A stretch of 64,000 bases of DNA, from contig NZ_JAJEJV010000004.1 in NCBI RefSeq assembly GCF_021390675.1, positions 1,736,001 to 1,800,000 of the forward strand, in the 5' to 3' direction. A program made the position numbers and the translations under genes. The notes under the pieces are model-generated. The model ran no database searches and was not told the DNA's origin. It worked only from the letters and a program-made list of their open reading frames with translations. Below, piece by piece: positions 1-64,000 of the stretch (position 1 is its first letter; every line of letters begins with the position of its first letter). The stretch is from Dyella sp. 2HG41-7. GTDB taxonomy: Bacteria > Pseudomonadota > Gammaproteobacteria > Xanthomonadales > Rhodanobacteraceae.

Positions 1-2
1 AC

Positions 3-203
3 TACGCTTGGACCAAGCAGCCCTTCATCATGCGCAATGTCTTTATGGGCGACTACAGCGGCCTGGCGGCGCGCGACGGGCACGTCTACGGCATCTGGAC
101 AGAGCACGTCGAGACGCCACGCACGTCGGGCAAGCCGGAGGCGAGAGACCCGCATCACGACAACAACACCGTCGTTAATGTGGGTACTGCGATATTTCAT
201 TGA
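3..203 (+). CDS. C-terminal end of a sialidase/BNR-repeat-like protein (5' truncated by window)
   Basis: The frame is open from the first base of the window and stops at a TGA ending at 203, so only the last 66 residues are present. The segment reads FMGDYSGLAARDGHVYGIWTE, a pattern (GDYxGLA...G.vyxvWTe) common near the C-terminus of exo-alpha-sialidase-like and BNR/Asp-box beta-propeller proteins. These are usually secreted and either bind or cleave glycans. The tail after residue 40 (many P, R, D, H, N) is low in structure signal. Function is inferred only from this fragment; the catalytic part lies outside the window. Confidence 0.55.
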   Translation, partial: YAWTKQPFIMRNVFMGDYSGLAARDGHVYGIWTEHVETPRTSGKPEARDPHHDNNTVVNVGTAIFH

Positions 204-342
204 CGTGCGGGAAGCGCCAAGCCAGGGAGTTAAATACCCGCGCACAAACCCCTAGATGATCAAGAACAAACGTTGAGAACGGCACGGGTAATAACGCCAA
301 AATTACGTGGGGTTCTAATTGCTATTGGCTGGATCGCAGTAG

Positions 343-382
343 GGGACGGGGACGCCTAAGTGGGTTTAGCTATCGCCGTCCC
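343..382. repeat. Inverted repeat GGGACGG/CCGTCCC
   Basis: Arms GGGACGG (343-349) and CCGTCCC (376-382) flank a 26-base loop. The left flank TAGGGGACGGGG is repeated exactly at 12327-12338. It resembles the termini of REP-like or small transposon-derived elements, but no transposase is nearby, so this is only a structural observation. Confidence 0.35.
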
Positions 383-514
383 TTTCCTTTTAAGCAGCTA
401 CTGCTTATTTAAGGCCTTGATTATCCGCGTCAGTATGTTTCTGGCCCGGTATTCAATGCGGCGCTTCCTGCGGTTAAGCATGAAAATGGATGGCCAAAAT
501 GGAAAGGCGTATGT

Positions 515-541
515 GTCCGCTTTCGGCCCAAAGAGCGCAGA
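515..541 (+). repeat. Dispersed palindrome, copy 1 (CGCTTT...CCCAAAG)
   Basis: The core CCGCTTTCGGCCCAAAG is closely related to a second copy at 2849-2873 and, inverted, to a third at 51781-51805. The repeat has dyad symmetry around the central GACC/GGCC. All three copies are intergenic or in leader DNA. Similar intergenic palindromes are known from gammaproteobacterial genomes, from general knowledge; the role is unknown. Confidence 0.5.
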
Positions 542-612
542 TTGCATGTTGCTTGACTAGGCAATTAACTCGGAGTAAGAAGCCGAAAGCCTACTGTCAC
601 AAGGAAATGGAC

Positions 613-1122
613 ATGCGAGCATTACGGCTTCCTACCCTGATCGTCGCGTTGCTAGGTACTTCGATTGCAGTTGCCGATGGCCCGCAAACGCCTGGAACGG
701 CTTCAGGCAATCTCGAACCGGTGCTCGTGTACGTCAATGCGCAGGGCAAAATTACCGAAGTCATACCGGCCGATCGGCTTTCCCCCGATTTGACACGTCT
801 GCTGCGTACCAATTTGGAAGAAATGATCCACACCCCTGCGTACGACAAACAGGGCAAGCCGGTGTCCAGCCAGTTCGTTATCAACGTGAGCTTGCAGTCC
901 CAACCCAATGGTACTGGCGGCTTCGACACTCACTTTGCATATGTATCAGCCAATCCCGTGCCACCCGGTAGATGGTATTGGTCGCACGACGCCAACGGCC
1001 GACTGGGTCTGAGCAATCAGACTAATTTCGCTAGAAACGCGCCGCCAGACATGACGATTCGCGATCAATACGTTATGCCCGGCGGGCAGGGAGGTATGTC
1101 TGTTGGGACCCGTGGGCACTAA
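613..1122 (+). CDS. Exported protein of unknown function
   Basis: 169 residues if translation starts at the ATG at 613, chosen because AAGGA lies about 7 bases upstream and because it gives a clean signal peptide (MRALRLPTLIVALLGTSIAVA, cleavage after A21). The mature part has mixed alpha/beta character, with a 'LVYVNAQGKITEVIPADRLSP' stretch near the start. This is reminiscent of small periplasmic proteins of TonB-C-like or other unnamed families. There are no cysteines in the mature part, no transmembrane segment and no catalytic motif I recognise. The next gene begins about 50 bases downstream and is also exported, so the two may be co-transcribed. Confidence 0.75.
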   Translation: MRALRLPTLIVALLGTSIAVADGPQTPGTASGNLEPVLVYVNAQGKITEVIPADRLSPDLTRLLRTNLEEMIHTPAYDKQGKPVSSQFVINVSLQSQPNGTGGFDTHFAYVSANPVPPGRWYWSHDANGRLGLSNQTNFARNAPPDMTIRDQYVMPGGQGGMSVGTRGH

Positions 1123-1173
1123 AGAGAGATGGACTGACTTGCCTTGGCGCCTACGCCAGAGTGCCCCGAAGGC

Positions 1174-1680
1174 ATGTCGTTAGCTACGCGTCTTGCCATC
1201 AATGTGCACAGAGTTGGTTATATATCGCGATGGGCGCTTGGATGGATGCTGCTGATCGCCTGTTTCGGCGCAAGCTGTCATGGTGCGACGGTCGGACCAC
1301 TGTCTCTCGGCAGCGATGTCCGTGTTGGCGAGGTAGCCAAGCATTTCCATAGCCAAAGCGATCACGTGGGGCAGGCATTCTGGTCAGATGTGCCCGTCGT
1401 TTATTTGGATAGCTCCGTCACGGCTCACGTTAGAGTGACGGAGCTCGCGTATATTCAAACCATCGAAATTCAAATGCCCCTCGCCAAGCTGGGCGACGTG
1501 AAGCGATATATCCAGGAACGCTTCGGCATCCAAAAATCCGACTCGACATCGTCGACGGCGCGCGGTTTGGCAGTATGGGACTGTCGAGACAAAGAAACTG
1601 CCATTGGGTTGTTCTCAAAACCAGAGCGCGGAGCGTTGCTACTGGTATTCACATGGGTGCCTTCGCTGAGTCGGAATTGA
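1174..1680 (+). CDS. Membrane-anchored or exported protein of unknown function
   Basis: 168 residues from the ATG at 1174; a TTG at 1144 would add ten residues. Neither start has a strong ribosome site. Residues about 18-37 (WALGWMLLIACFGASCHGA) look like a signal peptide or lipoprotein-like segment, with a Cys near the predicted cleavage site. The rest is hydrophilic with alternating beta/alpha character and a WDCRD motif near residue 135. I do not recognise the family. It lies downstream of another small exported protein on the same strand. Confidence 0.6.
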   Translation: MSLATRLAINVHRVGYISRWALGWMLLIACFGASCHGATVGPLSLGSDVRVGEVAKHFHSQSDHVGQAFWSDVPVVYLDSSVTAHVRVTELAYIQTIEIQMPLAKLGDVKRYIQERFGIQKSDSTSSTARGLAVWDCRDKETAIGLFSKPERGALLLVFTWVPSLSRN

Positions 1681-1882
1681 TTTTTTTTGCACAATTCACA
1701 TTGAAATGAGTAAGTGTCTGCGTTCGATCCCAAGCGAACTGTTGCATCACTTGCAATGTCTGCTTGCGAGTCGGCACCAACACTCACGTCGTGCCGCGCG
1801 CGTAAAGACCTTTAAGAAAGACAATTCAATCGATCAGGCGGTAGAGTTTCGCTGGGTATCGAATTAAAAATAGGGGAAACGA

Positions 1883-2839
1883 ATGCTTGAATGGTTCAGG
1901 AGAATTTGGATTGGCTCTGACCCTGTCGAGTTCGAAAGCACATTCGGAATGACCGAATCGATTGAGCGATTGAAGGCCGCCACGCGCCGCTGGGGATTCT
2001 TCTCTGTGACGGAAGAAGTAGCGAGCGGAAGAGTGACCGAATCCCGTGTCTCTCTCCAGCGGGTAATCCCTATGGTGGGCAATTCTTTTAAGCCATTCTT
2101 CGTTGGACGCTTCGAGGTGATTAATGGCAACGTGGTGTTGAGAGGGAGGTACACGCTTCACTGGTTGGTGAGGATGTTCATGGGATTCTGGCTGAGCTTT
2201 TGTACGCTGTTCACAGCGCTGGCTTTGGTTGCTGCCATGCGTTCGCCCCAAGCAAAGGCAATGCCTTTTGCAAGTCTCGCCATGTTGGTGTTTGGGCTCG
2301 GATTGGTTTGGCTGGGAGGTTGGTTCTCCCGCAATGATCCAGCGTGGCTGTCTGCTGTCATTCGTAAGGCGATAGAGGCATCGACTACAGTTGCAACAAC
2401 GGTTCAGGCGCAACCGCTGTTTTCCTTAACTCAAAAGCGTTCGCCACCCAAAGTCATTCTGGTCGTTTCTGGCGCGCTTTTTCTGCTGGGTTTCATGAGC
2501 CTCGCCTCGGCAATTACGGGTGTCCAGTCCTACCAAGGGTACCCTGGTGGATCCATTTCCACTTACTACCCAGAAATCTGGATGAGATACGCCGCAGCGG
2601 TGTACGGCGCAGTGATGTTGCCGCTAGCTATAGGTATCTACCGGCAGAAACTAACTGCTTGGCGAATGGGATTCGTAGTTCTCATTGGCGGGGCGGGCTT
2701 TCAAGTGTTCGCGCTTTTAACGCGGACTGACCTTGAGAACGCACGTATCCCCGCCATCGTTTTTTGTGTGTTGTTCGCCGTAGTCACCGCGGTCTGGGGA
2801 AGGTGGTGGTATGCGCAACGCGTTCACTTTCATGATTGA
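1883..2839 (+). CDS. Integral membrane protein of unknown function
   Basis: 318 residues, start at 1883 preceded by AGGGGAAACGA. The first 90 residues are soluble and the remainder contains about six hydrophobic segments. The first (around residues 92-115) starts LHWLVRMFMGFWLSFCTLF; the next ends LVFGLGLVWLGGWF; later segments lie around residues 185-210, 235-250, 265-285 and 295-312. There is no signal peptide, so the N-terminus is probably cytoplasmic. No enzyme motif is visible. The small membrane protein at 2907 follows on the same strand. Confidence 0.75.
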   Translation: MLEWFRRIWIGSDPVEFESTFGMTESIERLKAATRRWGFFSVTEEVASGRVTESRVSLQRVIPMVGNSFKPFFVGRFEVINGNVVLRGRYTLHWLVRMFMGFWLSFCTLFTALALVAAMRSPQAKAMPFASLAMLVFGLGLVWLGGWFSRNDPAWLSAVIRKAIEASTTVATTVQAQPLFSLTQKRSPPKVILVVSGALFLLGFMSLASAITGVQSYQGYPGGSISTYYPEIWMRYAAAVYGAVMLPLAIGIYRQKLTAWRMGFVVLIGGAGFQVFALLTRTDLENARIPAIVFCVLFAVVTAVWGRWWYAQRVHFHD

Positions 2840-2848
2840 GAGAAGAGG

Positions 2849-2873
2849 GGTCGCTTTCGACCCAAAGTGGATG
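2849..2873 (+). repeat. Dispersed palindrome, copy 2
   Basis: GGTCGCTTTCGACCCAAAG in the gap between two membrane protein genes. It shares CGCTTTCGxCCCAAAG with the copy at 515 and is the reverse of the copy at 51781. The left half (GGTCG) pairs with the central CGACC to give a short hairpin. Confidence 0.5.
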
Positions 2874-2906
2874 CGGAACAATAGTTCGAATGTTTGAGAG
2901 GGCAGT

Positions 2907-3167
2907 ATGAGAGCAGCGCGGGCGTGGAACCTTAATTGGCCATTGCGGCTGATGATTGCCTGTTTTGCGGTGGGTTATGTGCTCTACGGAAAGCGGTGGG
3001 TGGAGCCTGATCAGTCAAAAGCCGTAGGTCTGTATACGTGTTCAATCGCGTTCCTTGTCTTGGCGCTTGTTCCAAAGGGAACGCGACTTTGGGTCGCTGT
3101 GTGTGCGGCTCTAGCCGTGCCGGTTTTAGTGGACATCTCAATCGACGTTTTTCAGTTGTTGCGATAG
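2907..3167 (+). CDS. Small membrane protein
   Basis: 86 residues; start at 2907 with GAGGGC just upstream. Three hydrophobic stretches (about residues 12-28, 38-53 and 58-76) predict two or three transmembrane helices. It lies 67 bases after another membrane protein on the same strand. No family recognised. The low GC of the flanking gaps fits the surrounding unstructured region. Confidence 0.6.
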   Translation: MRAARAWNLNWPLRLMIACFAVGYVLYGKRWVEPDQSKAVGLYTCSIAFLVLALVPKGTRLWVAVCAALAVPVLVDISIDVFQLLR

Positions 3168-3369
3168 TCGGGACTAGGGCATAAACAGAGGGCAGGGTGC
3201 AGGTAGGGCGCGGGAAGTCTCTGTTGCTGATATTCGGCAGCTTGGACAGGCGCTCACATGTGGGCTCGGGTTAGTAGTGGTGTTTTGGCCTGAATGCCGG
3301 GCGCGCACATTAGGTTGTAAAAAGGCTCTGCTAGGTTATGCGTCGACAATTCCATATTTTGAGGAAAAG

Positions 3370-4350
3370 ATGGATCTGGAGGCAGCGGTAGGGGCGGATG
3401 GCATCCAAACGGGGGCGGCGCGGCGGTCGTTACGGTGCGCGCCCATCGACATGCGCGCGAATTTGGCGCTGTTTGGAATTGTCGTGACGGCTGTGCTGGT
3501 GCAGTTTGTCGCGTGGCCATTGATGTTGCGGCAGTGGGGTGTGTCTGCACTTTGGATCGCGGCGCCACTGGTGGTGTTGACGCCGACGCACTGGGGGCTG
3601 ATCCATGAATCGATTCATGGAAAGTTGTTGCCGCAGCGGTGGCTCAACGAATGGCTTGGGCGAGCGTTGGCTATCGCCTTTCTATTGCCGTTCGACGCTT
3701 TGCGCTTTGGTCACTTGATGCATCACCGCTATACGCGCGAACACTACGATCGACCGGACGTGCACGATGGCGCGACGCATCGCGTTCTGGCGCGCATCGG
3801 TTATTACGCGCATTTGTCGGGCGGTCTGTATCTGGCGGAACTTGCGATGCCTTTGCTCGCGTTTCTGCCGGTTAATTGGGTGCGTCGGCTCGTCGCGCAT
3901 AGGCTTCGCAGCGAAGAGCCGATGGATCGAGAAATCCAGCGGTTGTTTGTCGGTTTTGCCGGCAATCAGGAGCGGCGCGTGCGTATGCGCCGCGACTGGA
4001 TGCTCTCAATCGCGCTCTACGCCTTCGCCTTCTATCTTTACGGGGCATGGTGGCCGGTGTTTGCCGTAACGATGTTTTTGCGCGGACTTTGGCTCTCATT
4101 GGCGGATAACCTGCCGCATTACGACGTTACGCTTGACGAGCAGCAGCGAGCGCGCAATTTTCGTGCACCGGCGATCTGGCGGCCCGTGTTGATGAATCAT
4201 CACCTGCACCGTTTGCACCACCAGCATCCAACTTTGCCTTGGACAGCGCTTCCGGCGCTCGCGCGTACTGACGCCGCAGCGACCGAAGCCGATGCGGGCT
4301 ACTTCAGAGCGGCGCTCCGGCAGTTTCGCGGATTTGGAAAAATCCGTTAA
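3370..4350 (+). CDS. Membrane fatty-acid desaturase family protein
   Basis: 326 residues from the ATG at 3370, which has GAGGAAAAG directly upstream. It carries the three histidine clusters of the membrane di-iron desaturase/hydroxylase family: HESIH at 79-83, HLMHHRYTREH starting at 115, and HHLHRLHHQHP at 277-287. Hydrophobic helices lie between them (about 31-52, 58-75, 96-110, and 215-240). The family inserts double bonds or hydroxyls into acyl chains in the inner membrane, using O2 and electrons from a ferredoxin-like donor. The substrate cannot be told; no electron-transfer partner is adjacent. Confidence 0.88.
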   Translation: MDLEAAVGADGIQTGAARRSLRCAPIDMRANLALFGIVVTAVLVQFVAWPLMLRQWGVSALWIAAPLVVLTPTHWGLIHESIHGKLLPQRWLNEWLGRALAIAFLLPFDALRFGHLMHHRYTREHYDRPDVHDGATHRVLARIGYYAHLSGGLYLAELAMPLLAFLPVNWVRRLVAHRLRSEEPMDREIQRLFVGFAGNQERRVRMRRDWMLSIALYAFAFYLYGAWWPVFAVTMFLRGLWLSLADNLPHYDVTLDEQQRARNFRAPAIWRPVLMNHHLHRLHHQHPTLPWTALPALARTDAAATEADAGYFRAALRQFRGFGKIR

Positions 4351-4469
4351 AGGAGGCGCACGTAGCTTTCCATACGCACTTGTTGCCGATTTTGACGTGC
4401 GCTAGAGCGCGCGGTTTCGTTTGGTGCTTTAATTCGGAAAGCAACACACGACTTCTCAGGTAACTCGCC

Positions 4470-4886
4470 ATGTCCAACGCAAGCAATGAATCGACGCATT
4501 TTGAAGTGACGCACACCGATGCCGAATGGCGCGCCTTGCTGACGCCGGAGCAATATGCCGTGATGCGCGGTCATGGTACGGAGCGACCGGGTAGCTGCGC
4601 GTTGCTGCACGAAACGCGCGCGGGCGGTTTCGCGTGTGCGGGATGCGGACAGATGTTGTTTGTGGGCCAGACCAAGTTCGAAAGCGGCACCGGATGGCCT
4701 AGTTTTAACGATCCCGTTTCCGGAAGCACGGGAACCACGGTCGATACCAGCTACGGCATGACGCGCACCGAGGTGCATTGCGCGCGTTGCGGCAGTCATT
4801 TAGGGCATGTATTTCCGGACGGTCCGCCGCCGACTGGGTTGCGTTACTGCATTAACGGGGTCGCGTTGAATTTTGTACCGGATTGA
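4470..4886 (+). CDS. msrB: Peptide-methionine (R)-S-oxide reductase MsrB
   Basis: 138 residues, the usual length of free-standing cytoplasmic MsrB. It reduces the R-epimer of methionine sulfoxide in proteins, with electrons from thioredoxin. Both zinc CxxC pairs are present (C56-C59 and C104-C107). The core FESGTGWPSF and GLRYCINGVALNF are intact, with C127 as the catalytic cysteine. The end overlaps the convergent ATP-grasp gene by 35 bases. A free cysteine at 43 could serve as resolving residue (inference). Confidence 0.95.
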   Translation: MSNASNESTHFEVTHTDAEWRALLTPEQYAVMRGHGTERPGSCALLHETRAGGFACAGCGQMLFVGQTKFESGTGWPSFNDPVSGSTGTTVDTSYGMTRTEVHCARCGSHLGHVFPDGPPPTGLRYCINGVALNFVPD

Positions 4887-6087
4887 TGGATTGGCCGGGC
4901 GCGCGGCTGCTTCGTCGCCGTGCCAAAACTTGCGTGGCGAAGTGCAGGCCCGGTATGGGATCGTCCAAACGGAACGAGTGGAAATACGCGCCGGCCCACT
5001 GGAATAGAATGTTCAGCAGCGGTCCGCGCGCTTGCGCGCTTTGCACCCGAACGGTGTTGATGTCTCGATAGAAGTCGACGCAGCCGGCGCCGACTTTGTA
5101 ATCGAGCGTTGCATGATGCACCGGTAAGCCGAGCGCATCCTGATACGCCATTTCGCACACATTGACGCCGCAACGCGCCGCAAACTCCACATAGGTCCAT
5201 GCGCGCGTATTGACTTCAAGGATGCGGTACACGCCATCGCGCTTATCGCGTTTGAATTCGGCGCTGAAAATACCGCGATACTTTAACTTCTTTAAAAGCC
5301 GCGTGACATCATCGATTGGCGTTTGCAGCTGTTCGAGTTCAATGCTGCGGCAATACGAACTGTTGCCGAAATCCGGCGGCGAGATGCGAATGCGTTGGCG
5401 CGCAAACAAACCGGTGACTTCGCCGCTTCCATCGATAAAGCCGTCGACAAAATAATGATCCGACGCCGCGCCGGGCACGTATTCCTGCGCCATCAGGCGG
5501 AAGCCCTGCGCGTGCAGAGGGCGCCAGGCATCGCGCAGTTCGTCTTTGCGCGTGACCCAAATGCCTTTGACGCCGGTGACGTCGCTGAATTTTTGCGAGT
5601 TCACCGGTTTGATGAAAACACGGTCGAGGTCGTCAAACGGTATCGCGTCGATATCGGCATCGCTTTCGATGTGATAAGTGCGCGGGTGCGGGACATTCAC
5701 GGTTTTCAGAAACGCGGAAAAACGCGATTTGTCTTGGAGGATTTCCTGCGTTTCGCGCGTGCTTGTGCTGAGCACATAGCGCGACGCCAGATCGGTGCCA
5801 GGGAGATCCGAAAGCCACATGGCCGCATCGTCGGCGCCGGCAATCAATACGGCTTTTTCGAGCGGCATATCGCGCAATAGGTCGTATGCGTGCGGTCCTA
5901 GCGATCCATCCCACACACGCTGTCCTGGCGTGGGGCGATACCAACGCGAGTGCGTGACATGATCTGATGCCGGACACGCGACATAGGTCGGAATGCCCAC
6001 CATCGTTAGGCAACGCAAAATGCCGAGCGCGGTCGGGCCACGGCCCAACACGATCGCCGGCACGCGCGAATCAGCCTTTCCCCCCAT
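4852..6087 (-). CDS. ATP-grasp carboxylate-amine ligase-like protein
   Basis: 411 residues; the start at 6087 has GGAG six bases upstream. The N-terminus VPAIVLGRGPTALGILRCL is a pre-ATP-grasp Rossmann-like segment, followed by an ATP-grasp core. FIKPVNSQKFSDVTGVKGIW near residue 170 supplies the nucleotide lysine, MAQEYVPG is the clamp, and SAEFKRD...YRILEVNTRAW near 280-300 holds the acidic Mg-binding residues and Asn. Such proteins join a carboxylate to an amine by an acyl-phosphate. The substrate is unknown. The last 11 codons overlap msrB on the other strand. Confidence 0.8.
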   Translation of the reverse strand: MGGKADSRVPAIVLGRGPTALGILRCLTMVGIPTYVACPASDHVTHSRWYRPTPGQRVWDGSLGPHAYDLLRDMPLEKAVLIAGADDAAMWLSDLPGTDLASRYVLSTSTRETQEILQDKSRFSAFLKTVNVPHPRTYHIESDADIDAIPFDDLDRVFIKPVNSQKFSDVTGVKGIWVTRKDELRDAWRPLHAQGFRLMAQEYVPGAASDHYFVDGFIDGSGEVTGLFARQRIRISPPDFGNSSYCRSIELEQLQTPIDDVTRLLKKLKYRGIFSAEFKRDKRDGVYRILEVNTRAWTYVEFAARCGVNVCEMAYQDALGLPVHHATLDYKVGAGCVDFYRDINTVRVQSAQARGPLLNILFQWAGAYFHSFRLDDPIPGLHFATQVLARRRSSRAPGQSINPVQNSTRPR

Positions 6088-6283
6088 GACACGCTCCGGT
6101 ATACGGTGTTACCAGATTGCCGTCACAACTGTGATCGACGACTCATGCTAGCACCGCGTATGCAGGCTTCTGCAACGAGTAAGAACTTGCGTGCGATGGG
6201 TGTTTGGGCCAGTGATTTTGCGCCGTCGCCGACTGATCGAAAGCTGTCATTAGGCTGACGAAATTATCGAAGTATACGACGAC

Positions 6284-7810
6284 TTATCCAAAGTCTGGCC
6301 CGTGCTTCCAAAGCTCACTGGGCGGCCTACGCGTAGCACCGCACACAAAGATGTCGGGATGATCCCGGCTCTCCTCATTGACGACACCCCATGCATTGGT
6401 CGAATGACCGGCGAGACGGCAATCGAAGAAGAGTTCATCGGCGCGCTCCCGCGAATTTCCCAACACGATAAAGGTGGTGATCGGCGTGTTCGGATAGCCG
6501 CGCAGCCATCCCGAGTTGATGGTGGTGATCGGCATGGGTAAGTGATATTTCGGACCGAGCAGGGCGATGGAGCCGTATTCGCCGTAGTTCGCCACAACGA
6601 TGCCAAGCTTTGCTTGTTGGTCGGCGGGCAACGCATCGCGAATGGCAGCGACGTGCGCGACGAGTTCGTTCCAACCGATTTCTTCGCGGAGATCGCCATT
6701 GTGTCGCAGCGCAAATTCGCGCATTGGGCCGCTTGATGCGATGGGTACGATATTGAGCGCCGCGTAGACGCCGATGGCGAAAACACCGGTAAACATCAGC
6801 GTGGCGATGCCGACCCGCCATGCGGGGCGCATGTTTCTCAACCAACGTTCTCCTACGACGGCGCCCATCGCCAACAGCATCGGATAAGCGCCGCAAACGT
6901 AATAAAAGCGTCCCTGCGCAAACAGGAATATCAACAGCGGCACCAGGTACATCCACGCAAGCATGCGATAGCGGCGCTCCTTGGCGTAGGCGATCAAACC
7001 TGCCAGCCATACCGGCGCGGCGAACAGGTTGGCATTCACCAGAAACTGATCGCGCACAAAGCCATCCGCGCGTCCCTCGCCGACATCGCGTGCGTGGATC
7101 GATTGCAGAAAATGATAGGAAATGAAGTCGTGCCTGACGAGCCAAACGAGATTGGGCGCAAACAGGAGCAGCGCGATAACACCGCCGATCCAAAACCAGC
7201 GATTTGCGACATATCGCCGTGCGTCGGTAAGCAGCACGCCCACCAACACGCCAGTGAGTTCGAACGCCATCGAATACTTGGTTTGCAAACCGAGACCCGC
7301 AAATATCCCAATCGCCACCCACCAGCGCGGCTCGTCGTCGCGCAGCAAACGAATCACGCACCAGGCGATCAACACCCACCACAAGAGATCGAACGAGGAA
7401 TACTGAAATTCCGTCGCTTCAAACATCGGCACAGGCGACAGCGCGACCGCGATGGCCGTAAATATCTGCGCCAGTCGACCGCCTCCGAGATCGCGCACCA
7501 TTAGGCCACTCACGATAATCACCAGCACCTGCGCCATCACGGAAAACAGGCGCAGCCCCACCAGCGACAGACCAAACATCGAGAGGCCCAGATGTTCCAG
7601 CGCGGCGGTCAATGGCGGGTAGGGCACAAATCCCCAATCCAGATGCTGCGCATCGCTAAGGAATTGCCATTCGTCCCGATGAAATCCGTATTGCCCGTTG
7701 GTGAGCATGTGGGCGACGCCGACGAGCAGGGCGATGGCGACGACCGGCAGGATGCTCGGTTGCGAGCGAGAAGCGGCCGTTGAAGCTGTGAGCGGATCGC
7801 GGCTGTGCAC
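6284..7810 (-). CDS. GT39/ArnT-like membrane glycosyltransferase
   Basis: 508 residues from a GTG at 7810 (AGGGA about nine bases upstream). It has about 11-12 hydrophobic helices and, after the first helix, the acidic periplasmic loop YGFHRDEWQFL plus DWGFVPYPPLTA. This matches the DE-motif loop of the PMT_2/dolichyl-phosphate-mannose or ArnT-type family. These enzymes use polyprenyl-phosphate sugars to modify lipids or proteins at the periplasmic face. The soluble C-terminal part (about residues 345-508) fits the family. It is a single-gene unit with about 200 bases on each side. Acceptor and sugar are not deducible. Confidence 0.85.
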   Translation of the reverse strand: MHSRDPLTASTAASRSQPSILPVVAIALLVGVAHMLTNGQYGFHRDEWQFLSDAQHLDWGFVPYPPLTAALEHLGLSMFGLSLVGLRLFSVMAQVLVIIVSGLMVRDLGGGRLAQIFTAIAVALSPVPMFEATEFQYSSFDLLWWVLIAWCVIRLLRDDEPRWWVAIGIFAGLGLQTKYSMAFELTGVLVGVLLTDARRYVANRWFWIGGVIALLLFAPNLVWLVRHDFISYHFLQSIHARDVGEGRADGFVRDQFLVNANLFAAPVWLAGLIAYAKERRYRMLAWMYLVPLLIFLFAQGRFYYVCGAYPMLLAMGAVVGERWLRNMRPAWRVGIATLMFTGVFAIGVYAALNIVPIASSGPMREFALRHNGDLREEIGWNELVAHVAAIRDALPADQQAKLGIVVANYGEYGSIALLGPKYHLPMPITTINSGWLRGYPNTPITTFIVLGNSRERADELFFDCRLAGHSTNAWGVVNEESRDHPDIFVCGATRRPPSELWKHGPDFG

Positions 7811-8037
7811 GATGACATTCCCTTGGGTGGTTGACCCGAATACTCCCTTATCAGGCGCTATGGAGCTAAGTGCATTGGGATGGATTGACGTGGCTCAGGG
7901 GCGAATGGCGGGGTGATAGGGACTAATGGTGGCTTCTTTACGGTTGATTTGGGTGACTTGTCACCGAGCGGACACCGATGAATTTCTCCCTCCTGCTCGG
8001 TCACACCTTATAGAAGGCCAACCCGAAGGAGAATCGT

Positions 8038-8784
8038 ATGTCCACGTTGACAGGTAAGAACATCGTTGTGATTGGCGGCAGTCGTGGCGTAGGGCGGCGT
8101 GTCGTTCAGGCAGGCTTGGAGAGCGGCGCGCGCGTACTTGCCGTGGCGCGCAATGAAGGATCGCTTCGCCAATTGAGCGAGGCGTGCCCGGGCGTGGAAG
8201 TGCTGGCGCTGGATGCCTCGGATGAGCAGGCGCCGGCAAACGTGTTCGGCGTGGTCCGCCCGGACATCCTGGTGTTGTGCGCGGGCGCGTTTCCGCCGGT
8301 TGCTCCGCTGCACGAATTAGACTGGAAAACCTTTGCGGTGAATTGGGAAGCGGACGTGAAGATCGCCTTCCACTTCTGCAAGGCGGCACTATCCGGGCCG
8401 TTGTCCCCAGGCGCTACGGTGATCCTAATTTCCAGTGGCGCGGCGGTCGGCGGATCGCCCATTTCGGGTGGCTATGCCGGCGCCAAGCGTACGCAGATGT
8501 TTATCGCCAACTACAGCCAGAAAGAGTCCGATCGACGTGGTCTCGGCGTTCGATTTATTGCGCTCGCGCCGCGCATCATGCCGGACACCGAACTTGGAAA
8601 GCATGCCATTGCAGGTTATTCGCATTACCTTGGCATTCCCGAAGCGGACTTTATTCAGGGCATGGGACCCGCGCCCAGCGCCGCTGGCGTGGCGAGCGCG
8701 GTCATCGAGCTGTCGATGAATCAGGATCGCTCGAAAGGGAGCGCGTTTGTCGTTTCGGGCGCCGGGCTTGAAGTCATTCCTTGA
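8038..8784 (+). CDS. Short-chain dehydrogenase/reductase (SDR)
   Basis: 248 residues; AAGGAG seven bases before the ATG. The Rossmann motif GGSRGVGR (13-20), the NAG-equivalent CAGAF (81-85) and the catalytic triad area ISSGA (S near 133) with YAGAK (Y146, K150) are all present, so it should be an active NAD(P)-dependent oxidoreductase. It is followed after 18 bases by an ECF sigma factor gene, suggesting a two-gene operon in which the sigma factor may control its own partner enzyme. Substrate unknown. Confidence 0.88.
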   Translation: MSTLTGKNIVVIGGSRGVGRRVVQAGLESGARVLAVARNEGSLRQLSEACPGVEVLALDASDEQAPANVFGVVRPDILVLCAGAFPPVAPLHELDWKTFAVNWEADVKIAFHFCKAALSGPLSPGATVILISSGAAVGGSPISGGYAGAKRTQMFIANYSQKESDRRGLGVRFIALAPRIMPDTELGKHAIAGYSHYLGIPEADFIQGMGPAPSAAGVASAVIELSMNQDRSKGSAFVVSGAGLEVIP

Positions 8785-8802
8785 TACGTCAGACTGAAGT
8801 CC

Positions 8803-9786
8803 ATGAACGCGACGTTCGAACAGCTCACCGAACCTTTCCGCCAAGAGCTTAAACGGCACTGTTACTGCATGCTGGGTTCGGTGCATGAGGCTGAAGATCT
8901 TGTGCAAGAAACCTATCTGCGCGCATGGCGTAGCTTTGGCCAATTCGAAGGGCGTGGATCGCTGCGCGCGTGGCTGTATCAAATTGCAACGAATGCGTGC
9001 CTCAATGCGCTCGCCAGCGACAAGAGCAAGCGGCGCTTGTTGCCCGATCAGCAGGCGCCTGCCGCTGTGGATATGCCTGATGGCACGGCGCGAACCGATA
9101 TCGCCTGGCTTGAACCGTATCCGGACGCCTATCTCGACGGCATTGTCGATGAGTCGCCGGGACCGGAGGCGCGTTATGCCGGCGATGAAGTCGTGCAACT
9201 TGCCTTTGTCACAGTCATCCAGCAATTGCCGCCGCGCCAGCGCGCCGCACTGTTGTTGTGCGAAGTGCTTGGTTGGTCGACGCTGGAGGCGGCCGAACTG
9301 CTTGGCAGTTCGGCCGCTGCGATCAACAGCGCCAGACAGCGCGCGCGTGAGGCGCTCGCCAGACACTATCCGGACGGCCGTCCATCGAAGTCGCCTTCGC
9401 CGAGTCCTGCGCAACGAGAACTTCTCAGTCGCTATTTGAATGCCTGGGAAGCACGAAATCTCGATGGTTTCGTGGCGCTGCTTAAAGATGATGCGACTTA
9501 CACCATGCCGCCTTTTTCGCAATGGTATGCGGGTCGCTCGGACATCCGCGCTTTCTTCGCATGGGCTTGGCAGTATTACGACGGCTTTCGCCTCGTTCCT
9601 ACGGCGGCCAACCGACAGCCTGCCTTCGCCATGTATTTCCGCGCCCGAGCCGATGCGCCTTGGGTGGCGCATTCCATTCACGTGCTTACGCTCGACGGCG
9701 ATGAGATTTCCAATATGACGCTGTTTATGAAGCCTGCCGCTTTGCGGCTGTTCGAGGCATTTGCGTTTCCACAAACGTTGACCTGA
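8803..9786 (+). CDS. ECF sigma factor with SnoaL-like C-terminal domain
   Basis: 327 residues. Sigma region 2 is at about 10-75 (EAEDLVQETYLRAWRSF, then RAWLYQIATNACLNAL) and region 4 at about 140-190 (LPPRQRAALLLCEVLGWS with helix-turn-helix AAELLGSSAAAINSARQRAR). A C-terminal NTF2/SnoaL-like domain (about 205-320) follows. This layout matches the long ECF sigma factors of the TIGR02960/SigG-like type, where the extra domain is thought to take the place of an anti-sigma factor or to sense a ligand. No anti-sigma gene is adjacent. It is co-oriented with the SDR gene 18 bases upstream. Confidence 0.88.
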   Translation: MNATFEQLTEPFRQELKRHCYCMLGSVHEAEDLVQETYLRAWRSFGQFEGRGSLRAWLYQIATNACLNALASDKSKRRLLPDQQAPAAVDMPDGTARTDIAWLEPYPDAYLDGIVDESPGPEARYAGDEVVQLAFVTVIQQLPPRQRAALLLCEVLGWSTLEAAELLGSSAAAINSARQRAREALARHYPDGRPSKSPSPSPAQRELLSRYLNAWEARNLDGFVALLKDDATYTMPPFSQWYAGRSDIRAFFAWAWQYYDGFRLVPTAANRQPAFAMYFRARADAPWVAHSIHVLTLDGDEISNMTLFMKPAALRLFEAFAFPQTLT

Positions 9787-9922
9787 ATCGCCGGCGGGTC
9801 CGGCATTCCCGCGTCGCTATAAAGACAGGGGCGCTATCGGATCGAGTTGCGTTTTCTTGATTCGCACCATGCACGCTTTCGTTAAAATGGTCGGGCTAAT
9901 CGTTCAACAGGAAGCTTGCAGC

Positions 9923-10501
9923 ATGTCTAGCCAGGGATCTTTGCCAGGATTCGAAACAAGCGAGCCCACTGACCGACTGTTTCTAGCCATCTTTCCCGAT
10001 GGACGACACGCCGATCAGTTGGCTGCGGTAGCCGACACCTATCTTGCCGATCGTCGTCTCGGCGCGGGTGCAGTGGAGGCCGATCGCTTGCACGTCACAG
10101 CGTTTCATCTTGGCGATTACGTCGGCCTACCGCCTGGGTTGGTTGCCAATGCGACTGAAGCGCTCTCGCGTTTGGTCTGCGAGTCTTTTGCCGTTCGGTT
10201 TGATCAGATTGGCAGCTTCAGCCATCGCGCCGTCAGAGGTCCGCTGGTGTTAGCGGCGACCGAAGGCAACGATGCGTTGCACGCCATGCACAAACAGCTG
10301 GCTACGCACCTGCGCGCGTGCGGGTTGGGTCAACACACGCACGATTCGTTTACGCCGCATATGACCATGGCTTACGAAAAAGCGACGATGCCTTTCGAGA
10401 ACATGGAACCTGTCGTTTGGCCGGCAGGCGAAGTACGGCTTGTGCACAGTCTGCTAGGTAAAACGCGGCATATCAGATTGGCGGAGAAGCGGCTTTCCTA
10501 G
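9923..10501 (+). CDS. thpR: 2'-5' RNA ligase-like 2H phosphoesterase
   Basis: 192 residues from the ATG at 9923 (AGGAAG upstream), preferred over an ATG-rich extension further upstream because LFLAIFPD is the usual family N-terminus. The two HxT signatures of the 2H phosphoesterase superfamily are present: HVTAFHLGDY (about residue 55) and HMTMAYEK (about residue 148). Family members open 2',3'-cyclic phosphates or ligate 2'-5' bonds in RNA in the cytoplasm; the physiological role is unsettled. A strong terminator follows at 10551. The symbol is by similarity of architecture. Confidence 0.85.
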   Translation: MSSQGSLPGFETSEPTDRLFLAIFPDGRHADQLAAVADTYLADRRLGAGAVEADRLHVTAFHLGDYVGLPPGLVANATEALSRLVCESFAVRFDQIGSFSHRAVRGPLVLAATEGNDALHAMHKQLATHLRACGLGQHTHDSFTPHMTMAYEKATMPFENMEPVVWPAGEVRLVHSLLGKTRHIRLAEKRLS

Positions 10502-10550
10502 TCGCGTGCGCTTCGAAGAACCACCAAGCAGTCATATCATGTCTTTAAAG

Positions 10551-10577
10551 AGTGGCTATTTTTTTAAGCCACTTTTT
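10551..10577 (+). terminator. Rho-independent terminator after the RNA ligase-like gene
   Basis: Stem AGTGGCT (10551-10557) pairs with AGCCACT (10567-10573), followed by a T run (to 10577). The loop is also T-rich. It lies 50 bases after the stop codon at 10501. Confidence 0.85.
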
Positions 10578-10626
10578 GGCCTAGTTTCCCCTCCGAATGC
10601 GTTTTCATCTATTCAGGAGAAACCTT

Positions 10627-11208
10627 ATGGCCAAAGCCGGAAAGCGTTGGATCGGGTGCGCGCTCGGTGCGTTGGTGTCGTCGGGTTGTCTCGGTTCGGT
10701 TGCCGCGCAATCGGCGAGTGGCGCGCCCAATAATGGGCATGAATTCGATTTCGAGTTCGGTACATGGAAAACCCATGTGTCGTTGCTTGCGCATCCGCTG
10801 ACCGGTTCGAAAGCCTGGGCGCAATTCGACGGTATTACGGTCGTACGCAAAGTATGGGGCGGCGAGGCCAATCTGGTGGAACTGGATATGAGGAACGCGA
10901 GCCGTCGTGTGAAACTTGCGTCGTTCCGCTTGTATAACCCGACGACCCATCAATGGAGCCTCAACGTGGTGAACGCCAATAGCGGCGAGCTTGGCGTCCC
11001 CACTATCGGCGCCTTTGCCAATGGGCGCGGCGTGTTTTACGACAAAGAAGACTTGAACGGCAAACCGATTGTCGTGCGTTTCGTGATCGAGCCGCGCAGT
11101 GACGATAGCATTCATTTTGAACAAGCATTTTCGGCGGACAACGGCAAGACCTGGGAGACGAACTGGATTGCGGACGATACGCGTATCAAGGATCGTTCCA
11201 AGGCTTGA
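10627..11208 (+). CDS. Exported DUF1579-like protein
   Basis: 193 residues from the ATG at 10627 with CAGGAG seven bases upstream. The signal peptide is about 27 residues long, ending near SVAAQ. The mature start HEFDFEFGTWKTHVSLL has the 'fdfl.GtW.....' pattern of DUF1579-like proteins of unknown function, which form a small lipocalin-like barrel. The conserved tail '...AFSADNGKTWETNWIADDTR' also fits. It is probably periplasmic. It stands alone, between two terminators/hairpins. Confidence 0.72.
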   Translation: MAKAGKRWIGCALGALVSSGCLGSVAAQSASGAPNNGHEFDFEFGTWKTHVSLLAHPLTGSKAWAQFDGITVVRKVWGGEANLVELDMRNASRRVKLASFRLYNPTTHQWSLNVVNANSGELGVPTIGAFANGRGVFYDKEDLNGKPIVVRFVIEPRSDDSIHFEQAFSADNGKTWETNWIADDTRIKDRSKA

Positions 11209-11242
11209 TCATGCTTGCGGTCGTTGACGATTCTCACGTGGC

Positions 11243-11272
11243 GGTTTGAGTTCCTTCAGAGGAGCTCAAACC
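11243..11272 (-). terminator. Hairpin downstream of a 28-codon gene
   Basis: GGTTTGAG (11243-11250) pairs with CTCAAACC (11265-11272). Further pairing (TCC/GGA) extends the stem to about 12 bp around the loop TTCAGA. It sits at the 3' end of the small minus-strand gene and after the plus-strand gene ending at 11208. There is no good T run, so it may be a processing or attenuation hairpin rather than a canonical terminator. Confidence 0.5.
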
Positions 11273-11352
11273 AACATCGCACCAAGCGTCGTGACGCAGA
11301 TAACTACGCAGGTGGCGAACAGGCTGCTGAGCATCAGGGTTTCGAATTTCAT
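11266..11352 (-). CDS. Predicted 28-residue membrane peptide
   Basis: A short frame MKFETLMLSSLFATCVVICV... ending LGAMLV, preceded by CGGAGAACCGCC (GGAG seven bases from the ATG) and closed by a hairpin overlapping its stop. The peptide is one hydrophobic helix with two cysteines, typical of single-span membrane microproteins. Upstream is a 34-base palindrome (11493-11526). Support is the ribosome site, composition and flanking structures only; it could be a chance frame. Confidence 0.4.
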   Translation of the reverse strand: MKFETLMLSSLFATCVVICVTTLGAMLV

Positions 11353-11492
11353 GGCGGTTCTCCGTGAGTGAGGTTTTGAAGCTTTCGAGATAGATAGGGC
11401 AAACCTCGTGCCAAGCTTTGAAACCTCTGAAAAACCGCGCCGCTAAGCCATTTTTTGCAAGAACGCTGATCTCCATGAACTGTCCGCGGACG

Positions 11493-11526
11493 GTTGTCCG
11501 CGCTGTCCGGACAGCGCGCGGACAAC
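11493..11526. repeat. Near-perfect 34-base palindrome of GTCCG units
   Basis: GTTGTCCGCG (11493-11502) mirrors CGCGGACAAC (11517-11526), and the centre CTGTCCGGACAG is itself a palindrome, interrupted by two extra bases. A further palindrome GTCCGCGGAC lies just before it at 11482-11491. It sits between the minus-strand genes 11547-12017 and 11266-11352. It could be a terminator for the first, an operator for the second, or an extragenic repeat. Confidence 0.55.
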
Positions 11527-11546
11527 GCGGCGAAGGCATGGCGCAA

Positions 11547-12017
11547 TTAACGAGCAGGTTTGATCAGGATGGGCATCGTCGACAGCATGCGCACGGCAAG
11601 CAAAGTACTTACAAGTTCGCCGTAGTGATAAGCCAATTGCGCATACATCGCCGCGTACGCTTGCCGTGTCAGATCTGCAACGCCTTGATAAGCGTTTCGT
11701 CCGATCGTAATGAAATAATCCACGCTGACACGACGTCGTTCGATCTGTCCGGGAAACAGTCCGGCTACCAGCAAACATCGATCGCCCACATCGCGCAGCG
11801 CATCGGCGCGCGCACTCCCAGCCAGCGCTAGCGATTCCATCCAATCGATGCCTTGAGTGCGTGCGAGCAGCGTCGTATCGGCTTGATATCGCAGCAACAC
11901 AAACACCAAGTAACTCTCGCTCGATTCGTCGAGCCGTACTCCCGTGCGTTCATAAGCTTGCTGGACCAGCGATTGCCAAACTTCCACCGGCGTGCCGGTT
12001 TTGAATGCTTCCAACAT
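11547..12017 (-). CDS. Conserved-looking hypothetical protein
   Basis: 156 residues, mostly alpha-helical by composition, no signal peptide or clear membrane helix. There are many Leu/Ala heptad-like stretches (TDTTLLARTQGIDW, ADLTRQAYAAMYAQLAYHY). Codon use matches neighbouring genes. I do not recognise the family. It could be a helical bundle protein of the kind often annotated as hypothetical in Xanthomonadales. The start at 12017 has weak ribosome-site support (GGGGGAAGAC upstream). Confidence 0.6.
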   Translation of the reverse strand: MLEAFKTGTPVEVWQSLVQQAYERTGVRLDESSESYLVFVLLRYQADTTLLARTQGIDWMESLALAGSARADALRDVGDRCLLVAGLFPGQIERRRVSVDYFITIGRNAYQGVADLTRQAYAAMYAQLAYHYGELVSTLLAVRMLSTMPILIKPAR

Positions 12018-12658
12018 GTCGTCTTCCCCCCGGTTGTCCGACGCGACCAGCCTAGCGCGCTTGCACGGAAACTGCTCGGCAGCCGACGGGCGAGACTGCT
12101 AATGGAAGGATTTTTCCTGCGTTCGATGACGGTCGAAAACGCGAAGATCGTCGCAGTGTTTCATTTAAGTCGCTGGATATTTTCGCAATTACTTGCTGCG
12201 TTTTTCCTCACAAGCTTTAGACATGTTCATCCGCATTCTCACGTGAGCTGGCCGAGCAATTCGGAAGACAGCGGTCGCGGAGTCATCGACGAATTGGATT
12301 TTGGGAGTCGCATGGACAAACGGTTTTAGGGGACGGGGCATCGTTATCGCTCGGTTCTTATTCGGCTTTGCCTGTGACGGCAAAGCCGTGAGGCGTTGTT
12401 GCGCCAAAAAAATCGCTTGAGATCGCCGTGCTGCGATCCGAGCAAAAACAGAGGTAGGGAATCGGCGCAGCGATACGTCTTAGGTTGAAATGCGGTGGTT
12501 TTGGCGCGCCTACGTTGCGCTGCGAAAACAGGCAAGCGAACCGCAACGGTATGGGGGGGAGTGGTTTGCATGGATGCGAATTGTTTCTGGCGTGACCCGG
12601 CTTTTGGATGGTCCAAAGTCGATAACTCATAGCTCTTTGCATACTGGGGAGATTTGCA
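12018..12658. other. Intergenic region, no supported gene, one hairpin
   Basis: 640 bases with no convincing frame on either strand. It contains TAGGGGACGGGG at 12327-12338 (same 12-mer as near 340) and a perfect 10-bp hairpin at 12363-12388. It likely holds the promoter and leader of the secreted protein at 12659, but I cannot assign -35/-10 boxes with confidence. Confidence 0.5.
12363..12388. repeat. Perfect 10-bp hairpin CGGCTTTGCC/GGCAAAGCCG
   Basis: Arms at 12363-12372 and 12379-12388 flank the loop TGTGAC. On neither side is there a strong T run (TTATT precedes it on the plus strand, so on the minus strand it is followed by AATAA). It may be a terminator remnant or RNA leader structure; it does not match a riboswitch I know. 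Confidence 0.45.
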
Positions 12659-13708
12659 ATGCAAGCAAAATTGAAGTTCGCTCTTTTGGCTGCGCTTGTC
12701 AGTGCTACGTGCGTGCCCGCCGCTTTTGCCGCACCGCCGACCGACTTCGGCTCGCAAGCCACCGATGAGCAGGTTGGTCCCATGGAATCGCTCGCGCGCG
12801 AAGCGTGGCGCGACAACATGGCGCAAATCGCGACGCCTACGGAAGGCTGCTATCACGCTACGTATCCGAGCATCATCTGGGAACAAGTGGCATGTACCAA
12901 TCTGGTGCCGCGTGCGCATTCCCTGCCGCGCAAAGTCAAGATGGGCGACTCGGAAAACGCGGGCAACGGCAACGACTACGTGTTGTCGGCGCCGGCGCTG
13001 ATCAAGCAGACGGTCGGCAGTTTCCCGACGGTGACCGGTGTGACCTCCGAGAAAGGCGTGGGTGTAGCCGCTTATGGCGGCGGCGGCATTCTCGGCCCGA
13101 ACGAATATTCGCTGCAGATCAATTCGCAATTCACATCAACCACCACGGCTTGCCACAGCCATTCCGGTTGCACGGTTTGGCAGCAATTCGTGTATGCGCC
13201 CGATTACGAAGTGCAGGGCGAAGCCGCCGTATTTATGCAGTATTGGCTGATCGGCTATGGCGGCAGCAGCTGCCCCAGCGGTTGGGGTAGCGATGGTTCG
13301 GGCGACTGCTATCGCAATAGCTCCGCGGCGACGGCTCCCGATGTTCCGGCAACGTCCTTGGCCAGCATGAAGCTGACGGGTTCGGCGACCAGCGGCGGCA
13401 ACGACACCGTGACGCTTACCTACGGCACGCAAGCGTACACCGCGAGCGGCAAAGACAGCGTGGTTTACCTTGCCAAGGTCTGGAAGCAGTCGGAGTTCAA
13501 CGTCGTCGGTAATGCTGGCGGTTCGGAAGCGCAGTTCAACAGTGGTTCGTCGATCAAGGTGAAGATCGGCGCGAGCTACGGCTCCACCACCGCGCCGACG
13601 TGCGTGGCCAACGACGGCAGCACCGGCGAAAGCAACAACCTGAATCTCGGTTCGTGCACCGCCACGGGCGGCTCGTCGCCGTACGTGCAGTTCACCGAGT
13701 CGAACTGA
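12659..13708 (+). CDS. Secreted protein of unknown function
   Basis: 349 residues with a clear signal peptide (MQAKLKFALLAALVSATCVPAAFA) and GGGGAG upstream of the ATG. The mature protein has six or more cysteines, in the first two thirds (GCYHATYPS, QVACTN, ACHSHSGCTVWQQF, CPSGWGSDGSGDCY) and at the end (TCVAN, GSCTA). This suggests disulfides in an extracellular beta-rich fold. The C-terminal part is rich in G, S and T. I recognise no catalytic motif. A strong terminator follows, so it is monocistronic. Confidence 0.75.
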   Translation: MQAKLKFALLAALVSATCVPAAFAAPPTDFGSQATDEQVGPMESLAREAWRDNMAQIATPTEGCYHATYPSIIWEQVACTNLVPRAHSLPRKVKMGDSENAGNGNDYVLSAPALIKQTVGSFPTVTGVTSEKGVGVAAYGGGGILGPNEYSLQINSQFTSTTTACHSHSGCTVWQQFVYAPDYEVQGEAAVFMQYWLIGYGGSSCPSGWGSDGSGDCYRNSSAATAPDVPATSLASMKLTGSATSGGNDTVTLTYGTQAYTASGKDSVVYLAKVWKQSEFNVVGNAGGSEAQFNSGSSIKVKIGASYGSTTAPTCVANDGSTGESNNLNLGSCTATGGSSPYVQFTESN

Positions 13709-13736
13709 CCGCAAGACACTGTGTTGTGCAGTGAAT

Positions 13737-13767
13737 GCCGAGGGGAGCAATCCCCTCGGCATTTTTT
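13737..13767 (+). terminator. Strong rho-independent terminator
   Basis: Stem GCCGAGGGG (13737-13745) / CCCCTCGGC (13752-13760), loop AGCAAT, then ATTTTTT. It lies 28 bases after the stop of the secreted protein gene. Confidence 0.95.
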
Positions 13768-14655
13768 ATGGCGGCGAAAATATGCGCGTTGCGTGCTGGC
13801 CACGTGTCGCTAAGAAAATTGTCGGCGATTAATAGGCGCCGAGATATTCCACGAGATATACGCATCGAATATCAGCATCGCGCTTTTAAGCGATGCCGCG
13901 CCTCGATTCATTCGCAGGGCGACGATTTGTCTCCGTTGTGAATTCTTCAGAACTCCATCGTTTACTAAATCGCCAAACCTGCGATCGCATGGAATGGATT
14001 TCCAGTTGATCCGCGTCGTCAGGCAGATGAAAGCCGGGGCCACATAGCGTTTTGTATCGATCCAAATTTAAGCGGCTTCCCATAAGTCCAAGAGGGACAA
14101 GGATTTATAGGAGGCGAAACTCGCTTTAATTCGATTTGCCAATGCGCCGTATTTTGATATTTGAACGCAAACAAACGTTCGAACTCATCTATTAAATGTG
14201 GCGGTTTGAGATCACATGGCGGAAATACATCCCGTGCAAAGTATTTTCAAAAGCACGGTAAGATCATCGTCATCACACTATGAAGTCAGGTCTCGACGCA
14301 TTGATGCGGATTCGAAGAGAGCGATCTATTAATTCGTGGATGAGGCAACACCCGGTTTGTTCAAGGACGAGTTCCAATTCGGCAGTCCAACACGCATTAA
14401 AGAAATGCGCGCGGCTGCCGATCTCATGATCGATCCTAAATACTTCGCCAAAGTTCGATTTTCAGAACACGGTCGATGTATCGAGGCGATGCAAAACGGG
14501 CGTTGTGCTGTTGGGTTTCATGGATACGAGTAGGTTGGCGGTATCGATGAAACCAAGGCCGTTCATGGATAGATGAGGAGGTTGATCAACGTTTTCTTTC
14601 AGCTCATTGCGTCAAGAGAGTCGTGGTGGGTAATTCACAAACGTGGACCGGATGA
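13768..14655. other. Gene-poor, lower-GC stretch
   Basis: Nearly 900 bases with no supported gene and visibly lower GC than the rest. A frame from a GTG at 14336 to 14533 could encode 65 residues but has no ribosome site and no recognisable family. The stretch may be a remnant of an inserted or decayed gene, ahead of the diguanylate cyclase at 14656. Confidence 0.5.
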
Positions 14656-15915
14656 ATGTCGTTCAAAGAGCTCCCTGATCTGCTAGCTGTTGGGTTGCTG
14701 ATTTATGCGTTTGTGACGGTGTCGCGACCGGCCGGCGGCATGATGACGCGCATGTGGCTGGCAGGCTGGATTTGCATCGAACTGCATTTCGCGGCGTATT
14801 CGTTTCTCGATGTGCCGGGCACCGCCGGCATCGTTGCCGACATTGTCGGAACCTCCGCGCTGGTGTGGTGCGCGGAACTCTTCAGTTGTTCGATGGATGC
14901 CCGGCTCGGGCAATGGGGATGTCGCGCGCTGTTCGCTGCGATGTCGACGATTTACACGTTATACATCGCGTTGGCGACGATACCTAACATACCGCAGCCG
15001 GTGATGATTGGCGCCGCCAGTCTTTTTGCCTGGGTGCCGTTACTGGTTGTGCTGGCGACGCCGCGCGAGAAGCGGCCGGCGAGCCGATGGATCACTGTCG
15101 GCATCAATATCGCGCTTTCCGTCGTGTTGCTCGGTTGGCAATTCTCCGCGCACGGCCCAGACCTGATGATTACGCTGCCGCTTTTCGTCGCTTATTTCAT
15201 TTGCTGTCTGCAATTTGCATTTTCCAATCAGCGGAAAACCGGCGGCTTCGTGGTGACGGTGTTGGGCTTGCTGGCGTGGTCGATGGTGTTTCCGCTCGGC
15301 ATGGTGTTCGGAATATTTTTCCCCAACGTCCAGGTCGGTGACGAGGTATGGAATCTGCCCAAGTATCTGGTGGCGGTGGGCATGATTCTGTTGTTGCTGG
15401 AGACACAGCTGAAACGCAACCAGCATCTTGCGCATCACGACGCTTTGACCGGTTTGCCGAATCGTCGCCTGTTTCAGGATCGCATCAGCGGCGCGATGGA
15501 GCGCGCGCGCCAACACGGTGTGCCAACTGCGATGCTGGCGATCGATCTGGACGGATTCAAGCAGGTGAACGATACGCTGGGCCATCACGCCGGCGATGAA
15601 GTGTTGAAGCAAGTGGCGTATCTGTTTACCGCGAGGCTTCGTCGTGTGGATACGTTGGCGCGCACAGGCGGCGACGAATTTTCCGTGGTATTGGAAGGCC
15701 CCATCACGCGCCGCGAAGCTTCCGAAGTCGCCCGTAATTTGAAGCAGTTGCTGGAAGCGCCGGTTCCGGTGGCGGGAAGCACCATCCAGATTGGCGCCAG
15801 CATCGGTTTGGCGATGTTTCCCGACGATGCGCAAACACCGGACAGCCTGTCCATTCTTGCCGACGAACGGATGTACGCGGCCAAGCGCGCCGGCGGTGGC
15901 GTGCAGTCCGCCTAA
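14656..15915 (+). CDS. Membrane diguanylate cyclase (N-terminal multi-span domain + GGDEF)
   Basis: 419 residues. About seven or eight transmembrane helices occupy residues 8-245, followed by a GGDEF domain (HDALTGLPNRRLF, then DLDGFKQVNDTLGHHAGDEV). The active-site GGDEF is at 338-342. An allosteric I-site is intact as RRVD five residues before it. It should convert 2 GTP to cyclic di-GMP at the inner membrane and be feedback-inhibited. There is no known sensor motif in the membrane part. The stop codon overlaps that of the convergent cupin gene by 4 bases. The ribosome site at the ATG is weak (GGA). Confidence 0.92.
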   Translation: MSFKELPDLLAVGLLIYAFVTVSRPAGGMMTRMWLAGWICIELHFAAYSFLDVPGTAGIVADIVGTSALVWCAELFSCSMDARLGQWGCRALFAAMSTIYTLYIALATIPNIPQPVMIGAASLFAWVPLLVVLATPREKRPASRWITVGINIALSVVLLGWQFSAHGPDLMITLPLFVAYFICCLQFAFSNQRKTGGFVVTVLGLLAWSMVFPLGMVFGIFFPNVQVGDEVWNLPKYLVAVGMILLLLETQLKRNQHLAHHDALTGLPNRRLFQDRISGAMERARQHGVPTAMLAIDLDGFKQVNDTLGHHAGDEVLKQVAYLFTARLRRVDTLARTGGDEFSVVLEGPITRREASEVARNLKQLLEAPVPVAGSTIQIGASIGLAMFPDDAQTPDSLSILADERMYAAKRAGGGVQSA

Positions 15916-16277
15916 GACAGTTGCTCTTCCAGACTGCGGGTTTGCGGCGTTAACTCATCGCCGGTGTGCTTGGTCGATGCCGATTCGATCAAAACGATCC
16001 AGCATTCTTCGTCGGCGACCGGATTATGTCGGATGCCACGCGGCACCGTAAAAAAGTCGCCTTCGCGCAGTGGAACGACCTGGTCTTCCAATTCGATGCG
16101 CATCTCGCCTTTGACGACGTAGAAAAGCTCGTCCTCGTCCTGATGGGCGTGCCATACCAAGTGACCTTTCAACTTGGCGACCTTGAGTAATTGGTCGTTG
16201 ACGCGGCCGATAACTTTGGGCGACCAATAATCGGTAACGCGTTCGAACGACTGCATCAAATTCTGGGGCTGGAGCAT
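15912..16277 (-). CDS. Small cupin-domain protein
   Basis: 121 residues from the ATG at 16277 (CAGGAGGCAGG upstream; ten further codons upstream are open but lack a ribosome site). Single cupin barrel: motif 1 GHLVWHAHQDEDELFYVVKG (metal His/His/Glu present) and motif 2 around FTVPRGIRHNP (metal His). Such proteins bind a metal and act as small isomerases, dioxygenases or binding proteins; this one cannot be specified. Convergent and overlapping with the diguanylate cyclase gene. Confidence 0.85.
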   Translation of the reverse strand: MLQPQNLMQSFERVTDYWSPKVIGRVNDQLLKVAKLKGHLVWHAHQDEDELFYVVKGEMRIELEDQVVPLREGDFFTVPRGIRHNPVADEECWIVLIESASTKHTGDELTPQTRSLEEQLS

Positions 16278-16389
16278 GGGGCCTGCCTCCTGAAAGGTTA
16301 TCCGCATTATCTCGCAGGAAAGCCGAGCAGGTTCGGCAATTTCCGTTTTCCATTATTATGGGCCGGCTACCAATGCCCGGGGGGGCGGC

Positions 16390-16923
16390 ATGAAACGATC
16401 CAGGACGGCATCGCTTTTTGTAATGGGTTTGACACCGCTGCTTATCAGCGCGTGCGATGAAACGCAAAAGAGCCAACAAGCCTTTACCACGCTCGACAAT
16501 TGCGCCGAAGCAGGCGTGCCGAAACCGAGTTGCGAAACCGCCTATAACCAGGCGATGGCGGATGCGCCCAAAAGCGCACCGCGTTATTCGACGCGCGAGC
16601 AATGCGCCGAAAGCTACGACAACGATACCTGCCAGGAAGATGACACCGCGCCGAACGGACCCGTTTGGTATCCGGCGATGAATGGATTTTTGATCGGTCG
16701 TGTCGTCCGCAACGGTGTCGCATCGTTCTTCCCGGCCGGTCCGGTTTTTCGTCGACGCGACGACACCAATTATTCGCCGCATTATGGTTCGGTCTATGCC
16801 GGCGGTTCGGGCGGGTGGCGTTCCTCGCCGTCCGACACGACGGTCGGTGAGGGGGACACCGTCAGTCGCGGTGGTTTCGGCGGCGGCGAAGGTGAGGGCG
16901 GCGAAGGCGGCCATGGCGAATAG
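16390..16923 (+). CDS. ygiB: DUF1190 (YgiB-like) lipoprotein
   Basis: 177 residues. The N-terminus MKRSRTASLFVMGLTPLLISAC is a lipoprotein signal with the acylated Cys at residue 22, so the product is probably membrane-anchored. The body has the features of the DUF1190/YgiB family: F(T)xxxxC conserved cysteine pairs (DNCAEAGVPKPSCETAYN, EQCAESY), a YPAMNGFLIG segment and a Gly-rich tail (GGFGGGEGEGGEGG). It is followed 12 bases later by ygiC-like, the same order as in enterobacteria, which supports both calls. The physiological role is unknown. Confidence 0.85.
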   Translation: MKRSRTASLFVMGLTPLLISACDETQKSQQAFTTLDNCAEAGVPKPSCETAYNQAMADAPKSAPRYSTREQCAESYDNDTCQEDDTAPNGPVWYPAMNGFLIGRVVRNGVASFFPAGPVFRRRDDTNYSPHYGSVYAGGSGGWRSSPSDTTVGEGDTVSRGGFGGGEGEGGEGGHGE

Positions 16924-16935
16924 GGCGCGCGACGC

Positions 16936-18096
16936 GTGAAACGCATTGCCGTGGAGCCGCGCGCCGATTGGCAGGTGACCGCCGCGCGATACGGCTTTCG
17001 TTTTCATTCCATCAACGGCGAGCCGTATTGGGATGAGTCCGCGTATTACGCCTTCACGCTTGAACAGATCGAGCGTGATATCGAAACGCCGACGGACGAG
17101 CTTCATCACCTTGCCATGTCGTTGATCGACGACATCGTCGCCAGCGAAGCGTTGATGACGAAGCTGTCCATTCCGGTGCGTTATTGGGATTGGATCGCCG
17201 ATTCTTGGCGAAATCGGCAGCCGCATTTATACGGACGTATGGACCTGGTCTACGACGGTCGCGGTCCGGCCAAACTCTACGAGCTCAATTACGACACGCC
17301 GACGTCCGTCTACGAGGCCGCGTTTTTTCAGTGGATATGGCTGGAAGAACAGCAGCAACGCGGCGTGCTTGCCAAGCATGCCGATCAATACAACCAGCTC
17401 CAGGAATTGCTGATCTTGGCGTTCGCGGCGCTGGGAAAGTCGTTGCGCAAGCCTTTCTATTTCGCGGCCGTCCGCAACAGCCTGGAAGATCAAGGCACGA
17501 TCGAATATTTGCGCGATTGCGCCGTGCAAGCGGGCGTGCGAGGCGACATGGTCGCTATCGAAGATATCGGTTTGTCGACCAAGGGAACGTTCACCGCTCT
17601 CGACAACAAAGTGATCGGTTCGCTTTTTAAACTGTATCCGCTCGAACATTTGTTCTCTGACACGTACGGTCCGTATCTGCCGAGTTCCGGCTTGCAGTTG
17701 ATCGAGCCGCCATGGAAAGCGATCTTGAGCAACAAAGGGATTCTGCCGTTGCTATGGCAGCGCTACCCCGATCATCCGAACCTCTTGCCCGCATTTTTCG
17801 ATGCTGAGCCAGATACACCGTTGCCGCCCGGTTGGGTGCGCAAGCCACTGCTTTCGCGCGAAGGTGCGAACGTGCACATGACATTGCCTGATGGCGAATC
17901 CATCAGCTCGCCTGGGCGATACACGAAGTGCCCCGTGATTCGGCAGGCGTTTCATCCACTGCCACGTTTCGAAGGCGGATATCCGTTGATCGGAAGCTGG
18001 GTTGTCGGCGATACGCCGGCGGGGATGGGCATTCGCGAAGATGCCACGCTGATTACTCGGGATACGTCGCGGTTCGTGCCGCACGCGATTATTTGA
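16936..18096 (+). CDS. ygiC: Glutathionylspermidine synthase family protein (YgiC/YjfC-like)
   Basis: 386 residues from a GTG at 16936, 12 bases after the upstream lipoprotein gene. It matches the C-terminal synthetase half of GspSA (ATP-grasp-like): RPDWxxxAxxxGFxFHxxxGExYWdE at the start, MDLVYDG...KLYELNYDTPTSVYE near 100-125, IEPPWKAILSNKGILPLLW, and the closing SWVVGDTPAGMGIREDATLIT. The family may ligate peptides to polyamines, but the function of free-standing YgiC is not established. Probable operon with the YgiB-like gene. Confidence 0.92.
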   Translation: MKRIAVEPRADWQVTAARYGFRFHSINGEPYWDESAYYAFTLEQIERDIETPTDELHHLAMSLIDDIVASEALMTKLSIPVRYWDWIADSWRNRQPHLYGRMDLVYDGRGPAKLYELNYDTPTSVYEAAFFQWIWLEEQQQRGVLAKHADQYNQLQELLILAFAALGKSLRKPFYFAAVRNSLEDQGTIEYLRDCAVQAGVRGDMVAIEDIGLSTKGTFTALDNKVIGSLFKLYPLEHLFSDTYGPYLPSSGLQLIEPPWKAILSNKGILPLLWQRYPDHPNLLPAFFDAEPDTPLPPGWVRKPLLSREGANVHMTLPDGESISSPGRYTKCPVIRQAFHPLPRFEGGYPLIGSWVVGDTPAGMGIREDATLITRDTSRFVPHAII

Positions 18097-18128
18097 TCGC
18101 TTAATGCGCAATCGGCGCGAGGGGATTA

Positions 18129-18806
18129 TCAGGCGCGCTTGCGGGTTTCTACGGCGCGCGGCGTAATGGACTGCGATTCGCGCACCATGGCCAACAAGGC
18201 GTGGCCGGAAATCAGTTCGATCGGTTTGCCGGATACGAAGCGTTGCGCGTCGTCTGTGTAATGGCCGATCGCGACAATCTTCAAGGCGTCTGCGCGGTGA
18301 TGCACCAGCAAGCCGTACATTTCGCGCACCAGGCGCACGTCCACCCACTTGGTTCGCCATCGTTTGCATTGCACGAGGGTCGTGGCCCCGTCTTTCTGAA
18401 GAATCAGATCGATGCCGCCATCGGCGCCGCTGAAACCGACTTCCTTCACTTTGTAGCCCTGGCGACGGAACGCCTCGCCGACCAGCGTTTCGAATTGACG
18501 CCAGTCCATAGCGCTCAAGCTGCCAAGCCCGCTTTGCGACGCGAGCAAGCGACGACGGCGGCGACTGTCGAGATAGGAAATGAGCGCGGCGAGCCAGCAG
18601 GCGATCAGCAACAACCAGGCGATCGGCGCGTAGGCGCCGTTGGTTACGGTGGTTCCCAGCGACTGGCCGATCGGGCCGCCGAAAGTTTCCATGCACCAGC
18701 CAAGGCCGTAACGCATGGCGACGTAGCCTGCCGCGCCAAGAGCTATGCCTGCTTGCCATGGGAACTTGGATACCATTTCGATGCCGGTGTCTTCGCGACG
18801 TCCCAC
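18129..18806 (-). CDS. Membrane-anchored Mrr-like nuclease domain protein
   Basis: 225 residues from a GTG at 18806 with AGGAGG just upstream. Two hydrophobic helices (about 19-35 and 60-78) precede a PD-(D/E)xK domain of the Mrr_cat type: MDWRQFETLVGEAFRRQGY, then GADGGIDLILQKDG and LVQCKRWRTK (the D...QxK active site) and a late VAIGHYTDDA. The family cuts (often modified) DNA or serves other roles, e.g. restriction endonuclease-like proteins in membranes. A paralog with the same layout is at 47185-47859. No methyltransferase is adjacent. Confidence 0.82.
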   Translation of the reverse strand: MGRREDTGIEMVSKFPWQAGIALGAAGYVAMRYGLGWCMETFGGPIGQSLGTTVTNGAYAPIAWLLLIACWLAALISYLDSRRRRRLLASQSGLGSLSAMDWRQFETLVGEAFRRQGYKVKEVGFSGADGGIDLILQKDGATTLVQCKRWRTKWVDVRLVREMYGLLVHHRADALKIVAIGHYTDDAQRFVSGKPIELISGHALLAMVRESQSITPRAVETRKRA

Positions 18807-19101
18807 CGCCCCCTCCTGAGCGTTTGATTGCTATTCGAACGACCGGGCGAGCGCGCGAGTTAGTGCGGCCTGCATGGTCTTAAAGTGGTAAGCAGGAAGC
18901 GCGCCAACGAATGGCCATTAAACCTTGCGTCGCGTGAGGGGGCTTTAACCTAGAGTGCATAGCGATAACGCGCGGAAGTGCTTGTTTTGAATGAGGCGGC
19001 AAGGAGCGCTAGGGAGCAAGCGAGCGCAGCACGGCGAACCGTTGAAATGCACCGACGTGACTCGCTACGTCACCTGACGCATTACGCAATGTCGCTTACG
19101 G

Positions 19102-19605
19102 TTACAGCGATCGCCGGTAGCGAAGTTCGTCGACGCTGACACCCCAGATCGTTTCAGTGCGAACGATGCCATCGGGCGCCCATCCGTCCGCGCGATAAAA
19201 CCGTGCGGCGCGCGCATTGCCGACTAGCAGCCATAAGCGCGCGTAATGGTAGTCCAGCTCGATCAGCCGGTTGCGCGCAGCTGAGATCAGCGCGATGCCG
19301 ATGCCTTGTCCCCACCGGTCGGGATCGACATAAAGCGCGCAAAGCTCGCCATCGTCGGTGGTATCGCTATCATGTGCCGGAGCGATCGTGGCAAAACCGC
19401 GCACGGCGTCGTCGTCGATCGCCACGATGGTTTTGGGGCGACGAGGATCGTCGTTGGCGAAGTCGTACCGCTGCGCGCGTTCTTCCGGGTGAAGATTCGC
19501 GAGGTATTCGTGGGGAAGCAGTTCCCGATAACCGGTTTGCCATGCGCGCACATGCACACGGGCTACGCCCAATGCGTCTTCCGGAGTGGCGGCTCTTAGC
19601 AGCAT
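19102..19605 (-). CDS. GNAT family N-acetyltransferase
   Basis: 167 residues from the ATG at 19605. Typical GNAT: MLLRAATPEDALGVARVHV at the start, ELCALYVDPDRWGQGIGIAL (acetyl-CoA-binding Q/RxxGxG/A motif, here WGQGIGIAL) and a closing GNARAARFYRADGW. Transfers an acetyl group from acetyl-CoA to an amine; substrate unknown. Open codons upstream to 19728 have no ribosome site and overlap the promoter side of the divergent SPFH gene. Confidence 0.9.
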   Translation of the reverse strand: MLLRAATPEDALGVARVHVRAWQTGYRELLPHEYLANLHPEERAQRYDFANDDPRRPKTIVAIDDDAVRGFATIAPAHDSDTTDDGELCALYVDPDRWGQGIGIALISAARNRLIELDYHYARLWLLVGNARAARFYRADGWAPDGIVRTETIWGVSVDELRYRRSL

Positions 19606-19771
19606 GCGGGCAGTCTGGCATGCCCGATCGCGATGCGCGATGCGGCGATACAGGCGGGCGGCGCCACCGGCGTAAAATCTTCGCAAACAAAATGGGGTGA
19701 CCGTTGAAGTCACTCGAAAACGGAACAACCTTGCGCGAATATGTCGCCCACGTCAGGGAAAGGGGTTTTCC

Positions 19772-20689
19772 ATGCTTAATCTGCCGCCCAAAGATCCGCG
19801 CGATCTTTTCGGTCGTTTCCGTATTGGTGGTTTGGTTGCTGTCGTAATTCTCGTCGTGTTGTTTCTCAACAGCATGTTCGTCGTATCGCCCAGCGAAGAA
19901 GTGGGAACGCGATGGATGGGCGGCACGCCCATGACGTCGGCGCCGTTGTCAACCGGCGTTCATTTCAGAGTGCCGTTTTTCGAAACGGTGGACCGGTTGC
20001 AGACGAGTCGTTCGGTTTATACGTTGAATGGTTTGGACGTTTACACCAACGACAATCAAAAGGTCACCATCGACGTCAGCCTGATTTACCAGATACCGAG
20101 TTCCTCGGTGATGAATCTGCTCTATCACGTGGGGCGCGCCGGCGCGGTGGATATCGAGGCGACCATTTTGCCGGTGGTGCGTGATCGCGCGCTGGCGGCG
20201 TTTGCGCAATACAACACGCTGACTATTTCCGATCAGCGAGCGCAGATCACGGCGCAGATGCGCAAGGACATCAGCGAAGCGTTGCAGCGATTGTTCGGCG
20301 TCAATGTCATCGACGTGCAGCTCGTTGGCATTCATTACTCACCGGTGTTCGATCAGTCGATCGAAGAAGCCGTTCGCGCCAAGAACCTGGCGGTGCAGGC
20401 CGAAAACACCGTGGCGCAAAAGCGCTACGAAGGCGAGCAGAAGACAGTGACGGCCAATGCCGAAGCGACCGCCGCCGTGGAACGCGCCAACGGCGAAGCG
20501 CAGGCGACGGTGCTGCAGGCGCAAGCGCAAGCGAAAGCCATCGAAACCGTGGGCCAGGCGCTGAAGAACAATCCCGAGTACAGCCATTTCTATGGCTTGC
20601 AGCACTGGAACGGCATCCTTCCCCAAGTGGTGGGGGCGGGTTCTATTCCGATGATCGATCTAAGCAAAGGACAGGACGCGGGCAAATAG
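19772..20689 (+). CDS. SPFH/Band 7 (prohibitin-like) membrane protein
   Basis: 305 residues from the ATG at 19772 (GGGAAAGG upstream). One N-terminal transmembrane helix (about 15-32, VAVVILVVLFLNSMFVV), then a Band 7 domain (VSPSEEVGTRWMGGTPM..., DNQKVTIDVSLIYQIP). The C-terminal coiled coil (about 205-275) is rich in A, E, Q (AVQAENTVAQKRYEGEQK). Prohibitin-like proteins form large membrane rings and act as scaffolds. No NfeD gene is adjacent. A bidirectional hairpin follows at 20698-20732. Confidence 0.92.
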   Translation: MLNLPPKDPRDLFGRFRIGGLVAVVILVVLFLNSMFVVSPSEEVGTRWMGGTPMTSAPLSTGVHFRVPFFETVDRLQTSRSVYTLNGLDVYTNDNQKVTIDVSLIYQIPSSSVMNLLYHVGRAGAVDIEATILPVVRDRALAAFAQYNTLTISDQRAQITAQMRKDISEALQRLFGVNVIDVQLVGIHYSPVFDQSIEEAVRAKNLAVQAENTVAQKRYEGEQKTVTANAEATAAVERANGEAQATVLQAQAQAKAIETVGQALKNNPEYSHFYGLQHWNGILPQVVGAGSIPMIDLSKGQDAGK

Positions 20690-20697
20690 TTTGCGTT

Positions 20698-20732
20698 ATC
20701 GAGCGTACTCGCCGTCGGTGAGTACGCTCGAT
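20698..20732. terminator. Bidirectional terminator-type hairpin (13-bp stem)
   Basis: ATCGAGCGTACTC (20698-20710) pairs perfectly with GAGTACGCTCGAT (20720-20732). It lies between two convergent genes (SPFH and TPR-GGDEF). T runs are poor, but the location and stem length favour a terminator. Confidence 0.7.
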
Positions 20733-20745
20733 GTCGAATAAAAAA

Positions 20746-22587
20746 CTACTTGGTCGGATTTGCGTTAGGCGATGCACCCATGGCGCCTTGTTCACTCGCG
20801 TCGCGGCGCACAGATGTAGCGCGAGGGCATTCGTTTACGCTGACGACGACGCGGTTTCTGCCTTCGCGCTTGGCACGATAGAGCGCGCTATCCGCTGCGA
20901 TAAGCAAGCCGCGCAGGTCGTACCCGTAATCGGCCGTGCAGGCAATGCCGAAACTGGCGGAGACGGGCACGCGCTCCGTTTCATGATATTCGCTCGCCTG
21001 AATGGCCAGGCGAATCCCTTCCGCGCGTTCCAGCGCCTGGACCAAGGTCGCTTCCGCAAGCAGCACGCCGAATTCCTCGCCGCCGAGGCGACCGAATACA
21101 TCGAAAGAATGCAGATGCTTGTGGCAAATCGCTACCGCGCGCTTGAGCACGTTGTCGCCGGAGGCGTGACCATACGCATCGTTGATGTTTTTGAAATGAT
21201 CCAGATCGAACAAGACCAGGCAGGCGACGCGCTGAGACTTGCGCGCATAGCGCAGCGATTGCTCCGCCTCGGAGACAAAATGCTGGCGATTGAATATGCC
21301 GGTAAGGCCGTCCCGTCGTGCGAGCTGCATAAAGCGCAATTGGGAGCGCTTGAGGCGGTAGAGCCAGAACGCGATCGAAGCCAGTACGGTTAGCAGCAAT
21401 GCAATGTAGAGACGGCTCGTAACCATCGCCTTGCGATCCAGCGACTGCTGCAATTGCAGAATCTGGTTTCGCCTGTCGAGCGCATCCAGTTCCGCTTTCT
21501 TGGCTTCCACTTGCTGCTTGACGATTTGATACGCGTAGGCTTTCTCGCGCAGATCGTCCAAATGACTGTTGTCGGCGAGGATATATTTTTCGTGATAGGC
21601 GATCGCTTCGCGCATGTCGCCTTTCTGCCGCGCGATCTGATAAAGCAATTGATAGGCTTTGATCAGCGGTTCGGAGAAACCGCTTTTTCCCGCCGTATCC
21701 ACGGTTATCTGGGCAAACTTCTCGGCTTGCCGTCCGTCTCCCTGTCTCCAGTAAGCCTCGGCGAGCAGCGCCTGGAATTGCGATATAAGGTTCACGTACC
21801 CGACGTGCTGTACTTCCGCATAGTGATCCTGCAGCAAGGCGATGGCGTCTTCGACGTTGCCTTGTTGAAGATCGATCTTCGCCCGGTAGAGTTGGATGGT
21901 GTCGGCCGACAGCAGATCATGATCCGCTTGGCATTGGCTAACACCGTCGTTGACCTGCGGTATGAGCGTGCTGGTTTGCTTTCCGCTGCCGAATTCGGCA
22001 GCGAGTTTTACTTCGATGCCCAAACAGCGGTAATACCCCGCGCCTTTGGTGGTCAGAATCTGGTCGGCGTAGTTGCTGGCGAGGTCGTATTGGGCCGCTT
22101 CGGTCAATAATTGCGAGGCATCAAAGAGAATGCGCAGCCGCGTGCGTAAAACCGTGACGCGCGGCAATGCGTCCAGCGCCTGGTCGAGATACCTGAAAGC
22201 TTCCTCGTAGTGATGACCAATGCCGAGGACGTTGATCAGCGTGCCTCTGGCCTGTTCCTTCAAGTCGATGTCGGGCGCTTGCGCGATCACCAATTCGAGC
22301 ATCGGTTTGGCTTTGTCGATCTGTCCGAGATAGCCCGACTGCCAGGCTTCCAGGTAACGCAGGTGCCATCGTTGCGCGTCCGAAAGACTCGCCTCTCGGC
22401 TTTCAATTTGAATCAACAACTTCGCGAAGGCTGCGTTATCGACCACCTCGATATCGTCGGCGCGAACGAAAAGCTGCGCCGTCTCTTCTTGCGCAGGTGT
22501 GCCGGCGCTTGCAGCGCGCAAAGCAAATCCAAGGAGCATGACTCCATAAGCCAAGGTTTTCCGCAGCTTGTTGCCGGTGATGCGCAT
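20746..22587 (-). CDS. TPR-type periplasmic sensor diguanylate cyclase (copy 2 of tandem pair)
   Basis: 613 residues. A signal peptide/N-terminal helix (1-27) is followed by a long helical TPR-like domain (about 40-370) predicted in the periplasm, then a coiled-coil (KKAELDALDRRNQILQLQQS), a transmembrane helix (SRLYIALLLTVLASIAFWLY) and a GGDEF domain. GGEEF is at 502-506. The I-site reads HSFD instead of RxxD, so product inhibition may be lost. It is about 80 bases downstream of a close paralog and may derive from a duplication. The C-terminal ~35 residues are a variable tail. Confidence 0.9.
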   Translation of the reverse strand: MRITGNKLRKTLAYGVMLLGFALRAASAGTPAQEETAQLFVRADDIEVVDNAAFAKLLIQIESREASLSDAQRWHLRYLEAWQSGYLGQIDKAKPMLELVIAQAPDIDLKEQARGTLINVLGIGHHYEEAFRYLDQALDALPRVTVLRTRLRILFDASQLLTEAAQYDLASNYADQILTTKGAGYYRCLGIEVKLAAEFGSGKQTSTLIPQVNDGVSQCQADHDLLSADTIQLYRAKIDLQQGNVEDAIALLQDHYAEVQHVGYVNLISQFQALLAEAYWRQGDGRQAEKFAQITVDTAGKSGFSEPLIKAYQLLYQIARQKGDMREAIAYHEKYILADNSHLDDLREKAYAYQIVKQQVEAKKAELDALDRRNQILQLQQSLDRKAMVTSRLYIALLLTVLASIAFWLYRLKRSQLRFMQLARRDGLTGIFNRQHFVSEAEQSLRYARKSQRVACLVLFDLDHFKNINDAYGHASGDNVLKRAVAICHKHLHSFDVFGRLGGEEFGVLLAEATLVQALERAEGIRLAIQASEYHETERVPVSASFGIACTADYGYDLRGLLIAADSALYRAKREGRNRVVVSVNECPRATSVRRDASEQGAMGASPNANPTK

Positions 22588-22667
22588 TATGGGTTCGGAA
22601 AGTCGGCGGGCCTGTGATGGAGAGTGCGCACGTCGCAGGTTAGCGTGCCTGGCATGATGGAAGTGCG

Positions 22668-24506
22668 TTACTCGGTCGAGTCGGCGTACAGGGACGTGCC
22701 GACCATGGTCTCGCCGGCTGGGTGGATGGTGGGAGAAGCGCCGGCGTGTTCGTTGATGCTGACGACGACACGATTGCGTCCCTCGTTCTTGGCGCGATAG
22801 AGCGCGCCGTCCGCAGCGATGAACAGACGACGCAAGTCGTATCCATGGTGCGTCGTTGAGGCGATGCCGAAACTTCCGGAAACCGGCACGTATTCCGATC
22901 CGTCATCGGGCTTTGCCGCAATAGCCTGGCGAATCTGTTCTGCGCGTTCGAGCGCTTGAATCAGGGCGCATTCGGGCAGAAGTATGCCGAATTCTTCGCC
23001 GCCAATTCGGCCGAATACATCGCACGAATGCAGATACTTTTGACAGGTCGCAACCGTGCGCTTGAGCACCTGGTCGCCGGTGATATGGCCGAAGGTGTCG
23101 TTGATGCTTTTGAAGTGGTCCAGATCGATCAGGATAAGGCAAGCCACGCGCCCGGATTTGGCGGCATAGCGCAGCGACTGCTCGGCTTCGTCCACAAAAT
23201 GCTGGCGGTTGAAAATGCCAGTAAGACCATCGCGTCGCGCCAGTCGCATAAAGCGCAACTGCGAACGTTTTAGACGGAACAACCAGAACACGACCGATGC
23301 GACGACGGTCAGCAGCAACACGATGTACAGGCGGCTCGTCACGACGGCTTTGTGATCGAGCGCTTGCTGCAACTGCAGGATCTGGTTTTTCTTGCCCATC
23401 TCGTCGAGCTCGATTTTCTTGGCTTCGACTTGCTGCTTGACGAACTGGTATGCCAGCGCTTTTTCGCGAATTTCGTCGAGACGTTCCTTGTCCGCCGTCA
23501 TGAATTTTTCGTGGTAGGCGAGCGCTTCGCGTAGATCGCCGCGCTGGCGAGCGATTTGATAGAGCAATTGGTAAGCGGTCGCCAACGGTTCGGCGAACTG
23601 GTCTTTGAGAGAGAGTTCGACCGTCCTTATTGCATAGTCTTCCGCTTGCGCGGTTTCGTTCTTTTGCCAATAGGCCTCGGCGAGCAGCGCGTCGTATTCG
23701 GCTGTCAATTCAGGGTAGCGATAGCCGACGACATGGGAGTAGCTTTGTTCGAGCAACGTAATAGCGTCCTCAATGCGCCCCTGTCGAATGGATAGGCTTG
23801 CGATATCGCGGCGCGCAGCATCGGCAAAAAGATTCTCATCGAATTGGACGCATGCGCGAATGGCGTCTTGGGCATGCGAGTTCCATCCTTGCAAGTGTCC
23901 GCCGAGGAAATTGGCGTGCGATTTCAAATACATGCCGACGCATTGATTTCTGCCGCCGGGATAGTCGCGAATGATTTGGTCGGCATAACTGGCGGCCAAG
24001 TCGTATTGCCCAGCGCCCGCCAGCAATTGCGACGCTTCGCCAAGCAGATGAAAACGTGCCTGAATATCGGAGACCTTCGGCAGCTGGTCCAACGCCTGGT
24101 CCACACGCGTGTACGCATCCTCGTAGTTGTGTCCGTATCCAAGAATGTTGACCAATGCCGCGGACGCGTGCATCCGGACAGCTTCGTCAGGCGTATCGCG
24201 AATGATCGTTTCCAACATCGTCCGGGCTTTCGCGAATTCGCCCGAGTAGCCGGTTTGCCAGGCTTCGAGGTAGCGAAGCTGCCATTTTTGAATTGGCGAC
24301 AGCGTCGCCACATTGGTGTCCAGGCGCGCCAGCAGCTCGACGAATGCGGCGTTGTCCGACGTCTTAATCGCGTCGGCGTGAGCGAGTGCGTCGGCTGGAT
24401 TGTTATAGGCAGGCGCAGTAGCGAGCGCTCTTCCTGTGCATAACGACAGGAAGAGCAAAAGAACTCGCCATTGCGGATTCCGGCGTTTTTGGCCGGGAGC
24501 GCACAT
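22668..24506 (-). CDS. TPR-type periplasmic sensor diguanylate cyclase (copy 1 of tandem pair)
   Basis: 612 residues, same architecture as the downstream gene: signal helix (about 12-30, VLLLFLSLCTGRALA), periplasmic TPR-like repeats (40-370, e.g. WQLRYLEAWQTGYSGEFAKA), coiled coil, transmembrane helix (SRLYIVLLLTVVASVVFWLF) and GGDEF with GGEEF at 502-506; the I-site is replaced by HSCD. It starts six bases after the stop of the small acidic peptide gene at 24513, so the two are translationally close. A third copy of this pair lies at 52972-55058. The TPR region could be a peptide receptor (inference). Confidence 0.9.
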   Translation of the reverse strand: MCAPGQKRRNPQWRVLLLFLSLCTGRALATAPAYNNPADALAHADAIKTSDNAAFVELLARLDTNVATLSPIQKWQLRYLEAWQTGYSGEFAKARTMLETIIRDTPDEAVRMHASAALVNILGYGHNYEDAYTRVDQALDQLPKVSDIQARFHLLGEASQLLAGAGQYDLAASYADQIIRDYPGGRNQCVGMYLKSHANFLGGHLQGWNSHAQDAIRACVQFDENLFADAARRDIASLSIRQGRIEDAITLLEQSYSHVVGYRYPELTAEYDALLAEAYWQKNETAQAEDYAIRTVELSLKDQFAEPLATAYQLLYQIARQRGDLREALAYHEKFMTADKERLDEIREKALAYQFVKQQVEAKKIELDEMGKKNQILQLQQALDHKAVVTSRLYIVLLLTVVASVVFWLFRLKRSQLRFMRLARRDGLTGIFNRQHFVDEAEQSLRYAAKSGRVACLILIDLDHFKSINDTFGHITGDQVLKRTVATCQKYLHSCDVFGRIGGEEFGILLPECALIQALERAEQIRQAIAAKPDDGSEYVPVSGSFGIASTTHHGYDLRRLFIAADGALYRAKNEGRNRVVVSINEHAGASPTIHPAGETMVGTSLYADSTE

Positions 24507-24512
24507 GATTGC

Positions 24513-24812
24513 TTACGCGCGAGAAAGCGATGAAGAAGCCAACGAGTGACGAACGCCACTCGGTTTTTCGTTGGGTTCTTCCTCTTCGTCCTCTTCTTCC
24601 TCTTCGTCGGGCGCTCCCGGGATCATGGTGCTCATCAATGTGGACGAATGCAGTAAGGCATATAAAGCCTCCGCATCCCGATTGATGATGGCCGAACGCA
24701 CCGACTCGTCGATATTCTCTGCTTCCAGCGCGAGCTGGACGTCTTCCTGAGATGCGTTGAGCCACTGGGCATCGCTGCCCATTTTTTCTAGAAATTCAAT
24801 CACGCTCAACAT
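24513..24812 (-). CDS. Small acidic peptide, candidate borosin-type RiPP precursor (orphan copy)
   Basis: 99 residues; ATAGGGGGAAG ribosome site (the ten bases ATAGGGGGAA are identical before the second precursor gene at 52972). An N-terminal helical part (VIEFLEKMGSDAQWL ... AIINRDAEALYALL, about 1-53) resembles the borosin binding domain of Shewanella SonA, as I remember it. Next comes a hydrophobic stretch STLMSTMIPGAP (57-68) where SonA carries its methylated core, then a run of acidic residues (69-79) and a Ser-rich tail. There is no methyltransferase nearby; the gene lies directly before two TPR-GGDEF genes. The precursor role is an inference. Confidence 0.65.
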   Translation of the reverse strand: MLSVIEFLEKMGSDAQWLNASQEDVQLALEAENIDESVRSAIINRDAEALYALLHSSTLMSTMIPGAPDEEEEEDEEEEPNEKPSGVRHSLASSSLSRA

Positions 24813-25168
24813 TCGAGCTTCCCCCTATTGGTGTTCGTGCAAATAACATCGCAGCCTTTAGCACTGCGACGAGATCATATCCTGGCAACATGGCGCAATA
24901 GGACTGCTGGCCTGTTTCGGATTGAGCTTTGCCACGGCTTTTGCCGACATTCGTCATGGTGAGCGTATTTATGCTTGCCTGTATGCCCCCGGCGGATACG
25001 GCATTCGGCGGATATTACGAGGTTGGCTTGCCGCTGGCGTTAAGGGGTGGCCCGACGACCTTATGAGGGGGCAGATGCTCCGACCGAATGCGGTTCAGGC
25101 AGCCATTTAGGTGAGAATTCCCTCAATGTGACGCTCGCGAGGGACTTGCGCAGAGACAATGTGACGTC
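24813..25168. other. Divergent promoter region, no supported gene
   Basis: About 350 bases between the minus-strand peptide gene and the plus-strand gene at 25169. They should hold promoters for both. A frame at 24922-25110 starts with TTG without a ribosome site and shows no family; I do not accept it. No clear repeat is seen. Confidence 0.5.
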
Positions 25169-25825
25169 GTGACCGCTCGTATTGACTATCCACATGCCTG
25201 GAACCAAGGGATTCGCTTGCAAGAACATGACCAACACGAGTTCTTCGATATCGCGCGCCTGGCGCATCGGGGACGAACGTTCGTTTACGTGCTGCCATGT
25301 TTTGGCGAGGATCTGACCAAAGTCGGCTTCACCCACGATCCCGTTCAGCGCTTCCGCAGCTTTCATCCACGCTTTTTCGCGCTGTTCGATCTGGAGCGCG
25401 GCATGCTGGTCCAGACTGGACGTTTGCGCGATGCGAGGCGTCTTGAGCGGTTGCTGATCGAACGCTGGCCGGAGCATCGCGCCTCGGCGCCTTTGCTGGT
25501 GTCGGAGGCGGCCGGCGGCCATACCGAATGGTTTCGCGGCATTGCGGGCGAGGTGGACGGGTTCGTGCGGCGCACGGTGGAGCGTTATGGTTACTCGCTA
25601 CATGCGCCGTTGCGCGTCTGGCTTCATCGCCACTTTGCCGAGCGCGCGGACCAGCTTTACGAGTGGTCCTCTCGCATGTTGGACATGATCGCGTGGCAAG
25701 AGGCCAATCTGCCGCCCGAGTCTTGCGACCCACGCTATGCCGCTTCGATGAAAGACACGTTCGATGCGTGCCAAGCGGTAGGGATGGATCTTGCGCGATG
25801 GCTGCCGCCGCGCGCGATCGCCTAG
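25169..25825 (+). CDS. GIY-YIG-like (T5orf172-type) domain protein
   Basis: 218 residues from a GTG at 25169. Residues about 35-110 read GRTFVYVLPCFGEDLTKVGFTHDPVQRF...ARRLERLLIERW. This keeps the YV...KVGfT.dp..R pattern and a late Glu of GIY-YIG folds of the T5orf172/Mug113 type. The canonical GIY Gly-Ile-Tyr is replaced by FVYVL, so nuclease activity is doubtful. The C-terminal half is helical and unknown. No mobile element is associated. Confidence 0.55.
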   Translation: MTARIDYPHAWNQGIRLQEHDQHEFFDIARLAHRGRTFVYVLPCFGEDLTKVGFTHDPVQRFRSFHPRFFALFDLERGMLVQTGRLRDARRLERLLIERWPEHRASAPLLVSEAAGGHTEWFRGIAGEVDGFVRRTVERYGYSLHAPLRVWLHRHFAERADQLYEWSSRMLDMIAWQEANLPPESCDPRYAASMKDTFDACQAVGMDLARWLPPRAIA

Positions 25826-25952
25826 TATGCAGCGATTTCCTGCGATGGCGCAACGCAACTTTTTACGTAAGGCTAGCGCCGGCTGCTGACATGACGTTGT
25901 CAGTAGAGGGGCAACAGGCTACGCCTACCTCTCTGTGTGTGGATCTAGGGAC

Positions 25953-26699
25953 ATGCCCACGTCGAATATCACGCTGTACGCCAGCCGCCCTGGTTTTGGC
26001 CTGCCAGATACCAGCCCGTTCGTCATCAAAACCGAAGTGCAGTTGAAGATGGCGGGTTTGTCGTATGCGCGGGAATCCACCATTCCTCCACAGGCGCCCA
26101 AGGGCAAAGTGCCGTATATCGAGGACGAGGGCGTTGTGGTTCCCGATTCCACGTTTATTCGCGCACATATCGAACGCAAATACGGTGTCGATCTGGACGA
26201 AGGTTTGACGGCGCAGCAGCGCGCCGAATCGTGGACGATCGAGCGCTTGCTTGAAGACCACCTGTATTTCGCGATGGTGTGGTTTCGCTGGATCGTGCCG
26301 GAGAACTTCGCCAAAGGGCCGGCACGATTTGCCGATTTCGCCCCGCAAGCCGAGCGCGAGGCCTTGCGTCGCCAGATGCAGGCGCGCAAAGACGGCGAAT
26401 TGCGCGGTCACGGCATCGGCCGGCACTCGGCCGCGGAAATCGCGGTGCTCGGCGTGCGTTCAATCGACGCCGTTAGCACGCTGCTCGGCGAAAAGCCGTA
26501 TTTGATGGGCGATCGGCCGAGCGCCGTCGATGCGATGGCATTCGGTGTGCTTGCGGCGATCCTTACACCTTTCTTCGATACGCCGCTGCGCGATGCGGTG
26601 GTTGGGCGCGCCAACTTGGTCACGTATGTGGAACGAATGATGCAAAGGTTTTATCCCGAACATGCGTGGGAGCCGGTGCGGCAGCCCGAAGTCGCGTAA
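25953..26699 (+). CDS. Glutathione S-transferase family protein (metaxin/FAX-like)
   Basis: 248 residues from the ATG at 25953 (AGGG nearby). Thioredoxin-fold N-domain (ITLYASRPGFGLPDTSPFVIK ... APKGKVPYIEDEG, with V-P before the glutathione-binding stretch and D-S after it), then the helical C-domain. The length and the PKGKVPYIED..VVPDSTFI pattern match the metaxin/Fax-like GST branch that is common in proteobacteria. The catalytic residue is not obvious. Single gene with a hairpin downstream. Confidence 0.85.
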   Translation: MPTSNITLYASRPGFGLPDTSPFVIKTEVQLKMAGLSYARESTIPPQAPKGKVPYIEDEGVVVPDSTFIRAHIERKYGVDLDEGLTAQQRAESWTIERLLEDHLYFAMVWFRWIVPENFAKGPARFADFAPQAEREALRRQMQARKDGELRGHGIGRHSAAEIAVLGVRSIDAVSTLLGEKPYLMGDRPSAVDAMAFGVLAAILTPFFDTPLRDAVVGRANLVTYVERMMQRFYPEHAWEPVRQPEVA

Positions 26700-26725
26700 A
26701 AAACGACCGGTTGGCGAAACCCTAT

Positions 26726-26766
26726 GCCGGAATTCCGTACGTTTGTACGTGCCGGATTCCGGCTTT
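26726..26766 (+). terminator. Hairpin after the GST-like gene
   Basis: Outer arms GCCGGAAT (26726-26733) and ATTCCGGC (26756-26763), with an inner stem CGTAC/GTACG, then TTT. Imperfect in the middle; terminator-like, 27 bases after the stop codon. Confidence 0.65.
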
Positions 26767-26932
26767 CCGGGTTGAGTCATGCGCCGCGTGTCAAACTTCT
26801 TTCGCGCGGGGCACAAGGCGTTCACAAAATCCGCAAAAATCGTTTGCGGGGCGTAAACATTCCGAAGACAGAGCAGTACATACCTTGGTGCTAGGCTTTT
26901 AACCGTGCCCGCAAACCACCAAGGAGCCGTCT

Positions 26933-27250
26933 ATGGAAGTCAGCTTCAACAATTGGGGTGAGGCCGTCGCGTTCCTTTCCGAGCGTACCGATATCGCGCT
27001 TGAAGGTTTGATGACATTGAGTGCGCAACAAATGGTGGACCAACAGGTTATCGCCGCGTTGCTGTCCTCCCATTCCCATTTGAGAACGGCAGCTGACATG
27101 TGGCGGCAGATGGCGTCTGCCACCTTACCGATGACGCACGTGCGCAGCTTGCAGAACGATCAACCGGAATCCGTGCGCGAGGCGTATTCGGAGCGCATGG
27201 CCTATTGGGAGGAAATATTCCGCCGGGCCATTCCCCAAGAGAGCGAATGA
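26933..27250 (+). CDS. Hypothetical small cytoplasmic protein
   Basis: 105 residues; CAAGGAGC lies a few bases before the ATG. All-helical composition (VSFNNWGEAVAFLSERTDIA ... MAYWEEIFRRAI), no cysteines, no signal peptide or membrane helix. It may be a small helical-bundle regulator or adaptor; I do not recognise a family. It stands between the GST and creatininase-family genes with normal codon use. Confidence 0.65.
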   Translation: MEVSFNNWGEAVAFLSERTDIALEGLMTLSAQQMVDQQVIAALLSSHSHLRTAADMWRQMASATLPMTHVRSLQNDQPESVREAYSERMAYWEEIFRRAIPQESE

Positions 27251-27341
27251 GGCAAAACGCGGGCAAATGATGGTCGGGTGATGCGAACGCGAAGATGGCG
27301 TGCAACCATATGCCGCCATCTTTCTCCCTATCGCCTAGCCC

Positions 27342-28163
27342 ATGATGATGCGCCACGCCTACCGACGTTTTATCGCGGCCGCCGTTTTGGTTATCGCCGC
27401 GCAGACGGCATTTGCGCAAACGCCCCAAACGGCGCAATTGCAAAATTACACGTGGACGGAATTGCGCGATCAGATTCGCGCCGGCAAAACCACGGTGATC
27501 ATTCCCATCGGCGGTACCGAGCAGAGCGGGCCTTACATCGCCGTGGGCAAGCACAATGTGCGCGCTGAAGTTCTCGCCGAAAAAATTGCGGAGAAACTTG
27601 GCAACGCATTGGTCGCGCCGGTCGTGTCGTATGTGCCCGAAGGCGGTTACGCGCCGCCGACCTCGCATATGCGCTTTCCCGGCACGATCACCATTCCCGA
27701 CGACGTGTTCGAAAAACTGCTGGAGTCGGCGGCCAACAGTTTCGCCGTACACGGGTTTCGCAACATCGTGTTTCTGGGCGATCACGGCGGTTACCAGAAA
27801 GATTTGAAGCTGGTGGTGGCGCACCTCAACAAAACCTGGGCCGGCAAAAATGCCAAAGCGATTCTGCCGCCGGAGTACTACGGCACAGAATCGGATGGCT
27901 ATGCGCAGATCCTGCGTCAGCATGGTATTCGCGATGACGAAATCGGCACGCATGCAGGCGTGGCCGATACATCGTTGCAACTGGCTGTTGCACCGCAGAT
28001 GGTGCGCTTGAATCAGCTGCGCAATGCGGCCAAGCCCAGCGAGGCCGACGGCGTATACGGCGGCGATCCGCGGCGTTCATCGGCGGAGCTTGGGCAGATC
28101 GGCGTGGATGCTATAGTTTCGCGCACTGTCGACGCCATCCGGAAAGAAACTGCGGGGCGTTGA
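27342..28163 (+). CDS. Exported creatininase-family protein with altered metal motif
   Basis: 273 residues with a signal peptide (cleavage near AFAQ). Creatininase fold markers: TTVIIPIGGTEQSGPYIAVG, APVVSYVPEGGY, HMRFPGTITI, VFLGDHGGYQ, GTHAGVADTS. Family enzymes (creatininase, mycofactocin MftE) are cytoplasmic dimetal amidohydrolases with E-x-H and D ligands. Here EQS replaces the usual EQHG and KHN replaces the second aspartate area, so metal binding must differ or be lost. Its export to the periplasm is also unlike creatininase. The next gene encodes an exported beta-propeller. Confidence 0.82.
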   Translation: MMMRHAYRRFIAAAVLVIAAQTAFAQTPQTAQLQNYTWTELRDQIRAGKTTVIIPIGGTEQSGPYIAVGKHNVRAEVLAEKIAEKLGNALVAPVVSYVPEGGYAPPTSHMRFPGTITIPDDVFEKLLESAANSFAVHGFRNIVFLGDHGGYQKDLKLVVAHLNKTWAGKNAKAILPPEYYGTESDGYAQILRQHGIRDDEIGTHAGVADTSLQLAVAPQMVRLNQLRNAAKPSEADGVYGGDPRRSSAELGQIGVDAIVSRTVDAIRKETAGR

Positions 28164-28225
28164 TCGAACCGTTGGAACAGATCGTTTTTCTTTTAAACCT
28201 TCAACTATAAATACGGGAATTTGCC

Positions 28226-29389
28226 GTGAAATGTGATCGTTTTGGGCGTCTTGCCTTGCGTGCCGGCGTGGTGCTGGCCGGATTCTGCATTACCGCTGCC
28301 GCCGTCGCGCAAACGGTGCAGACCGTTCCCGGTATGCCGCCGGTATCCAACGCGAACGACATGTACAGCAATGCGGGTGCGAACATGTTCAGCCCGGCGG
28401 TGGCCGGTGCGTTGCAGCGCATCTACGTACCCAATCTTCGCTCCGACGATGTGTATGTGATCGATCCGACCACGTTCAAAGTGGTCGACAAATTTCCGGT
28501 CGGTCGTAGCCCGCAGCACGTGGTGCCGTCGTGGGATCTGAAAACGCTGTGGGTCACCAATAATGCCGAAGGTCGCAAAGATGGCAGCCTTACGCCGATC
28601 GATCCGATGACCGGCAAGCCGGGCAACGCCGATCCGGTCGACGATCCGTACAACATGTACTTCACGCCGGACGGTAAAGAAGCCATTGTGGTCGCCGAAG
28701 CGTTCGCGCGTTTGGACTTCCGCGATCCGCATACCATGGCGTTGAAGTCCCGTCTGTCGGCGCCGGAATGTAAAGGCATCAACCACGCGGATTTCTCGAT
28801 CGACGGCAAGTACGCCATCTTTACCTGCGAGTTCACCGGCAAGCTGGTGAAGATCGATATGCTGAATCGCAAAGTGATGGGCTATTTGGCGCTGAGCAAG
28901 CGCGGCATGCCGCAAGACATTCGTGTGTCGCCGGATGGCAAGGTGTTTTACGTGGCCGACATGATGGCCGACGGCGTTTACTTGATCGACGGCGATAGCT
29001 TCAAGCAGATCGGCTTCCTTAAGACGGGCGTGGGTACGCACGGTTTGTATCCGAGCCGCGACGCCACCAAGTTGTATGTCGCCAATCGCGGTTCGAACAA
29101 AGTGCACGGCCCGCGTAATGGTCCGGGCAGCGTGTCGGTGATCGATTTCGCAACGCGCAAAGTGGTCGCCAATTGGCCGATTCCAGGCGGCGGCAGCCCC
29201 GATATGGGCAATGTCACAGCGGACGGTAAATGGTTGTGGCTGTCGGGTCGATTTGACGACGTGGTGTACGCGTTCGATACGGCGACCGGCAAGGTGAAGA
29301 TCATCAAGGTCGGCATGGAGCCGCACGGTTTGGCCGTTTGGCCGCAGCCGGGGCGCTTCTCGCTCGGCCACACCGGCATCATGCGGTGA
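28226..29389 (+). CDS. Exported YncE-like (YVTN) beta-propeller protein
   Basis: 387 residues from a GTG at 28226; signal peptide ending about residue 28 (AAAVAQ). Repeats of the YVTN type: RIYVPNLRSDDVYVIDPTT, LWVTNNAEGRKDGSLTPID, FYVADMMADGVYLIDGDS and LYVANRGSNKVHGPR. These make a seven-bladed-type propeller in the periplasm or outside. Such proteins bind ligands or serve as surface-layer/cell-envelope parts; no ligand can be named. Ends in a strong bidirectional terminator. Confidence 0.85.
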   Translation: MKCDRFGRLALRAGVVLAGFCITAAAVAQTVQTVPGMPPVSNANDMYSNAGANMFSPAVAGALQRIYVPNLRSDDVYVIDPTTFKVVDKFPVGRSPQHVVPSWDLKTLWVTNNAEGRKDGSLTPIDPMTGKPGNADPVDDPYNMYFTPDGKEAIVVAEAFARLDFRDPHTMALKSRLSAPECKGINHADFSIDGKYAIFTCEFTGKLVKIDMLNRKVMGYLALSKRGMPQDIRVSPDGKVFYVADMMADGVYLIDGDSFKQIGFLKTGVGTHGLYPSRDATKLYVANRGSNKVHGPRNGPGSVSVIDFATRKVVANWPIPGGGSPDMGNVTADGKWLWLSGRFDDVVYAFDTATGKVKIIKVGMEPHGLAVWPQPGRFSLGHTGIMR

Positions 29390-29396
29390 TGCAAAT

Positions 29397-29425
29397 AAAA
29401 ACGGCGCCGCGAGGCGCCGTTTTTA
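29397..29425. terminator. Bidirectional rho-independent terminator
   Basis: AAAAACGGCGCC (29397-29408) / GGCGCCGTTTTT (29413-29424...) around a GCGA loop. The A run and T run make it work on both strands, serving the beta-propeller gene (+) and fabV (-). Confidence 0.93.
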
Positions 29426-29447
29426 TTATCTGTTCGGTGCTGAGCGA

Positions 29448-30653
29448 TCAGAGCTGCACGACGTCGAAACTCACATCCGGATTCACATCGGCGTTGTAGT
29501 CGACATCTTTGCGATCGAATCCGAACAAACGCAGAAACTCCTGCTTGTAGCCGGCGTAATCGGTCAGCTCCCACAGATTGTCCGTGGTGACTTGCGGCCA
29601 CAGCGCCTTGCACGCCTGCTGCACGTCGTCGCGCAATTCCCAATCGTCGAGACGCAAACGGCCTTCCTCGTCGGTGGTCGGTGGCGTGCCGTCGTTGCGA
29701 TAGAGGAAGTCGTGGAACAGACGATTGGCCTGTTCGATGGTGCCTTCGTGCAGGCCTTTTTCCTTCATGATGCGGAACGCCATGGAGACGTACAGCGGAA
29801 TCACCGGAATGGCTGAGCTGGCTTGCGTCACCACGGATTTCATCACGCCCACGTACGCATGCAAACCTTGCGCGGCGTAATGCTGATTGAGTTCCTGCGC
29901 GGTGTTGTCCAGATGCTGTTTGGCTTGACCAATCGTGCCGTGCCAGTAGATCGGCCAGGTGATTTCCGTGCCCACGTAGCTGTACGCGACGGTGGCTGCA
30001 TTTTGCGCCAGCACCCCGGCCTTGCTTAGCGCATCGATCCACAGCGCCCAGTCTTCGCCGCCCATGACAGCGACGGTGTCTTTGATTTCCTGATCGTTGG
30101 CCGGCTCAACAGTCACCTGCACCACGGAGTCTTTGTTGGTATCCACCGACGATGCGGTGAACGGCTGGCCGATGGTCTTCAACGTGGAACGCACCACTTC
30201 GCCAGTATCGGGCATCTTGCGCACGGGCGAGGCGAGCGAATAGATCACCAGATCGATCGGGCCGCCCATTTCGTTTTTGATGATGTCGATGGCGCGTGCG
30301 CGCGTTTCGTTGGAGAACGCGTCGCCATTGATCGAGCGCGAATACAGACCAGCCTGCTTGGCTAGCTTGTCGAACGCGGCGGAGTTGTACCAGCCGGCCG
30401 TGCCGGGCTTGGCTTCGCTGGAGGGCTTCTCGAAGAACACGCCCAGCGTCGCGGCGCCGTAGCCGAAGGCGGCCGTCACGCGCGTCGCCAGCCCGTAGCC
30501 CGTGGATGCGCCGATCACCAGCACGCGCTTGGGCCCAGACGCGGACGTGCCTTTGGCCTGGGTGACGCCGATCTGATCGATCACGTTTTTCTCGCAGCCG
30601 ACCGGATGCGCCGTGATGCAGATAAAACCGCGAACCTTGGGATGGATGATCAC
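29448..30653 (-). CDS. fabV: Trans-2-enoyl-CoA/ACP reductase FabV
   Basis: 401 residues, the usual length of FabV, from a GTG at 30653. It reduces the trans-2-enoyl thioester in the last step of fatty-acid elongation, using NADH, in the cytoplasm. It has the NAD-binding GASTGYG (48-54) and the diagnostic active site Tyr-x8-Lys (Y236 WHGTIGQA K245). The N-terminus [18 protein letters not shown] is conserved. FabV is triclosan-resistant and common in Xanthomonadales, where it often replaces FabI. Confidence 0.96.
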
Positions 30654-30735
30654 GCAGAACCCTCACGTCGAAACAAAGACGCCATTCTAAACGGCTAGAG
30701 GGACCATGCGCTTCCGCAGGGAGCGAATCGCCAAG

Positions 30736-32724
30736 TTAGGTCCCGTCGGCGATAAACCCGACCTTGGCGTGGCTCCCGTCGCAAAACGGCTTGTTTTGGC
30801 TGTGCCCGCAGCGGCACAGGTAGGCGCTGGTAACCCGCGCCACCATGCGGCCGGTGCCGCTGATGATCTCCAGATTGCCGCGCACGCGCAGTGGCCCATT
30901 GAGCTGCGGGTCGACCTGTAGTGGGCCGTCGCGCACGGCCAGGGCATCGATGGCGGTTCCGGTCGGTGGCTCGCCGCTGGCGTCGAAGCCGATGTCGTGA
31001 TGGGAGCTGTCGCAGAACGGCTTGTTCTTCGACGCGCCGCAGCGGCACAGCGTGGCGCGGAATCCGATGGGCTTGCCGTTGAGGCGCAGATCGCCGCGGA
31101 AGGCGTACGGGCCCGCTTCGCGCGTCGAGGCGAGATTGACCGGCGGCGTGGGCTCGTCAGCATGCCCGTCGCGACGCGCGTAGCGAATTGCGCCCGATGG
31201 GCAGGCGTGCGCGATCTCGACCAATCGATCGACCTCCATCGCGTCGGGAAATATCCACGCGCCTTGCACGTTGGCGAGGAAGACCTTCGGCGCGCCAGTC
31301 ACGCAAAAGCGCGCGTGAATGCAGCGCTTGGTTTCGAACATCAACGTGAGCTTTTCGCCTTCGACGACTTCGACGCCGTCTTGCACGGAAGAGGGCGGCG
31401 CCGCTGCGGTTGCTGCGGCTGTCGTGGCGACAGGCGCGGCGGGCGCGGCGGCCCACGGTGCAGGCCGAGAGAGATCGAACTCTTGGTCCGCACGCTGTTG
31501 AAGACTGGAAAGTATCGACGCCGCAGCCTTCGTGCGCGGATCGCCCGATTCGCTCAAACGCACCGCCGCTTCCGCCAACTGCTGCAGACGTTCGCGGAAA
31601 AAGCGTCGCGCGCCAGGCCCGGGTGGAAGCGCCGCCGTGTCGCGCAAGGTGATAAACGAAACGCCGGCATGACAATCCGGATTCGACGGTCCGGCCGGCA
31701 ATCGCGCGGCGCGCTCGGCCAAGGGCGATAGCGCATGCATCAAGCCAATCGCCAAATCGAGCGAAAGCATTTTGTCCGGATCCGATGTCGGCACCGCATA
31801 CGTGTATGCGAGCAAGCGCTGCATCAAACCGTAAGCGCTGTTGGCCAGATCCACCGTCGCGATGGCGTCGGGATCTTCCAGCCACACGCGGCCTTCGGGA
31901 CGTGGCGGTCGACGCAGCACCGGATTGGTTGCGGCGGGAAAAGCCGGCCTGAACGACGGATCGGCAGCAAGCAGCGCCTGGTATTCCGAACGTATTGCCG
32001 CGAAACGCTGGTAGTGCGAATTTTCTGTGTTTTCCTGCGCGCCTTCGCCCTGCGTGATGATGGATTCGAACGCGGCCAGCGCAGTCTTCAGGCAAATCAC
32101 TTTGTGTGCGCCGGGCAGCGACACTTCCGCGCTCGACAACTGCAACGCCGCGTTGCCGCACATCGCGCCATCTTCGCCGTGCGCTTCGACCAGTAAGCGC
32201 AAACCATTGCCGAGCGTTTGATAGAACTCGCCGACGGTGTCGTAATTCAAGCCCATCGGCGTGAGACGTGGGCCACTCGCGCCGCGTACGAATTGACGCT
32301 CGGGTTCGAAGCCTGCGCCATCGGGTTCGGAGGAGTCGGCGGGGCGCTCCAAAAAAATGAAGTGCTGCAACGTCGCCATATTGAACGGCGCGAGTTTCAC
32401 CACCACGCCCGCAGGCAAATAGCCAGGATCCAGCGGAAAATTGGAGCGTCCCACGCGTGGCGCGCCGCCTAATGCGACGGTGATGTTCCACACCGACATC
32501 AGGTGACCCATCTCTTCGATCGCCACCTGCAGAATGCTGCGCTTCCAACGCGTGATCGCTTCGAGCTGCTCCGCTGTGACGCCTTCTTCCACCGACGATT
32601 TCAACGAAAACGCCGCATAGAGATAGGTGCACATCAAGCAATGTTCGAGTTCCGCAGCCTCATACAGCGCATGCAGCGCTTGTTCGCGACTGGGAACGGG
32701 ATGGTTGGGGCTATACCGGACCAC
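30736..32724 (-). CDS. Ferritin-like (VioB/iminophenylpyruvate dimer synthase-like) protein fused to a mono-cluster ferredoxin and two CDGSH domains
   Basis: 662 residues from a GTG at 32724, chosen because GGGAGAG lies seven bases upstream; an ATG at 32772 has no support. The N-terminal ferritin-like domain (about 10-230) carries EAAELEHCLMCTY and QVAIEEMGHLMSVWN, the Glu/His pairs for a di-metal site. Near 468-508 a YjdI-type ferredoxin (CIHARFC ... CPSGAI) follows. Two CDGSH iron-sulfur modules come next (CRCGASKNKPFCDSSHHDIG at 560-579 and CRCGHSQNKPFCDGSHAKVG at 637-656). This reads as a self-contained redox enzyme. Its substrate is unknown. Confidence 0.85.
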   Translation of the reverse strand: MVRYSPNHPVPSREQALHALYEAAELEHCLMCTYLYAAFSLKSSVEEGVTAEQLEAITRWKRSILQVAIEEMGHLMSVWNITVALGGAPRVGRSNFPLDPGYLPAGVVVKLAPFNMATLQHFIFLERPADSSEPDGAGFEPERQFVRGASGPRLTPMGLNYDTVGEFYQTLGNGLRLLVEAHGEDGAMCGNAALQLSSAEVSLPGAHKVICLKTALAAFESIITQGEGAQENTENSHYQRFAAIRSEYQALLAADPSFRPAFPAATNPVLRRPPRPEGRVWLEDPDAIATVDLANSAYGLMQRLLAYTYAVPTSDPDKMLSLDLAIGLMHALSPLAERAARLPAGPSNPDCHAGVSFITLRDTAALPPGPGARRFFRERLQQLAEAAVRLSESGDPRTKAAASILSSLQQRADQEFDLSRPAPWAAAPAAPVATTAAATAAAPPSSVQDGVEVVEGEKLTLMFETKRCIHARFCVTGAPKVFLANVQGAWIFPDAMEVDRLVEIAHACPSGAIRYARRDGHADEPTPPVNLASTREAGPYAFRGDLRLNGKPIGFRATLCRCGASKNKPFCDSSHHDIGFDASGEPPTGTAIDALAVRDGPLQVDPQLNGPLRVRGNLEIISGTGRMVARVTSAYLCRCGHSQNKPFCDGSHAKVGFIADGT

Positions 32725-32819
32725 GACTCTCTCCCTATTGTCGAAGAAGAGAAGGTACACCCATATGCACATGTCTTCCTCTCCCAGAAGTGAGAGGAAG
32801 ATATGCTGGTTTGTTACGT

Positions 32820-33584
32820 TCAGATGAACATGCCGCCGGATGCTTCGATACGCTGCGCGTTGATCCAGCCGCTGTCTTTGGACAACAACATGGCGATGGC
32901 GCCTCCGACATCGTCCGGCAAACCCACGCGTCCCAGTGCGGTTTGCGAAGCGACGAAGGCATTCACATCCGCGTTGTCGCGCACCACGCCGCCGCCGAAA
33001 TCGGTCTCGATGGCGCCCGGCGCAAGCGTGTTGACGGCAATGCGGCGCGGGCCGAGTTCCTTGGCGAGATAACGCGTCAGTACTTCAATCGCGCCCTTCA
33101 TCGCTGCGTACGCTGCGTAGCCGGGCAGGGCGAAGCGCGCCAGGCCGCTGGAGATGTTCACGATGCGTCCGCCATCGGCGATCAACGGCAGCAAGGTTTG
33201 TGTGAGAAAGAACGCGCCCTTGAGATGGATGTTCACCAATTCGTCGAATTGCGCTTCGGTGGTCTCCGCAAAGTTGGCGTGCACGCCGATGCCCGCGTTG
33301 TTGACCAGATAGTCGAAGCGGTCGCGCTGCCAATGGTTCTTCAATACGGAACGCAACTGGTCGGCGAACGCGGCGAAGGTGGAAGCCTTGCCGACGTCGA
33401 GCTGCAAAGCGGCCGCGCGACGGCCCTGTTTCGTGATGGCTTCGACCACGGCCTCTGCTTCGGCCTTATTGGAGCGGTAGGTCAGCACCACGTCGTTGCC
33501 GTGTTCGGCCAGCTTCAGGGCCATGCTCCTGCCCAGACCGCGGCTGCCGCCGGTAATCAGGGCGATAGGGGTCGTCGTGCTCAT
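32820..33584 (-). CDS. SDR family oxidoreductase
   Basis: 254 residues from the ATG at 33584 with GAGGAG upstream. Rossmann motif TGGSRGLGR near residues 10-18, NNAG (YLVNNAGIGVH), catalytic Ser (NISSGLARFALPG) and YAAYAAMKG. An ordinary classical SDR with about 250 residues, probably NADPH-linked (Arg after the Gly-rich loop). It is transcribed divergently from a LysR gene, which likely regulates it through the palindrome at 33670-33683. Confidence 0.9.
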   Translation of the reverse strand: MSTTTPIALITGGSRGLGRSMALKLAEHGNDVVLTYRSNKAEAEAVVEAITKQGRRAAALQLDVGKASTFAAFADQLRSVLKNHWQRDRFDYLVNNAGIGVHANFAETTEAQFDELVNIHLKGAFFLTQTLLPLIADGGRIVNISSGLARFALPGYAAYAAMKGAIEVLTRYLAKELGPRRIAVNTLAPGAIETDFGGGVVRDNADVNAFVASQTALGRVGLPDDVGGAIAMLLSKDSGWINAQRIEASGGMFI

Positions 33585-33669
33585 GGGTGTCTCCTCAGTG
33601 CAGGGAATGGGAACCAACGGCGCTCAGGATATTGGTCTGTACTTGCCGCATAAATCGTCCGATCATGAG

Positions 33670-33683
33670 TTATGTGTTCATAA
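33670..33683. promoter_or_regulatory. Candidate LysR operator (TTATG-N4-CATAA)
   Basis: TTATG (33670-33674), four bases, CATAA (33679-33683) gives dyad symmetry and a T-N11-A LysR box. It lies in the 123-base gap between the divergent SDR and LysR genes, 24 bases before the LysR start codon. This placement is usual for LysR autoregulation and control of the divergent target. Confidence 0.6.
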
Positions 33684-33707
33684 AATCCGAATAATCGAGG
33701 GCGGACG

Positions 33708-34610
33708 ATGAATCAGATCGAAGCCATGCATACCTTCGTACGGGTTGCGGAACTGGCCAGCTTCACCAAGGCTGCCGACAGCCTGGGGCTGCCGAAGGCC
33801 AGCGCGTCCACGGCCGTCCAGCAGCTGGAGGCGCAGCTCGGCACACAGTTGCTGCATCGAACCACACGCAGCGTACAGATGACGCACGACGGCCAGCGTT
33901 TCTACGAACGCTGCAAAGACGTGCTGGCGGATCTGGATGAGTTGAACAGCATGTTCCAGCAAGCGCCGCAGGCGTTGAGCGGTCGTGTGCGCGTGGATAT
34001 GAACACCGGCATGGCTCGGCATGTCGTGCCGCATTTGCCGCAGTTCTTGCGTGAGCATCCGCACATTCAAATCGAATTGAGCAGCTCGGATCGCCGCGTG
34101 GATGTCGTGGCGGAAGGTTTCGATTGCGTGGTGCGCGTCGGCACGCTAGCCGACTCCAGCTTGATCGTGCGTCCGCTTGGGCAGTTCCGCATCGTCAATT
34201 GCGCGAGCCCCGCGTATCTGCAGCAACACGGCATGCCGCAGACGTTGGAGGATCTCGCCGATCATCAGTTGATCCATTACGTATCGACGCTCGGGCAGCG
34301 TCCAGCGGGCTTCGAATATATGGAAGGTTCCGAATGCCGTTACGCGCCCATGCAAGGCGTGCTCACCGTCAATAGCGTGGAAGCGTACGAAGCGGGGTGC
34401 GTTGCGGGACTAGGCATCATCCAGGTGCCGCGTTCAGGCGTTTTGCATTTGATTCAAGCGGGACGCTTGGTGGAAGTGTTGCCGCAGTATCGTGCGGAAC
34501 CCATGCCTGCTTCGCTGCTTTACGCGCGGCGACGCAATCTATCGGCACGCGTGCAGGTTTTCATGACGTGGCTGGCGAGTCATCTCGCGCCGTATTTGGA
34601 TGCTCCCTGA
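33708..34610 (+). CDS. LysR-family transcriptional regulator
   Basis: 300 residues. N-terminal winged HTH (MNQIEAMHTFVRVAELASFTKAADSLGLPKASASTAVQQLE; conserved LysR pattern to about residue 60) and a C-terminal ligand-binding domain (LysR_substrate, e.g. VRVDMNTGMARHVVPHLP). It belongs to the CrgA/PecT-like branch by the pattern. Ligand unknown. Divergent from the SDR gene, likely its regulator. Confidence 0.95.
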   Translation: MNQIEAMHTFVRVAELASFTKAADSLGLPKASASTAVQQLEAQLGTQLLHRTTRSVQMTHDGQRFYERCKDVLADLDELNSMFQQAPQALSGRVRVDMNTGMARHVVPHLPQFLREHPHIQIELSSSDRRVDVVAEGFDCVVRVGTLADSSLIVRPLGQFRIVNCASPAYLQQHGMPQTLEDLADHQLIHYVSTLGQRPAGFEYMEGSECRYAPMQGVLTVNSVEAYEAGCVAGLGIIQVPRSGVLHLIQAGRLVEVLPQYRAEPMPASLLYARRRNLSARVQVFMTWLASHLAPYLDAP

Positions 34611-34747
34611 ACAACGCGACGCCATTGCGAAAAACTGTCATGAGGATTCCTTAAGGTAGAAATCGCCATTCGCGTGTAGACGAACACGTCAGCTGAATGT
34701 TCGATATGGCGCAATGGCGCATTCCTCCCTACTCGAGGCCGCCCGTT

Positions 34748-36178
34748 ATGCCGACTTCCAGCAACTCGCTCTCTGCGATCAACCACATTGTCGTGTTGAT
34801 GCTGGAGAACCGCTCCTTTGATCACATGCTGGGTTTTCTCTACACCGACGCAGGCAATGTGTCGCCCACGGGGCAGCCGTTCGAAGGGTTGACCGGCAAA
34901 GAATCGAACATGGGCACGAACAACGCGCCCGTGCCGGTTTATAAAATTCAAGCCGGCACCACTAGCACGTATTTCATGCCTGGCGCCGATCCCGGCGAAG
35001 GCTACACCGCGACCAATGCGCAATTGTTTGGCAGCAACACCGCGCCGACACCGCCCGTCGCCACCAATCAGGGTTTTATCAGCAATTTTGCGTACACCTT
35101 GAGTTGGGAATCGAAAGACAAGAGCTATTCGATTCTGCCGGGAACCGTCGCCAACGACATCATGGGCATGCATACGCCGGAAACGCTGCCCGTGCTCAGC
35201 GCGCTGGCGCGCGGTTTTGCGGTGTGCGATCACTGGTTCGGCTCGGCGCCTACTGAAACCTTGCCCAATCGCGCGTTCGTCAATGCAGGAACGTCGCAAG
35301 GTCATATGGACGACAAGACAAAAACGTTCACCGCGCCGAGTATTTATGGCGCGCTCGGCAAACAGAACGTCAGCTGGAAAATCTACGGTTACGACGTCGA
35401 TCCGCTAACGCGTCATACGTTTACCGATATCACCAATTTGGCGGATACGTATTTCGGCGAGTTCAAAGATTTCCAGGCCGACGCCGCGAACGGTACGTTG
35501 CCGTCATTCTCATTTCTGGAGCCGAGCTGGGGTTCGAAAGGCAACAGCCAGCATCCCAACTACGACGTGTCGCTTGGCGAACAATTTATCCACGACGTCT
35601 ACTACGCGTTACGCAACGGCCCGCAGTGGAATCAAACGTTATTGATCGTGACGTACGACGAGCATGGCGGTTGCTACGACCACGTTCCGCCGCCGACCAA
35701 CGCCGTGCCGCCCGATAGCACCGCCGGGGAATTTGGATTCGATTTCACGCGCTTCGGACCGCGTGTGCCGACGTTGCTGATCTCTCCGCTGATTCCGGCG
35801 GGTTCGGTCGTACGCGCATCCGGATCTACGCCCTTCGATCACACCTCGATCTTGAAAACGGTGGAGTTGCGCTGGGGCATTCCGGCCTTGACCGCGCGCG
35901 ATGCCGCGGCGCCCGATGTGGGTGCTGCGTTGAGTCTCACGACGCCTCGTACCGACGATCCGCTGTCAGGCGTGGTTGTGCCGCAATCGAAAGGCATCAA
36001 TCCTTCCGCCAACAAGCCGTCGCATTTGCAAGAGGTTTATGCGGATCTGGTTTCGCGCTTGCCGGTGCCCGATGCCGCGGACGGTACGCATCGTCCGGAG
36101 CCGCAGCTCGTCACCGATTACGACTATGATCGGTACATCAAGGAGCGGTTGGCGGCGTGGAAGGCGAGTCGTAAATAA
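34748..36178 (+). CDS. Phospholipase C/acid phosphatase-type phosphoesterase
   Basis: 476 residues from the ATG at 34748; 17 more codons are open upstream to an ATG at 34697, so the start is uncertain. Core: INHIVVLMLENRSFDHMLGFL (the phosphoesterase signature with the metal-binding E-N), DHWFGSAPTETLPNR, LLIVTYDEHGGCYDHVPPP (metal D/H) and FGPRVPTLLISP. This fits the PLC/AcpA branch of the alkaline phosphatase superfamily. No signal peptide is visible, which is unusual for this family; it may be exported by another route or act inside the cell. Confidence 0.88.
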   Translation: MPTSSNSLSAINHIVVLMLENRSFDHMLGFLYTDAGNVSPTGQPFEGLTGKESNMGTNNAPVPVYKIQAGTTSTYFMPGADPGEGYTATNAQLFGSNTAPTPPVATNQGFISNFAYTLSWESKDKSYSILPGTVANDIMGMHTPETLPVLSALARGFAVCDHWFGSAPTETLPNRAFVNAGTSQGHMDDKTKTFTAPSIYGALGKQNVSWKIYGYDVDPLTRHTFTDITNLADTYFGEFKDFQADAANGTLPSFSFLEPSWGSKGNSQHPNYDVSLGEQFIHDVYYALRNGPQWNQTLLIVTYDEHGGCYDHVPPPTNAVPPDSTAGEFGFDFTRFGPRVPTLLISPLIPAGSVVRASGSTPFDHTSILKTVELRWGIPALTARDAAAPDVGAALSLTTPRTDDPLSGVVVPQSKGINPSANKPSHLQEVYADLVSRLPVPDAADGTHRPEPQLVTDYDYDRYIKERLAAWKASRK

Positions 36179-36198
36179 CGGCGCGTTGCACGCTGGAT

Positions 36199-36933
36199 TT
36201 ACGGCTTCGCGCGAAACGTCACCACCAACACATCGCGATGTGCCGGCTCGGAAGGCGTCAACGGCGTCACGGCCGTGACGCCATGGAACACGCGCGGATC
36301 GTGGATCAACGCCGCGTCGAACGGATGGGTCAGCGTGAAATCGCCTAGCGGCTTTCCATCCGGCGTGTCGATGGTGGTGGTGCCGCTGGCGATGTTGTGA
36401 CGGTCTATCAACAACACCAGCACGAAATCCACGCCATCGCGATGACTGCCTTCTGGCGTGGGTTCGCCTGCCGCGTCTATGCTTGCTTCGATGCGAAACT
36501 GATGCACTTCCACATGCCATTGAGCAACGCCGGGCGCCAACGTACTGAAAAAACCGTTGCAGAACAAAAGTATCGTTCGCAGGCTTTCGCCCGTTGCAAT
36601 CGCCGGAACGATGGGTTCGAACCATCGCTCCATATCGCCTTGCAATGCGTTGTATTGCAACGATTGGTAATGCGGCTGATGCGGCGCTAACTCGATTTTG
36701 CTCGATGCCGTTGCAATGTAAGTCGCGTGGCGGCGACGGCGAAAACGTCCTTTCGCGGCCAGGTAAGGGTCCGGGCCTAGTTCATTCCAACTAGCTGTAA
36801 AAGCATGCCAGTCGGACAGTCCGCCCACGGATCGCAACAACGGCTGCATCACGTCCGCGGTGACAAACGAAAACCCATCGCGCCTCACTGCATCGAGCAA
36901 TGAGGCGGCGTTCGAATCGGTGCGATTTTGCAT
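36199..36933 (-). CDS. 2-oxoglutarate/Fe(II) dioxygenase (IDO-like, PF10014 type)
   Basis: 244 residues from the ATG at 36933; an ATG at 36966 would add 11 residues. Metal ligands HxD in EGSHRDGVDFVLVLLIDRHN and the distal His in LIHDPRVFHGVTAV, followed by the Arg of 'RDVLVVTFR', are those of the L-isoleucine 4-hydroxylase-like family, which hydroxylates free amino acids. A TATAAT lies 7 bases before the ATG at 36933, hinting at a leaderless transcript. Substrate unknown; the family call rests on motifs. Confidence 0.82.
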   Translation of the reverse strand: MQNRTDSNAASLLDAVRRDGFSFVTADVMQPLLRSVGGLSDWHAFTASWNELGPDPYLAAKGRFRRRRHATYIATASSKIELAPHQPHYQSLQYNALQGDMERWFEPIVPAIATGESLRTILLFCNGFFSTLAPGVAQWHVEVHQFRIEASIDAAGEPTPEGSHRDGVDFVLVLLIDRHNIASGTTTIDTPDGKPLGDFTLTHPFDAALIHDPRVFHGVTAVTPLTPSEPAHRDVLVVTFRAKP

Positions 36934-36978
36934 GGTGAGATTATACAAGGCGGTCGCCCCTTCCATGGCGGGCAAAAC

Positions 36979-37002
36979 AAGGGCGCCATAGCCGGCGCCC
37001 TT
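36979..37002 (-). terminator. Terminator after the exbD-like gene
   Basis: AAGGGCGCC (36979-36987) pairs with GGCGCCCTT (36994-37002), loop ATAGCC. On the minus strand the T-rich TTGTTTTG follows. It lies just after the stop at 37009. Confidence 0.82.
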
Positions 37003-37008
37003 GCACGT

Positions 37009-37407
37009 CTAGCGCGTACCCAGCATATCGATACGAGTCAGGCCCTGGGCCTTGGCTTGAGCGAGTACTTTGGCTACAGCGTCGTAAGCCACGCCGTCGG
37101 CCGCATCGATCTCCAAAGCCGGCTGTGCAGACCGCGTCGCCAGGATGCTCAATTGCATCGTGAGCTGATCCCGGCTGACCGGAGCGTCATTCCAGTACAT
37201 CGCGCCATCGGCGCGAATCGCCAGGTGGATCGGTATGGACGGGTCGGTGAATTTTGAGTCATTTTGCGGCAAATCCATCGTCGCCTTATGCATGACGACC
37301 GGCGAGGTGATCATGAAAATGATCAGCAAGACCAGCAGTACGTCGACCAACGGCGTGACATTGATTTGGGCGATCACGTCACGAGATACACGAGCAGAGA
37401 AAGCCAT
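37009..37407 (-). CDS. exbD: ExbD/TolR-family protein
   Basis: 132 residues; strong ribosome site AAGGAGG. A single N-terminal helix with the key Asp in INVTPLVDVLLVLLIIFMI is typical of ExbD/TolR, followed by a periplasmic domain. ExbD works with ExbB and TonB to energise outer-membrane uptake with the proton gradient. Neither exbB nor tonB is adjacent, so the gene is an orphan copy and may pair with a distant ExbB. The TolR/ExbD distinction is not certain from sequence alone. Confidence 0.88.
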   Translation of the reverse strand: MAFSARVSRDVIAQINVTPLVDVLLVLLIIFMITSPVVMHKATMDLPQNDSKFTDPSIPIHLAIRADGAMYWNDAPVSRDQLTMQLSILATRSAQPALEIDAADGVAYDAVAKVLAQAKAQGLTRIDMLGTR

Positions 37408-37540
37408 ATCTTCCTCCTTAGCGAGCGTGCGATTGTCGATGTGCGCCCGGCAGAATGCGGGGAACCAGGCGATTTCAGCTTAATCCACCCGCCGGGCAAC
37501 GGGTAGGGGGCGAAGCGGGCGCCTCAAACAGCGCACATAA

Positions 37541-37577
37541 AAAAGGCCGGGATGCGTGGACCGCATCGCCGGCCTTT
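37541..37577 (-). terminator. Terminator after the Spy-like gene
   Basis: Arms AAAAGGCCGG (37541-37550) and CCGGCCTTT (37569-37577). On the minus strand CCGGCC is followed by a run of T, just past the stop at 37595. Confidence 0.88.
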
Positions 37578-37594
37578 GTGGATGTGCGTTGGAC

Positions 37595-38137
37595 TCAGGT
37601 GCCCGATGCGCCGGCTGACGATGAGCCGGGCGCCGGTTTGCTGGATTTGGGCATGCTGTGTTTGCCATGCGGCTTCATCGCCTTTTGCTCGAACAGAGCG
37701 TCGGCATTCTCTTTCTGTTCCGGCGACAACTTCGCGTACAACGCACTCCATGCGTCCGATAGTTTTTGCATGTCTTCGGCATGCATCTGTGCGAGTTGCG
37801 CGTAGGATTTCATTACGTCATCGGCGTTCATCGATGACATTTTCTGCGCGCGTTGCTGGAACGCTTCGGAAGCCCTGCGCGCGTTGTTGCGCATCACGTC
37901 GGCGTACGCATTCCATTCGCTGGATTGCGCGTCGGTGATTTCCAGTTTGGTGTGCAGATCGGTGATCTGCTGTTCCACCATGTCGGCCTTGCGCTCCGCG
38001 CGCGTTTTGCTTGCGGCAGGTGCAGCGGACGACGATCCGGACGAAGCCGGTGCGGTGCTTTGCGCGACAGCGGCGCCGGCCAACAGGGCGAGCGACAGCA
38101 CGAACGGTACGGCAGCGGTACGAATGGCGTTTTTCAT
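37595..38137 (-). CDS. LTXXQ/Spy-like periplasmic protein
   Basis: 180 residues from the ATG at 38137 with GGAG 9 bases upstream. Signal peptide to about residue 26 (ALLAGAAVA). The mature region is alpha-helical and polar (DLHTKLEITDAQSSEWNAYADVMRNN, then LSPEQKENADALFEQKAMKP) with the LTxxQ-like pattern of CpxP/Spy chaperone relatives. The C-terminus is rich in P, S and G. It is probably a periplasmic folding-stress protein (inference). The next minus-strand gene is also exported. Confidence 0.8.
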   Translation of the reverse strand: MKNAIRTAAVPFVLSLALLAGAAVAQSTAPASSGSSSAAPAASKTRAERKADMVEQQITDLHTKLEITDAQSSEWNAYADVMRNNARRASEAFQQRAQKMSSMNADDVMKSYAQLAQMHAEDMQKLSDAWSALYAKLSPEQKENADALFEQKAMKPHGKHSMPKSSKPAPGSSSAGASGT

Positions 38138-38197
38138 GACGGGAAGCTCCAATTCATGAGGGCGGATCGACGACGGCCTGAAGCGGTCGCGCAGGCA

Positions 38198-38557
38198 TCA
38201 ATAGCCGGGCGGCGGTGGCGGCGGCGGATAACCGTTCTGGTAATAGACCACGCCCGGAGGTGGAGGCGGCGGTGGCGCTTGGGTGTAGACCACGCCCGGC
38301 GGCGGTGCGGCGGCGGAGGCGGACGAGTTGGCGATTGCCGCGCCCGCAATAACGCCAAGCAGTGCGCCGGCGATCAGTGCGCCGCCATCGTTGCCGCGAC
38401 GCGGCTCGGGTCGATACGGCCGATGAGGAACCGGGCGTCCGCGGTAATAGTCGCGGCGGTATTGCGCTTGAGCGGACAGCGGCGCGGCGACGACCATGGC
38501 CGCGAAGGTGGTCATGATCAGTAGCCGATGTAACGGAATGCGAGAGGTGCGAGTCAT
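38198..38557 (-). CDS. Exported Gly/Pro-rich small protein
   Basis: 119 residues from the ATG at 38557 with GAGGAGGG upstream. Signal peptide (to about residue 32, SAQAQ). The mature part has an Arg/Pro/Tyr-rich stretch (YRRDYYRGRPVPHRP), a hydrophobic alanine helix (ALIAGALLGVIAGAAIANS) and two poly-proline tails (APPPPPPPGVVYYQNG, YPPPPPPPGY). The helix may be a glycine-zipper-like membrane segment. Function unknown; it resembles small envelope proteins. Confidence 0.75.
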   Translation of the reverse strand: MTRTSRIPLHRLLIMTTFAAMVVAAPLSAQAQYRRDYYRGRPVPHRPYRPEPRRGNDGGALIAGALLGVIAGAAIANSSASAAAPPPGVVYTQAPPPPPPPGVVYYQNGYPPPPPPPGY

Positions 38558-38938
38558 CGATATACCCTCCTCACTATGCAGCGGTTGTCGCATGCATCGG
38601 GCCAGCTTCGAATGCTTGCGAAGATGGATGTGGCGAAAGCGACCGATCGCAAAGACTTGCTGTCTGGCACGTCATCGCGGAACGCCGGGTTTGGAGTGTA
38701 TGACAAATACCGTGCAGGTTGATTCACGAGCTCATCGCGTTTCGGGAACGGTTCATGCGTTTTTGCCGAACGCGTCGCGAAAGCGACATACAGCGCCGTT
38801 AGCGTGTTTTAGTCCATCGCCGGCGAGCTATTGCTGCATCACGGAAACTGGACAAAGCGCTTGGCATCTTGCCACGCTGAGTACGACTGCCTTCGACGAA
38901 TGGTCAGAAAGTCCACCCCATCCGACATGGAGAAGACC
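38558..38938. other. Divergent intergenic region
   Basis: 380 bases between the minus-strand small exported gene and the DUF3455 gene. It should hold both promoters. I see no convincing gene, repeat or riboswitch; open frames here lack ribosome sites. Confidence 0.5.
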
Positions 38939-39427
38939 ATGCATAAACTCGCCCGACCTGCCGTTGTTGCAATGGCCGCGTTTGTTGGGATTGCGCACGC
39001 GCAAGGCCCCCATGCAAATAGATCGGCCGGGATCGAGGCATTCGGTAAAGGGGTGCAGATTTACACCTGCCAACGCGCTCGCGGCAATTACGTGTGGACG
39101 CTAAAGGCGCCCGACGCGACGATCAGCGATGCACAGGGCCGCGTGCTTGGCCAACATTATGCCGGGCCGAGCTGGAAAGCGGTCGACGGTAGCGTTGTGG
39201 TGGGCGAGCCGCTGGAGGCATCTTCATCGCCCGATTCGGGGGCGATTCCGTGGCTCGTCCTTCGCGCCAAATCGCATTACGGCAACGGCATGATGGCGAA
39301 TGTCCGCTACATCGTCCGCATGCGCACCGAGGGCGGCAGGGCGCCAACCAATGGCTGCGATGCCGGCCAAGTCGGCATGGAATTTCGTGTGCCGTATAGC
39401 GCCGTCTACGTGTTCTACCGCAATTGA
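38939..39427 (+). CDS. DUF3455 exported protein
   Basis: 162 residues from the ATG at 38939; GGAGAAG six bases upstream. Signal peptide to about residue 20 (VGIAHAQ). Domain DUF3455: GVQIYTCQRARGNYVWTLKAPDATI (characteristic yxC....W.l.aPda.L), HYAGPSWKAVDGSVVVGEP and IPWLVLRAKSHYGNGMMANV. The function is unknown; the fold is a beta-barrel-like secreted domain. The 3' end almost meets the convergent antiporter gene. Confidence 0.85.
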   Translation: MHKLARPAVVAMAAFVGIAHAQGPHANRSAGIEAFGKGVQIYTCQRARGNYVWTLKAPDATISDAQGRVLGQHYAGPSWKAVDGSVVVGEPLEASSSPDSGAIPWLVLRAKSHYGNGMMANVRYIVRMRTEGGRAPTNGCDAGQVGMEFRVPYSAVYVFYRN

Positions 39428-39435
39428 TCTCGCGT

Positions 39436-40551
39436 TCAAGGGCTGAATACAAGCACGACGAACACGACGAACAGCGACAGGTGCACAGCGCCTTCCAGCA
39501 TCGTGGTGCGCGCGTTGGAGAACGTCATCGCGCTGAGCAGCAAGGTCGCCATCAGCATCACGATGCCTGACGGCGGTACGCCCAGCAACACGGGATGACC
39601 AGTGTAAAGACCGATCGCAAGCACGGCAGGTACGGTCAATCCGAGCGTGGATGTTACTGCGCCAAGACATAGATTGATCGCGCGCGTCAGACGGTCGGCG
39701 CGCGCCGCATTCAAGGCGGAAATGCCTTCCGGCGCGAACACCAGAATGGCGATGACGATACCGCCGAGCGCGGTCGGTGCGCCGGTGGCGGCGATGCCGT
39801 AGTCGAGAATCTTCGCCATGCTTTTTGAAAGAATCACGATCGGCAGAATGTTGACCAGCAGCAGTGCGAAATGCAGCAGCAGTTTTTTCTTGTCGATTCG
39901 CACGGCAGGGTGAAGCGTTGCGTCCGCGGGCTCGGCCGGCTGCGCATCGGTCGCCACGAAATAGCCGCGATGCCGCCCGGTTTGCAGCCATAGGAAAGCG
40001 CCGTACAGCGCGATGGTGAGTAGCGAGAATGCAATCGCCTGCGGCGGGGCCAGCGAGCCGTCATGCGTGGATGTGGTGAAGTCCGGCAACACCAGCGCGA
40101 TGATCGTCAACGGAATGATCACCGACAGATACGCCGACGCGCCTTTCAAGTTGTACGCCTGCTCGTAGTGACGAATGCCACCCATCAACAAACCAAGTCC
40201 GACCACACCGTTGAGCACGATCATCAGCACCGCGTACATGGTGTCGCGCGCCAAGGTCGAGCTGCCCGGCGAACTCAGCATTACCGCTGAAATCAACACG
40301 ACTTCGATCACCACGATGGACAGCGTTAGCACCAGGGTGCCGAGCGGCTCGCCCAGCATTTCCGCCAGCGTTTCCGCTTCGTGCACGACGCCGAAGGCGA
40401 CCCATACGATCACGATGAACAACCACGCGAACAGGGCGGACGCCAGTAGTGGGCTGCTGAGACCGACCAACCATTGGGAGCCGAAGATCAGAAAAAGCGC
40501 TACCGTCAGCCAACCGACAAAAGGACGTGCCGTCGTGATCGCCTTGAGCAT
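39436..40551 (-). CDS. chaA: Calcium/proton antiporter ChaA-like
   Basis: 371 residues, about ten hydrophobic helices. Na_Ca_ex-type repeats are present, with the paired acidic residues in transmembrane positions: VAFGVVHEAETLAEMLGEPLGTLVLTLS (first) and APEGISALNAARADRLTRAINLCLG (second), characteristic of the CaCA family ChaA branch. It exports Ca2+ (and Na+/K+) in exchange for protons across the inner membrane. Monocistronic; the promoter lies in the 40552-40782 gap with a palindromic repeat. Confidence 0.9.
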   Translation of the reverse strand: MLKAITTARPFVGWLTVALFLIFGSQWLVGLSSPLLASALFAWLFIVIVWVAFGVVHEAETLAEMLGEPLGTLVLTLSIVVIEVVLISAVMLSSPGSSTLARDTMYAVLMIVLNGVVGLGLLMGGIRHYEQAYNLKGASAYLSVIIPLTIIALVLPDFTTSTHDGSLAPPQAIAFSLLTIALYGAFLWLQTGRHRGYFVATDAQPAEPADATLHPAVRIDKKKLLLHFALLLVNILPIVILSKSMAKILDYGIAATGAPTALGGIVIAILVFAPEGISALNAARADRLTRAINLCLGAVTSTLGLTVPAVLAIGLYTGHPVLLGVPPSGIVMLMATLLLSAMTFSNARTTMLEGAVHLSLFVVFVVLVFSP

Positions 40552-40652
40552 GAGGGTCTCGATCGAATCGCGTTTGCGTTGATCGGATAGTAGCGAGTGG
40601 ACGTGCGTAAGCGCGATAACTTCATCAGCGAAGCAATCGATATGACACCGAA

Positions 40653-40732
40653 GCCCCGGCGAAGGCCGGGGCCCGGTGTCTTTCGTCTTTGGGGCCTAAA
40701 GTCGCTGGGCCCCGGCTTTCGCCGGGGCGACG
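40653..40732. repeat. REP-like inverted doublet of GCCCCGGC...GCCGGGGC palindromes
   Basis: Two related palindromes in opposite orientation: GCCCCGGCGAAGGCCGGGGC (40653-40672) and GCCCCGGCTTTCGCCGGGGC (40709-40728), the second followed by GACGG. The second is almost perfectly symmetric. Similar intergenic palindromes are widespread in high-GC proteobacteria. It lies between two minus-strand genes (the ArsR gene and the antiporter) and could act as a terminator or mRNA stabiliser. Confidence 0.75.
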
Positions 40733-40782
40733 GAACTATGCATGGCGGATCGCTGGATATCTTTTGCGGGTCCCAGCAGATC

Positions 40783-41148
40783 TTATTTTTCCAACGACGC
40801 TTTTAACCGCGAAAGCGCCTGATCCCACTGCTGCGCAATCGTGTCGAGCGAGCGGCGCGCTTCGTCCAGCCGCGACGGCTCGAACTCCCAAAGCCGTTCG
40901 CGTCCTTGCCGGATATCGCGCACCAACCCGGCATCCGCCAGCACTTGCAAATGCTTGGTGACCGCTTGACGCGTGATATCCGTATCGGCGGTCAATTGCG
41001 CAATGGACAATGCGCCGCCCGCGCAGAGCAGGGCGACGATCCGCAATCGCGTTTCGTCGCCAAGCGCCGCGAAAACCGGTACGGCTTTGCGCAGCCATGG
41101 ATGTTTCGGATTTGCGTTTCGGGTCGTTGGATTAGTGCGCGGCGACAT
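40783..41148 (-). CDS. ArsR-family transcriptional regulator
   Basis: 121 residues. The winged HTH ALGDETRLRIVALLCAGGALSIAQL ... TRQAVTKHLQVLADAGLV is typical ArsR/SmtB. There are no obvious metal cysteines, so a non-metal sensing subtype is likely. Its start overlaps the SRPBCC gene (41132-41593) by 17 bases in the same direction, a standard ArsR + AHSA1 pairing, here with the AHSA1 gene first. Confidence 0.92.
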   Translation of the reverse strand: MSPRTNPTTRNANPKHPWLRKAVPVFAALGDETRLRIVALLCAGGALSIAQLTADTDITRQAVTKHLQVLADAGLVRDIRQGRERLWEFEPSRLDEARRSLDTIAQQWDQALSRLKASLEK

Positions 41149-41593
41149 AGTTGTCGATATTCACCATCTGGGCATCCCAGCCTTTGCTGTTCATGCGAAA
41201 CGCATCCATTCGTCGCTCGGGCGGAATTTTGTCGAAACCCGATTCCACCAAGCGCAGCAGCGTGCCGTCGCCGGTTTCTTCCAACTCGAATTGCACCAGC
41301 GTGAGTGGCTCTTTCGAATAGTCGTGCTCGGTGTCGATGGCGTACGGATGCCAGCGGAACGACAGCAGGCGTTCGGGCTCGACGCGTTCGACCACGACTT
41401 GCCACAGCAAATGTTCGTAGCCGGGGTAGGTGATGTTTCCTTCGCACGGTTCGCCGGCTACGAAACGTTTGCCCTTCAGGGCGACGCCGAACCAGTTGCC
41501 AAAGGACTCGGCGTCGGCCAGTACACGCCACACTTTCGAGCGCGGGGCTTTGATATGGATCTGTCGTTCGATGCGATCTGTCGATGTGTTCAT
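41132..41593 (-). CDS. SRPBCC/AHSA1-type domain protein
   Basis: 153 residues from the ATG at 41593 with GGAGG seven bases upstream. DRIERQIHIKAPRSKVWRVLADAESFGNWFG is the START-like AHSA1 N-terminus and LLRLVESGFDKIPPERRMDAF the C-terminal helix; a hydrophobic ligand cavity is expected. Often co-transcribed with ArsR-type regulators, as here. Ligand unknown. Confidence 0.9.
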   Translation of the reverse strand: MNTSTDRIERQIHIKAPRSKVWRVLADAESFGNWFGVALKGKRFVAGEPCEGNITYPGYEHLLWQVVVERVEPERLLSFRWHPYAIDTEHDYSKEPLTLVQFELEETGDGTLLRLVESGFDKIPPERRMDAFRMNSKGWDAQMVNIDNYVAAH

Positions 41594-41775
41594 GGGCAAC
41601 CTCCAGGTTGCATATTAGGCATGCTTTGCGCATTGCGCAATCCCTTGGTTGCATGTTGCGCGCATGCTCCGGTAAAGCAGAGTGGCTATCCTCTCGATGG
41701 ATGTCCGATTTGCGATGGTCCGCGCGTCACAGATATGGCGGCGCTTGGTTCCGCCTCCCACAACGGAGAATCCTT

Positions 41776-42141
41776 ATGCAATACCTATTTATGCTTTACG
41801 CGGACGAAAGCGGCTGGGGCCGCATGTCGAGGGACGAGCAGGTGCGCGGCGTCGCCGCCTACAGCGCCTATACGGAAGCCTTGAAAGCCGCCGGCGTCTG
41901 GGTGGGTTCCAATCGTCTGCAAAACGTGGGTACCGCCACGACGGTGCACGTGGTCGAAGGCAAATCGCAGGTGCTGGATGGGCCTTATGTGGATTCCAAG
42001 GAACAGCTCGGCGGCTATTACTTGGTCGATGTGCCCGATCTGGATGCGGCGCTTAGTTGGGCCGCGCGTTGCCCCGGCGCCAGTCACGGCACGATCGAAG
42101 TGCGCCCCGTATGGCCGGTGACGGAGTACGAAACGGCGTGA
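41776..42141 (+). CDS. YCII-related (DGPF-type) protein
   Basis: 121 residues; CGGAGA upstream. YCII-related fold with the family's SQVLDGPYVDSKEQLGGYYLVDV, i.e. the DGP(Y/F) motif. Its last codon and stop overlap the GTG start of the ECF sigma gene (GTGA), so the two are translationally coupled. DGPF proteins are the typical partners of ECF42 sigma factors; the biochemical role is not known. Confidence 0.92.
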   Translation: MQYLFMLYADESGWGRMSRDEQVRGVAAYSAYTEALKAAGVWVGSNRLQNVGTATTVHVVEGKSQVLDGPYVDSKEQLGGYYLVDVPDLDAALSWAARCPGASHGTIEVRPVWPVTEYETA

Positions 42142-43400
42142 TCGATCACGCGCCCGCGCAAGCGACGGCGGGCGACGTCGCGCGCCGCAGTTACGGCAAG
42201 CTGCTGGCGTATCTCGCTGCCGACATGCACGACGTGTCGGCAGCCGAAGATGCGTTGTCGGAAGCCTTCGCCGCCGCGCTGGCGGATTGGTCGGTGCATG
42301 GATGCCCCGGCAATCCGGAAGCTTGGTTGATGACGGTCGCGCGCCGCAAAGGCATCGATGGCGCGCGCCGGCGTCGCTCCGGCGAAGCCGCTACGGTGCA
42401 GTTGCAGAACATGGCGGATGCGCATGCCGAATGCGTCGATGTCACGGACGACGATGTGCTTCCTGACCGCCGTCTCGCGCTGCTCTTTGCGTGCACGCAT
42501 CCCGCCATCGACGTGAATATCCGCGCACCGTTGATGCTGCAAACGGTGCTTGGACTGGATGCGAAAACCGTCGCTTCGGCGTTTCTGGTGTCGCCCGATG
42601 CGATGTGCAAACGGCTCGGCCGCGCGAAACAGAAAATACGGCAGGCTGGCATTCCCTTCGCGATCCCCGAGCGCGAGGCGTGGAGCGAGCGATTGGACGC
42701 CGTGCTCGATGCGATCTACGCCACCTATGCGGAGGGCTGGGGCGACCCGGACGATGCGGATGTGATTCGCCGCGATCTGGTCGACGAAGCGATTTTTCTC
42801 GCACGCTTGTTGACGGAGTGGCTGCCGAAAGAGCCCGAGACATTCGGCTTGCTTGCCTGCATGCTTTACGCCGAAGCGCGACGTCGCGCGCGGCGCAATG
42901 CGCAGGGTGAATACGTGCCGTTGGCGGAGCAGGACACGTCGCAGTGGGACGTCGACATGATCGATGAAGCCGAAGCGTTGCTGCAGCGTGCAAGCGCGTG
43001 CGGGCGCATTGGCCGATATCAGTTGGAAGCGGCTTTGCAATCGGCGCACATCGAACGTTGTCGTTCGGGCCGTATCGATTGGACGCCGGAAGTCGAACTT
43101 TACGGCGCGTTGTATGCGCTAACCGGATCGCCGGTGGTGGCGCTCAATCGCGCTTTGGCGATCGCGGAGTTGGAGGGGCCGCGGGCGGCGCTGGATATCG
43201 TCGATGCGTTGTCCTCAGATAAACGTCTGGCCGATTATCAACCCTACTGGGCGGCACGCGCCGCCTTGCTTGCACGCATGGGGAAGTGCGACGACGCGCA
43301 TCACGCGTATGAAATGGCGATCGGTCTCACCCGTGACGCCGCTGTGCGCCGTTTCCTGCAGGATCGTCAGGCATCCCTAGTAAGCGCCAAGCGCGAATAG
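42138..43400 (+). CDS. ECF sigma factor of the ECF42 type
   Basis: 420 residues from the GTG at 42138, overlapping the YCII gene stop by 4 bases. Sigma region 2 AAEDALSEAFAAALADW at about 35-50, NPEAWLMTVARRKGIDGARRR at about 60, region 4 around LGLDAKTVASAFLVSPDAMCKRLGRAK (about 150). A long C-terminal helical extension (TPR-like, about 200-400) is typical of ECF42. The sigma factor likely directs transcription of the YCII-type genes, with the extension used for regulation. No anti-sigma factor adjacent. Confidence 0.92.
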   Translation: MIDHAPAQATAGDVARRSYGKLLAYLAADMHDVSAAEDALSEAFAAALADWSVHGCPGNPEAWLMTVARRKGIDGARRRRSGEAATVQLQNMADAHAECVDVTDDDVLPDRRLALLFACTHPAIDVNIRAPLMLQTVLGLDAKTVASAFLVSPDAMCKRLGRAKQKIRQAGIPFAIPEREAWSERLDAVLDAIYATYAEGWGDPDDADVIRRDLVDEAIFLARLLTEWLPKEPETFGLLACMLYAEARRRARRNAQGEYVPLAEQDTSQWDVDMIDEAEALLQRASACGRIGRYQLEAALQSAHIERCRSGRIDWTPEVELYGALYALTGSPVVALNRALAIAELEGPRAALDIVDALSSDKRLADYQPYWAARAALLARMGKCDDAHHAYEMAIGLTRDAAVRRFLQDRQASLVSAKRE

Positions 43401-43443
43401 ATATCTGGCAGAATCGGGCTTCCTCCTGCGGGGAAAGCCCAAC

Positions 43444-44706
43444 ATGCGTGATGCTGTAACCACTCCGGCCAATACCCCCGGCCGAGTTTTGTTCGCAAGC
43501 CTGATCGGCACGACGATCGAGTTCTTCGATTTTTATATCTACGCCACCGCGGCGGTGCTGGTGTTTCCCAAGTTGTTCTTTCCGGCGAGCGACCCGGCGT
43601 CGGCGACGTTGCAATCGTTCGCCACCTTTGCGCTGGCGTTTATCGCGCGGCCGATCGGTTCGGCGATCTTCGGACACTTCGGCGATCGCATCGGGCGCAA
43701 GGCGACGCTAGTCGCGGCGTTGCTCACTATGGGTTTGTCCACGGTGGTGATCGGTTTGCTGCCTACGTACGCGCAGATCGGTTTAATGGCGCCGACGCTG
43801 TTGGCGCTGTGCCGGCTTGGTCAAGGGTTGGGTCTCGGCGGCGAATGGGGCGGCGCCGTGCTGTTGGCGACCGAAAACGCGCCGCCGGGCAAGCGCGCGT
43901 GGTACGGCATGTTTCCGCAGCTCGGCGCACCGCTTGGCTTCCTGCTCGCGACCAGTTTGTTTGTGGCGCTCGATCATGGCATGAGCGATACCGCCTTCTT
44001 TGCGTGGGGATGGCGCGTGCCCTTTGTCGCCAGTTCCGTGTTGGTGATCGTCGGCTTGTGGATGCGTCTTCGCCTAACCGAAACGCCGGCGTTTGCGCGC
44101 GCCATGGCGATGCATGAACGCGTCAAGGTGCCGATGCTCAGCGTGTTTGCGCATCACACGCGGATGCTGATTGCGGGAACGTTCGCTGCGTTGGCGACCT
44201 TCGTCATCTTTTATTTGATGACCGTGTTCGCGCTGAGTTGGGCGACGTCCAAATTGGGCTATGTGCGCGATTCGTTTTTGATCGTGCAGATGGTTGGCGT
44301 GCTGTTCTTCGCCGCACTGATTCCGGTCTCCGCATGGTTGGCGGATCGCCGCGGCGGTCACGCGGTGATGATGGTCGCCACCGTGCTGATTTTTGCGTTC
44401 GGCATTGCTTACGCGCCGTTGCTTGAACACAGCGGCATGCTGTTTATGGTGGTGGGCATGTGCGTGGTCGGGATCACCTACGGTCCGCTGGGTACGGTGT
44501 TGGCGCAAATGTTTCCGACCGCCGTGCGCTACACAGGCGCATCGCTGGCGTTCAACATGGCCGGTATTTTCGGCGCGTCGCTGGCGCCGTATCTCGCGAC
44601 GTGGTTGGCCAAAACCTACGGCCTGGCGTACGTGGGTTATTATTTGTCGGCGGCGGCCGTGCTGACGATGCTGGCGTTGTTGGTGAAGCCGCGCGAGACG
44701 ATGTAG
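43444..44706 (+). CDS. MFS transporter of the metabolite:H+ symporter (MHS) family
   Basis: 420 residues, 12 helices. Signature loops SLIGTTIEFFDFYIYATAA (MHS N-terminus), GHFGDRIGRKATLV (MFS motif A), ALCRLGQGLGLGGEWGGAVLL and PVSAWLADRRGGHAVM match ProP/shikimate/citrate-type symporters of the inner membrane. The substrate cannot be set. Terminates at a hairpin at 44742. Confidence 0.93.
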   Translation: MRDAVTTPANTPGRVLFASLIGTTIEFFDFYIYATAAVLVFPKLFFPASDPASATLQSFATFALAFIARPIGSAIFGHFGDRIGRKATLVAALLTMGLSTVVIGLLPTYAQIGLMAPTLLALCRLGQGLGLGGEWGGAVLLATENAPPGKRAWYGMFPQLGAPLGFLLATSLFVALDHGMSDTAFFAWGWRVPFVASSVLVIVGLWMRLRLTETPAFARAMAMHERVKVPMLSVFAHHTRMLIAGTFAALATFVIFYLMTVFALSWATSKLGYVRDSFLIVQMVGVLFFAALIPVSAWLADRRGGHAVMMVATVLIFAFGIAYAPLLEHSGMLFMVVGMCVVGITYGPLGTVLAQMFPTAVRYTGASLAFNMAGIFGASLAPYLATWLAKTYGLAYVGYYLSAAAVLTMLALLVKPRETM

Positions 44707-44741
44707 CCGAGTTTCGCAAACACGATCGCGACCTCCCAATG

Positions 44742-44778
44742 CAAAACCCCGGCAGTTTGTACTGCCGGGGTTTTGTTT
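44742..44778. terminator. Bidirectional rho-independent terminator
   Basis: CAAAACCCCGGCA (44742-44754) / TGCCGGGGTTTTG (44763-44775), loop GTTTGTAC, then TTT. Serves the MHS transporter (+) and YXWGXW gene (-). Confidence 0.93.
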
Positions 44779-44790
44779 TACGCGGATTCC

Positions 44791-46053
44791 TCAACCGCCG
44801 GGAGGATGTTGCTCATCCTTCTTTTGCTCGTGTTGAGGCGGTGGCGGGCGTCGTTCTTGAGGATGCGCCGCGGGCGCCGGATGCGGTTGCTCCATCGGGC
44901 GAGGTTGTTCCGACGGACGCGGCTGCGGCATCGGATGGTATTGCTCCGCCGGACGCGGTTGTTCCGCTGGGCGAGGTTGTTCTTCCGGACGCGGCTGTTC
45001 CATTGGACGCGGTTGCTCCGACGGGCGCGGCTGTTCCATCGGGCGTGGTTGCTCGGACGGCGCATTGCGTTCGGCAGGCGTGGCTTCCGGACGCGATTCC
45101 GGACGAGGCGCATGCATCACGCCGTTGTTTTCAGGTGCTCCGCCATTGGTTGAGCGATTCGGTTCACGTCCAGGTTCCGCATTGGGGTGCGGCGCGAATC
45201 CCGAGGAGCGCAATCCTGGGTTTTGCGCAGGCTGTCCACCGTGCGGAGCAGGGCGCGCCGTCAGCTCGGCGGCCGACGCCGGAGCGTTATGCGCAGCCAC
45301 CACGCCGGCGCCGGAGAACGAAGCGGGACGTGCGGTTGCCGCGATGGTCGGAACACCGTGATTCACCGATGCGCGCATCGCGGGATTCTGGCGAGCCATC
45401 TGCATGTGTTCTTGCTGCGAGGCCACAGGCGGCGTGTGCTGCTCGCGCGAATACGATGCTTCCTGCGGCGTCGGCTGCCTGCTGATGCCGCCGTTGCCGC
45501 CGTTGTAACTGGTGCGATTGATCGTGGTGTTGTTGATCACCGTCTGGTTGTACACGTTGGTGACATGCACATTGGTGATGTTGTTGACGGAGCGGTTGTA
45601 GTAGAAGCCGCCGTTGCCCCAATGGCCACCTTCGTAGCCTTCGCCGCCGTAGCCGTAACCGTAGTTGACGCCACCGTAGAAGCCGACGTGGTCGCCCCAG
45701 TAACCTTGATGGAAGACGTAAACGCCTTCATCGCTCCAGCCCCAGTAGCCCGGTGTCCACAACGCACCGGTGAACGGCGCGAGCACCCAGGTGCCGGGCA
45801 CCCAATAATATTCTTCGCCATCCCACGCCCAATAACCCGGCGTCCAGATATAGCCGACGGCAGGAATCGGCGGTTGTTCGTACACGGGCAGCGGCGGTGG
45901 CGGCGAACCCACTGTGATGGAAACGCCGATCGAAACGTCGGCATGCGCGGGTGTCGTCATCAGCGCGAACGATCCGGCCGTGAGAACGAACGCGCCTAAA
46001 ACCAGGGTGCCGCAGCGTGTCGCGGCTTTACGCATCAAAGCGTGGCGTTTCAT
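44791..46053 (-). CDS. Exported YXWGXW-repeat protein with Pro-rich repeat tail
   Basis: 420 residues; GAGGAG upstream of the ATG at 46053. Signal peptide to about 38 (TTPAHADV). Residues about 66-135 hold aromatic repeats (WTPGYWAWDGEEYYWVPGTW, WTPGYWGWSDEGVYVFHQGY) of the YXWGXW type. They are followed by a Gly/Tyr segment, an Asn/Thr-rich stretch (NNITNVHVTNVYNQTVINN) and about 100 residues of Pro/Glu/Gln/Arg repeats built on EQPRP(M/S/A). The tail is low-complexity, so length may vary between strains. Likely outer-surface or periplasmic; function unknown. Confidence 0.82.
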   Translation of the reverse strand: MKRHALMRKAATRCGTLVLGAFVLTAGSFALMTTPAHADVSIGVSITVGSPPPPLPVYEQPPIPAVGYIWTPGYWAWDGEEYYWVPGTWVLAPFTGALWTPGYWGWSDEGVYVFHQGYWGDHVGFYGGVNYGYGYGGEGYEGGHWGNGGFYYNRSVNNITNVHVTNVYNQTVINNTTINRTSYNGGNGGISRQPTPQEASYSREQHTPPVASQQEHMQMARQNPAMRASVNHGVPTIAATARPASFSGAGVVAAHNAPASAAELTARPAPHGGQPAQNPGLRSSGFAPHPNAEPGREPNRSTNGGAPENNGVMHAPRPESRPEATPAERNAPSEQPRPMEQPRPSEQPRPMEQPRPEEQPRPAEQPRPAEQYHPMPQPRPSEQPRPMEQPHPAPAAHPQERRPPPPQHEQKKDEQHPPGG

Positions 46054-46402
46054 GGAAGCTCCTCTTTGGGTGACGCTGTGAGAGGAACCTATCGCATGTC
46101 GCGCGACAAAAAGCTGAGCGGCGATGACGCGGTTTCACTGCCGTTGCAGAAATACATCGCAGTCCAACGGAATGTTTACACGCAAACCGTTGTGGCGCTT
46201 GTTCATTCCGCAAAGTAAATCATCTATGAAGGCGTGCGGCGTCATGTTTGCAGTTTCGCGAGCCTTACGCTTAGCGGGAATGATGCGTGAATTTCGACTT
46301 GTTGCTGTGTGCACGATGTGTCGTTGCGCAATATTCGGAGTGTGATGCGTCGATGCGATTTGTAGAGTGACGATGACGTTCAACGATTCGAAGGATGCCT
46401 GG
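46054..46402. other. Divergent intergenic region
   Basis: About 350 bases between the YXWGXW gene and the oxygenase gene, AT-richer than the genes. I see no supported gene; it should hold the divergent promoters. Confidence 0.45.
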
Positions 46403-47140
46403 ATGAGTCACGCGATTGCCCTTGCCACAACGTCGTCCCTGCATGATCGGTGGGATGCGCTGGACGAGTCTCGCCTTGCTGCGGACCTCGATCGATTCGG
46501 CGCCGCCACAATTTCTGGCTTGCTGAGCGCCGACGAATGCGCAGCACTGGCGTCGATGTACGGCGACGACCGCCATTTCAGAAGTCGCGTCGTGATGGGC
46601 CGGCATGGATTCGGAAGCGGTGAATACAAATATTTCGCATACCCGCTGCCGAACATCATTCAGACGCTCCGAACGGCGATGTATCCACGGCTAGCCGGAA
46701 TCGCCAATCGATGGAACGACGCCATGGGCATCGACGTGCGCTACCCGAAAACGCATCAGGAATACCTCGATCGCTGTCATGCCGCCGGTCAGTTGCGCGC
46801 AACACCGCTGCTGCTCAAATACGGTGTCGGCGACTACAACTGCCTGCATCAGGATTTGTATGGCGAGCACGTCTTTCCATTGCAAATGGCGATCTTGCTG
46901 TCGCAACCCGCCAAGGACTTCACCGGCGGCGAATTCGTGCTGACCGAACAACGCCCGCGCATGCAATCGCGGCCGGAGGTGGTGCCGCTGCGACAAGGCG
47001 ATGCGGTGATCTTCGCCGTGCATCATCGACCCGTGCAGGGCTCGCGCGGCGTCTATCGCGTAACAATGCGGCACGGCGTCAGCCGCCTTCGCGCCGGACA
47101 TCGATTTACCGTGGGGATTATTTTTCACGACGCCACCTGA
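46403..47140 (+). CDS. 2-oxoglutarate/Fe(II)-dependent oxygenase
   Basis: 245 residues from the ATG at 46403 (GAAGG upstream; ATG/GTG codons at 46367-46373 would add 10-12 residues). Jelly-roll core: LKYGVGDYNCLHQDLYGEHVFPLQ (metal HxD), then ILLSQPAKDFTGGEFVLTE, and VYRVTMRHGVSRLRAGHRFTV with the C-terminal His and the Arg for 2-oxoglutarate. This is a prolyl-hydroxylase-like oxygenase. Substrate unknown. Followed by a strong terminator. Confidence 0.85.
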   Translation: MSHAIALATTSSLHDRWDALDESRLAADLDRFGAATISGLLSADECAALASMYGDDRHFRSRVVMGRHGFGSGEYKYFAYPLPNIIQTLRTAMYPRLAGIANRWNDAMGIDVRYPKTHQEYLDRCHAAGQLRATPLLLKYGVGDYNCLHQDLYGEHVFPLQMAILLSQPAKDFTGGEFVLTEQRPRMQSRPEVVPLRQGDAVIFAVHHRPVQGSRGVYRVTMRHGVSRLRAGHRFTVGIIFHDAT

Positions 47141-47148
47141 TCGTGCGC

Positions 47149-47178
47149 AAAAAAAAACCGCGCCGAGGCGCGGTTTTT
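47149..47178. terminator. Bidirectional rho-independent terminator
   Basis: A run, CCGCGCC (47158-47164), GA, GGCGCGG (47167-47173), TTTTT. It lies between the oxygenase (+) and the Mrr-like gene (-). Confidence 0.93.
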
Positions 47179-47184
47179 GTCGGA

Positions 47185-47859
47185 TCAGGTTCGTGCCGCG
47201 GTGCGCGGTCGGTGATGCAGAGGCGGCGGGGAGGAGGGCGCGCGGAAGGGCACCACGCCCGCGTCGATGGGCAACTGCGCATCGCTCAGCATGGCCAGCA
47301 AGGTTTCCCCGTAGATTAGCTCGAAGGGTTTGCCGACCACGAATTTCCACGCATCCTCGGTGTAATCGCCGCAGGCGACGATCTTCACGGCGGATGCACG
47401 GTGAAATTTCATCAGGTGATGCATCTCGCGCACGTCTTTGATCTCGACGTTGCGATTGCGCCAATGGCGGCACTGCACCAGGGTGGTCAGTCCGTGCTTG
47501 CGCAGGATCAGGTCCAGCCCGTTGTCCGCATCGGGTTGCCCGGCATGCTCGACCGTATAGCCCCGGAAACGAAACGCCTGCGCCAGACGATTTTCAAAGG
47601 CGCGCCAATGCATGGTGTGCAATTCCGACAGTTCGTCGCGCACGACCAGACGATGCATGCGTTTGCGATAGCCCAGGCATGAGGCGAACGCGCAACCCCA
47701 GATCGCGCTCAGCAACATCCAAAGCAATAACGAATACACCGCCGTGTGCGCGCCGCGCCCGTAGTGGATGCCCACGTACGCGCTCGCGCCGAGCAGGATG
47801 CCGGCTGGCCAGTGCACCGAAACGACATGTCCGATGCGAAGTGTTCTGTGCTTCGCCAT
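47185..47859 (-). CDS. Membrane-anchored Mrr-like nuclease domain protein (paralog)
   Basis: 224 residues from the ATG at 47859. Two hydrophobic helices (about 17-35 and 42-60) precede an Mrr_cat-type domain: MHWRAFENRLAQAFRFRGYT, DADNGLDLILRKHGLTTL and VQCRHWRNR. The usual QxK Lys is replaced: VQCRHW instead of VQCKRW (Lys to Arg), so the active site may be dead or altered compared with the 18129-18806 paralog, which keeps QCK. Both share the same membrane layout. Confidence 0.78.
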   Translation of the reverse strand: MAKHRTLRIGHVVSVHWPAGILLGASAYVGIHYGRGAHTAVYSLLLWMLLSAIWGCAFASCLGYRKRMHRLVVRDELSELHTMHWRAFENRLAQAFRFRGYTVEHAGQPDADNGLDLILRKHGLTTLVQCRHWRNRNVEIKDVREMHHLMKFHRASAVKIVACGDYTEDAWKFVVGKPFELIYGETLLAMLSDAQLPIDAGVVPFRAPSSPPPLHHRPRTAART

Positions 47860-48213
47860 CAACTCCCCCGAGCTGTGAACGCTGCTTACGAACTACAGCT
47901 CGACCTTAACGCGGTCGATTCTCAAGATCAGCGTGCAGTGCGGCATTCGGCCGCGGCGCTTTACAGGAGCGCTCTAAGCGCCTTGGTGTGGCGTGTTTTT
48001 GTGCGATGCGGCGATATTTCGAGCCAAAATGCGCTTTATGACGGTGGAAAATGTCAAAAAGATCGTGATCCGAACGCCACCCGTAAAAGCCCAAAAGGCC
48101 GGAGCAACAGCGGGGAAACAGCAAATCGACTGTTTCTTCACGCCACGCGTGCAAAACCATCACTGCGGCCACCGCCGCGAAGTTTTGGCTATGACAACGG
48201 GACGGCCTTTCCT
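47860..48213. other. Divergent intergenic region
   Basis: About 350 bases between the Mrr-like gene and the small paralog gene at 48214. Open frames upstream of 48214 lack ribosome sites. I see nothing else beyond presumed promoters. Confidence 0.45.
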
Positions 48214-48585
48214 ATGAGTCGCAAGGCGCACACCAACGTATCCGGCACGCGCGTGAACTGGGACGATCCGCAGCTTGCCTCGCTACTGCAGCGTAGCGAA
48301 AGCTGGAGCATCGACAATCGAGGCGGTTTCTCCCCGCAAGACGTGGAAATCTACGTCGGCTGGAGCGGATCGATCGGCCGGCCGGCCGTATTGGTTTGGG
48401 AGCGCGGCAACGCAGTCGTGCTGGAAACGAAGTTCCCAATTGAGAAGGGCGAGCAGATCCGCGTGGACAAGCACCTCGGCGACCGCATCCGCACGCTGTG
48501 GGCCATGGTCGTCGATGGACGGGAAGGGACGCGCGACGAGGATCGCAAGAACGGCGTCCACATCTATTGGCTGCAGGTGCGCTAG
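48214..48585 (+). CDS. Unknown-family protein (paralog of 56145-56519)
   Basis: 123 residues from the ATG at 48214. Beta-rich composition: VNWDDPQLASLLQRSESWSI, VEIYVGWSGSIGRPAVLVWE, VVLETKFPIEKGEQIRVDKH, LWAMVVDGREG and NGVHIYWLQVR. It aligns along its whole length with the protein at 56145-56519; conserved motifs are NWxDP, DNRGxF, VGW, GExxRVD, VxGREGxRxED and NGVxxxWL. The strand order loosely recalls a PilZ-type c-di-GMP effector barrel, but the RxxxR and DxSxxG motifs are missing, so that is only a hypothesis. The next gene is a sensor diguanylate cyclase. Confidence 0.7.
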   Translation: MSRKAHTNVSGTRVNWDDPQLASLLQRSESWSIDNRGGFSPQDVEIYVGWSGSIGRPAVLVWERGNAVVLETKFPIEKGEQIRVDKHLGDRIRTLWAMVVDGREGTRDEDRKNGVHIYWLQVR

Positions 48586-48627
48586 CGCCTTCGCCGGGCC
48601 CGGCGGCCCAACTCTTGCTTTCAGTCA

Positions 48628-48649
48628 CCTGACATTTAAAGCTGTCAGG
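48628..48649. repeat. Hairpin CCTGACA/TGTCAGG
   Basis: Perfect 7-bp arms (48628-48634 and 48643-48649) with an eight-base loop in the gap ahead of the propeller-GGDEF gene. No T run; possible regulatory hairpin. Confidence 0.4.
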
Positions 48650-48771
48650 AGACGGCGTTTGCACATGGGCCTGCGCTATGGTTTGCCTCGGACTCGCGTG
48701 CCGTGCGCGAGGACGCGGACGCATGGACGCTCGGGTGGTCCGTGCGGCACGAACACGGGGATCATGGTGCG

Positions 48772-50505
48772 GTGAAAGCAGAGGCGAACGGCCTGGCGGC
48801 CAGCTCCCTGCAGAGCTGGCGTCGCAGGTTTGCAGCAGATGTCGTTGTTATCGCTTGCATCGTTTTGCTGGCATGGGCGGGTCGTGCGCATGCGCAAGCG
48901 ATCAGCCTCGCTTCGTTTACACAAGCCCAAGGGCTGGGCAGCCTGGAAGACAATTGCCTGGCGCAAGACCGACGCGGGTTTGTGTACGTCTGCACAGAAA
49001 ACGGTCTATTCCGATTCGACGGCCACGTGTTCCAGCGTATCGGCGCAGCTAACGGGTTGCGCGCGAGCTTTATCGCGGCCATTCATCAGGACAGCGCAGA
49101 ACGTCTGTGGGTAGGCACGCGCACGGGTCTTTTTGTGGGCGACGGTCAGCATTTCACACCGGCTAGTGAGCCGTCGAATGCGTTGTTGGTCGATCCCGGT
49201 CAGACCCTCGCGGATTTGCATGGCAGGCTTTACGCGGTAAGCCAGCACCAGTTGTGGGCGATCGACGCAGCGGGAACCGGTTGGCACGCCAGCCAACTGT
49301 TCGATGACGCCGCACGCCGCGCGACGCCCGCACTGGACGATGTCACCAGCGTCTTCGCCGATGGCCATGCGCTGTGGTTCGGTTGCGGCAAATCGCTGTG
49401 CCAATCGGTCGATGGCCACTTGCAGGTGTGGGGCGATTCGCAAGGTATTCCGGCAGATACCTGGACGTCTTACCTCCACACTCACGACGGCACGCTGTGG
49501 GTGCGCAGCCCGCTTTATATTCGCGCATTGTCGCCTGGCGGCAACACATTCGCGAATCATGACTTGCCGGGCGCGCACGTCGTCACGGCGTATTTGGACA
49601 TGATCGAAGACGATCAGGCGCGCGTGCTGACACGCGCCGACGATGGCCTGGCGCGCTGGGACGGTCGTGCGTGGCGCGTGTTCAACGGCAGCAACGGTCT
49701 GCCCAACATCGGCATCGACGCGTTGTTGTACGACCGCAGCCACGTATTGTGGATCGGCACGTACGGGCACGGCGTCTTGCAATGGCGCGGCTACGATCAA
49801 TTTCAAAGTTGGCAGGCGGCGCAAGGTTTGGACAGCAGTCCAAGCTGGGCCATAGCGCGCGCCGGCGACGGCACGCTGTGGGTAGGCGATGAATTGGGCG
49901 GCAGCGTGCTCAAGCCAGGCGCTACGCGCCTGACCCCGTGGCCACTGAAAGCGCCACCGCTGGCGCAGGAAACCACCGGACTTCATGCGCTACCCGATGG
50001 CGACATGCTGGCCGCTTATTACTCGGGCGAGGTGCTGCGCTATCACGCACGCCAAGGCACGACAGAAGAAATCCTGCATTCGCCGGCTTACATCCACAAC
50101 ATGTGGGGCGACAGCCGCGGATGGTTATGGCTGTGCACCGAGCGTGGCCTCTACCAATTCGACGGCCACACCTTGCAGCACGCTGGCGGCGACGTTGTTC
50201 CCGACAATGTATTCCATGATGCGAAAGAAGACGCCAAAGGCCGGATGTGGTTTGCCGGCGAAGCGGGGTTGTTTCGCTTTGATCATGGCGTGTGGACGCA
50301 CGTTCGCGTTGTCGGCGCGCCTTCCGACAAGGCGTTTGCGCATCTGGATGTGCTCAGCGACGGCACGTTGTACCTAGCCGGCAATTTCGATGGTTTGTGG
50401 AAGGGCCAGTTGACCGACGGCGACACGATCGACGTGCAACATGTCGTCGACGATTTGCTCGACGACACGCGCATCTATTTTATCGAGCACGATCGCCGCG
50501 GCTGA
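48772..50505 (+). CDS. N-terminal part of a propeller-type sensor diguanylate cyclase (in-frame TGA)
   Basis: 577 residues from the GTG at 48772 (an upstream GTG at 48703 is possible), with a signal/transmembrane helix (FAADVVVIACIVLLAWAGRA, cleavage near AHA). It contains many Reg_prop blades (LGSLEDNCLAQDRRGFVYV, LWVGTRTGLF, LWFGCGKSL, LWIGTYGHGVLQW, LWVGDELGGSVL), making a periplasmic ligand-sensing double propeller. The frame stops at TGA 50503-50505 in the middle of a blade: ...FIEHDRRG stop LWIGGTDG. The rest of the protein continues in the same frame at 50506. A CGA-to-TGA change would explain the break. It is a split or decayed gene unless the stop is read through. Confidence 0.8.
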   Translation: MKAEANGLAASSLQSWRRRFAADVVVIACIVLLAWAGRAHAQAISLASFTQAQGLGSLEDNCLAQDRRGFVYVCTENGLFRFDGHVFQRIGAANGLRASFIAAIHQDSAERLWVGTRTGLFVGDGQHFTPASEPSNALLVDPGQTLADLHGRLYAVSQHQLWAIDAAGTGWHASQLFDDAARRATPALDDVTSVFADGHALWFGCGKSLCQSVDGHLQVWGDSQGIPADTWTSYLHTHDGTLWVRSPLYIRALSPGGNTFANHDLPGAHVVTAYLDMIEDDQARVLTRADDGLARWDGRAWRVFNGSNGLPNIGIDALLYDRSHVLWIGTYGHGVLQWRGYDQFQSWQAAQGLDSSPSWAIARAGDGTLWVGDELGGSVLKPGATRLTPWPLKAPPLAQETTGLHALPDGDMLAAYYSGEVLRYHARQGTTEEILHSPAYIHNMWGDSRGWLWLCTERGLYQFDGHTLQHAGGDVVPDNVFHDAKEDAKGRMWFAGEAGLFRFDHGVWTHVRVVGAPSDKAFAHLDVLSDGTLYLAGNFDGLWKGQLTDGDTIDVQHVVDDLLDDTRIYFIEHDRRG

Positions 50506-51717
50506 TTGTGGATTGGCGGCACGGACGGGGTGGAATTCTTTAACGGCCAGCACTGGCGTCGCTTGACCATGGACGACGGATTGATCTGGAACGACGTCGC
50601 CGAAAACGGATTCTTCGAAGACACCGACGGCTCGGTGTGGATCGGTACCAGCAACGGCATTTCCCATATTCTCGAGCCGGCGTCGCTGACCGCGCCAAAT
50701 ACCTTGGAAGTGGCCATCACCGCTGTCGCACGCGGCGCTGTCGCGCAGCCGCAGGCATCGTCTTACCGTTTCAACTACAAGAACAAACTTTCGCTGTCGC
50801 TGTATCTGGCGACGCTCAATGCGCCCACGCGCACCACTTTGCAATATCGCTACCGCTTGAAAGGCTTGGAACGCGATTGGGTGAGTTCGGATCGACCGCG
50901 CGTCGATTACCCGCCGCTGCCGCCCGGCAATTTCACCTTTGAAGCGATGGCCTACGATCCGGACAATCGGCAGTACTCGCCCGTCGTGCAATTGTCTGTG
51001 CGCATCGTGCCGCCGTGGTGGCAGCGGACGCCGGCGGTGCTTGGCATGTTGACGCTATTGGCGCTTGGCATCGTGCTGGCGTGGCACATGCGAACGCGAC
51101 ATTTGCGTGCGCGCGCGCGTTCGTTGGAAGCCTTGGTCGCGTCCCGTACACGCGAGTTGGAAGTGGATAAACAGGCGCTCGAAGTCGCGCGCGCGGCGTT
51201 GTGGCAACAAGCTACGCACGACGCATTAACGGGTTTGCCCAACCGCTCGCATGTGTTGGATATCCTGGCGCAGGCCATGCGCGATGCGCGCAAGCAAAAC
51301 CAGCCCTTGGCTGTCGCGTTGATCGATCTCGATCATTTCAAACGTATCAACGACCACTACGGCCATCTCACCGGCGACGCCGTGTTGATCGAAGCTTCCG
51401 CGCGCCTGCGCGCCGCGCTGCCGCCGGGCGGCACGCTGGGGCGTTATGGCGGCGAAGAAATTCTGGCGGTGGTGCCCAACGTCCCGCGCCACGATCCCGC
51501 GCCCTTCGAGGCGTTGCGGCAGCACATTTCCAAAGGCGTTTTCGGCGCCGATGATGCACATGTCGAACTGACGTGTTCCATCGGGGTGTCGTGGTTGCAA
51601 CCGCCAGACAAAGACGCTTTCGACCTGATTCGACGCGCCGACACCGCGCTGTATCTGGCTAAGACCGAAGGGCGCAACCGTGTCGTGGCGGAGGGCGAGC
51701 GCTGGGAGCCTTCGTGA
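50506..51717 (+). CDS. C-terminal part of the same sensor diguanylate cyclase (last blades, Y_Y_Y, TM, GGDEF)
   Basis: 403 residues in the frame of the preceding gene, beginning with a TTG directly after its TGA. It finishes the propeller (LWIGGTDGVEFF, VWIGTSNGISHI), then a Y_Y_Y beta-sandwich (LQYRYRLKGLERDWVSSDRP), a transmembrane helix (VLGMLTLLALGIVLAW), a coiled coil and a GGDEF domain (ATHDALTGLPNRSHVLDIL; GRYGGEEILAV). The signature is GGEEI rather than GGDEF/GGEEF, and there is no RxxD I-site. If made alone it would be a membrane protein without its sensor part. Confidence 0.8.
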   Translation: MWIGGTDGVEFFNGQHWRRLTMDDGLIWNDVAENGFFEDTDGSVWIGTSNGISHILEPASLTAPNTLEVAITAVARGAVAQPQASSYRFNYKNKLSLSLYLATLNAPTRTTLQYRYRLKGLERDWVSSDRPRVDYPPLPPGNFTFEAMAYDPDNRQYSPVVQLSVRIVPPWWQRTPAVLGMLTLLALGIVLAWHMRTRHLRARARSLEALVASRTRELEVDKQALEVARAALWQQATHDALTGLPNRSHVLDILAQAMRDARKQNQPLAVALIDLDHFKRINDHYGHLTGDAVLIEASARLRAALPPGGTLGRYGGEEILAVVPNVPRHDPAPFEALRQHISKGVFGADDAHVELTCSIGVSWLQPPDKDAFDLIRRADTALYLAKTEGRNRVVAEGERWEPS

Positions 51718-51780
51718 CCTGAAGCTGGATCGGTCTCGGGGGACGCGCATCCGCGGAACCAGGCAGTCACACGACAGAAC

Positions 51781-51805
51781 GTCCGCTTTGGGTCTAAAGT
51801 GGACG
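51781..51805 (-). repeat. Dispersed palindrome, copy 3 (inverted)
   Basis: GTCCGCTTTGGGTCTAAAGT is the reverse of the copies at 515 and 2849: its complement reads ...CTTTAGACCCAAAGCGGAC. It lies in the leader of the borosin-type methyltransferase gene, between it and the truncated sensor gene. Confidence 0.5.
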
Positions 51806-51902
51806 CTATTCGTCGCCTGACGAATAAGCTGTCATGGTTTGGAAAGTGGGGGACCCTGGCTTTCCTGATACCGATTTACGCGTCCTTTTTTGAAAGGGCG
51901 CG

Positions 51903-52796
51903 ATGGATATTGCAGGTCCTATTTTCAGTGCGAACCGGGCACGGAACTTGCCTTCTGGTCACCCAATGGATACGACAACGCTTCAGCACAACATTTCGCG
52001 CGGCAGCCTGGCCTGTGTAGGCATGGGCATGACCCTGGGCTCCCACCTGACGCCACTGGCGCGCAGCCATATCGAGCAGGCGGACGTGGTGTTCGCCGGG
52101 CTTTCCGACGGCATCGTGGAGCTATGGCTCAAGCGCATGAATGCGGATGTGCGCAGCCTTCAGCCTTACTACAAAGAAGGCAAGTCGCGATTGAAGACCT
52201 ACAAGGAATGGGTCGAAGTGATGATGACCGAAGTGCGCGCCGGCAAGCGGGTTTGCGGCGTGTTTTACGGGCATCCGGGCATCTTTGCGTGGTCGCCGCA
52301 CAAAGCCATCGCTGCTGCGCGCGCGGAAGGCTTCGAGGCGCACATGGAGCCCGGCATTTCCGCTGAAGACTGTCTTTATGCCGATCTGGGTATCGATCCC
52401 GGCAAGTTCGGTTGCCAGCATTACGAAGCTAGCCAACTGCTTTTCTACGAGCGACGCATCGATCTGGCGGCGTATTTGGTGCTGTGGCAAGTCGGCGTGG
52501 TCGGCGATCGTTCGCTGGGGCGCTTCAACACCGGGCCCGCGTACAAGCAGGTGCTGGTGGATATGCTGAGCAAGGACTATCCGCTCGACCACGAAGTGAT
52601 CATTTATCGCGGGGCTACGCTGCCGATCGAAAAGCCGCGCATCCGTCGCGTGGCCTTGCGCGATTTGCCCTATACGCCGTTTACGGTCGAGGAAACCGTG
52701 GTGCTGCCGCCGGCCGAACCGCTCAAGCCGAATATCGCGATGCGGGAACGGCTTGAGGCCTTGGATAAGCAGGAAGAGGCAAATAGCGCGGCCTGA
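51903..52796 (+). CDS. Borosin-type alpha-N-methyltransferase (split, SonM/OphMA-like; TP-methylase fold)
   Basis: 297 residues from the ATG at 51903 (GAAAGGG upstream); an ATG at 51966 without a ribosome site is the alternative. The TP-methylase fold is clear: SLACVGMGMTLGSHLTPLAR (35-54), a GVFYGHPGIFA loop (119-129) and EPGISAEDCLYADLGIDPG (149-167). The strongest match I recall is to borosin methyltransferases OphMA and SonM, including R96, Y100, Y122 at the same spacing as their catalytic R/Y/Y, and LWQVGVVGDRSLGRFNT plus YPLDHEVIIYRGATLPIE. These enzymes methylate backbone amides of a precursor peptide. In the split bacterial form the precursor is a separate gene, and here a candidate follows at 52972. 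Confidence 0.85.
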   Translation: MDIAGPIFSANRARNLPSGHPMDTTTLQHNISRGSLACVGMGMTLGSHLTPLARSHIEQADVVFAGLSDGIVELWLKRMNADVRSLQPYYKEGKSRLKTYKEWVEVMMTEVRAGKRVCGVFYGHPGIFAWSPHKAIAAARAEGFEAHMEPGISAEDCLYADLGIDPGKFGCQHYEASQLLFYERRIDLAAYLVLWQVGVVGDRSLGRFNTGPAYKQVLVDMLSKDYPLDHEVIIYRGATLPIEKPRIRRVALRDLPYTPFTVEETVVLPPAEPLKPNIAMRERLEALDKQEEANSAA

Positions 52797-52971
52797 ATGG
52801 CGCGCGCCGCAGCATCGGCCATTCAGGGTGACTAGGAAAAACAGGACCGAAGCGTGCGATGTCACCATTCGGTCTCATAATGCCCGGGCCAATTTGGGTT
52901 AGGCGAGATGGCTTTGGGGCGCAAACGGCATCGAGTTGTTGTTTCATGATTGCAGAAATAGGGGGAAAGAC

Positions 52972-53253
52972 ATGACAGATACGATCGAGTTGTTGGAAGC
53001 CATCGGCCAGAACGCGTCGCTGCGTTACGCCTCGACGGAAACACTGACCGAAGTGCTCGAACAGGCGCAGGCGTCTGAGGCATTGACTGCTGCCGTGATT
53101 ACCGGTGACAGCAAGCAGTTGTTCGCAGAATTCGGGCGCATGGAACACGCACCGCCTCAGTCCACCCAGCAGACGCCCGGTCACGAAGAGGAAGAGGAAG
53201 AAATTCCGGCGCCTCCCGCACCCGCGCAACCGCCGACGCCGGGCAAGGCGTAA
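52972..53253 (+). CDS. Candidate split-borosin precursor peptide
   Basis: 93 residues. Strong ribosome site AGGGGGAAAG, with the ten bases ATAGGGGGAA shared with the second precursor at 24513. Residues 1-55 form a helical domain (TIELLEAIGQNASLRYASTE ... AVITGDSKQLFAEF) with the LxxxGQxAxL ... A(V/I)xTGDxxxL pattern of the borosin binding domain in SonA. The tail (56-93) contains RMEHAPPQSTQQTPG, six Glu (72-77) and a Pro/Ala-rich end. The methyltransferase ends 175 bases upstream; the TPR-GGDEF gene starts 30 bases downstream. The methylated core is not known. Confidence 0.75.
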   Translation: MTDTIELLEAIGQNASLRYASTETLTEVLEQAQASEALTAAVITGDSKQLFAEFGRMEHAPPQSTQQTPGHEEEEEEIPAPPAPAQPPTPGKA

Positions 53254-53282
53254 CGCTTGCCTCGCGCCTAGACGACGTCGAC

Positions 53283-55058
53283 ATGCTCCGGCTACGCAGC
53301 CGCTTCACGCTATGGCCCATCATCGTGGCCATGGCTTGGAGCGCGCTCGTACAGGTCGGTTACGCGGCCATGTCGATTTCCAATCCAGCCGAATTTCTGG
53401 AACAGGCTGAAAGCGTGCATGCGGTCGATCATGCGCGATTCGTGCAGATGCTGGCGCAAATTCACCGCGAAGCGCCGCCATTGAAGCCCGCCGAGCAATG
53501 GCACCTGCGTTATCTCGATGCATGGGAAGCCATGTTCGAAGGCGACTATGCGAAGTCGGAGACTGAGCTTCGCGACGTTATCGATCACTCCGGTGATCCA
53601 ACGCTCGCCGCCAAGGCATTGGCGCAATTAATGGACAACCTTGCGACGAACCGTCGTTACGAGGAGGCGTTCGCGATGGCGAATCGCCTGACGGCCGGCT
53701 TATCGCAAATCACGGATCGCAAAACGCGTTTCTGGCTGTTTTACGAGCTGTCGCAAATGTCCAACTATGCGGGCCAGATCGATCTGGCGATCCAATACGC
53801 GCATATGGCGGCCGATAGCGCGCCTCCCGGCAGCTCGCTGTGTTTTCCTTACTACTTGCAGGTTGCGGCGCTCTACAACGGCAAACGGCTGACGTCGGGC
53901 AGCCCTGAACTGCACGAGGCCATCGAGACGTGCGATGCCTCGAAGTACCCGGTAACCGCCAACGCGGCATGGCTGATTTTGGTCAGCCTTCATCTGGACG
54001 AAAACCAGCCCGCCAAAGCCATGGCCCTGCTGGATCACATCGAGCCGGCCATCCGCGCCAGCCACTACTACCCGCACATGCTTTCGTCGCAGGTGCAACG
54101 CGCGCAGGCGTACGCAGAGCTCGGAGATGACAACAGCGCGAAAACCGCAGCGCTCGCCGCCATCGGCATGAGTCATCCGAACGAAATCAGCGAGTGGCTG
54201 ATGGTGGCGTACGACGTCCTTTACAAGGCTGAAAAAAAGCTCGGTCACAGCGCCGCTGCGCTTTCGTATTACGAACATTACGCCGCTCAGGACAAGGGTT
54301 ATCTCGACGACATCAGCGCGCGTTCGTTAGCTTACGAAGTGGCTCAGCAGAATATGCTGATGCAAAAATTCGAGACCGAAAGACTGAGCAAGCAGAACAA
54401 TATTCTGAGATTGCAGCAGCAACTCGCCACCAAGGCGGTCGAGACCAGCCGGCTGTATATCGTGCTGCTGATTATGGTGCTGGTGTTTATTGTTTTTTGG
54501 CTGTTCCGGCTTAAGCGCTCGCAACTTCGCTTCAAGATACTGGCTCGCCTCGACGGTCTTACTGGTGTTTTCAATCATCAGCACTTTATCGGCGAGGCCG
54601 AGCGTGCGCTTCGCGGGCTGGAGAAAAAGCACGGTGTCGCTTGCTTGATCTCCATCGATCTGGATCACTTCAAGCAAGTCAACGATACGCACGGCCATGC
54701 CATCGGCGACGCGGTGTTGAAGCACACGGTCGCTATCTGCAAACAACATCTGCGTCCCACCGATTTGTTCGGTCGCCTGGGCGGTGAGGAATTCGGTATT
54801 TTGCTAATGGGGTGTTCGCGCGATCAGGGCGCGGCCATTGCCGATCGTATCCGCATGGCGATCGAAGCCACGCCGATGGATAAAGACGAATGTGTCGTGG
54901 CGTTTTCCGCCAGTATCGGTCTTGTCTCCACCGAAACCTGCGGCTACGACCTGCATCAACTTTGGCGCGAAGCAGACTCGGCGCTCTATCGCGCCAAGCG
55001 CACGGGACGCAATCGACTTATCGTCGACACCGGCAGCGACGTTCTGCTTAGCGCGTAA
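53283..55058 (+). CDS. TPR-type periplasmic sensor diguanylate cyclase (precursor-linked copy)
   Basis: 591 residues; same family as 20746 and 22668. N-terminal signal helix (1-28), periplasmic TPR-like region (about 35-370, e.g. QWHLRYLDAWEAMFEGDYAK, FWLFYELSQMSNYAGQIDLA), coiled coil (FETERLSKQNNILRLQQQLA), transmembrane helix (about 400-420) and GGDEF with GGEEF at 500-504. The I-site is intact here (RPTD five residues before), unlike the two paralogs. It sits 29 bases after the peptide gene, and the start at 53283 has no strong ribosome site, which fits translational coupling. Confidence 0.9.
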   Translation: MLRLRSRFTLWPIIVAMAWSALVQVGYAAMSISNPAEFLEQAESVHAVDHARFVQMLAQIHREAPPLKPAEQWHLRYLDAWEAMFEGDYAKSETELRDVIDHSGDPTLAAKALAQLMDNLATNRRYEEAFAMANRLTAGLSQITDRKTRFWLFYELSQMSNYAGQIDLAIQYAHMAADSAPPGSSLCFPYYLQVAALYNGKRLTSGSPELHEAIETCDASKYPVTANAAWLILVSLHLDENQPAKAMALLDHIEPAIRASHYYPHMLSSQVQRAQAYAELGDDNSAKTAALAAIGMSHPNEISEWLMVAYDVLYKAEKKLGHSAAALSYYEHYAAQDKGYLDDISARSLAYEVAQQNMLMQKFETERLSKQNNILRLQQQLATKAVETSRLYIVLLIMVLVFIVFWLFRLKRSQLRFKILARLDGLTGVFNHQHFIGEAERALRGLEKKHGVACLISIDLDHFKQVNDTHGHAIGDAVLKHTVAICKQHLRPTDLFGRLGGEEFGILLMGCSRDQGAAIADRIRMAIEATPMDKDECVVAFSASIGLVSTETCGYDLHQLWREADSALYRAKRTGRNRLIVDTGSDVLLSA

Positions 55059-55068
55059 AACATTGCGC

Positions 55069-55776
55069 CTACATGCTTGGCGCAGCCGTACCGTCCGACC
55101 ATTTCCCCGCAGGAATCATCAGCACGTTGACCGGCTCGGGCGCGCCGTGGAATTGCGTATTCAACATGATGGGCGAATCCTCTTTGTCGGCGCCCCAGTC
55201 GACGTTGGTGGCGGTGTAGAACATCAGGTGCGGAATCCAGTGGCCGGCCTGGTCGTCGAGGTAGCCTTGCTTGGACATCATGTACGACATCGCGCCCGGC
55301 TCCAGCGGCGGAAGCTGCTTCGCGGCCACGGCGGCCTCCATAGCCTTTTTGATTTCTTCTCGGGACTTTCCAGCGACCACCAGCAAGGTGCGTTTGTACG
55401 TCATCGGCAGAATCGACTTGGCCGCTTCGGCATTGAAGCAAATCGGCCCCCGCAATTTCGGATTCCAGAAATTGGGCGCATCGAACGGGGACATCCAGCC
55501 ACGTTCGACCGCGCAAACGAAGCCGTTTTTGCCTTCGACCGCCGTTACGTAACCGTGCGCTTCCAGGACAAGCACGGTGGCCTGCGCCGATATCGACGGG
55601 GGCGCAGCGCTTCGCGCCAACGCGATTTCTGTGGTGCGGTCGCTCATCAGGTATTGGGCAAGCGGCGCCATGTTGGGGTAGCTATGCGGCGACGGGGTCG
55701 AAGCGGCCGCGCCGGTCAGCGGCATGGCGGATATGCACGATGCAATCAAACAGCTGAAAAGATGGGTCTTTTTCAT
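55069..55776 (-). CDS. Exported protein of unknown function
   Basis: 235 residues from the ATG at 55776 (GGGAG upstream); signal peptide to about residue 25. The mature sequence (APLAQYLMSDRTTEIALARSA, LVLEAHGYVTAVEGKNGFVCAVERGW, FWNPKLRGPICFNAEAAKSI) is conserved-looking, with two cysteines in FVCAVERG and PICFNAEA, suggesting a disulfide. The region after 150 mentions 'MSYMMSKQGYLDDQAGHWIP HLM' features common to a widespread hypothetical family. Function not known; it is the next minus-strand gene after a convergent diguanylate cyclase gene. Confidence 0.7.
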   Translation of the reverse strand: MKKTHLFSCLIASCISAMPLTGAAASTPSPHSYPNMAPLAQYLMSDRTTEIALARSAAPPSISAQATVLVLEAHGYVTAVEGKNGFVCAVERGWMSPFDAPNFWNPKLRGPICFNAEAAKSILPMTYKRTLLVVAGKSREEIKKAMEAAVAAKQLPPLEPGAMSYMMSKQGYLDDQAGHWIPHLMFYTATNVDWGADKEDSPIMLNTQFHGAPEPVNVLMIPAGKWSDGTAAPSM

Positions 55777-56144
55777 GTCATCGCTCCCTGGTTGCGTTCG
55801 TAGGCGTGGCTGCGGATGGCGCGGACAAACTGTCGGGTACGGCTCCACGCCATGCCCGGCACATCCATTGTCTTACTAACGACGAACAGAGGTTCGCTGG
55901 ATCGACAGTCGTTTAAGCGCGTCATGCATCCGGGCTAAAGAAAAACGTCAATACGCCGATAAGAAGCCTAAAGCGCGCTTTCGATCTCAAAGGCGCTGAA
56001 TTCTCCGCGTCCAGGTCCCCCGGCCTTGGCGTGGCGAGCAGGCCGGTTGAAGGCAGTTGTGGTTGTCGCGGTAGCAGGGATGGCACCGTGGTGTTATGTG
56101 CGGAGAAGAACGCGTAGGCGTCACCCCATGGAATGTCCATTTGC
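55777..56144. other. Divergent intergenic region
   Basis: About 370 bases between the exported protein and the second unknown-family paralog. I see no supported gene or repeat. Confidence 0.45.
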
Positions 56145-56519
56145 ATGAGCCATATCAAGTCCAGCTCGAAGCTGTCCAACAACCAAGTGGATTGGAACGA
56201 TCCGCGCTTGGAAGCGTTGCTGCGCAAAACGGACGGCTGGAAGCTCGATAACCGCGGCGCGTTTCAGGCTCAGGGCGTACATGTTCACGTCGGTTGGGGC
56301 GCCAATTCTGTGCGCGACGCCGTGTTGGTGTGGGAAAGCGATCGCGTGATGGTGGTCGAGACCCGTTTCGTGATTCAGCAGGGCGAACACGTGCGCGTGG
56401 ACCGAGTTGTCGGGAACAGCCTTCGAACGGTCTGGGGTGTGGTGGCGGAAGGTCGCGAAGGCTTTCGCGAAGAAGACAAACTCAACGGCGTCTTCGTGCA
56501 CTGGTTGCACATGTGCTGA
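56145..56519 (+). CDS. Unknown-family protein (paralog of 48214-48585)
   Basis: 124 residues from the ATG at 56145 (an in-frame ATG at 56133 would add four). Shares the whole length with the 48214 gene: VDWNDPRLEALLRKTDGWKL, DNRGAFQAQGVHVHVGWGAN, VMVVETRFVIQQGEHVRVDR, VWGVVAEGREGFREEDKLNG, VFVHWLHMC. No signal peptide. As with its paralog, it lies beside c-di-GMP genes (the EAL/CBS/GGDEF gene converges from the other side), so a c-di-GMP-related role is a hypothesis only. Confidence 0.72.
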   Translation: MSHIKSSSKLSNNQVDWNDPRLEALLRKTDGWKLDNRGAFQAQGVHVHVGWGANSVRDAVLVWESDRVMVVETRFVIQQGEHVRVDRVVGNSLRTVWGVVAEGREGFREEDKLNGVFVHWLHMC

Positions 56520-56538
56520 TGAATTCGAAGATCTTTCC

Positions 56539-58338
56539 TTAAGCCGTGCCGGCCTGCGCAGGCCACGGCGTTTCCCCAGAGAGCAAATAGAAACCCACCT
56601 GCGCGCGCTTGGCGTGCCTTTTCGCACGCGCGGCCAACGTAGCGAGCGTTTCCGGATGTCCGGGGAAGGGCGGCGCAACGCGCACCGCGCCGATCGCGAC
56701 AGTGGTGATGGGAAAGAACTGCGTATTGCCGTGGCGGTCTTCGCCGACGATGCCGCGACGAGCGATATCCTCGTCGGTAAACAAGGCGTAAGCGCGCTGG
56801 TTGAACAATTCCACCATATGGCGGCAGCGGTCCTCCCAGTCGTGGCTCTGCAGCACCAATAGAAAATCGTCGCCGCCGATGTGGCCGACGAAATCGCAAC
56901 GCGGATTCACGTGCGCCGTCAAAATGCCGGCCAGCAGTCGGATCATTTCGTCGCCGCGGAAATAACCGTATTGGTCGTTGAACGGCTTGAAGTGGTTGAG
57001 ATCGACGTAGGCCACGGTGAAGGGGAGTTCGGCACGGAGCAGTCGCGCTACATGTTCGGTGACCGGAATATTGCCGGGCAGAAACGTAAGCGGGTTCGCA
57101 TAGCGCGCCGCTTCGATGCGTAATTCTGTTACACGCCGCACCAACGATTCGCCCGTGCCAAGGCCCAGATACAAGCCTTCGCGCGTAATTACAAAACCGT
57201 CGCTGAGGTAGCGCTGATCCTGTCCCCGCAGAATATCCGCCATGCTCTCCAGCGATTGGCGCACGTCGCACATCAACGGCGCTTCGTGCATAAACGCAGC
57301 GCAGCTTTTGCGTCCGTAAAGTTCGCGCGTGTAAGGCTGCGCCATGCGCTCGCTGAAAACGCGTCGGTTGATCAGGCCGATCGGTCGTTCGTCCTCCACC
57401 ACAGCCAGCGCGTGCAGTTCTGGAAACTGCGAGAAGATGGTGACGACATCGTTATTGGTGTGACGAACCGTCAACGACGGTGCATCGATCACCAGATGGC
57501 CCAGATGCATGGGACGCTGCGTCACCGGCCCGCGCGGGCGCGGCAGTACGGCAATGGTGGTGCGATCCAGCGCCTCGCGCACGGTGTTGTCGATCACATC
57601 GATCGTTTGCGGCGCGGGGCGACCGAGCAGAAATCCTTGCGCATACGAAATGCCGAGCTCGCGCAGCATGCGCAAATCGTCGACTTCTTCGACGCCTTCG
57701 CCAACCAGGTCGGCACCGAGCGTTTCGGCGACCTGGCATAGCGCGCGCACGATCGCGAGGCGTTCGGCGCTTTTGGCTAGGCCATGAATCAGATAACGAT
57801 CGATCTTTACGACTTCGGGATGGATTTCGTTCCACATCTCGAAGTTGGAATGGCCGTTGCCGAAATCGTCCAACGCGAAGCGCACGCCGTGCGCGCGCAG
57901 ATAACCCAGCGCGTTGGCGAGGCGTGCAGGTTCGTCGACGATATCGCGCTCGGTCAATTCGATGGTGATGCGGCTTAAATCCATGCCGCCGGAGCCAAGT
58001 GCGGCTAATAAATCGTCGGGCTTGATCGATTCCTGCATAAACGCTTGCGCGCTCAGATTCACGAGCAATCGACCGTGCGTTTTTTGCGCCGCGAATGCGC
58101 TGCACACGGTGCGCGCCGCGATCAGCTCGAATTCGCCAAGCCGGCCGCCGGAGCGCGCAAGGTTCAACAATTCCGGCGTACTGATATTGCCGAGCAGTTC
58201 GGTGGATCGGGCGAGGCCTTCATGCGCGATCACGTCCATGGTGTCTAACCGTATCAACGGCTGAAACACGGCTGTCAGACCGTGTGGCGCACGGTCTAGC
58301 AGCGAGGGAGAGCGTGTGTTGTCGCGAAGGAAAACCAT
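56539..58338 (-). CDS. EAL-CBS-GGDEF composite protein (c-di-GMP phosphodiesterase candidate)
   Basis: 599 residues. EAL domain (about 20-265): HEGLAR in place of EAL, but the catalytic set is present (NLSAQAF, ELTERD, ALDDFGNGHSN, VVKIDRYLI, GEGVEE, YAQGFLLGRP), so it should hydrolyse c-di-GMP. A pair of CBS-type segments (about 280-400) follows, then a GGDEF-like domain with GGDDF at 488-492 (DLNHFKPFNDQYGYFRGDEM upstream). GGDDF is a common variant of a degenerate GGDEF in such composites, likely regulatory. It begins eight bases after the end of the chemoreceptor gene, so they are probably one operon. Confidence 0.9.
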   Translation of the reverse strand: MVFLRDNTRSPSLLDRAPHGLTAVFQPLIRLDTMDVIAHEGLARSTELLGNISTPELLNLARSGGRLGEFELIAARTVCSAFAAQKTHGRLLVNLSAQAFMQESIKPDDLLAALGSGGMDLSRITIELTERDIVDEPARLANALGYLRAHGVRFALDDFGNGHSNFEMWNEIHPEVVKIDRYLIHGLAKSAERLAIVRALCQVAETLGADLVGEGVEEVDDLRMLRELGISYAQGFLLGRPAPQTIDVIDNTVREALDRTTIAVLPRPRGPVTQRPMHLGHLVIDAPSLTVRHTNNDVVTIFSQFPELHALAVVEDERPIGLINRRVFSERMAQPYTRELYGRKSCAAFMHEAPLMCDVRQSLESMADILRGQDQRYLSDGFVITREGLYLGLGTGESLVRRVTELRIEAARYANPLTFLPGNIPVTEHVARLLRAELPFTVAYVDLNHFKPFNDQYGYFRGDEMIRLLAGILTAHVNPRCDFVGHIGGDDFLLVLQSHDWEDRCRHMVELFNQRAYALFTDEDIARRGIVGEDRHGNTQFFPITTVAIGAVRVAPPFPGHPETLATLAARAKRHAKRAQVGFYLLSGETPWPAQAGTA

Positions 58339-58346
58339 GGCGAATG

Positions 58347-59993
58347 TCAGGCGGCCTTATCCAGAACGGGCTTGGCGTGATCGTTGAGTGAAATGACGTT
58401 GCCGCTTACGACGTGTTCGGGTTCCGCATCGCCTTCCTTGATGCGGAAGAAGCCCATCTGGTGCAAGAGCGCTTCGGCGCTGCTGTGCATGGCGTTGCTC
58501 ATGCGAGCGGTGCGTTGCACGAGTGCGGCGTTTTCCTGGGTGACGGCGTCCATGCCGGCGATGGCTTGATTGACCTGCTCGATACCGGCTTTTTGTTCGC
58601 GACTGGCGTCTGCAGCGCCGGCTACTTTTTCTGAAACCTGCGTCGCGCTAGCCACGATATTCGTGAGTGCTTCGCCGGAACGTCGCGCGAATTGGCGGCC
58701 ATCCTGCACGGCGTCACGGCTTTCTTCGATCGACTGCTTCACCTCGCGTGCGGCGGCCGAACAGCGTTGCGCAAGCTGCCGCACTTCGGCGGCGACTACT
58801 GCAAAGCCGCGGCCGTGTTCGCCGGCGCGCGCCGCTTCCACCGCGGCGTTCAAGGCGAGCAGGTTGGTTTGGAACGCCACATCGTTGATCAAGCCAACAA
58901 ATTCGGCGATGCGCTGGCCGGAGCGGTCGATGGCGTCCATCGCAGCGACCGTCTGCCCGACGACGTCTTGCCCCTGTTCGGCGAGTTGGCGTGAGGCGAT
59001 AGCCACGCGATGCGCCTGTTCGGCCATCGCCGAGGCTTCTGCGACGCTGGCCGCCATCTCTTCCATCGAGGCGGAACTTTCCTCCAGCGTGGCGGCTTGC
59101 GATTGCGTGCGACGGTTCAAGGCGCGGGTGTTGTCTTCCAGCAGTTGCGCATCTTCGCGCACGGTGGTGGCGCTCAAGCGAACTTTGTGCACCACATCCG
59201 CGAGCTGTCGGTCCATGGCGGCCAGCGCGCGCAGCAATTGGCCGATTTCGTCGTCGCGGCCGACGGTGATGGCTTCGCCCAGTTCGCCACGTGCAATGCG
59301 CGTAGCGACGCCAGATGCCATGCGCAAGCGTGCGCCAAGCGCGCGTATCAGCATGCCGTCGCTGAGTGCTGCCAGCAGCAGCGCACCGGCGAAGGCGATA
59401 AGCAGCGTGATCAATCCGCGGCGATTGGCGACATGCTGGCTTTGCGCCTCCGTCTTGCCGGACGTCAGCGCGCTTTCGAACAGATTGGTGAAGTCGCTTT
59501 GCAGCGGAACCAGGGCAGGTTGCACGTCGGTCGCAAGTTTCAGCTGCGCAATGTCGAATTGGCCGGCTTGCAGCAGGGTGAGCGTTTCGTCCATCGATTG
59601 CTCGGCATCCTTGCGGTGCTGGATGGCGAGCGCAAGCAAGGACTTCTGCTGGGCGCCGAGGCCGCTTTGCAACAGCGGGTTCCAATAGCGCTCGATATCC
59701 ACGTGGTTGCTTTTGATTGCGGTGGCGGCATCGTCCACGGCGGACGGCAGACGCATCAACACGGCGTGCGACAGCGCCTGGAAATCGTTGTTGTAATCGC
59801 TCTGAATGCGGCCGACGTCGGAGATCGGCGCGAGCGTGTCGCCGACAACGGATTGAATGCGCTGATCGGCCTTGGTGAGCGCCATGGCGCACAACACGCC
59901 CACGACGATCAGGAGCGCGAGAATGCCGGCAAGGCGAAGCAACAACAGCCGGCGCAGCGTGACACGGAACAAGCGAAGCGGGAGGCGAGGCAT
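58347..59993 (-). CDS. Methyl-accepting chemotaxis protein
   Basis: 548 residues. N-terminal transmembrane helix (about 15-40), periplasmic 4HB-type sensing region (45-200), second helix (about 200-222), HAMP ([23 protein letters not shown]...), then a long signaling coiled coil with the hairpin tip [38 protein letters not shown] (about 370-410) and flanking methylation-type regions. It should transmit a ligand signal to CheA/CheW. Transcribed ahead of the EAL protein, coupling chemotaxis and c-di-GMP turnover in one unit (inference). Confidence 0.94.
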
Positions 59994-60121
59994 GGCGCAC
60001 CTGGGGAGGGGGATGCTCCCTAGTCGGCAAAAGTTGCTTCGACTTGAGCGCTGAAAATGCTAAAAAACCTTATGTTTCAGCTGTTTGACAGATGTGTTGC
60101 GATTTCGCATCGAAGCCTCTG

Positions 60122-61357
60122 CTACACGCTTTCCATGCTTGCGTGCGCCAATGCTTTTTCGCGCATCGATTGCGCTTGCAAGACCAACGCAAGCACCACC
60201 GACGACACGGCGGCGAGCGCGGCGAAGCCGTAGATCGCGTTGTAACCCATGCCACTGGCGATCCATCCGCCGAGCGGACCGGTGATCGCCATCGCGACAT
60301 CCATAAACACGGAATACACGCCGAGCGCGGAACCGCTGCTATGCGCGGGAACGCGATGCACGGCTTCCACGCCGAGCGCGGGAAACACCAACGAGAAACC
60401 GATGCCCGCTACCGCCGCGCCGATGCCGGCCATGGTCGCGGTGTGAGCCAGGCACAATATGATCAACCCGATGGCTTCTACCGAGAGCGACACCATCGCG
60501 ACCCGATAGCCGCCGAGCGTAGAAATCGTGCGCGCGAAGATAAAGCGAACGCTGACGAACACCACGCCGAATACGGTGAGCGCGAGCGCGGCATTGTCCC
60601 AACCGTGCGCGGCGTAAAAGAGCGTGATGAAGGTAGCGATGCAACCGAAGCCGACGGAGCCGAGCGCCAGGCCGATGCCATAAGGCACCACGCGCGCGGC
60701 CACGGTGCGAAACGGCGCGCGTTCTTCCGCTGCGACATGCGTCGCGCGTTTCATGCGCGCGAAAGGCAGTGCGGCCAGTGCGATCAACAACGATATTGCG
60801 CCCACCGCCGCAAAGCCGAAGCGATGATCGATTACTACACCCAGCGGCGCGCCGGCGGCGAGGGCGCCGTAGGTCGCCACACCGTTCCATGAAATGACGC
60901 GCGCGGTATGGCGATGTCCCACCTGACCCATGCCCCACGCGATGGCGCCGGTGCCGACGCAGCTTTCCGAACAACCCAGCGCAAGACGGGCGAGGAAGAT
61001 CAATCCAAGACTGAGCCAAGGTAAGTGGCTGGCGAATGCGCCCATCAGCAACAACGCACCGCTGGCCGCGCACATCACAAGACCTGTGATTACCGTTCGC
61101 TTGGGACCTTTCGAATCGGCCATGCGTCCCGCATGTGGGCGACTGAGCAATGTCGCGACGTACTGCACGCTGATCGCCAAGCCGGCGAGCATGGCGCCGA
61201 AGCCGAGGTTCGTATCGACAAACCTTGGTAGCACGGCCAACGAAAGCCCGATCGTGAGATAGGCCATGAACGTAAACGCGACCGTGCTGAGGATCGACAG
61301 CAACACGCCGGACTGGCGACCTTCGACGGTCGCGACGGAACGGGAGGCATCAGCCAT
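60122..61357 (-). CDS. MFS transporter (YhhS/arabinose-efflux-like)
   Basis: 411 residues, about 12 helices. MFS motif A is altered: RPHAGRMADSKGPKRTVI; GLIFLARLALGCSESCVGTGAIAW is typical of the YhhS branch, also VFPALGVEAVHRVPAHSSGSALGVYS. Probably a small-molecule efflux transporter in the inner membrane. Monocistronic. Confidence 0.88.
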   Translation of the reverse strand: MADASRSVATVEGRQSGVLLSILSTVAFTFMAYLTIGLSLAVLPRFVDTNLGFGAMLAGLAISVQYVATLLSRPHAGRMADSKGPKRTVITGLVMCAASGALLLMGAFASHLPWLSLGLIFLARLALGCSESCVGTGAIAWGMGQVGHRHTARVISWNGVATYGALAAGAPLGVVIDHRFGFAAVGAISLLIALAALPFARMKRATHVAAEERAPFRTVAARVVPYGIGLALGSVGFGCIATFITLFYAAHGWDNAALALTVFGVVFVSVRFIFARTISTLGGYRVAMVSLSVEAIGLIILCLAHTATMAGIGAAVAGIGFSLVFPALGVEAVHRVPAHSSGSALGVYSVFMDVAMAITGPLGGWIASGMGYNAIYGFAALAAVSSVVLALVLQAQSMREKALAHASMESV

Positions 61358-61486
61358 AAAGCAGGGGATCTGACGGGGAAGCAGAATGACGACGCATTAT
61401 ACGCCGTCATGGTGCGATGCGTCATTGATGTGCGACGACGCTGCAAATCCCGGGATTTTTTCGTCCGTGCCCCGAAATTTTCGACG

Positions 61487-61984
61487 CTAGGCCGCCGCTT
61501 TCTCCAGTACGGACAGGTCGATCTTTTTCATGCTCAATACGGCTTTCATGACGCGTTGCGCCTTGGTTGCGTCGCCAGCGGTTAGCAGTTCGATCAATTG
61601 CGCAGGCACGATTTGCCAACTGAGTCCGTAACGGTCTTGCAGCCAACCGCATTGTTGGAAAGACGGATCGCCGTCTTTCGATAGTGCGTTCCAGTAGTGA
61701 TCGATCTCCGCTTGATCGCGACAATTCACCACCAGCGATACCGCAGGCGTGAAATGAAAAGCGGGGCCGCCATTGAGTGCGGTGAATGCGTGTCCATCCA
61801 ATTCGAACGCGACGGTCATCACCGAGCCGGCCGGTCGATGCGCGGCGTTGGCCGATTCGTTGTCGTATCGCGTTGTGGCGAGGATACGCGCGTTTTCGAA
61901 GATCGACACATAGCGATGCGCCGCTTCTTCCGCCTCGTCGTTGAACCACAGAAACGGCGTAATGCGCTGGAATCGCGTGTTCAT
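61487..61984 (-). CDS. PhnB-like VOC/glyoxalase-superfamily protein
   Basis: 165 residues from the ATG at 61984 (GGAGG upstream; open codons further upstream are not supported). 3-demethylubiquinone-9 methyltransferase/PhnB-type domain: ITPFLWFNDEAEEAAHRYVSIF, SVMTVAFELDGHAFTALNGGP, FHFTPAVSLVVNC and QQCGWLQDRYGLSWQIVP. The fold is a VOC dimer; the role of PhnB-like proteins is unknown. Single gene. Confidence 0.92.
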   Translation of the reverse strand: MNTRFQRITPFLWFNDEAEEAAHRYVSIFENARILATTRYDNESANAAHRPAGSVMTVAFELDGHAFTALNGGPAFHFTPAVSLVVNCRDQAEIDHYWNALSKDGDPSFQQCGWLQDRYGLSWQIVPAQLIELLTAGDATKAQRVMKAVLSMKKIDLSVLEKAAA

Positions 61985-62719
61985 GGATACCTCCGGTTCG
62001 CCATGAGGGGAAGCCTTGCTGATACGACGAGCGAGGCGGTGCGAAATCGACATAGTGCAACGCGGCGCTCGACTCGGGTGTTGTCCGCGCTGGCTATCGT
62101 TGTCAGTCATGTCTGTAAGTTTTTGCGTCGCTGTGTCTGGCTTATCTGTGTCGCGTTTTATCCGCACGACGTGCTTCGGGGCATTCGAGTCCGTTGCATT
62201 TGACTGTGCGTGGGCGCGTTCCAAGTGTTGCGTTGCAACGGAAAAGGCCATGTTTTAAGCCGTTCTGTAGGGTTTTATGTGCATGCGATGTGAATGCATG
62301 TCGCGCAGACATGACAATTTTTCCTTTGCGATACGAATCACGTTCTGGCGTGGGCAAATCGGCCAAATCGACTGGACAACGTTGTCATAACAGGCCGATA
62401 CTCGCGCCACTTTGCAACGCCATGACAGGCGATGTTCGCGAAGGAGTGCTCGAAAAACCTCGGCAAGCCATTTCAAGTCGAGGGAGCGGGGAAATGCTGT
62501 CGCGGGCCGAACGGGGTACGACGCGCGACAGATATGCAGGTGTGCTGCGCGTAGCGGTACATACGTGCGCGGCACAACTAAACGATGCAAACCATTACAC
62601 GCAGTTTGGATGCATGGATGCGTAATGGCGTTCGTCCCGCCCGGCTGCCGGAATTGCAGCCTGACGAAAGCCGATGTTTCTCAACTGTTGCGGTTCAGTC
62701 CAACTCTGGAGACATTCCT
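61985..62719. other. Large intergenic region upstream of the chitinase
   Basis: About 730 bases between the minus-strand PhnB-like gene and the chitinase. No supported gene. A stem CCATTACACGCA/TGCGTAATGG lies near 62590-62625 (CCATTAC...GTAATGG around a 20-base loop), about 95 bases before the chitinase start, possibly in its leader. I looked for a c-di-GMP (GEMM) riboswitch here and did not find its conserved GGCAAACC/GCAAAGCC segments. Confidence 0.5.
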
Positions 62720-64000
62720 ATGCATGTGAAGTCACTGACCTTTAGTTCGTTGAGCACGGCGATTTTTGCTGCGCTTTCCACCACGGCGCTTACGGTAGCG
62801 CCCGTGCAAACCGTGCATGCGCAATCAAGCTGCGCGGCCGCGTGGGTATCGACGAACGTGTACACCGCCGGTAATGAAGTGAGCGAAAGCGGCGTCAATT
62901 ACGTTGCGAATTTCTGGACGCAGGGCAACGATCCAGCCACCAGCAACGGCGGCGCCGGAAGCGGCCAACCCTGGACATCGCAAGGCGCTTGCGGCGGTTC
63001 GCCGACGCCGACACCCACACCAACGCCGACACCGTCCGGTTGCGATGCGGCTTGGAATTCGTCGACCGCATACAACGGCGGCGCGTTGGTGAGCGAAAAC
63101 AGCATCAACTACAAAGCGAATTTCTGGACGGAAGGTAACGATCCTGCGACCAATAACGGTCCTGCCGGCAGTGGTGCGCCGTGGACATCATTGGGTTCGT
63201 GCAGTGGCTCGCCCACACCAACGCCCACGCCGACTCCAACCCCAACCCCGACGCCGACGCCGACACCCACCCCGACGCCGACACCCACTCCAACCCCGAC
63301 ACCCACTCCTACGGGCTTTATCTTCAGCCCGTACAAGGACATGAGCATCAACATGAACTGGAACACGTACGCCATGTCGACGGACGTGACGGGTACGCTG
63401 ATTCCCGTGGCCGGCAGCGGCAGTCTTTATTCGACGCAAGAGCCGAATCTTCCCGCCATCACGCTGGCGTTCGCCACGGGCGAATGCGGAAGCGAAAGTT
63501 GGGCAGGCGTTACGCCGTCGGAATTCATCAGCGCCAATATCACGCCAGGCGCGGCGAATTCGCTTGCGAGTGCGGGTTTGAAATACATCGTGTCCACGGG
63601 CGGCGAGGCTGGCGTGTTCACGTGCGGATCGGCCTCCGCGTTCCAAAGCTTTATCGCGAAGTACTACACCGCGCAAATGGTGGGCGTCGACTTCGACATC
63701 GAAGGCGGGCAAACGCAAGCCGAAGTGCAGCAGCTCGTCGCCGACGTGGCTGCAGCGCAATCGCAGTATCCGAACCTGCGGTTCTCGTTCACGCTAGCGA
63801 CCTTGGGTGCGTCGGACGGCAGCTACGGCGGCATCAATCAGTTGGGTCAATGGGTGGTGCAAGCGATTAAGTCGTCCAGCCCCGCGCTCAACAACTACAC
63901 CATCAATCTGATGACGATGGACTTCGGCGGTACCAGTTCCGCCAATTGCGTAGTGGTGAACGGCGCCTGCGAGATGGGCCAGTCCGCGGTGCAAGCGGCG
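62720..64000 (+). CDS. Secreted GH18-type chitinase with two CBM5/12 modules (3' truncated by window)
   Basis: 427 residues visible, GGAGA before the ATG at 62720; no stop before the window end. Signal peptide (to about residue 34, VHAQS). Two chitin-binding CBM5/12 modules (37-91 and 107-161: CAAAWVSTNVYTAGNEVS... and CDAAWNSSTAYNGGALVS..., with conserved W/Y and AxFWTxGNDPAT), each followed by a Pro-Thr linker, the second of 17 PT units. A GH18-like catalytic domain then has the acidic motif VGVDFDIEGG near residue 323 (DxDxE). It degrades chitin outside the cell. The rest lies beyond the window. Confidence 0.9.
   Translation, partial: MHVKSLTFSSLSTAIFAALSTTALTVAPVQTVHAQSSCAAAWVSTNVYTAGNEVSESGVNYVANFWTQGNDPATSNGGAGSGQPWTSQGACGGSPTPTPTPTPTPSGCDAAWNSSTAYNGGALVSENSINYKANFWTEGNDPATNNGPAGSGAPWTSLGSCSGSPTPTPTPTPTPTPTPTPTPTPTPTPTPTPTPTPTGFIFSPYKDMSINMNWNTYAMSTDVTGTLIPVAGSGSLYSTQEPNLPAITLAFATGECGSESWAGVTPSEFISANITPGAANSLASAGLKYIVSTGGEAGVFTCGSASAFQSFIAKYYTAQMVGVDFDIEGGQTQAEVQQLVADVAAAQSQYPNLRFSFTLATLGASDGSYGGINQLGQWVVQAIKSSSPALNNYTINLMTMDFGGTSSANCVVVNGACEMGQSAVQAA
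63212..63313 (+). repeat. Hexanucleotide repeat encoding a (Pro-Thr)17 linker
   Basis: Seventeen consecutive CCN-ACN pairs between the second chitin-binding module and the catalytic domain. The codons are varied rather than identical, so the repeat may be old, but the length is likely to differ between strains. A shorter version (about five PT units) links the first and second modules. Confidence 0.9.

Follow-up and report, generated by a model that had tools for sequence, protein, structure and literature searches.

A borosin-type methyltransferase, its likely precursor peptide and a conserved TPR-GGDEF receptor: a candidate signalling cassette in Dyella

Introduction

The locus at 51903-55058 of the window, the stretch of 64,000 nucleotides analysed here from the soil bacterium Dyella sp. 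2HG41-7, raises the question of why a borosin-type methyltransferase and a small acidic protein are encoded beside genes of c-di-GMP signalling. On the plus strand, a frame of 297 aa (51903-52796) is followed after 175 bases by one of 93 aa (52972-53253), and after a further 29 bases by one of 591 aa (53283-55058). The initial annotation had proposed the first as a borosin enzyme and the second as its candidate precursor, and both open frames were found where it had placed them, the 93-aa frame starting with the ATG at 52972, 175 bases past the stop codon of the enzyme. As judged from sequence, the locus comprises a borosin-type methyltransferase, a likely precursor, the methylation of which is predicted, and a conserved third gene encoding a TPR-GGDEF receptor. 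We propose, with a probability of roughly one half, that the three genes form a signalling cassette in which the receptor's ligand is the methylated peptide or a fragment of it.

The methyltransferase

The 297-aa protein contains the segments GVFYGHPG and PGISAEDCLYADLGIDPG, on which the initial annotation had drawn, and its TP-methylase fold was recovered far beyond chance by Pfam (TP_methylase, E 5.6e-20). A PDB search (E <= 0.001) retrieved 25 sequences, all of them borosin methyltransferases by title, among which SonM was the best match (E 1.1e-73) and the OphMA/dbOphMA group followed at E about 1e-49. The OphMA type and other fused fungal borosins thus have the methyltransferase fold in common with the window enzyme, but carry the core fused to the enzyme, whereas in the window the core lies on a separate gene. 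Assignment to the cobalamin or siroheme methylases was rejected, as the enzyme grouped with them neither in the PDB search nor in NCBIfam, where the corresponding models remained far under their cut-offs (CysG, 20 bits vs 400; CobM/CbiF, 18 vs 260) and the top match, YabN, scored 30 against a cut-off of 525. Three further proteins of the genome match TP_methylase, each with a higher Pfam family score than the enzyme, as would be expected of ordinary family members.

The residues R96, Y100 and Y122, which had been proposed as catalytic from their spacing, align to R67, Y71 and Y93 of SonM in the PDB alignment (positions counted by hand), and Y90 aligns to SonM Y58. R96 and Y122 were invariant in 15 aligned proteins, that of the window included, and Y90 and Y100 were at least 90% conserved; in SonM, Y58, R67 and Y71 are described as linked to catalysis (PMC8429565). 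The side-clamp loop carries a 3-residue deletion. Since relatives have little in common before approximately residue 32, translation of the enzyme may in fact begin at M22 (51966). By its sequence, the 51903-52796 protein is a borosin alpha-N-methyltransferase of the split kind; together with the retained active-site residues and a separate precursor with a predicted five-helix leader, this enzyme of the borosin branch would place the locus among the type IV split borosins.

A hairpin just past the methyltransferase stop (window z -3.0) was considered as a conserved expression switch and discarded, the mean z over 127 methyltransferase frames being -0.28, with values below -2 in 9 of them.

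The precursor peptide

Relatives of the 93-aa protein were found by profile search in 37 of 39 related loci (the exceptions being L035 and L043), and the frame is therefore very probably a real gene. Its predicted layout is a five-helix leader, the borosin binding domain, at residues ~1-55, followed by a core and an acidic, proline-rich tail (RMEHAPPQSTQQTPGHEEEE..., 53137-53250, plus strand), the register of which is extrapolated from a colinear alignment with SonA. That alignment, 6-61 to 6-61, was obtained when a profile of 48 precursors was searched against the PDB: SonA was the top match (E 0.011), and the first seven rows were all SonA constructs. The single-sequence PDB search with the 93-aa precursor gave no SonA match. 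In the AF2 model (mean pLDDT 69.8), five helices span residues 2-54 ahead of an unstructured tail, and Foldseek placed SonA (9ch7_H) at rank 1, with E 1.3 and a TM-score of 0.64 over the SonA chain; four of the nine rows were SonA. The SonA-like helical N-terminus and the pairing with the enzyme, both claimed by the initial annotation, are thus supported by scores that are individually weak and concordant in ranking SonA first by profile and by fold, and together with the recurrence at the related loci they make the 93-aa protein the likely precursor of the adjoining enzyme.

The same comparison shows how the window resembles and departs from the SonM/SonA system of Shewanella oneidensis (PMC8429565). 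As described there, enzyme and precursor are likewise separate and in the same order, the active-site residues are alike, and the SonA leader is a five-helix bundle; SonA, however, is methylated at L63 and I65 of a shorter core, whereas the window precursor has a polar PQxxQ core and a long acidic proline-rich tail. By extrapolation, the L63/I65 register would fall on Q63 and T65 of the window precursor.

A PQxx[QNH] motif was present in the core of 31 of the 48 precursors, and an acidic run in the tail of 39. The window core, PPQSTQQTPGH, is polar, not hydrophobic, while the borosin cores tested so far are described as usually hydrophobic (PMC11285071). Other cassettes have hydrophobic cores followed by proline and acidic residues, e.g., PLVGFVIPGEEEE in the paralogous core of L088. 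In none of the 48 precursors examined was a strongly hydrophobic N-terminus found.

Some loci carry unusual precursor arrangements. A Luteibacter locus (L026, 10897-13168, plus strand) encodes seven tandem precursors with one enzyme and one receptor placed after the precursors; their cores vary around PQxxQ, and six of the seven are without the long acidic tail. The precursors at 8473-8919 of L092 and 8076-8435 of L093 (both plus strand) have internal tail repeats, DKDEEEIRxxA and TGTQMPS, and are possibly multi-core.

Conservation of the three-gene unit

When 12 window proteins (46-60 kb) were compared with the 39 related loci, conservation was confined to three of them, namely the enzyme, its precursor and the protein at 53283-55058. 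The receptor followed the enzyme in 37 of the 39; L033 was without it, none was found in the remaining 2.4 kb of the L043 contig, and L023 was truncated at the end of its contig. No exporter, protease or transcription factor was among the genes conserved at the 39 loci in this comparison. The initial annotation had regarded the c-di-GMP neighbours as unusual; the downstream TPR-GGDEF gene is, however, a regular member of the unit and no peculiarity of this locus, and the upstream GGDEF genes are not conserved. The Reg_prop and Y_Y_Y-GGDEF genes upstream (48703-51717) were rejected as members of the unit, since the Reg_prop protein matched only two of the 39 loci (L028 and L040), where the match had 23% identity and lay at a different place in the locus. 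The Reg_prop / Y_Y_Y / GGDEF gene (48703-51717, plus strand) is a single frame interrupted by a TGA stop at 50503-50505, and would be a broken gene or an assembly error.

Several other features around these genes were recorded. Two small related proteins, at 56133-56519 and within 47746-48585 (both plus strand), share the pattern VNWDDP...YVGW or HVGW; that at 56133-56519 had no Pfam match at E 1, and in L019, L020 and L023 relatives are found no more than 6 kb from the enzyme. The protein at 46367-47140 (plus strand) is a 2OG-Fe(II)-type oxygenase (Pfam Oxygenase-NA, E 4.8e-89). Among the related loci, the L005 contig, titled Candidatus Eremiobacteraeota, encodes an enzyme 81% identical to that of the window and is probably a mis-binned Dyella-like contig, and L022 has a second tandem cassette (13325-15152, plus strand) of enzyme and precursor, with the receptor present only as a 129-aa fragment.

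The linkage was then counted on 119 methyltransferase frames fetched regardless of receptors (the window, the 39 loci, 20 stretches and a set of 53). The sensor family occurred within 6 kb in 108 of them, or in 106/117 with two repeats left out; with 15 frames added that had been chosen for receptors or fusions, the count was 123/134. In these 123, the nearest output was a GGDEF domain downstream (86), a kinase downstream (12), a GGDEF domain upstream (8), a kinase upstream (1), a GGDEF domain on the other strand (1), a fusion (6), or another or no recognised output (9). The 11 frames without a sensor were L033, L043, L074, L077-L081, L104, L130 and L132, and in L130 a TPR-histidine kinase is present that the sensor model missed. 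At first, 21 of 127 frames had appeared receptor-less; on rechecking, the receptor was found upstream in L106, L123, L126, L136 and L137, on the other strand in L114 and in a broken frame in L098, and L110, L112 and L146 had TPR-only partners. L033 and L104 each have the enzyme and two precursors with no receptor within the stretch examined; L203 and L204 have receptors but, within theirs, neither an enzyme nor a detected precursor. A distant enzyme outside the family at L079 (4523-5764, plus strand) is directly followed by an MFS transporter and so differs from the receptor cassettes.

At the genome level, a strong sensor (E <= 1e-30) was found in 13/13 genomes with the enzyme and 0/11 without, two of these 11 having weak matches at about 1e-11. 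In these 24 genomes, which had been picked by enzyme presence or absence and had contributed in part to the sensor profile, 32 of 37 strong sensors had an enzyme at most 6 kb away and each of the 28 enzymes had a sensor at no greater distance, the distances being judged by eye. Across 197 genomes of the family, 123 had both, 8 the enzyme only, 1 the sensor only and 65 neither. Of the eight enzyme-only genomes, five carry a divergent sensor in one chain with the enzyme; the other three (G015, G083 and G189) had weak enzyme matches (E about 1e-4) that an alignment search at E 1e-15 did not recover. Outside the family, the enzyme was rare, with matches in 8 of 367 other genomes of the class sample (E 1e-25), but in the order of one of these, G544, it was found in 61 of 247 genomes.

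Could the locus nevertheless be an ordinary type IV split borosin with a functionally unlinked GGDEF neighbour? GGDEF genes are common, with 29 matches in the genome, and the upstream GGDEF pair is not conserved, as this explanation would have it. Linkage across families, co-absence in genomes and the protein fusion described below speak against it, and we hold it to be very improbable. The linkage indicates a shared pathway; the direction of the signal is not given by linkage.

The TPR-GGDEF receptor

In the third protein (53283-55058, plus strand), a signal-like segment at the N-terminus is followed by a TPR sensor, a membrane helix at ~384-413 and a GGDEF domain at 422-578, as delineated by Pfam, hydropathy and AF2 (mean pLDDT 90.2). 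Pfam gave GGDEF at E 1.1e-38, and its best TPR match (E 2.5e-5) fell just short of Pfam's cut-off. Both the N-terminal segment and the membrane helix before GGDEF were present by hydropathy, and the GGDEF domain carries a GGEEF motif and an RxxD site. The protein can accordingly be described as a putative membrane-bound GGDEF receptor with its sensor predicted to be periplasmic, and cyclase activity is predicted from GGEEF, which is of the active type.

From 87 receptors collected, 79 GGDEF receptors were aligned. Pfam found GGDEF in all of these and TPR models in subsets, most commonly TPR_14 (43) and TPR_12 (32); GG[DE]EF was present in 79/79, RxxD in 62/79 and a helix before GGDEF in 78/79. 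The N-terminal hydrophobic stretch passed the hydropathy threshold in only 41/79, and the topology of the remaining receptors is therefore less sure. Two cysteines stood out in the sensor, C187 (codon 53841-53843) and C217 (codon 53931-53933, both plus strand), conserved in 79/79 and 78/79 receptors, respectively; no other sensor column contained cysteine in more than 15 of the 79. The pair is consistent with a disulfide in the periplasm.

Exchange of the output domain and fusion to the enzyme

The partner of the enzyme is not always a GGDEF protein. In the order of G544 it can be a TPR-histidine kinase, e.g., in L076, whose 1086-aa frame includes REC and Hpt domains; those of L128, L134 and L139 were checked by Pfam. 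TPR-only partners without GGDEF were found in L108 (checked by Pfam) and L144. At L075 (5291-11293, minus strand), a SonA-like precursor, a 990-aa kinase receptor, the enzyme and a GGDEF receptor stand in a row, so that a single enzyme has the kinase receptor upstream and the GGDEF receptor downstream; several receptors per enzyme also occur in L085, L111 and L147. The cysteine pair was complete in 138 of 149 sensors, the 11 without it being nine kinases and two TPR-only proteins; the kinases L128 and L129 retain it with the spacing of 30 seen in the GGDEF receptors. The sensor is thus retained while the output varies among GGDEF, histidine kinase and none.

In the genus g26, the sensor, the GGDEF domain and the methyltransferase are joined in one chain (six proteins of 829-893 aa from five genomes). 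Pfam identified TPR (weakly), GGDEF and TP_methylase in two of these fusions, and a precursor-like frame lies just upstream in 5/6, in one case at E 0.2 only.

A second cassette without an adjoining enzyme

The window contains, 27 kb away from the first cassette, a second precursor (24516-24812, minus strand; 99 aa without stop; precursor HMM E 3.6e-16), which has a more hydrophobic core, STLMSTMIPGAPDEEEEEDEEEE, followed by proline and acidic residues and shares 30% identity with the first precursor over 70 columns (pair E 2e-8). Directly after it is a TPR-GGDEF receptor, 2a (22671-24506, minus strand; sensor HMM E 3e-111), with GGEEF and the cysteines C191 and C221 at a spacing of 30, as counted in the open frame; a tandem TPR-GGDEF receptor, 2b (20749-22902, minus strand; E 1.6e-99), an open frame whose start is not fixed, has GGEEF and, counted from the likely start, C188/C219 at a spacing of 31. 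A tblastn search near 20749-24812 with the enzymes (E 10) returned chance-level matches only, the best at E 0.30 over 15 residues, and thus no methyltransferase. A precursor and a receptor without an adjoining enzyme were also seen in L201 and L202 (from G172 and from one locus of G112), and in G172, a draft 86% complete, a genome search found no enzyme anywhere.

Precursor and receptor thus occur together without an adjoining enzyme, and a peptide-receptor pairing is therefore favoured. The arrangement suggests that the enzyme may act in trans on precursors encoded elsewhere.

It also bears on an alternative in which the receptor senses an envelope or environmental cue and controls the production or use of the borosin, the peptide acting elsewhere, e.g., as an antibiotic or a metal ligand. 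Linkage alone suits a regulator as well as a receptor, and in the g26 fusions the methyltransferase stands at the end of a sensor-GGDEF protein like an output domain. Such an arrangement would not, however, explain why precursor-receptor units persist where no enzyme adjoins; a transcription factor is absent among the conserved genes, and one enzyme with several receptors, as in L085, L111 and L147, would be odd for a pathway switch. We therefore regard this alternative as unlikely, albeit a serious one.

Co-variation of core and sensor

The relation of the precursor core to the sensor was assessed by partial correlations of distances in 71 cassettes and three subsets, each with two core windows, giving eight settings. 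The correlation of core with sensor given the enzyme (0.18-0.52) was above that of core with enzyme given the sensor (0.04-0.28) in 8/8 settings, in agreement with a first run, although such distance tests are liberal on related sequences. The core tracked the GGDEF domain better than the sensor in 2/8 settings, and with the longer core window the value for the thinned set was near noise, being reached by 31 of 500 shuffles. A clean split, in which the leader follows the enzyme and the core follows the sensor, was seen outside the Rhodanobacteraceae when the shorter core window was used and less so with the longer; it was absent from the Rhodanobacteraceae, in which the leader tracks the sensor too (0.48-0.61). 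Because the split was inconsistent across sets, only the weaker statement is kept, namely a weak core-sensor association that is suggestive.

The two settings that favour GGDEF would suit a further alternative, that the precursor, once methylated, remains in the cytoplasm and binds the GGDEF domain as a small regulatory protein, requiring neither release nor export. The lack of a strongly hydrophobic precursor N-terminus, the acidic run in 39/48 tails and the absence of a protease among the conserved genes point the same way. Against it, the element kept across outputs is the sensor and not GGDEF, and TPR-only partners occur (L108 and L144); on this evidence we consider a cytoplasmic regulator improbable.

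Discussion

The reading that we prefer remains the signalling cassette with the methylated peptide as ligand. As predicted from SonM/SonA, the methyltransferase would dock the helical leader and N-methylate backbone amides of the core. The core would then be freed and would reach the periplasm by a route without a conserved protease or exporter, where the methylated peptide or a fragment of it may bind the TPR solenoid of the 53283-55058 receptor. Binding would alter the activity of the cytoplasmic GGDEF domain and hence the c-di-GMP level; in related cassettes, sensors of this family are coupled to a histidine kinase instead. How the peptide gains access to a periplasmic sensor is left unexplained by this scheme, because the precursors have no strongly hydrophobic N-terminus and neither an exporter nor a protease is conserved. 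A more general form of the proposal, which we put forward tentatively and as somewhat short of an even chance, is that gammaproteobacterial split borosins are peptide signals, N-methylated on the backbone and read by dedicated periplasmic TPR receptors, mostly with a cysteine pair ~30 residues apart and feeding varied outputs (c-di-GMP synthesis, histidine-kinase phosphorelay), and that one methyltransferase can serve several precursor-receptor pairs in trans, perhaps also in this window.

TPR receptors of peptide pheromones are known from the RRNPP family of Gram-positive bacteria (Rap, PlcR and others), in which they are cytoplasmic. The common idea would be a TPR solenoid reading a ribosomal peptide; in contrast to the cytoplasmic RRNPP receptors, the window sensor is predicted to be periplasmic and is fused to GGDEF or, in related cassettes, to a kinase.

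Within the borosin field, a GGDEF-sequence-containing domain is listed among borosin architectures in the legend to Fig. 1 of PMC11395268, which holds both main-text mentions of GGDEF in that paper, and a GGDEF link or fusion is therefore not new to the field. The portion of PMC11395268 covered here contains no mention of the sensor, the cysteine pair or histidine-kinase versions. Among the matches listed for borosin and RiPP papers, GGDEF appeared only in PMC11395268, and the word is absent from the main text of PMC8429565, while L102, a close SonM relative (SonM match E 1.6e-143), has a TPR-GGDEF protein after its precursor. In the borosin literature searched, coverage of which was partial, nothing was found on TPR sensors, on paired cysteines, on versions with a kinase or on a role in signalling. 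The TPR sensor, the cysteine pair and the kinase outputs thus go beyond the known GGDEF mention, and the link may be described in literature outside this coverage.

According to the 2021 split-borosin paper, no such pathway had yet been tied to a final natural product (PMC8429565). A family of receptors found beside the enzyme in several families of gammaproteobacteria, joined to it in one protein in a single genus, and constant in its sensor while its outputs are swapped, provides a testable function, namely peptide signalling into c-di-GMP or a phosphorelay. If this is true, the c-di-GMP level or the kinase output would be a ready read-out for finding the mature product. The conserved receptor as a third part of the pathway suggests that bacterial borosin peptides may serve as signals.
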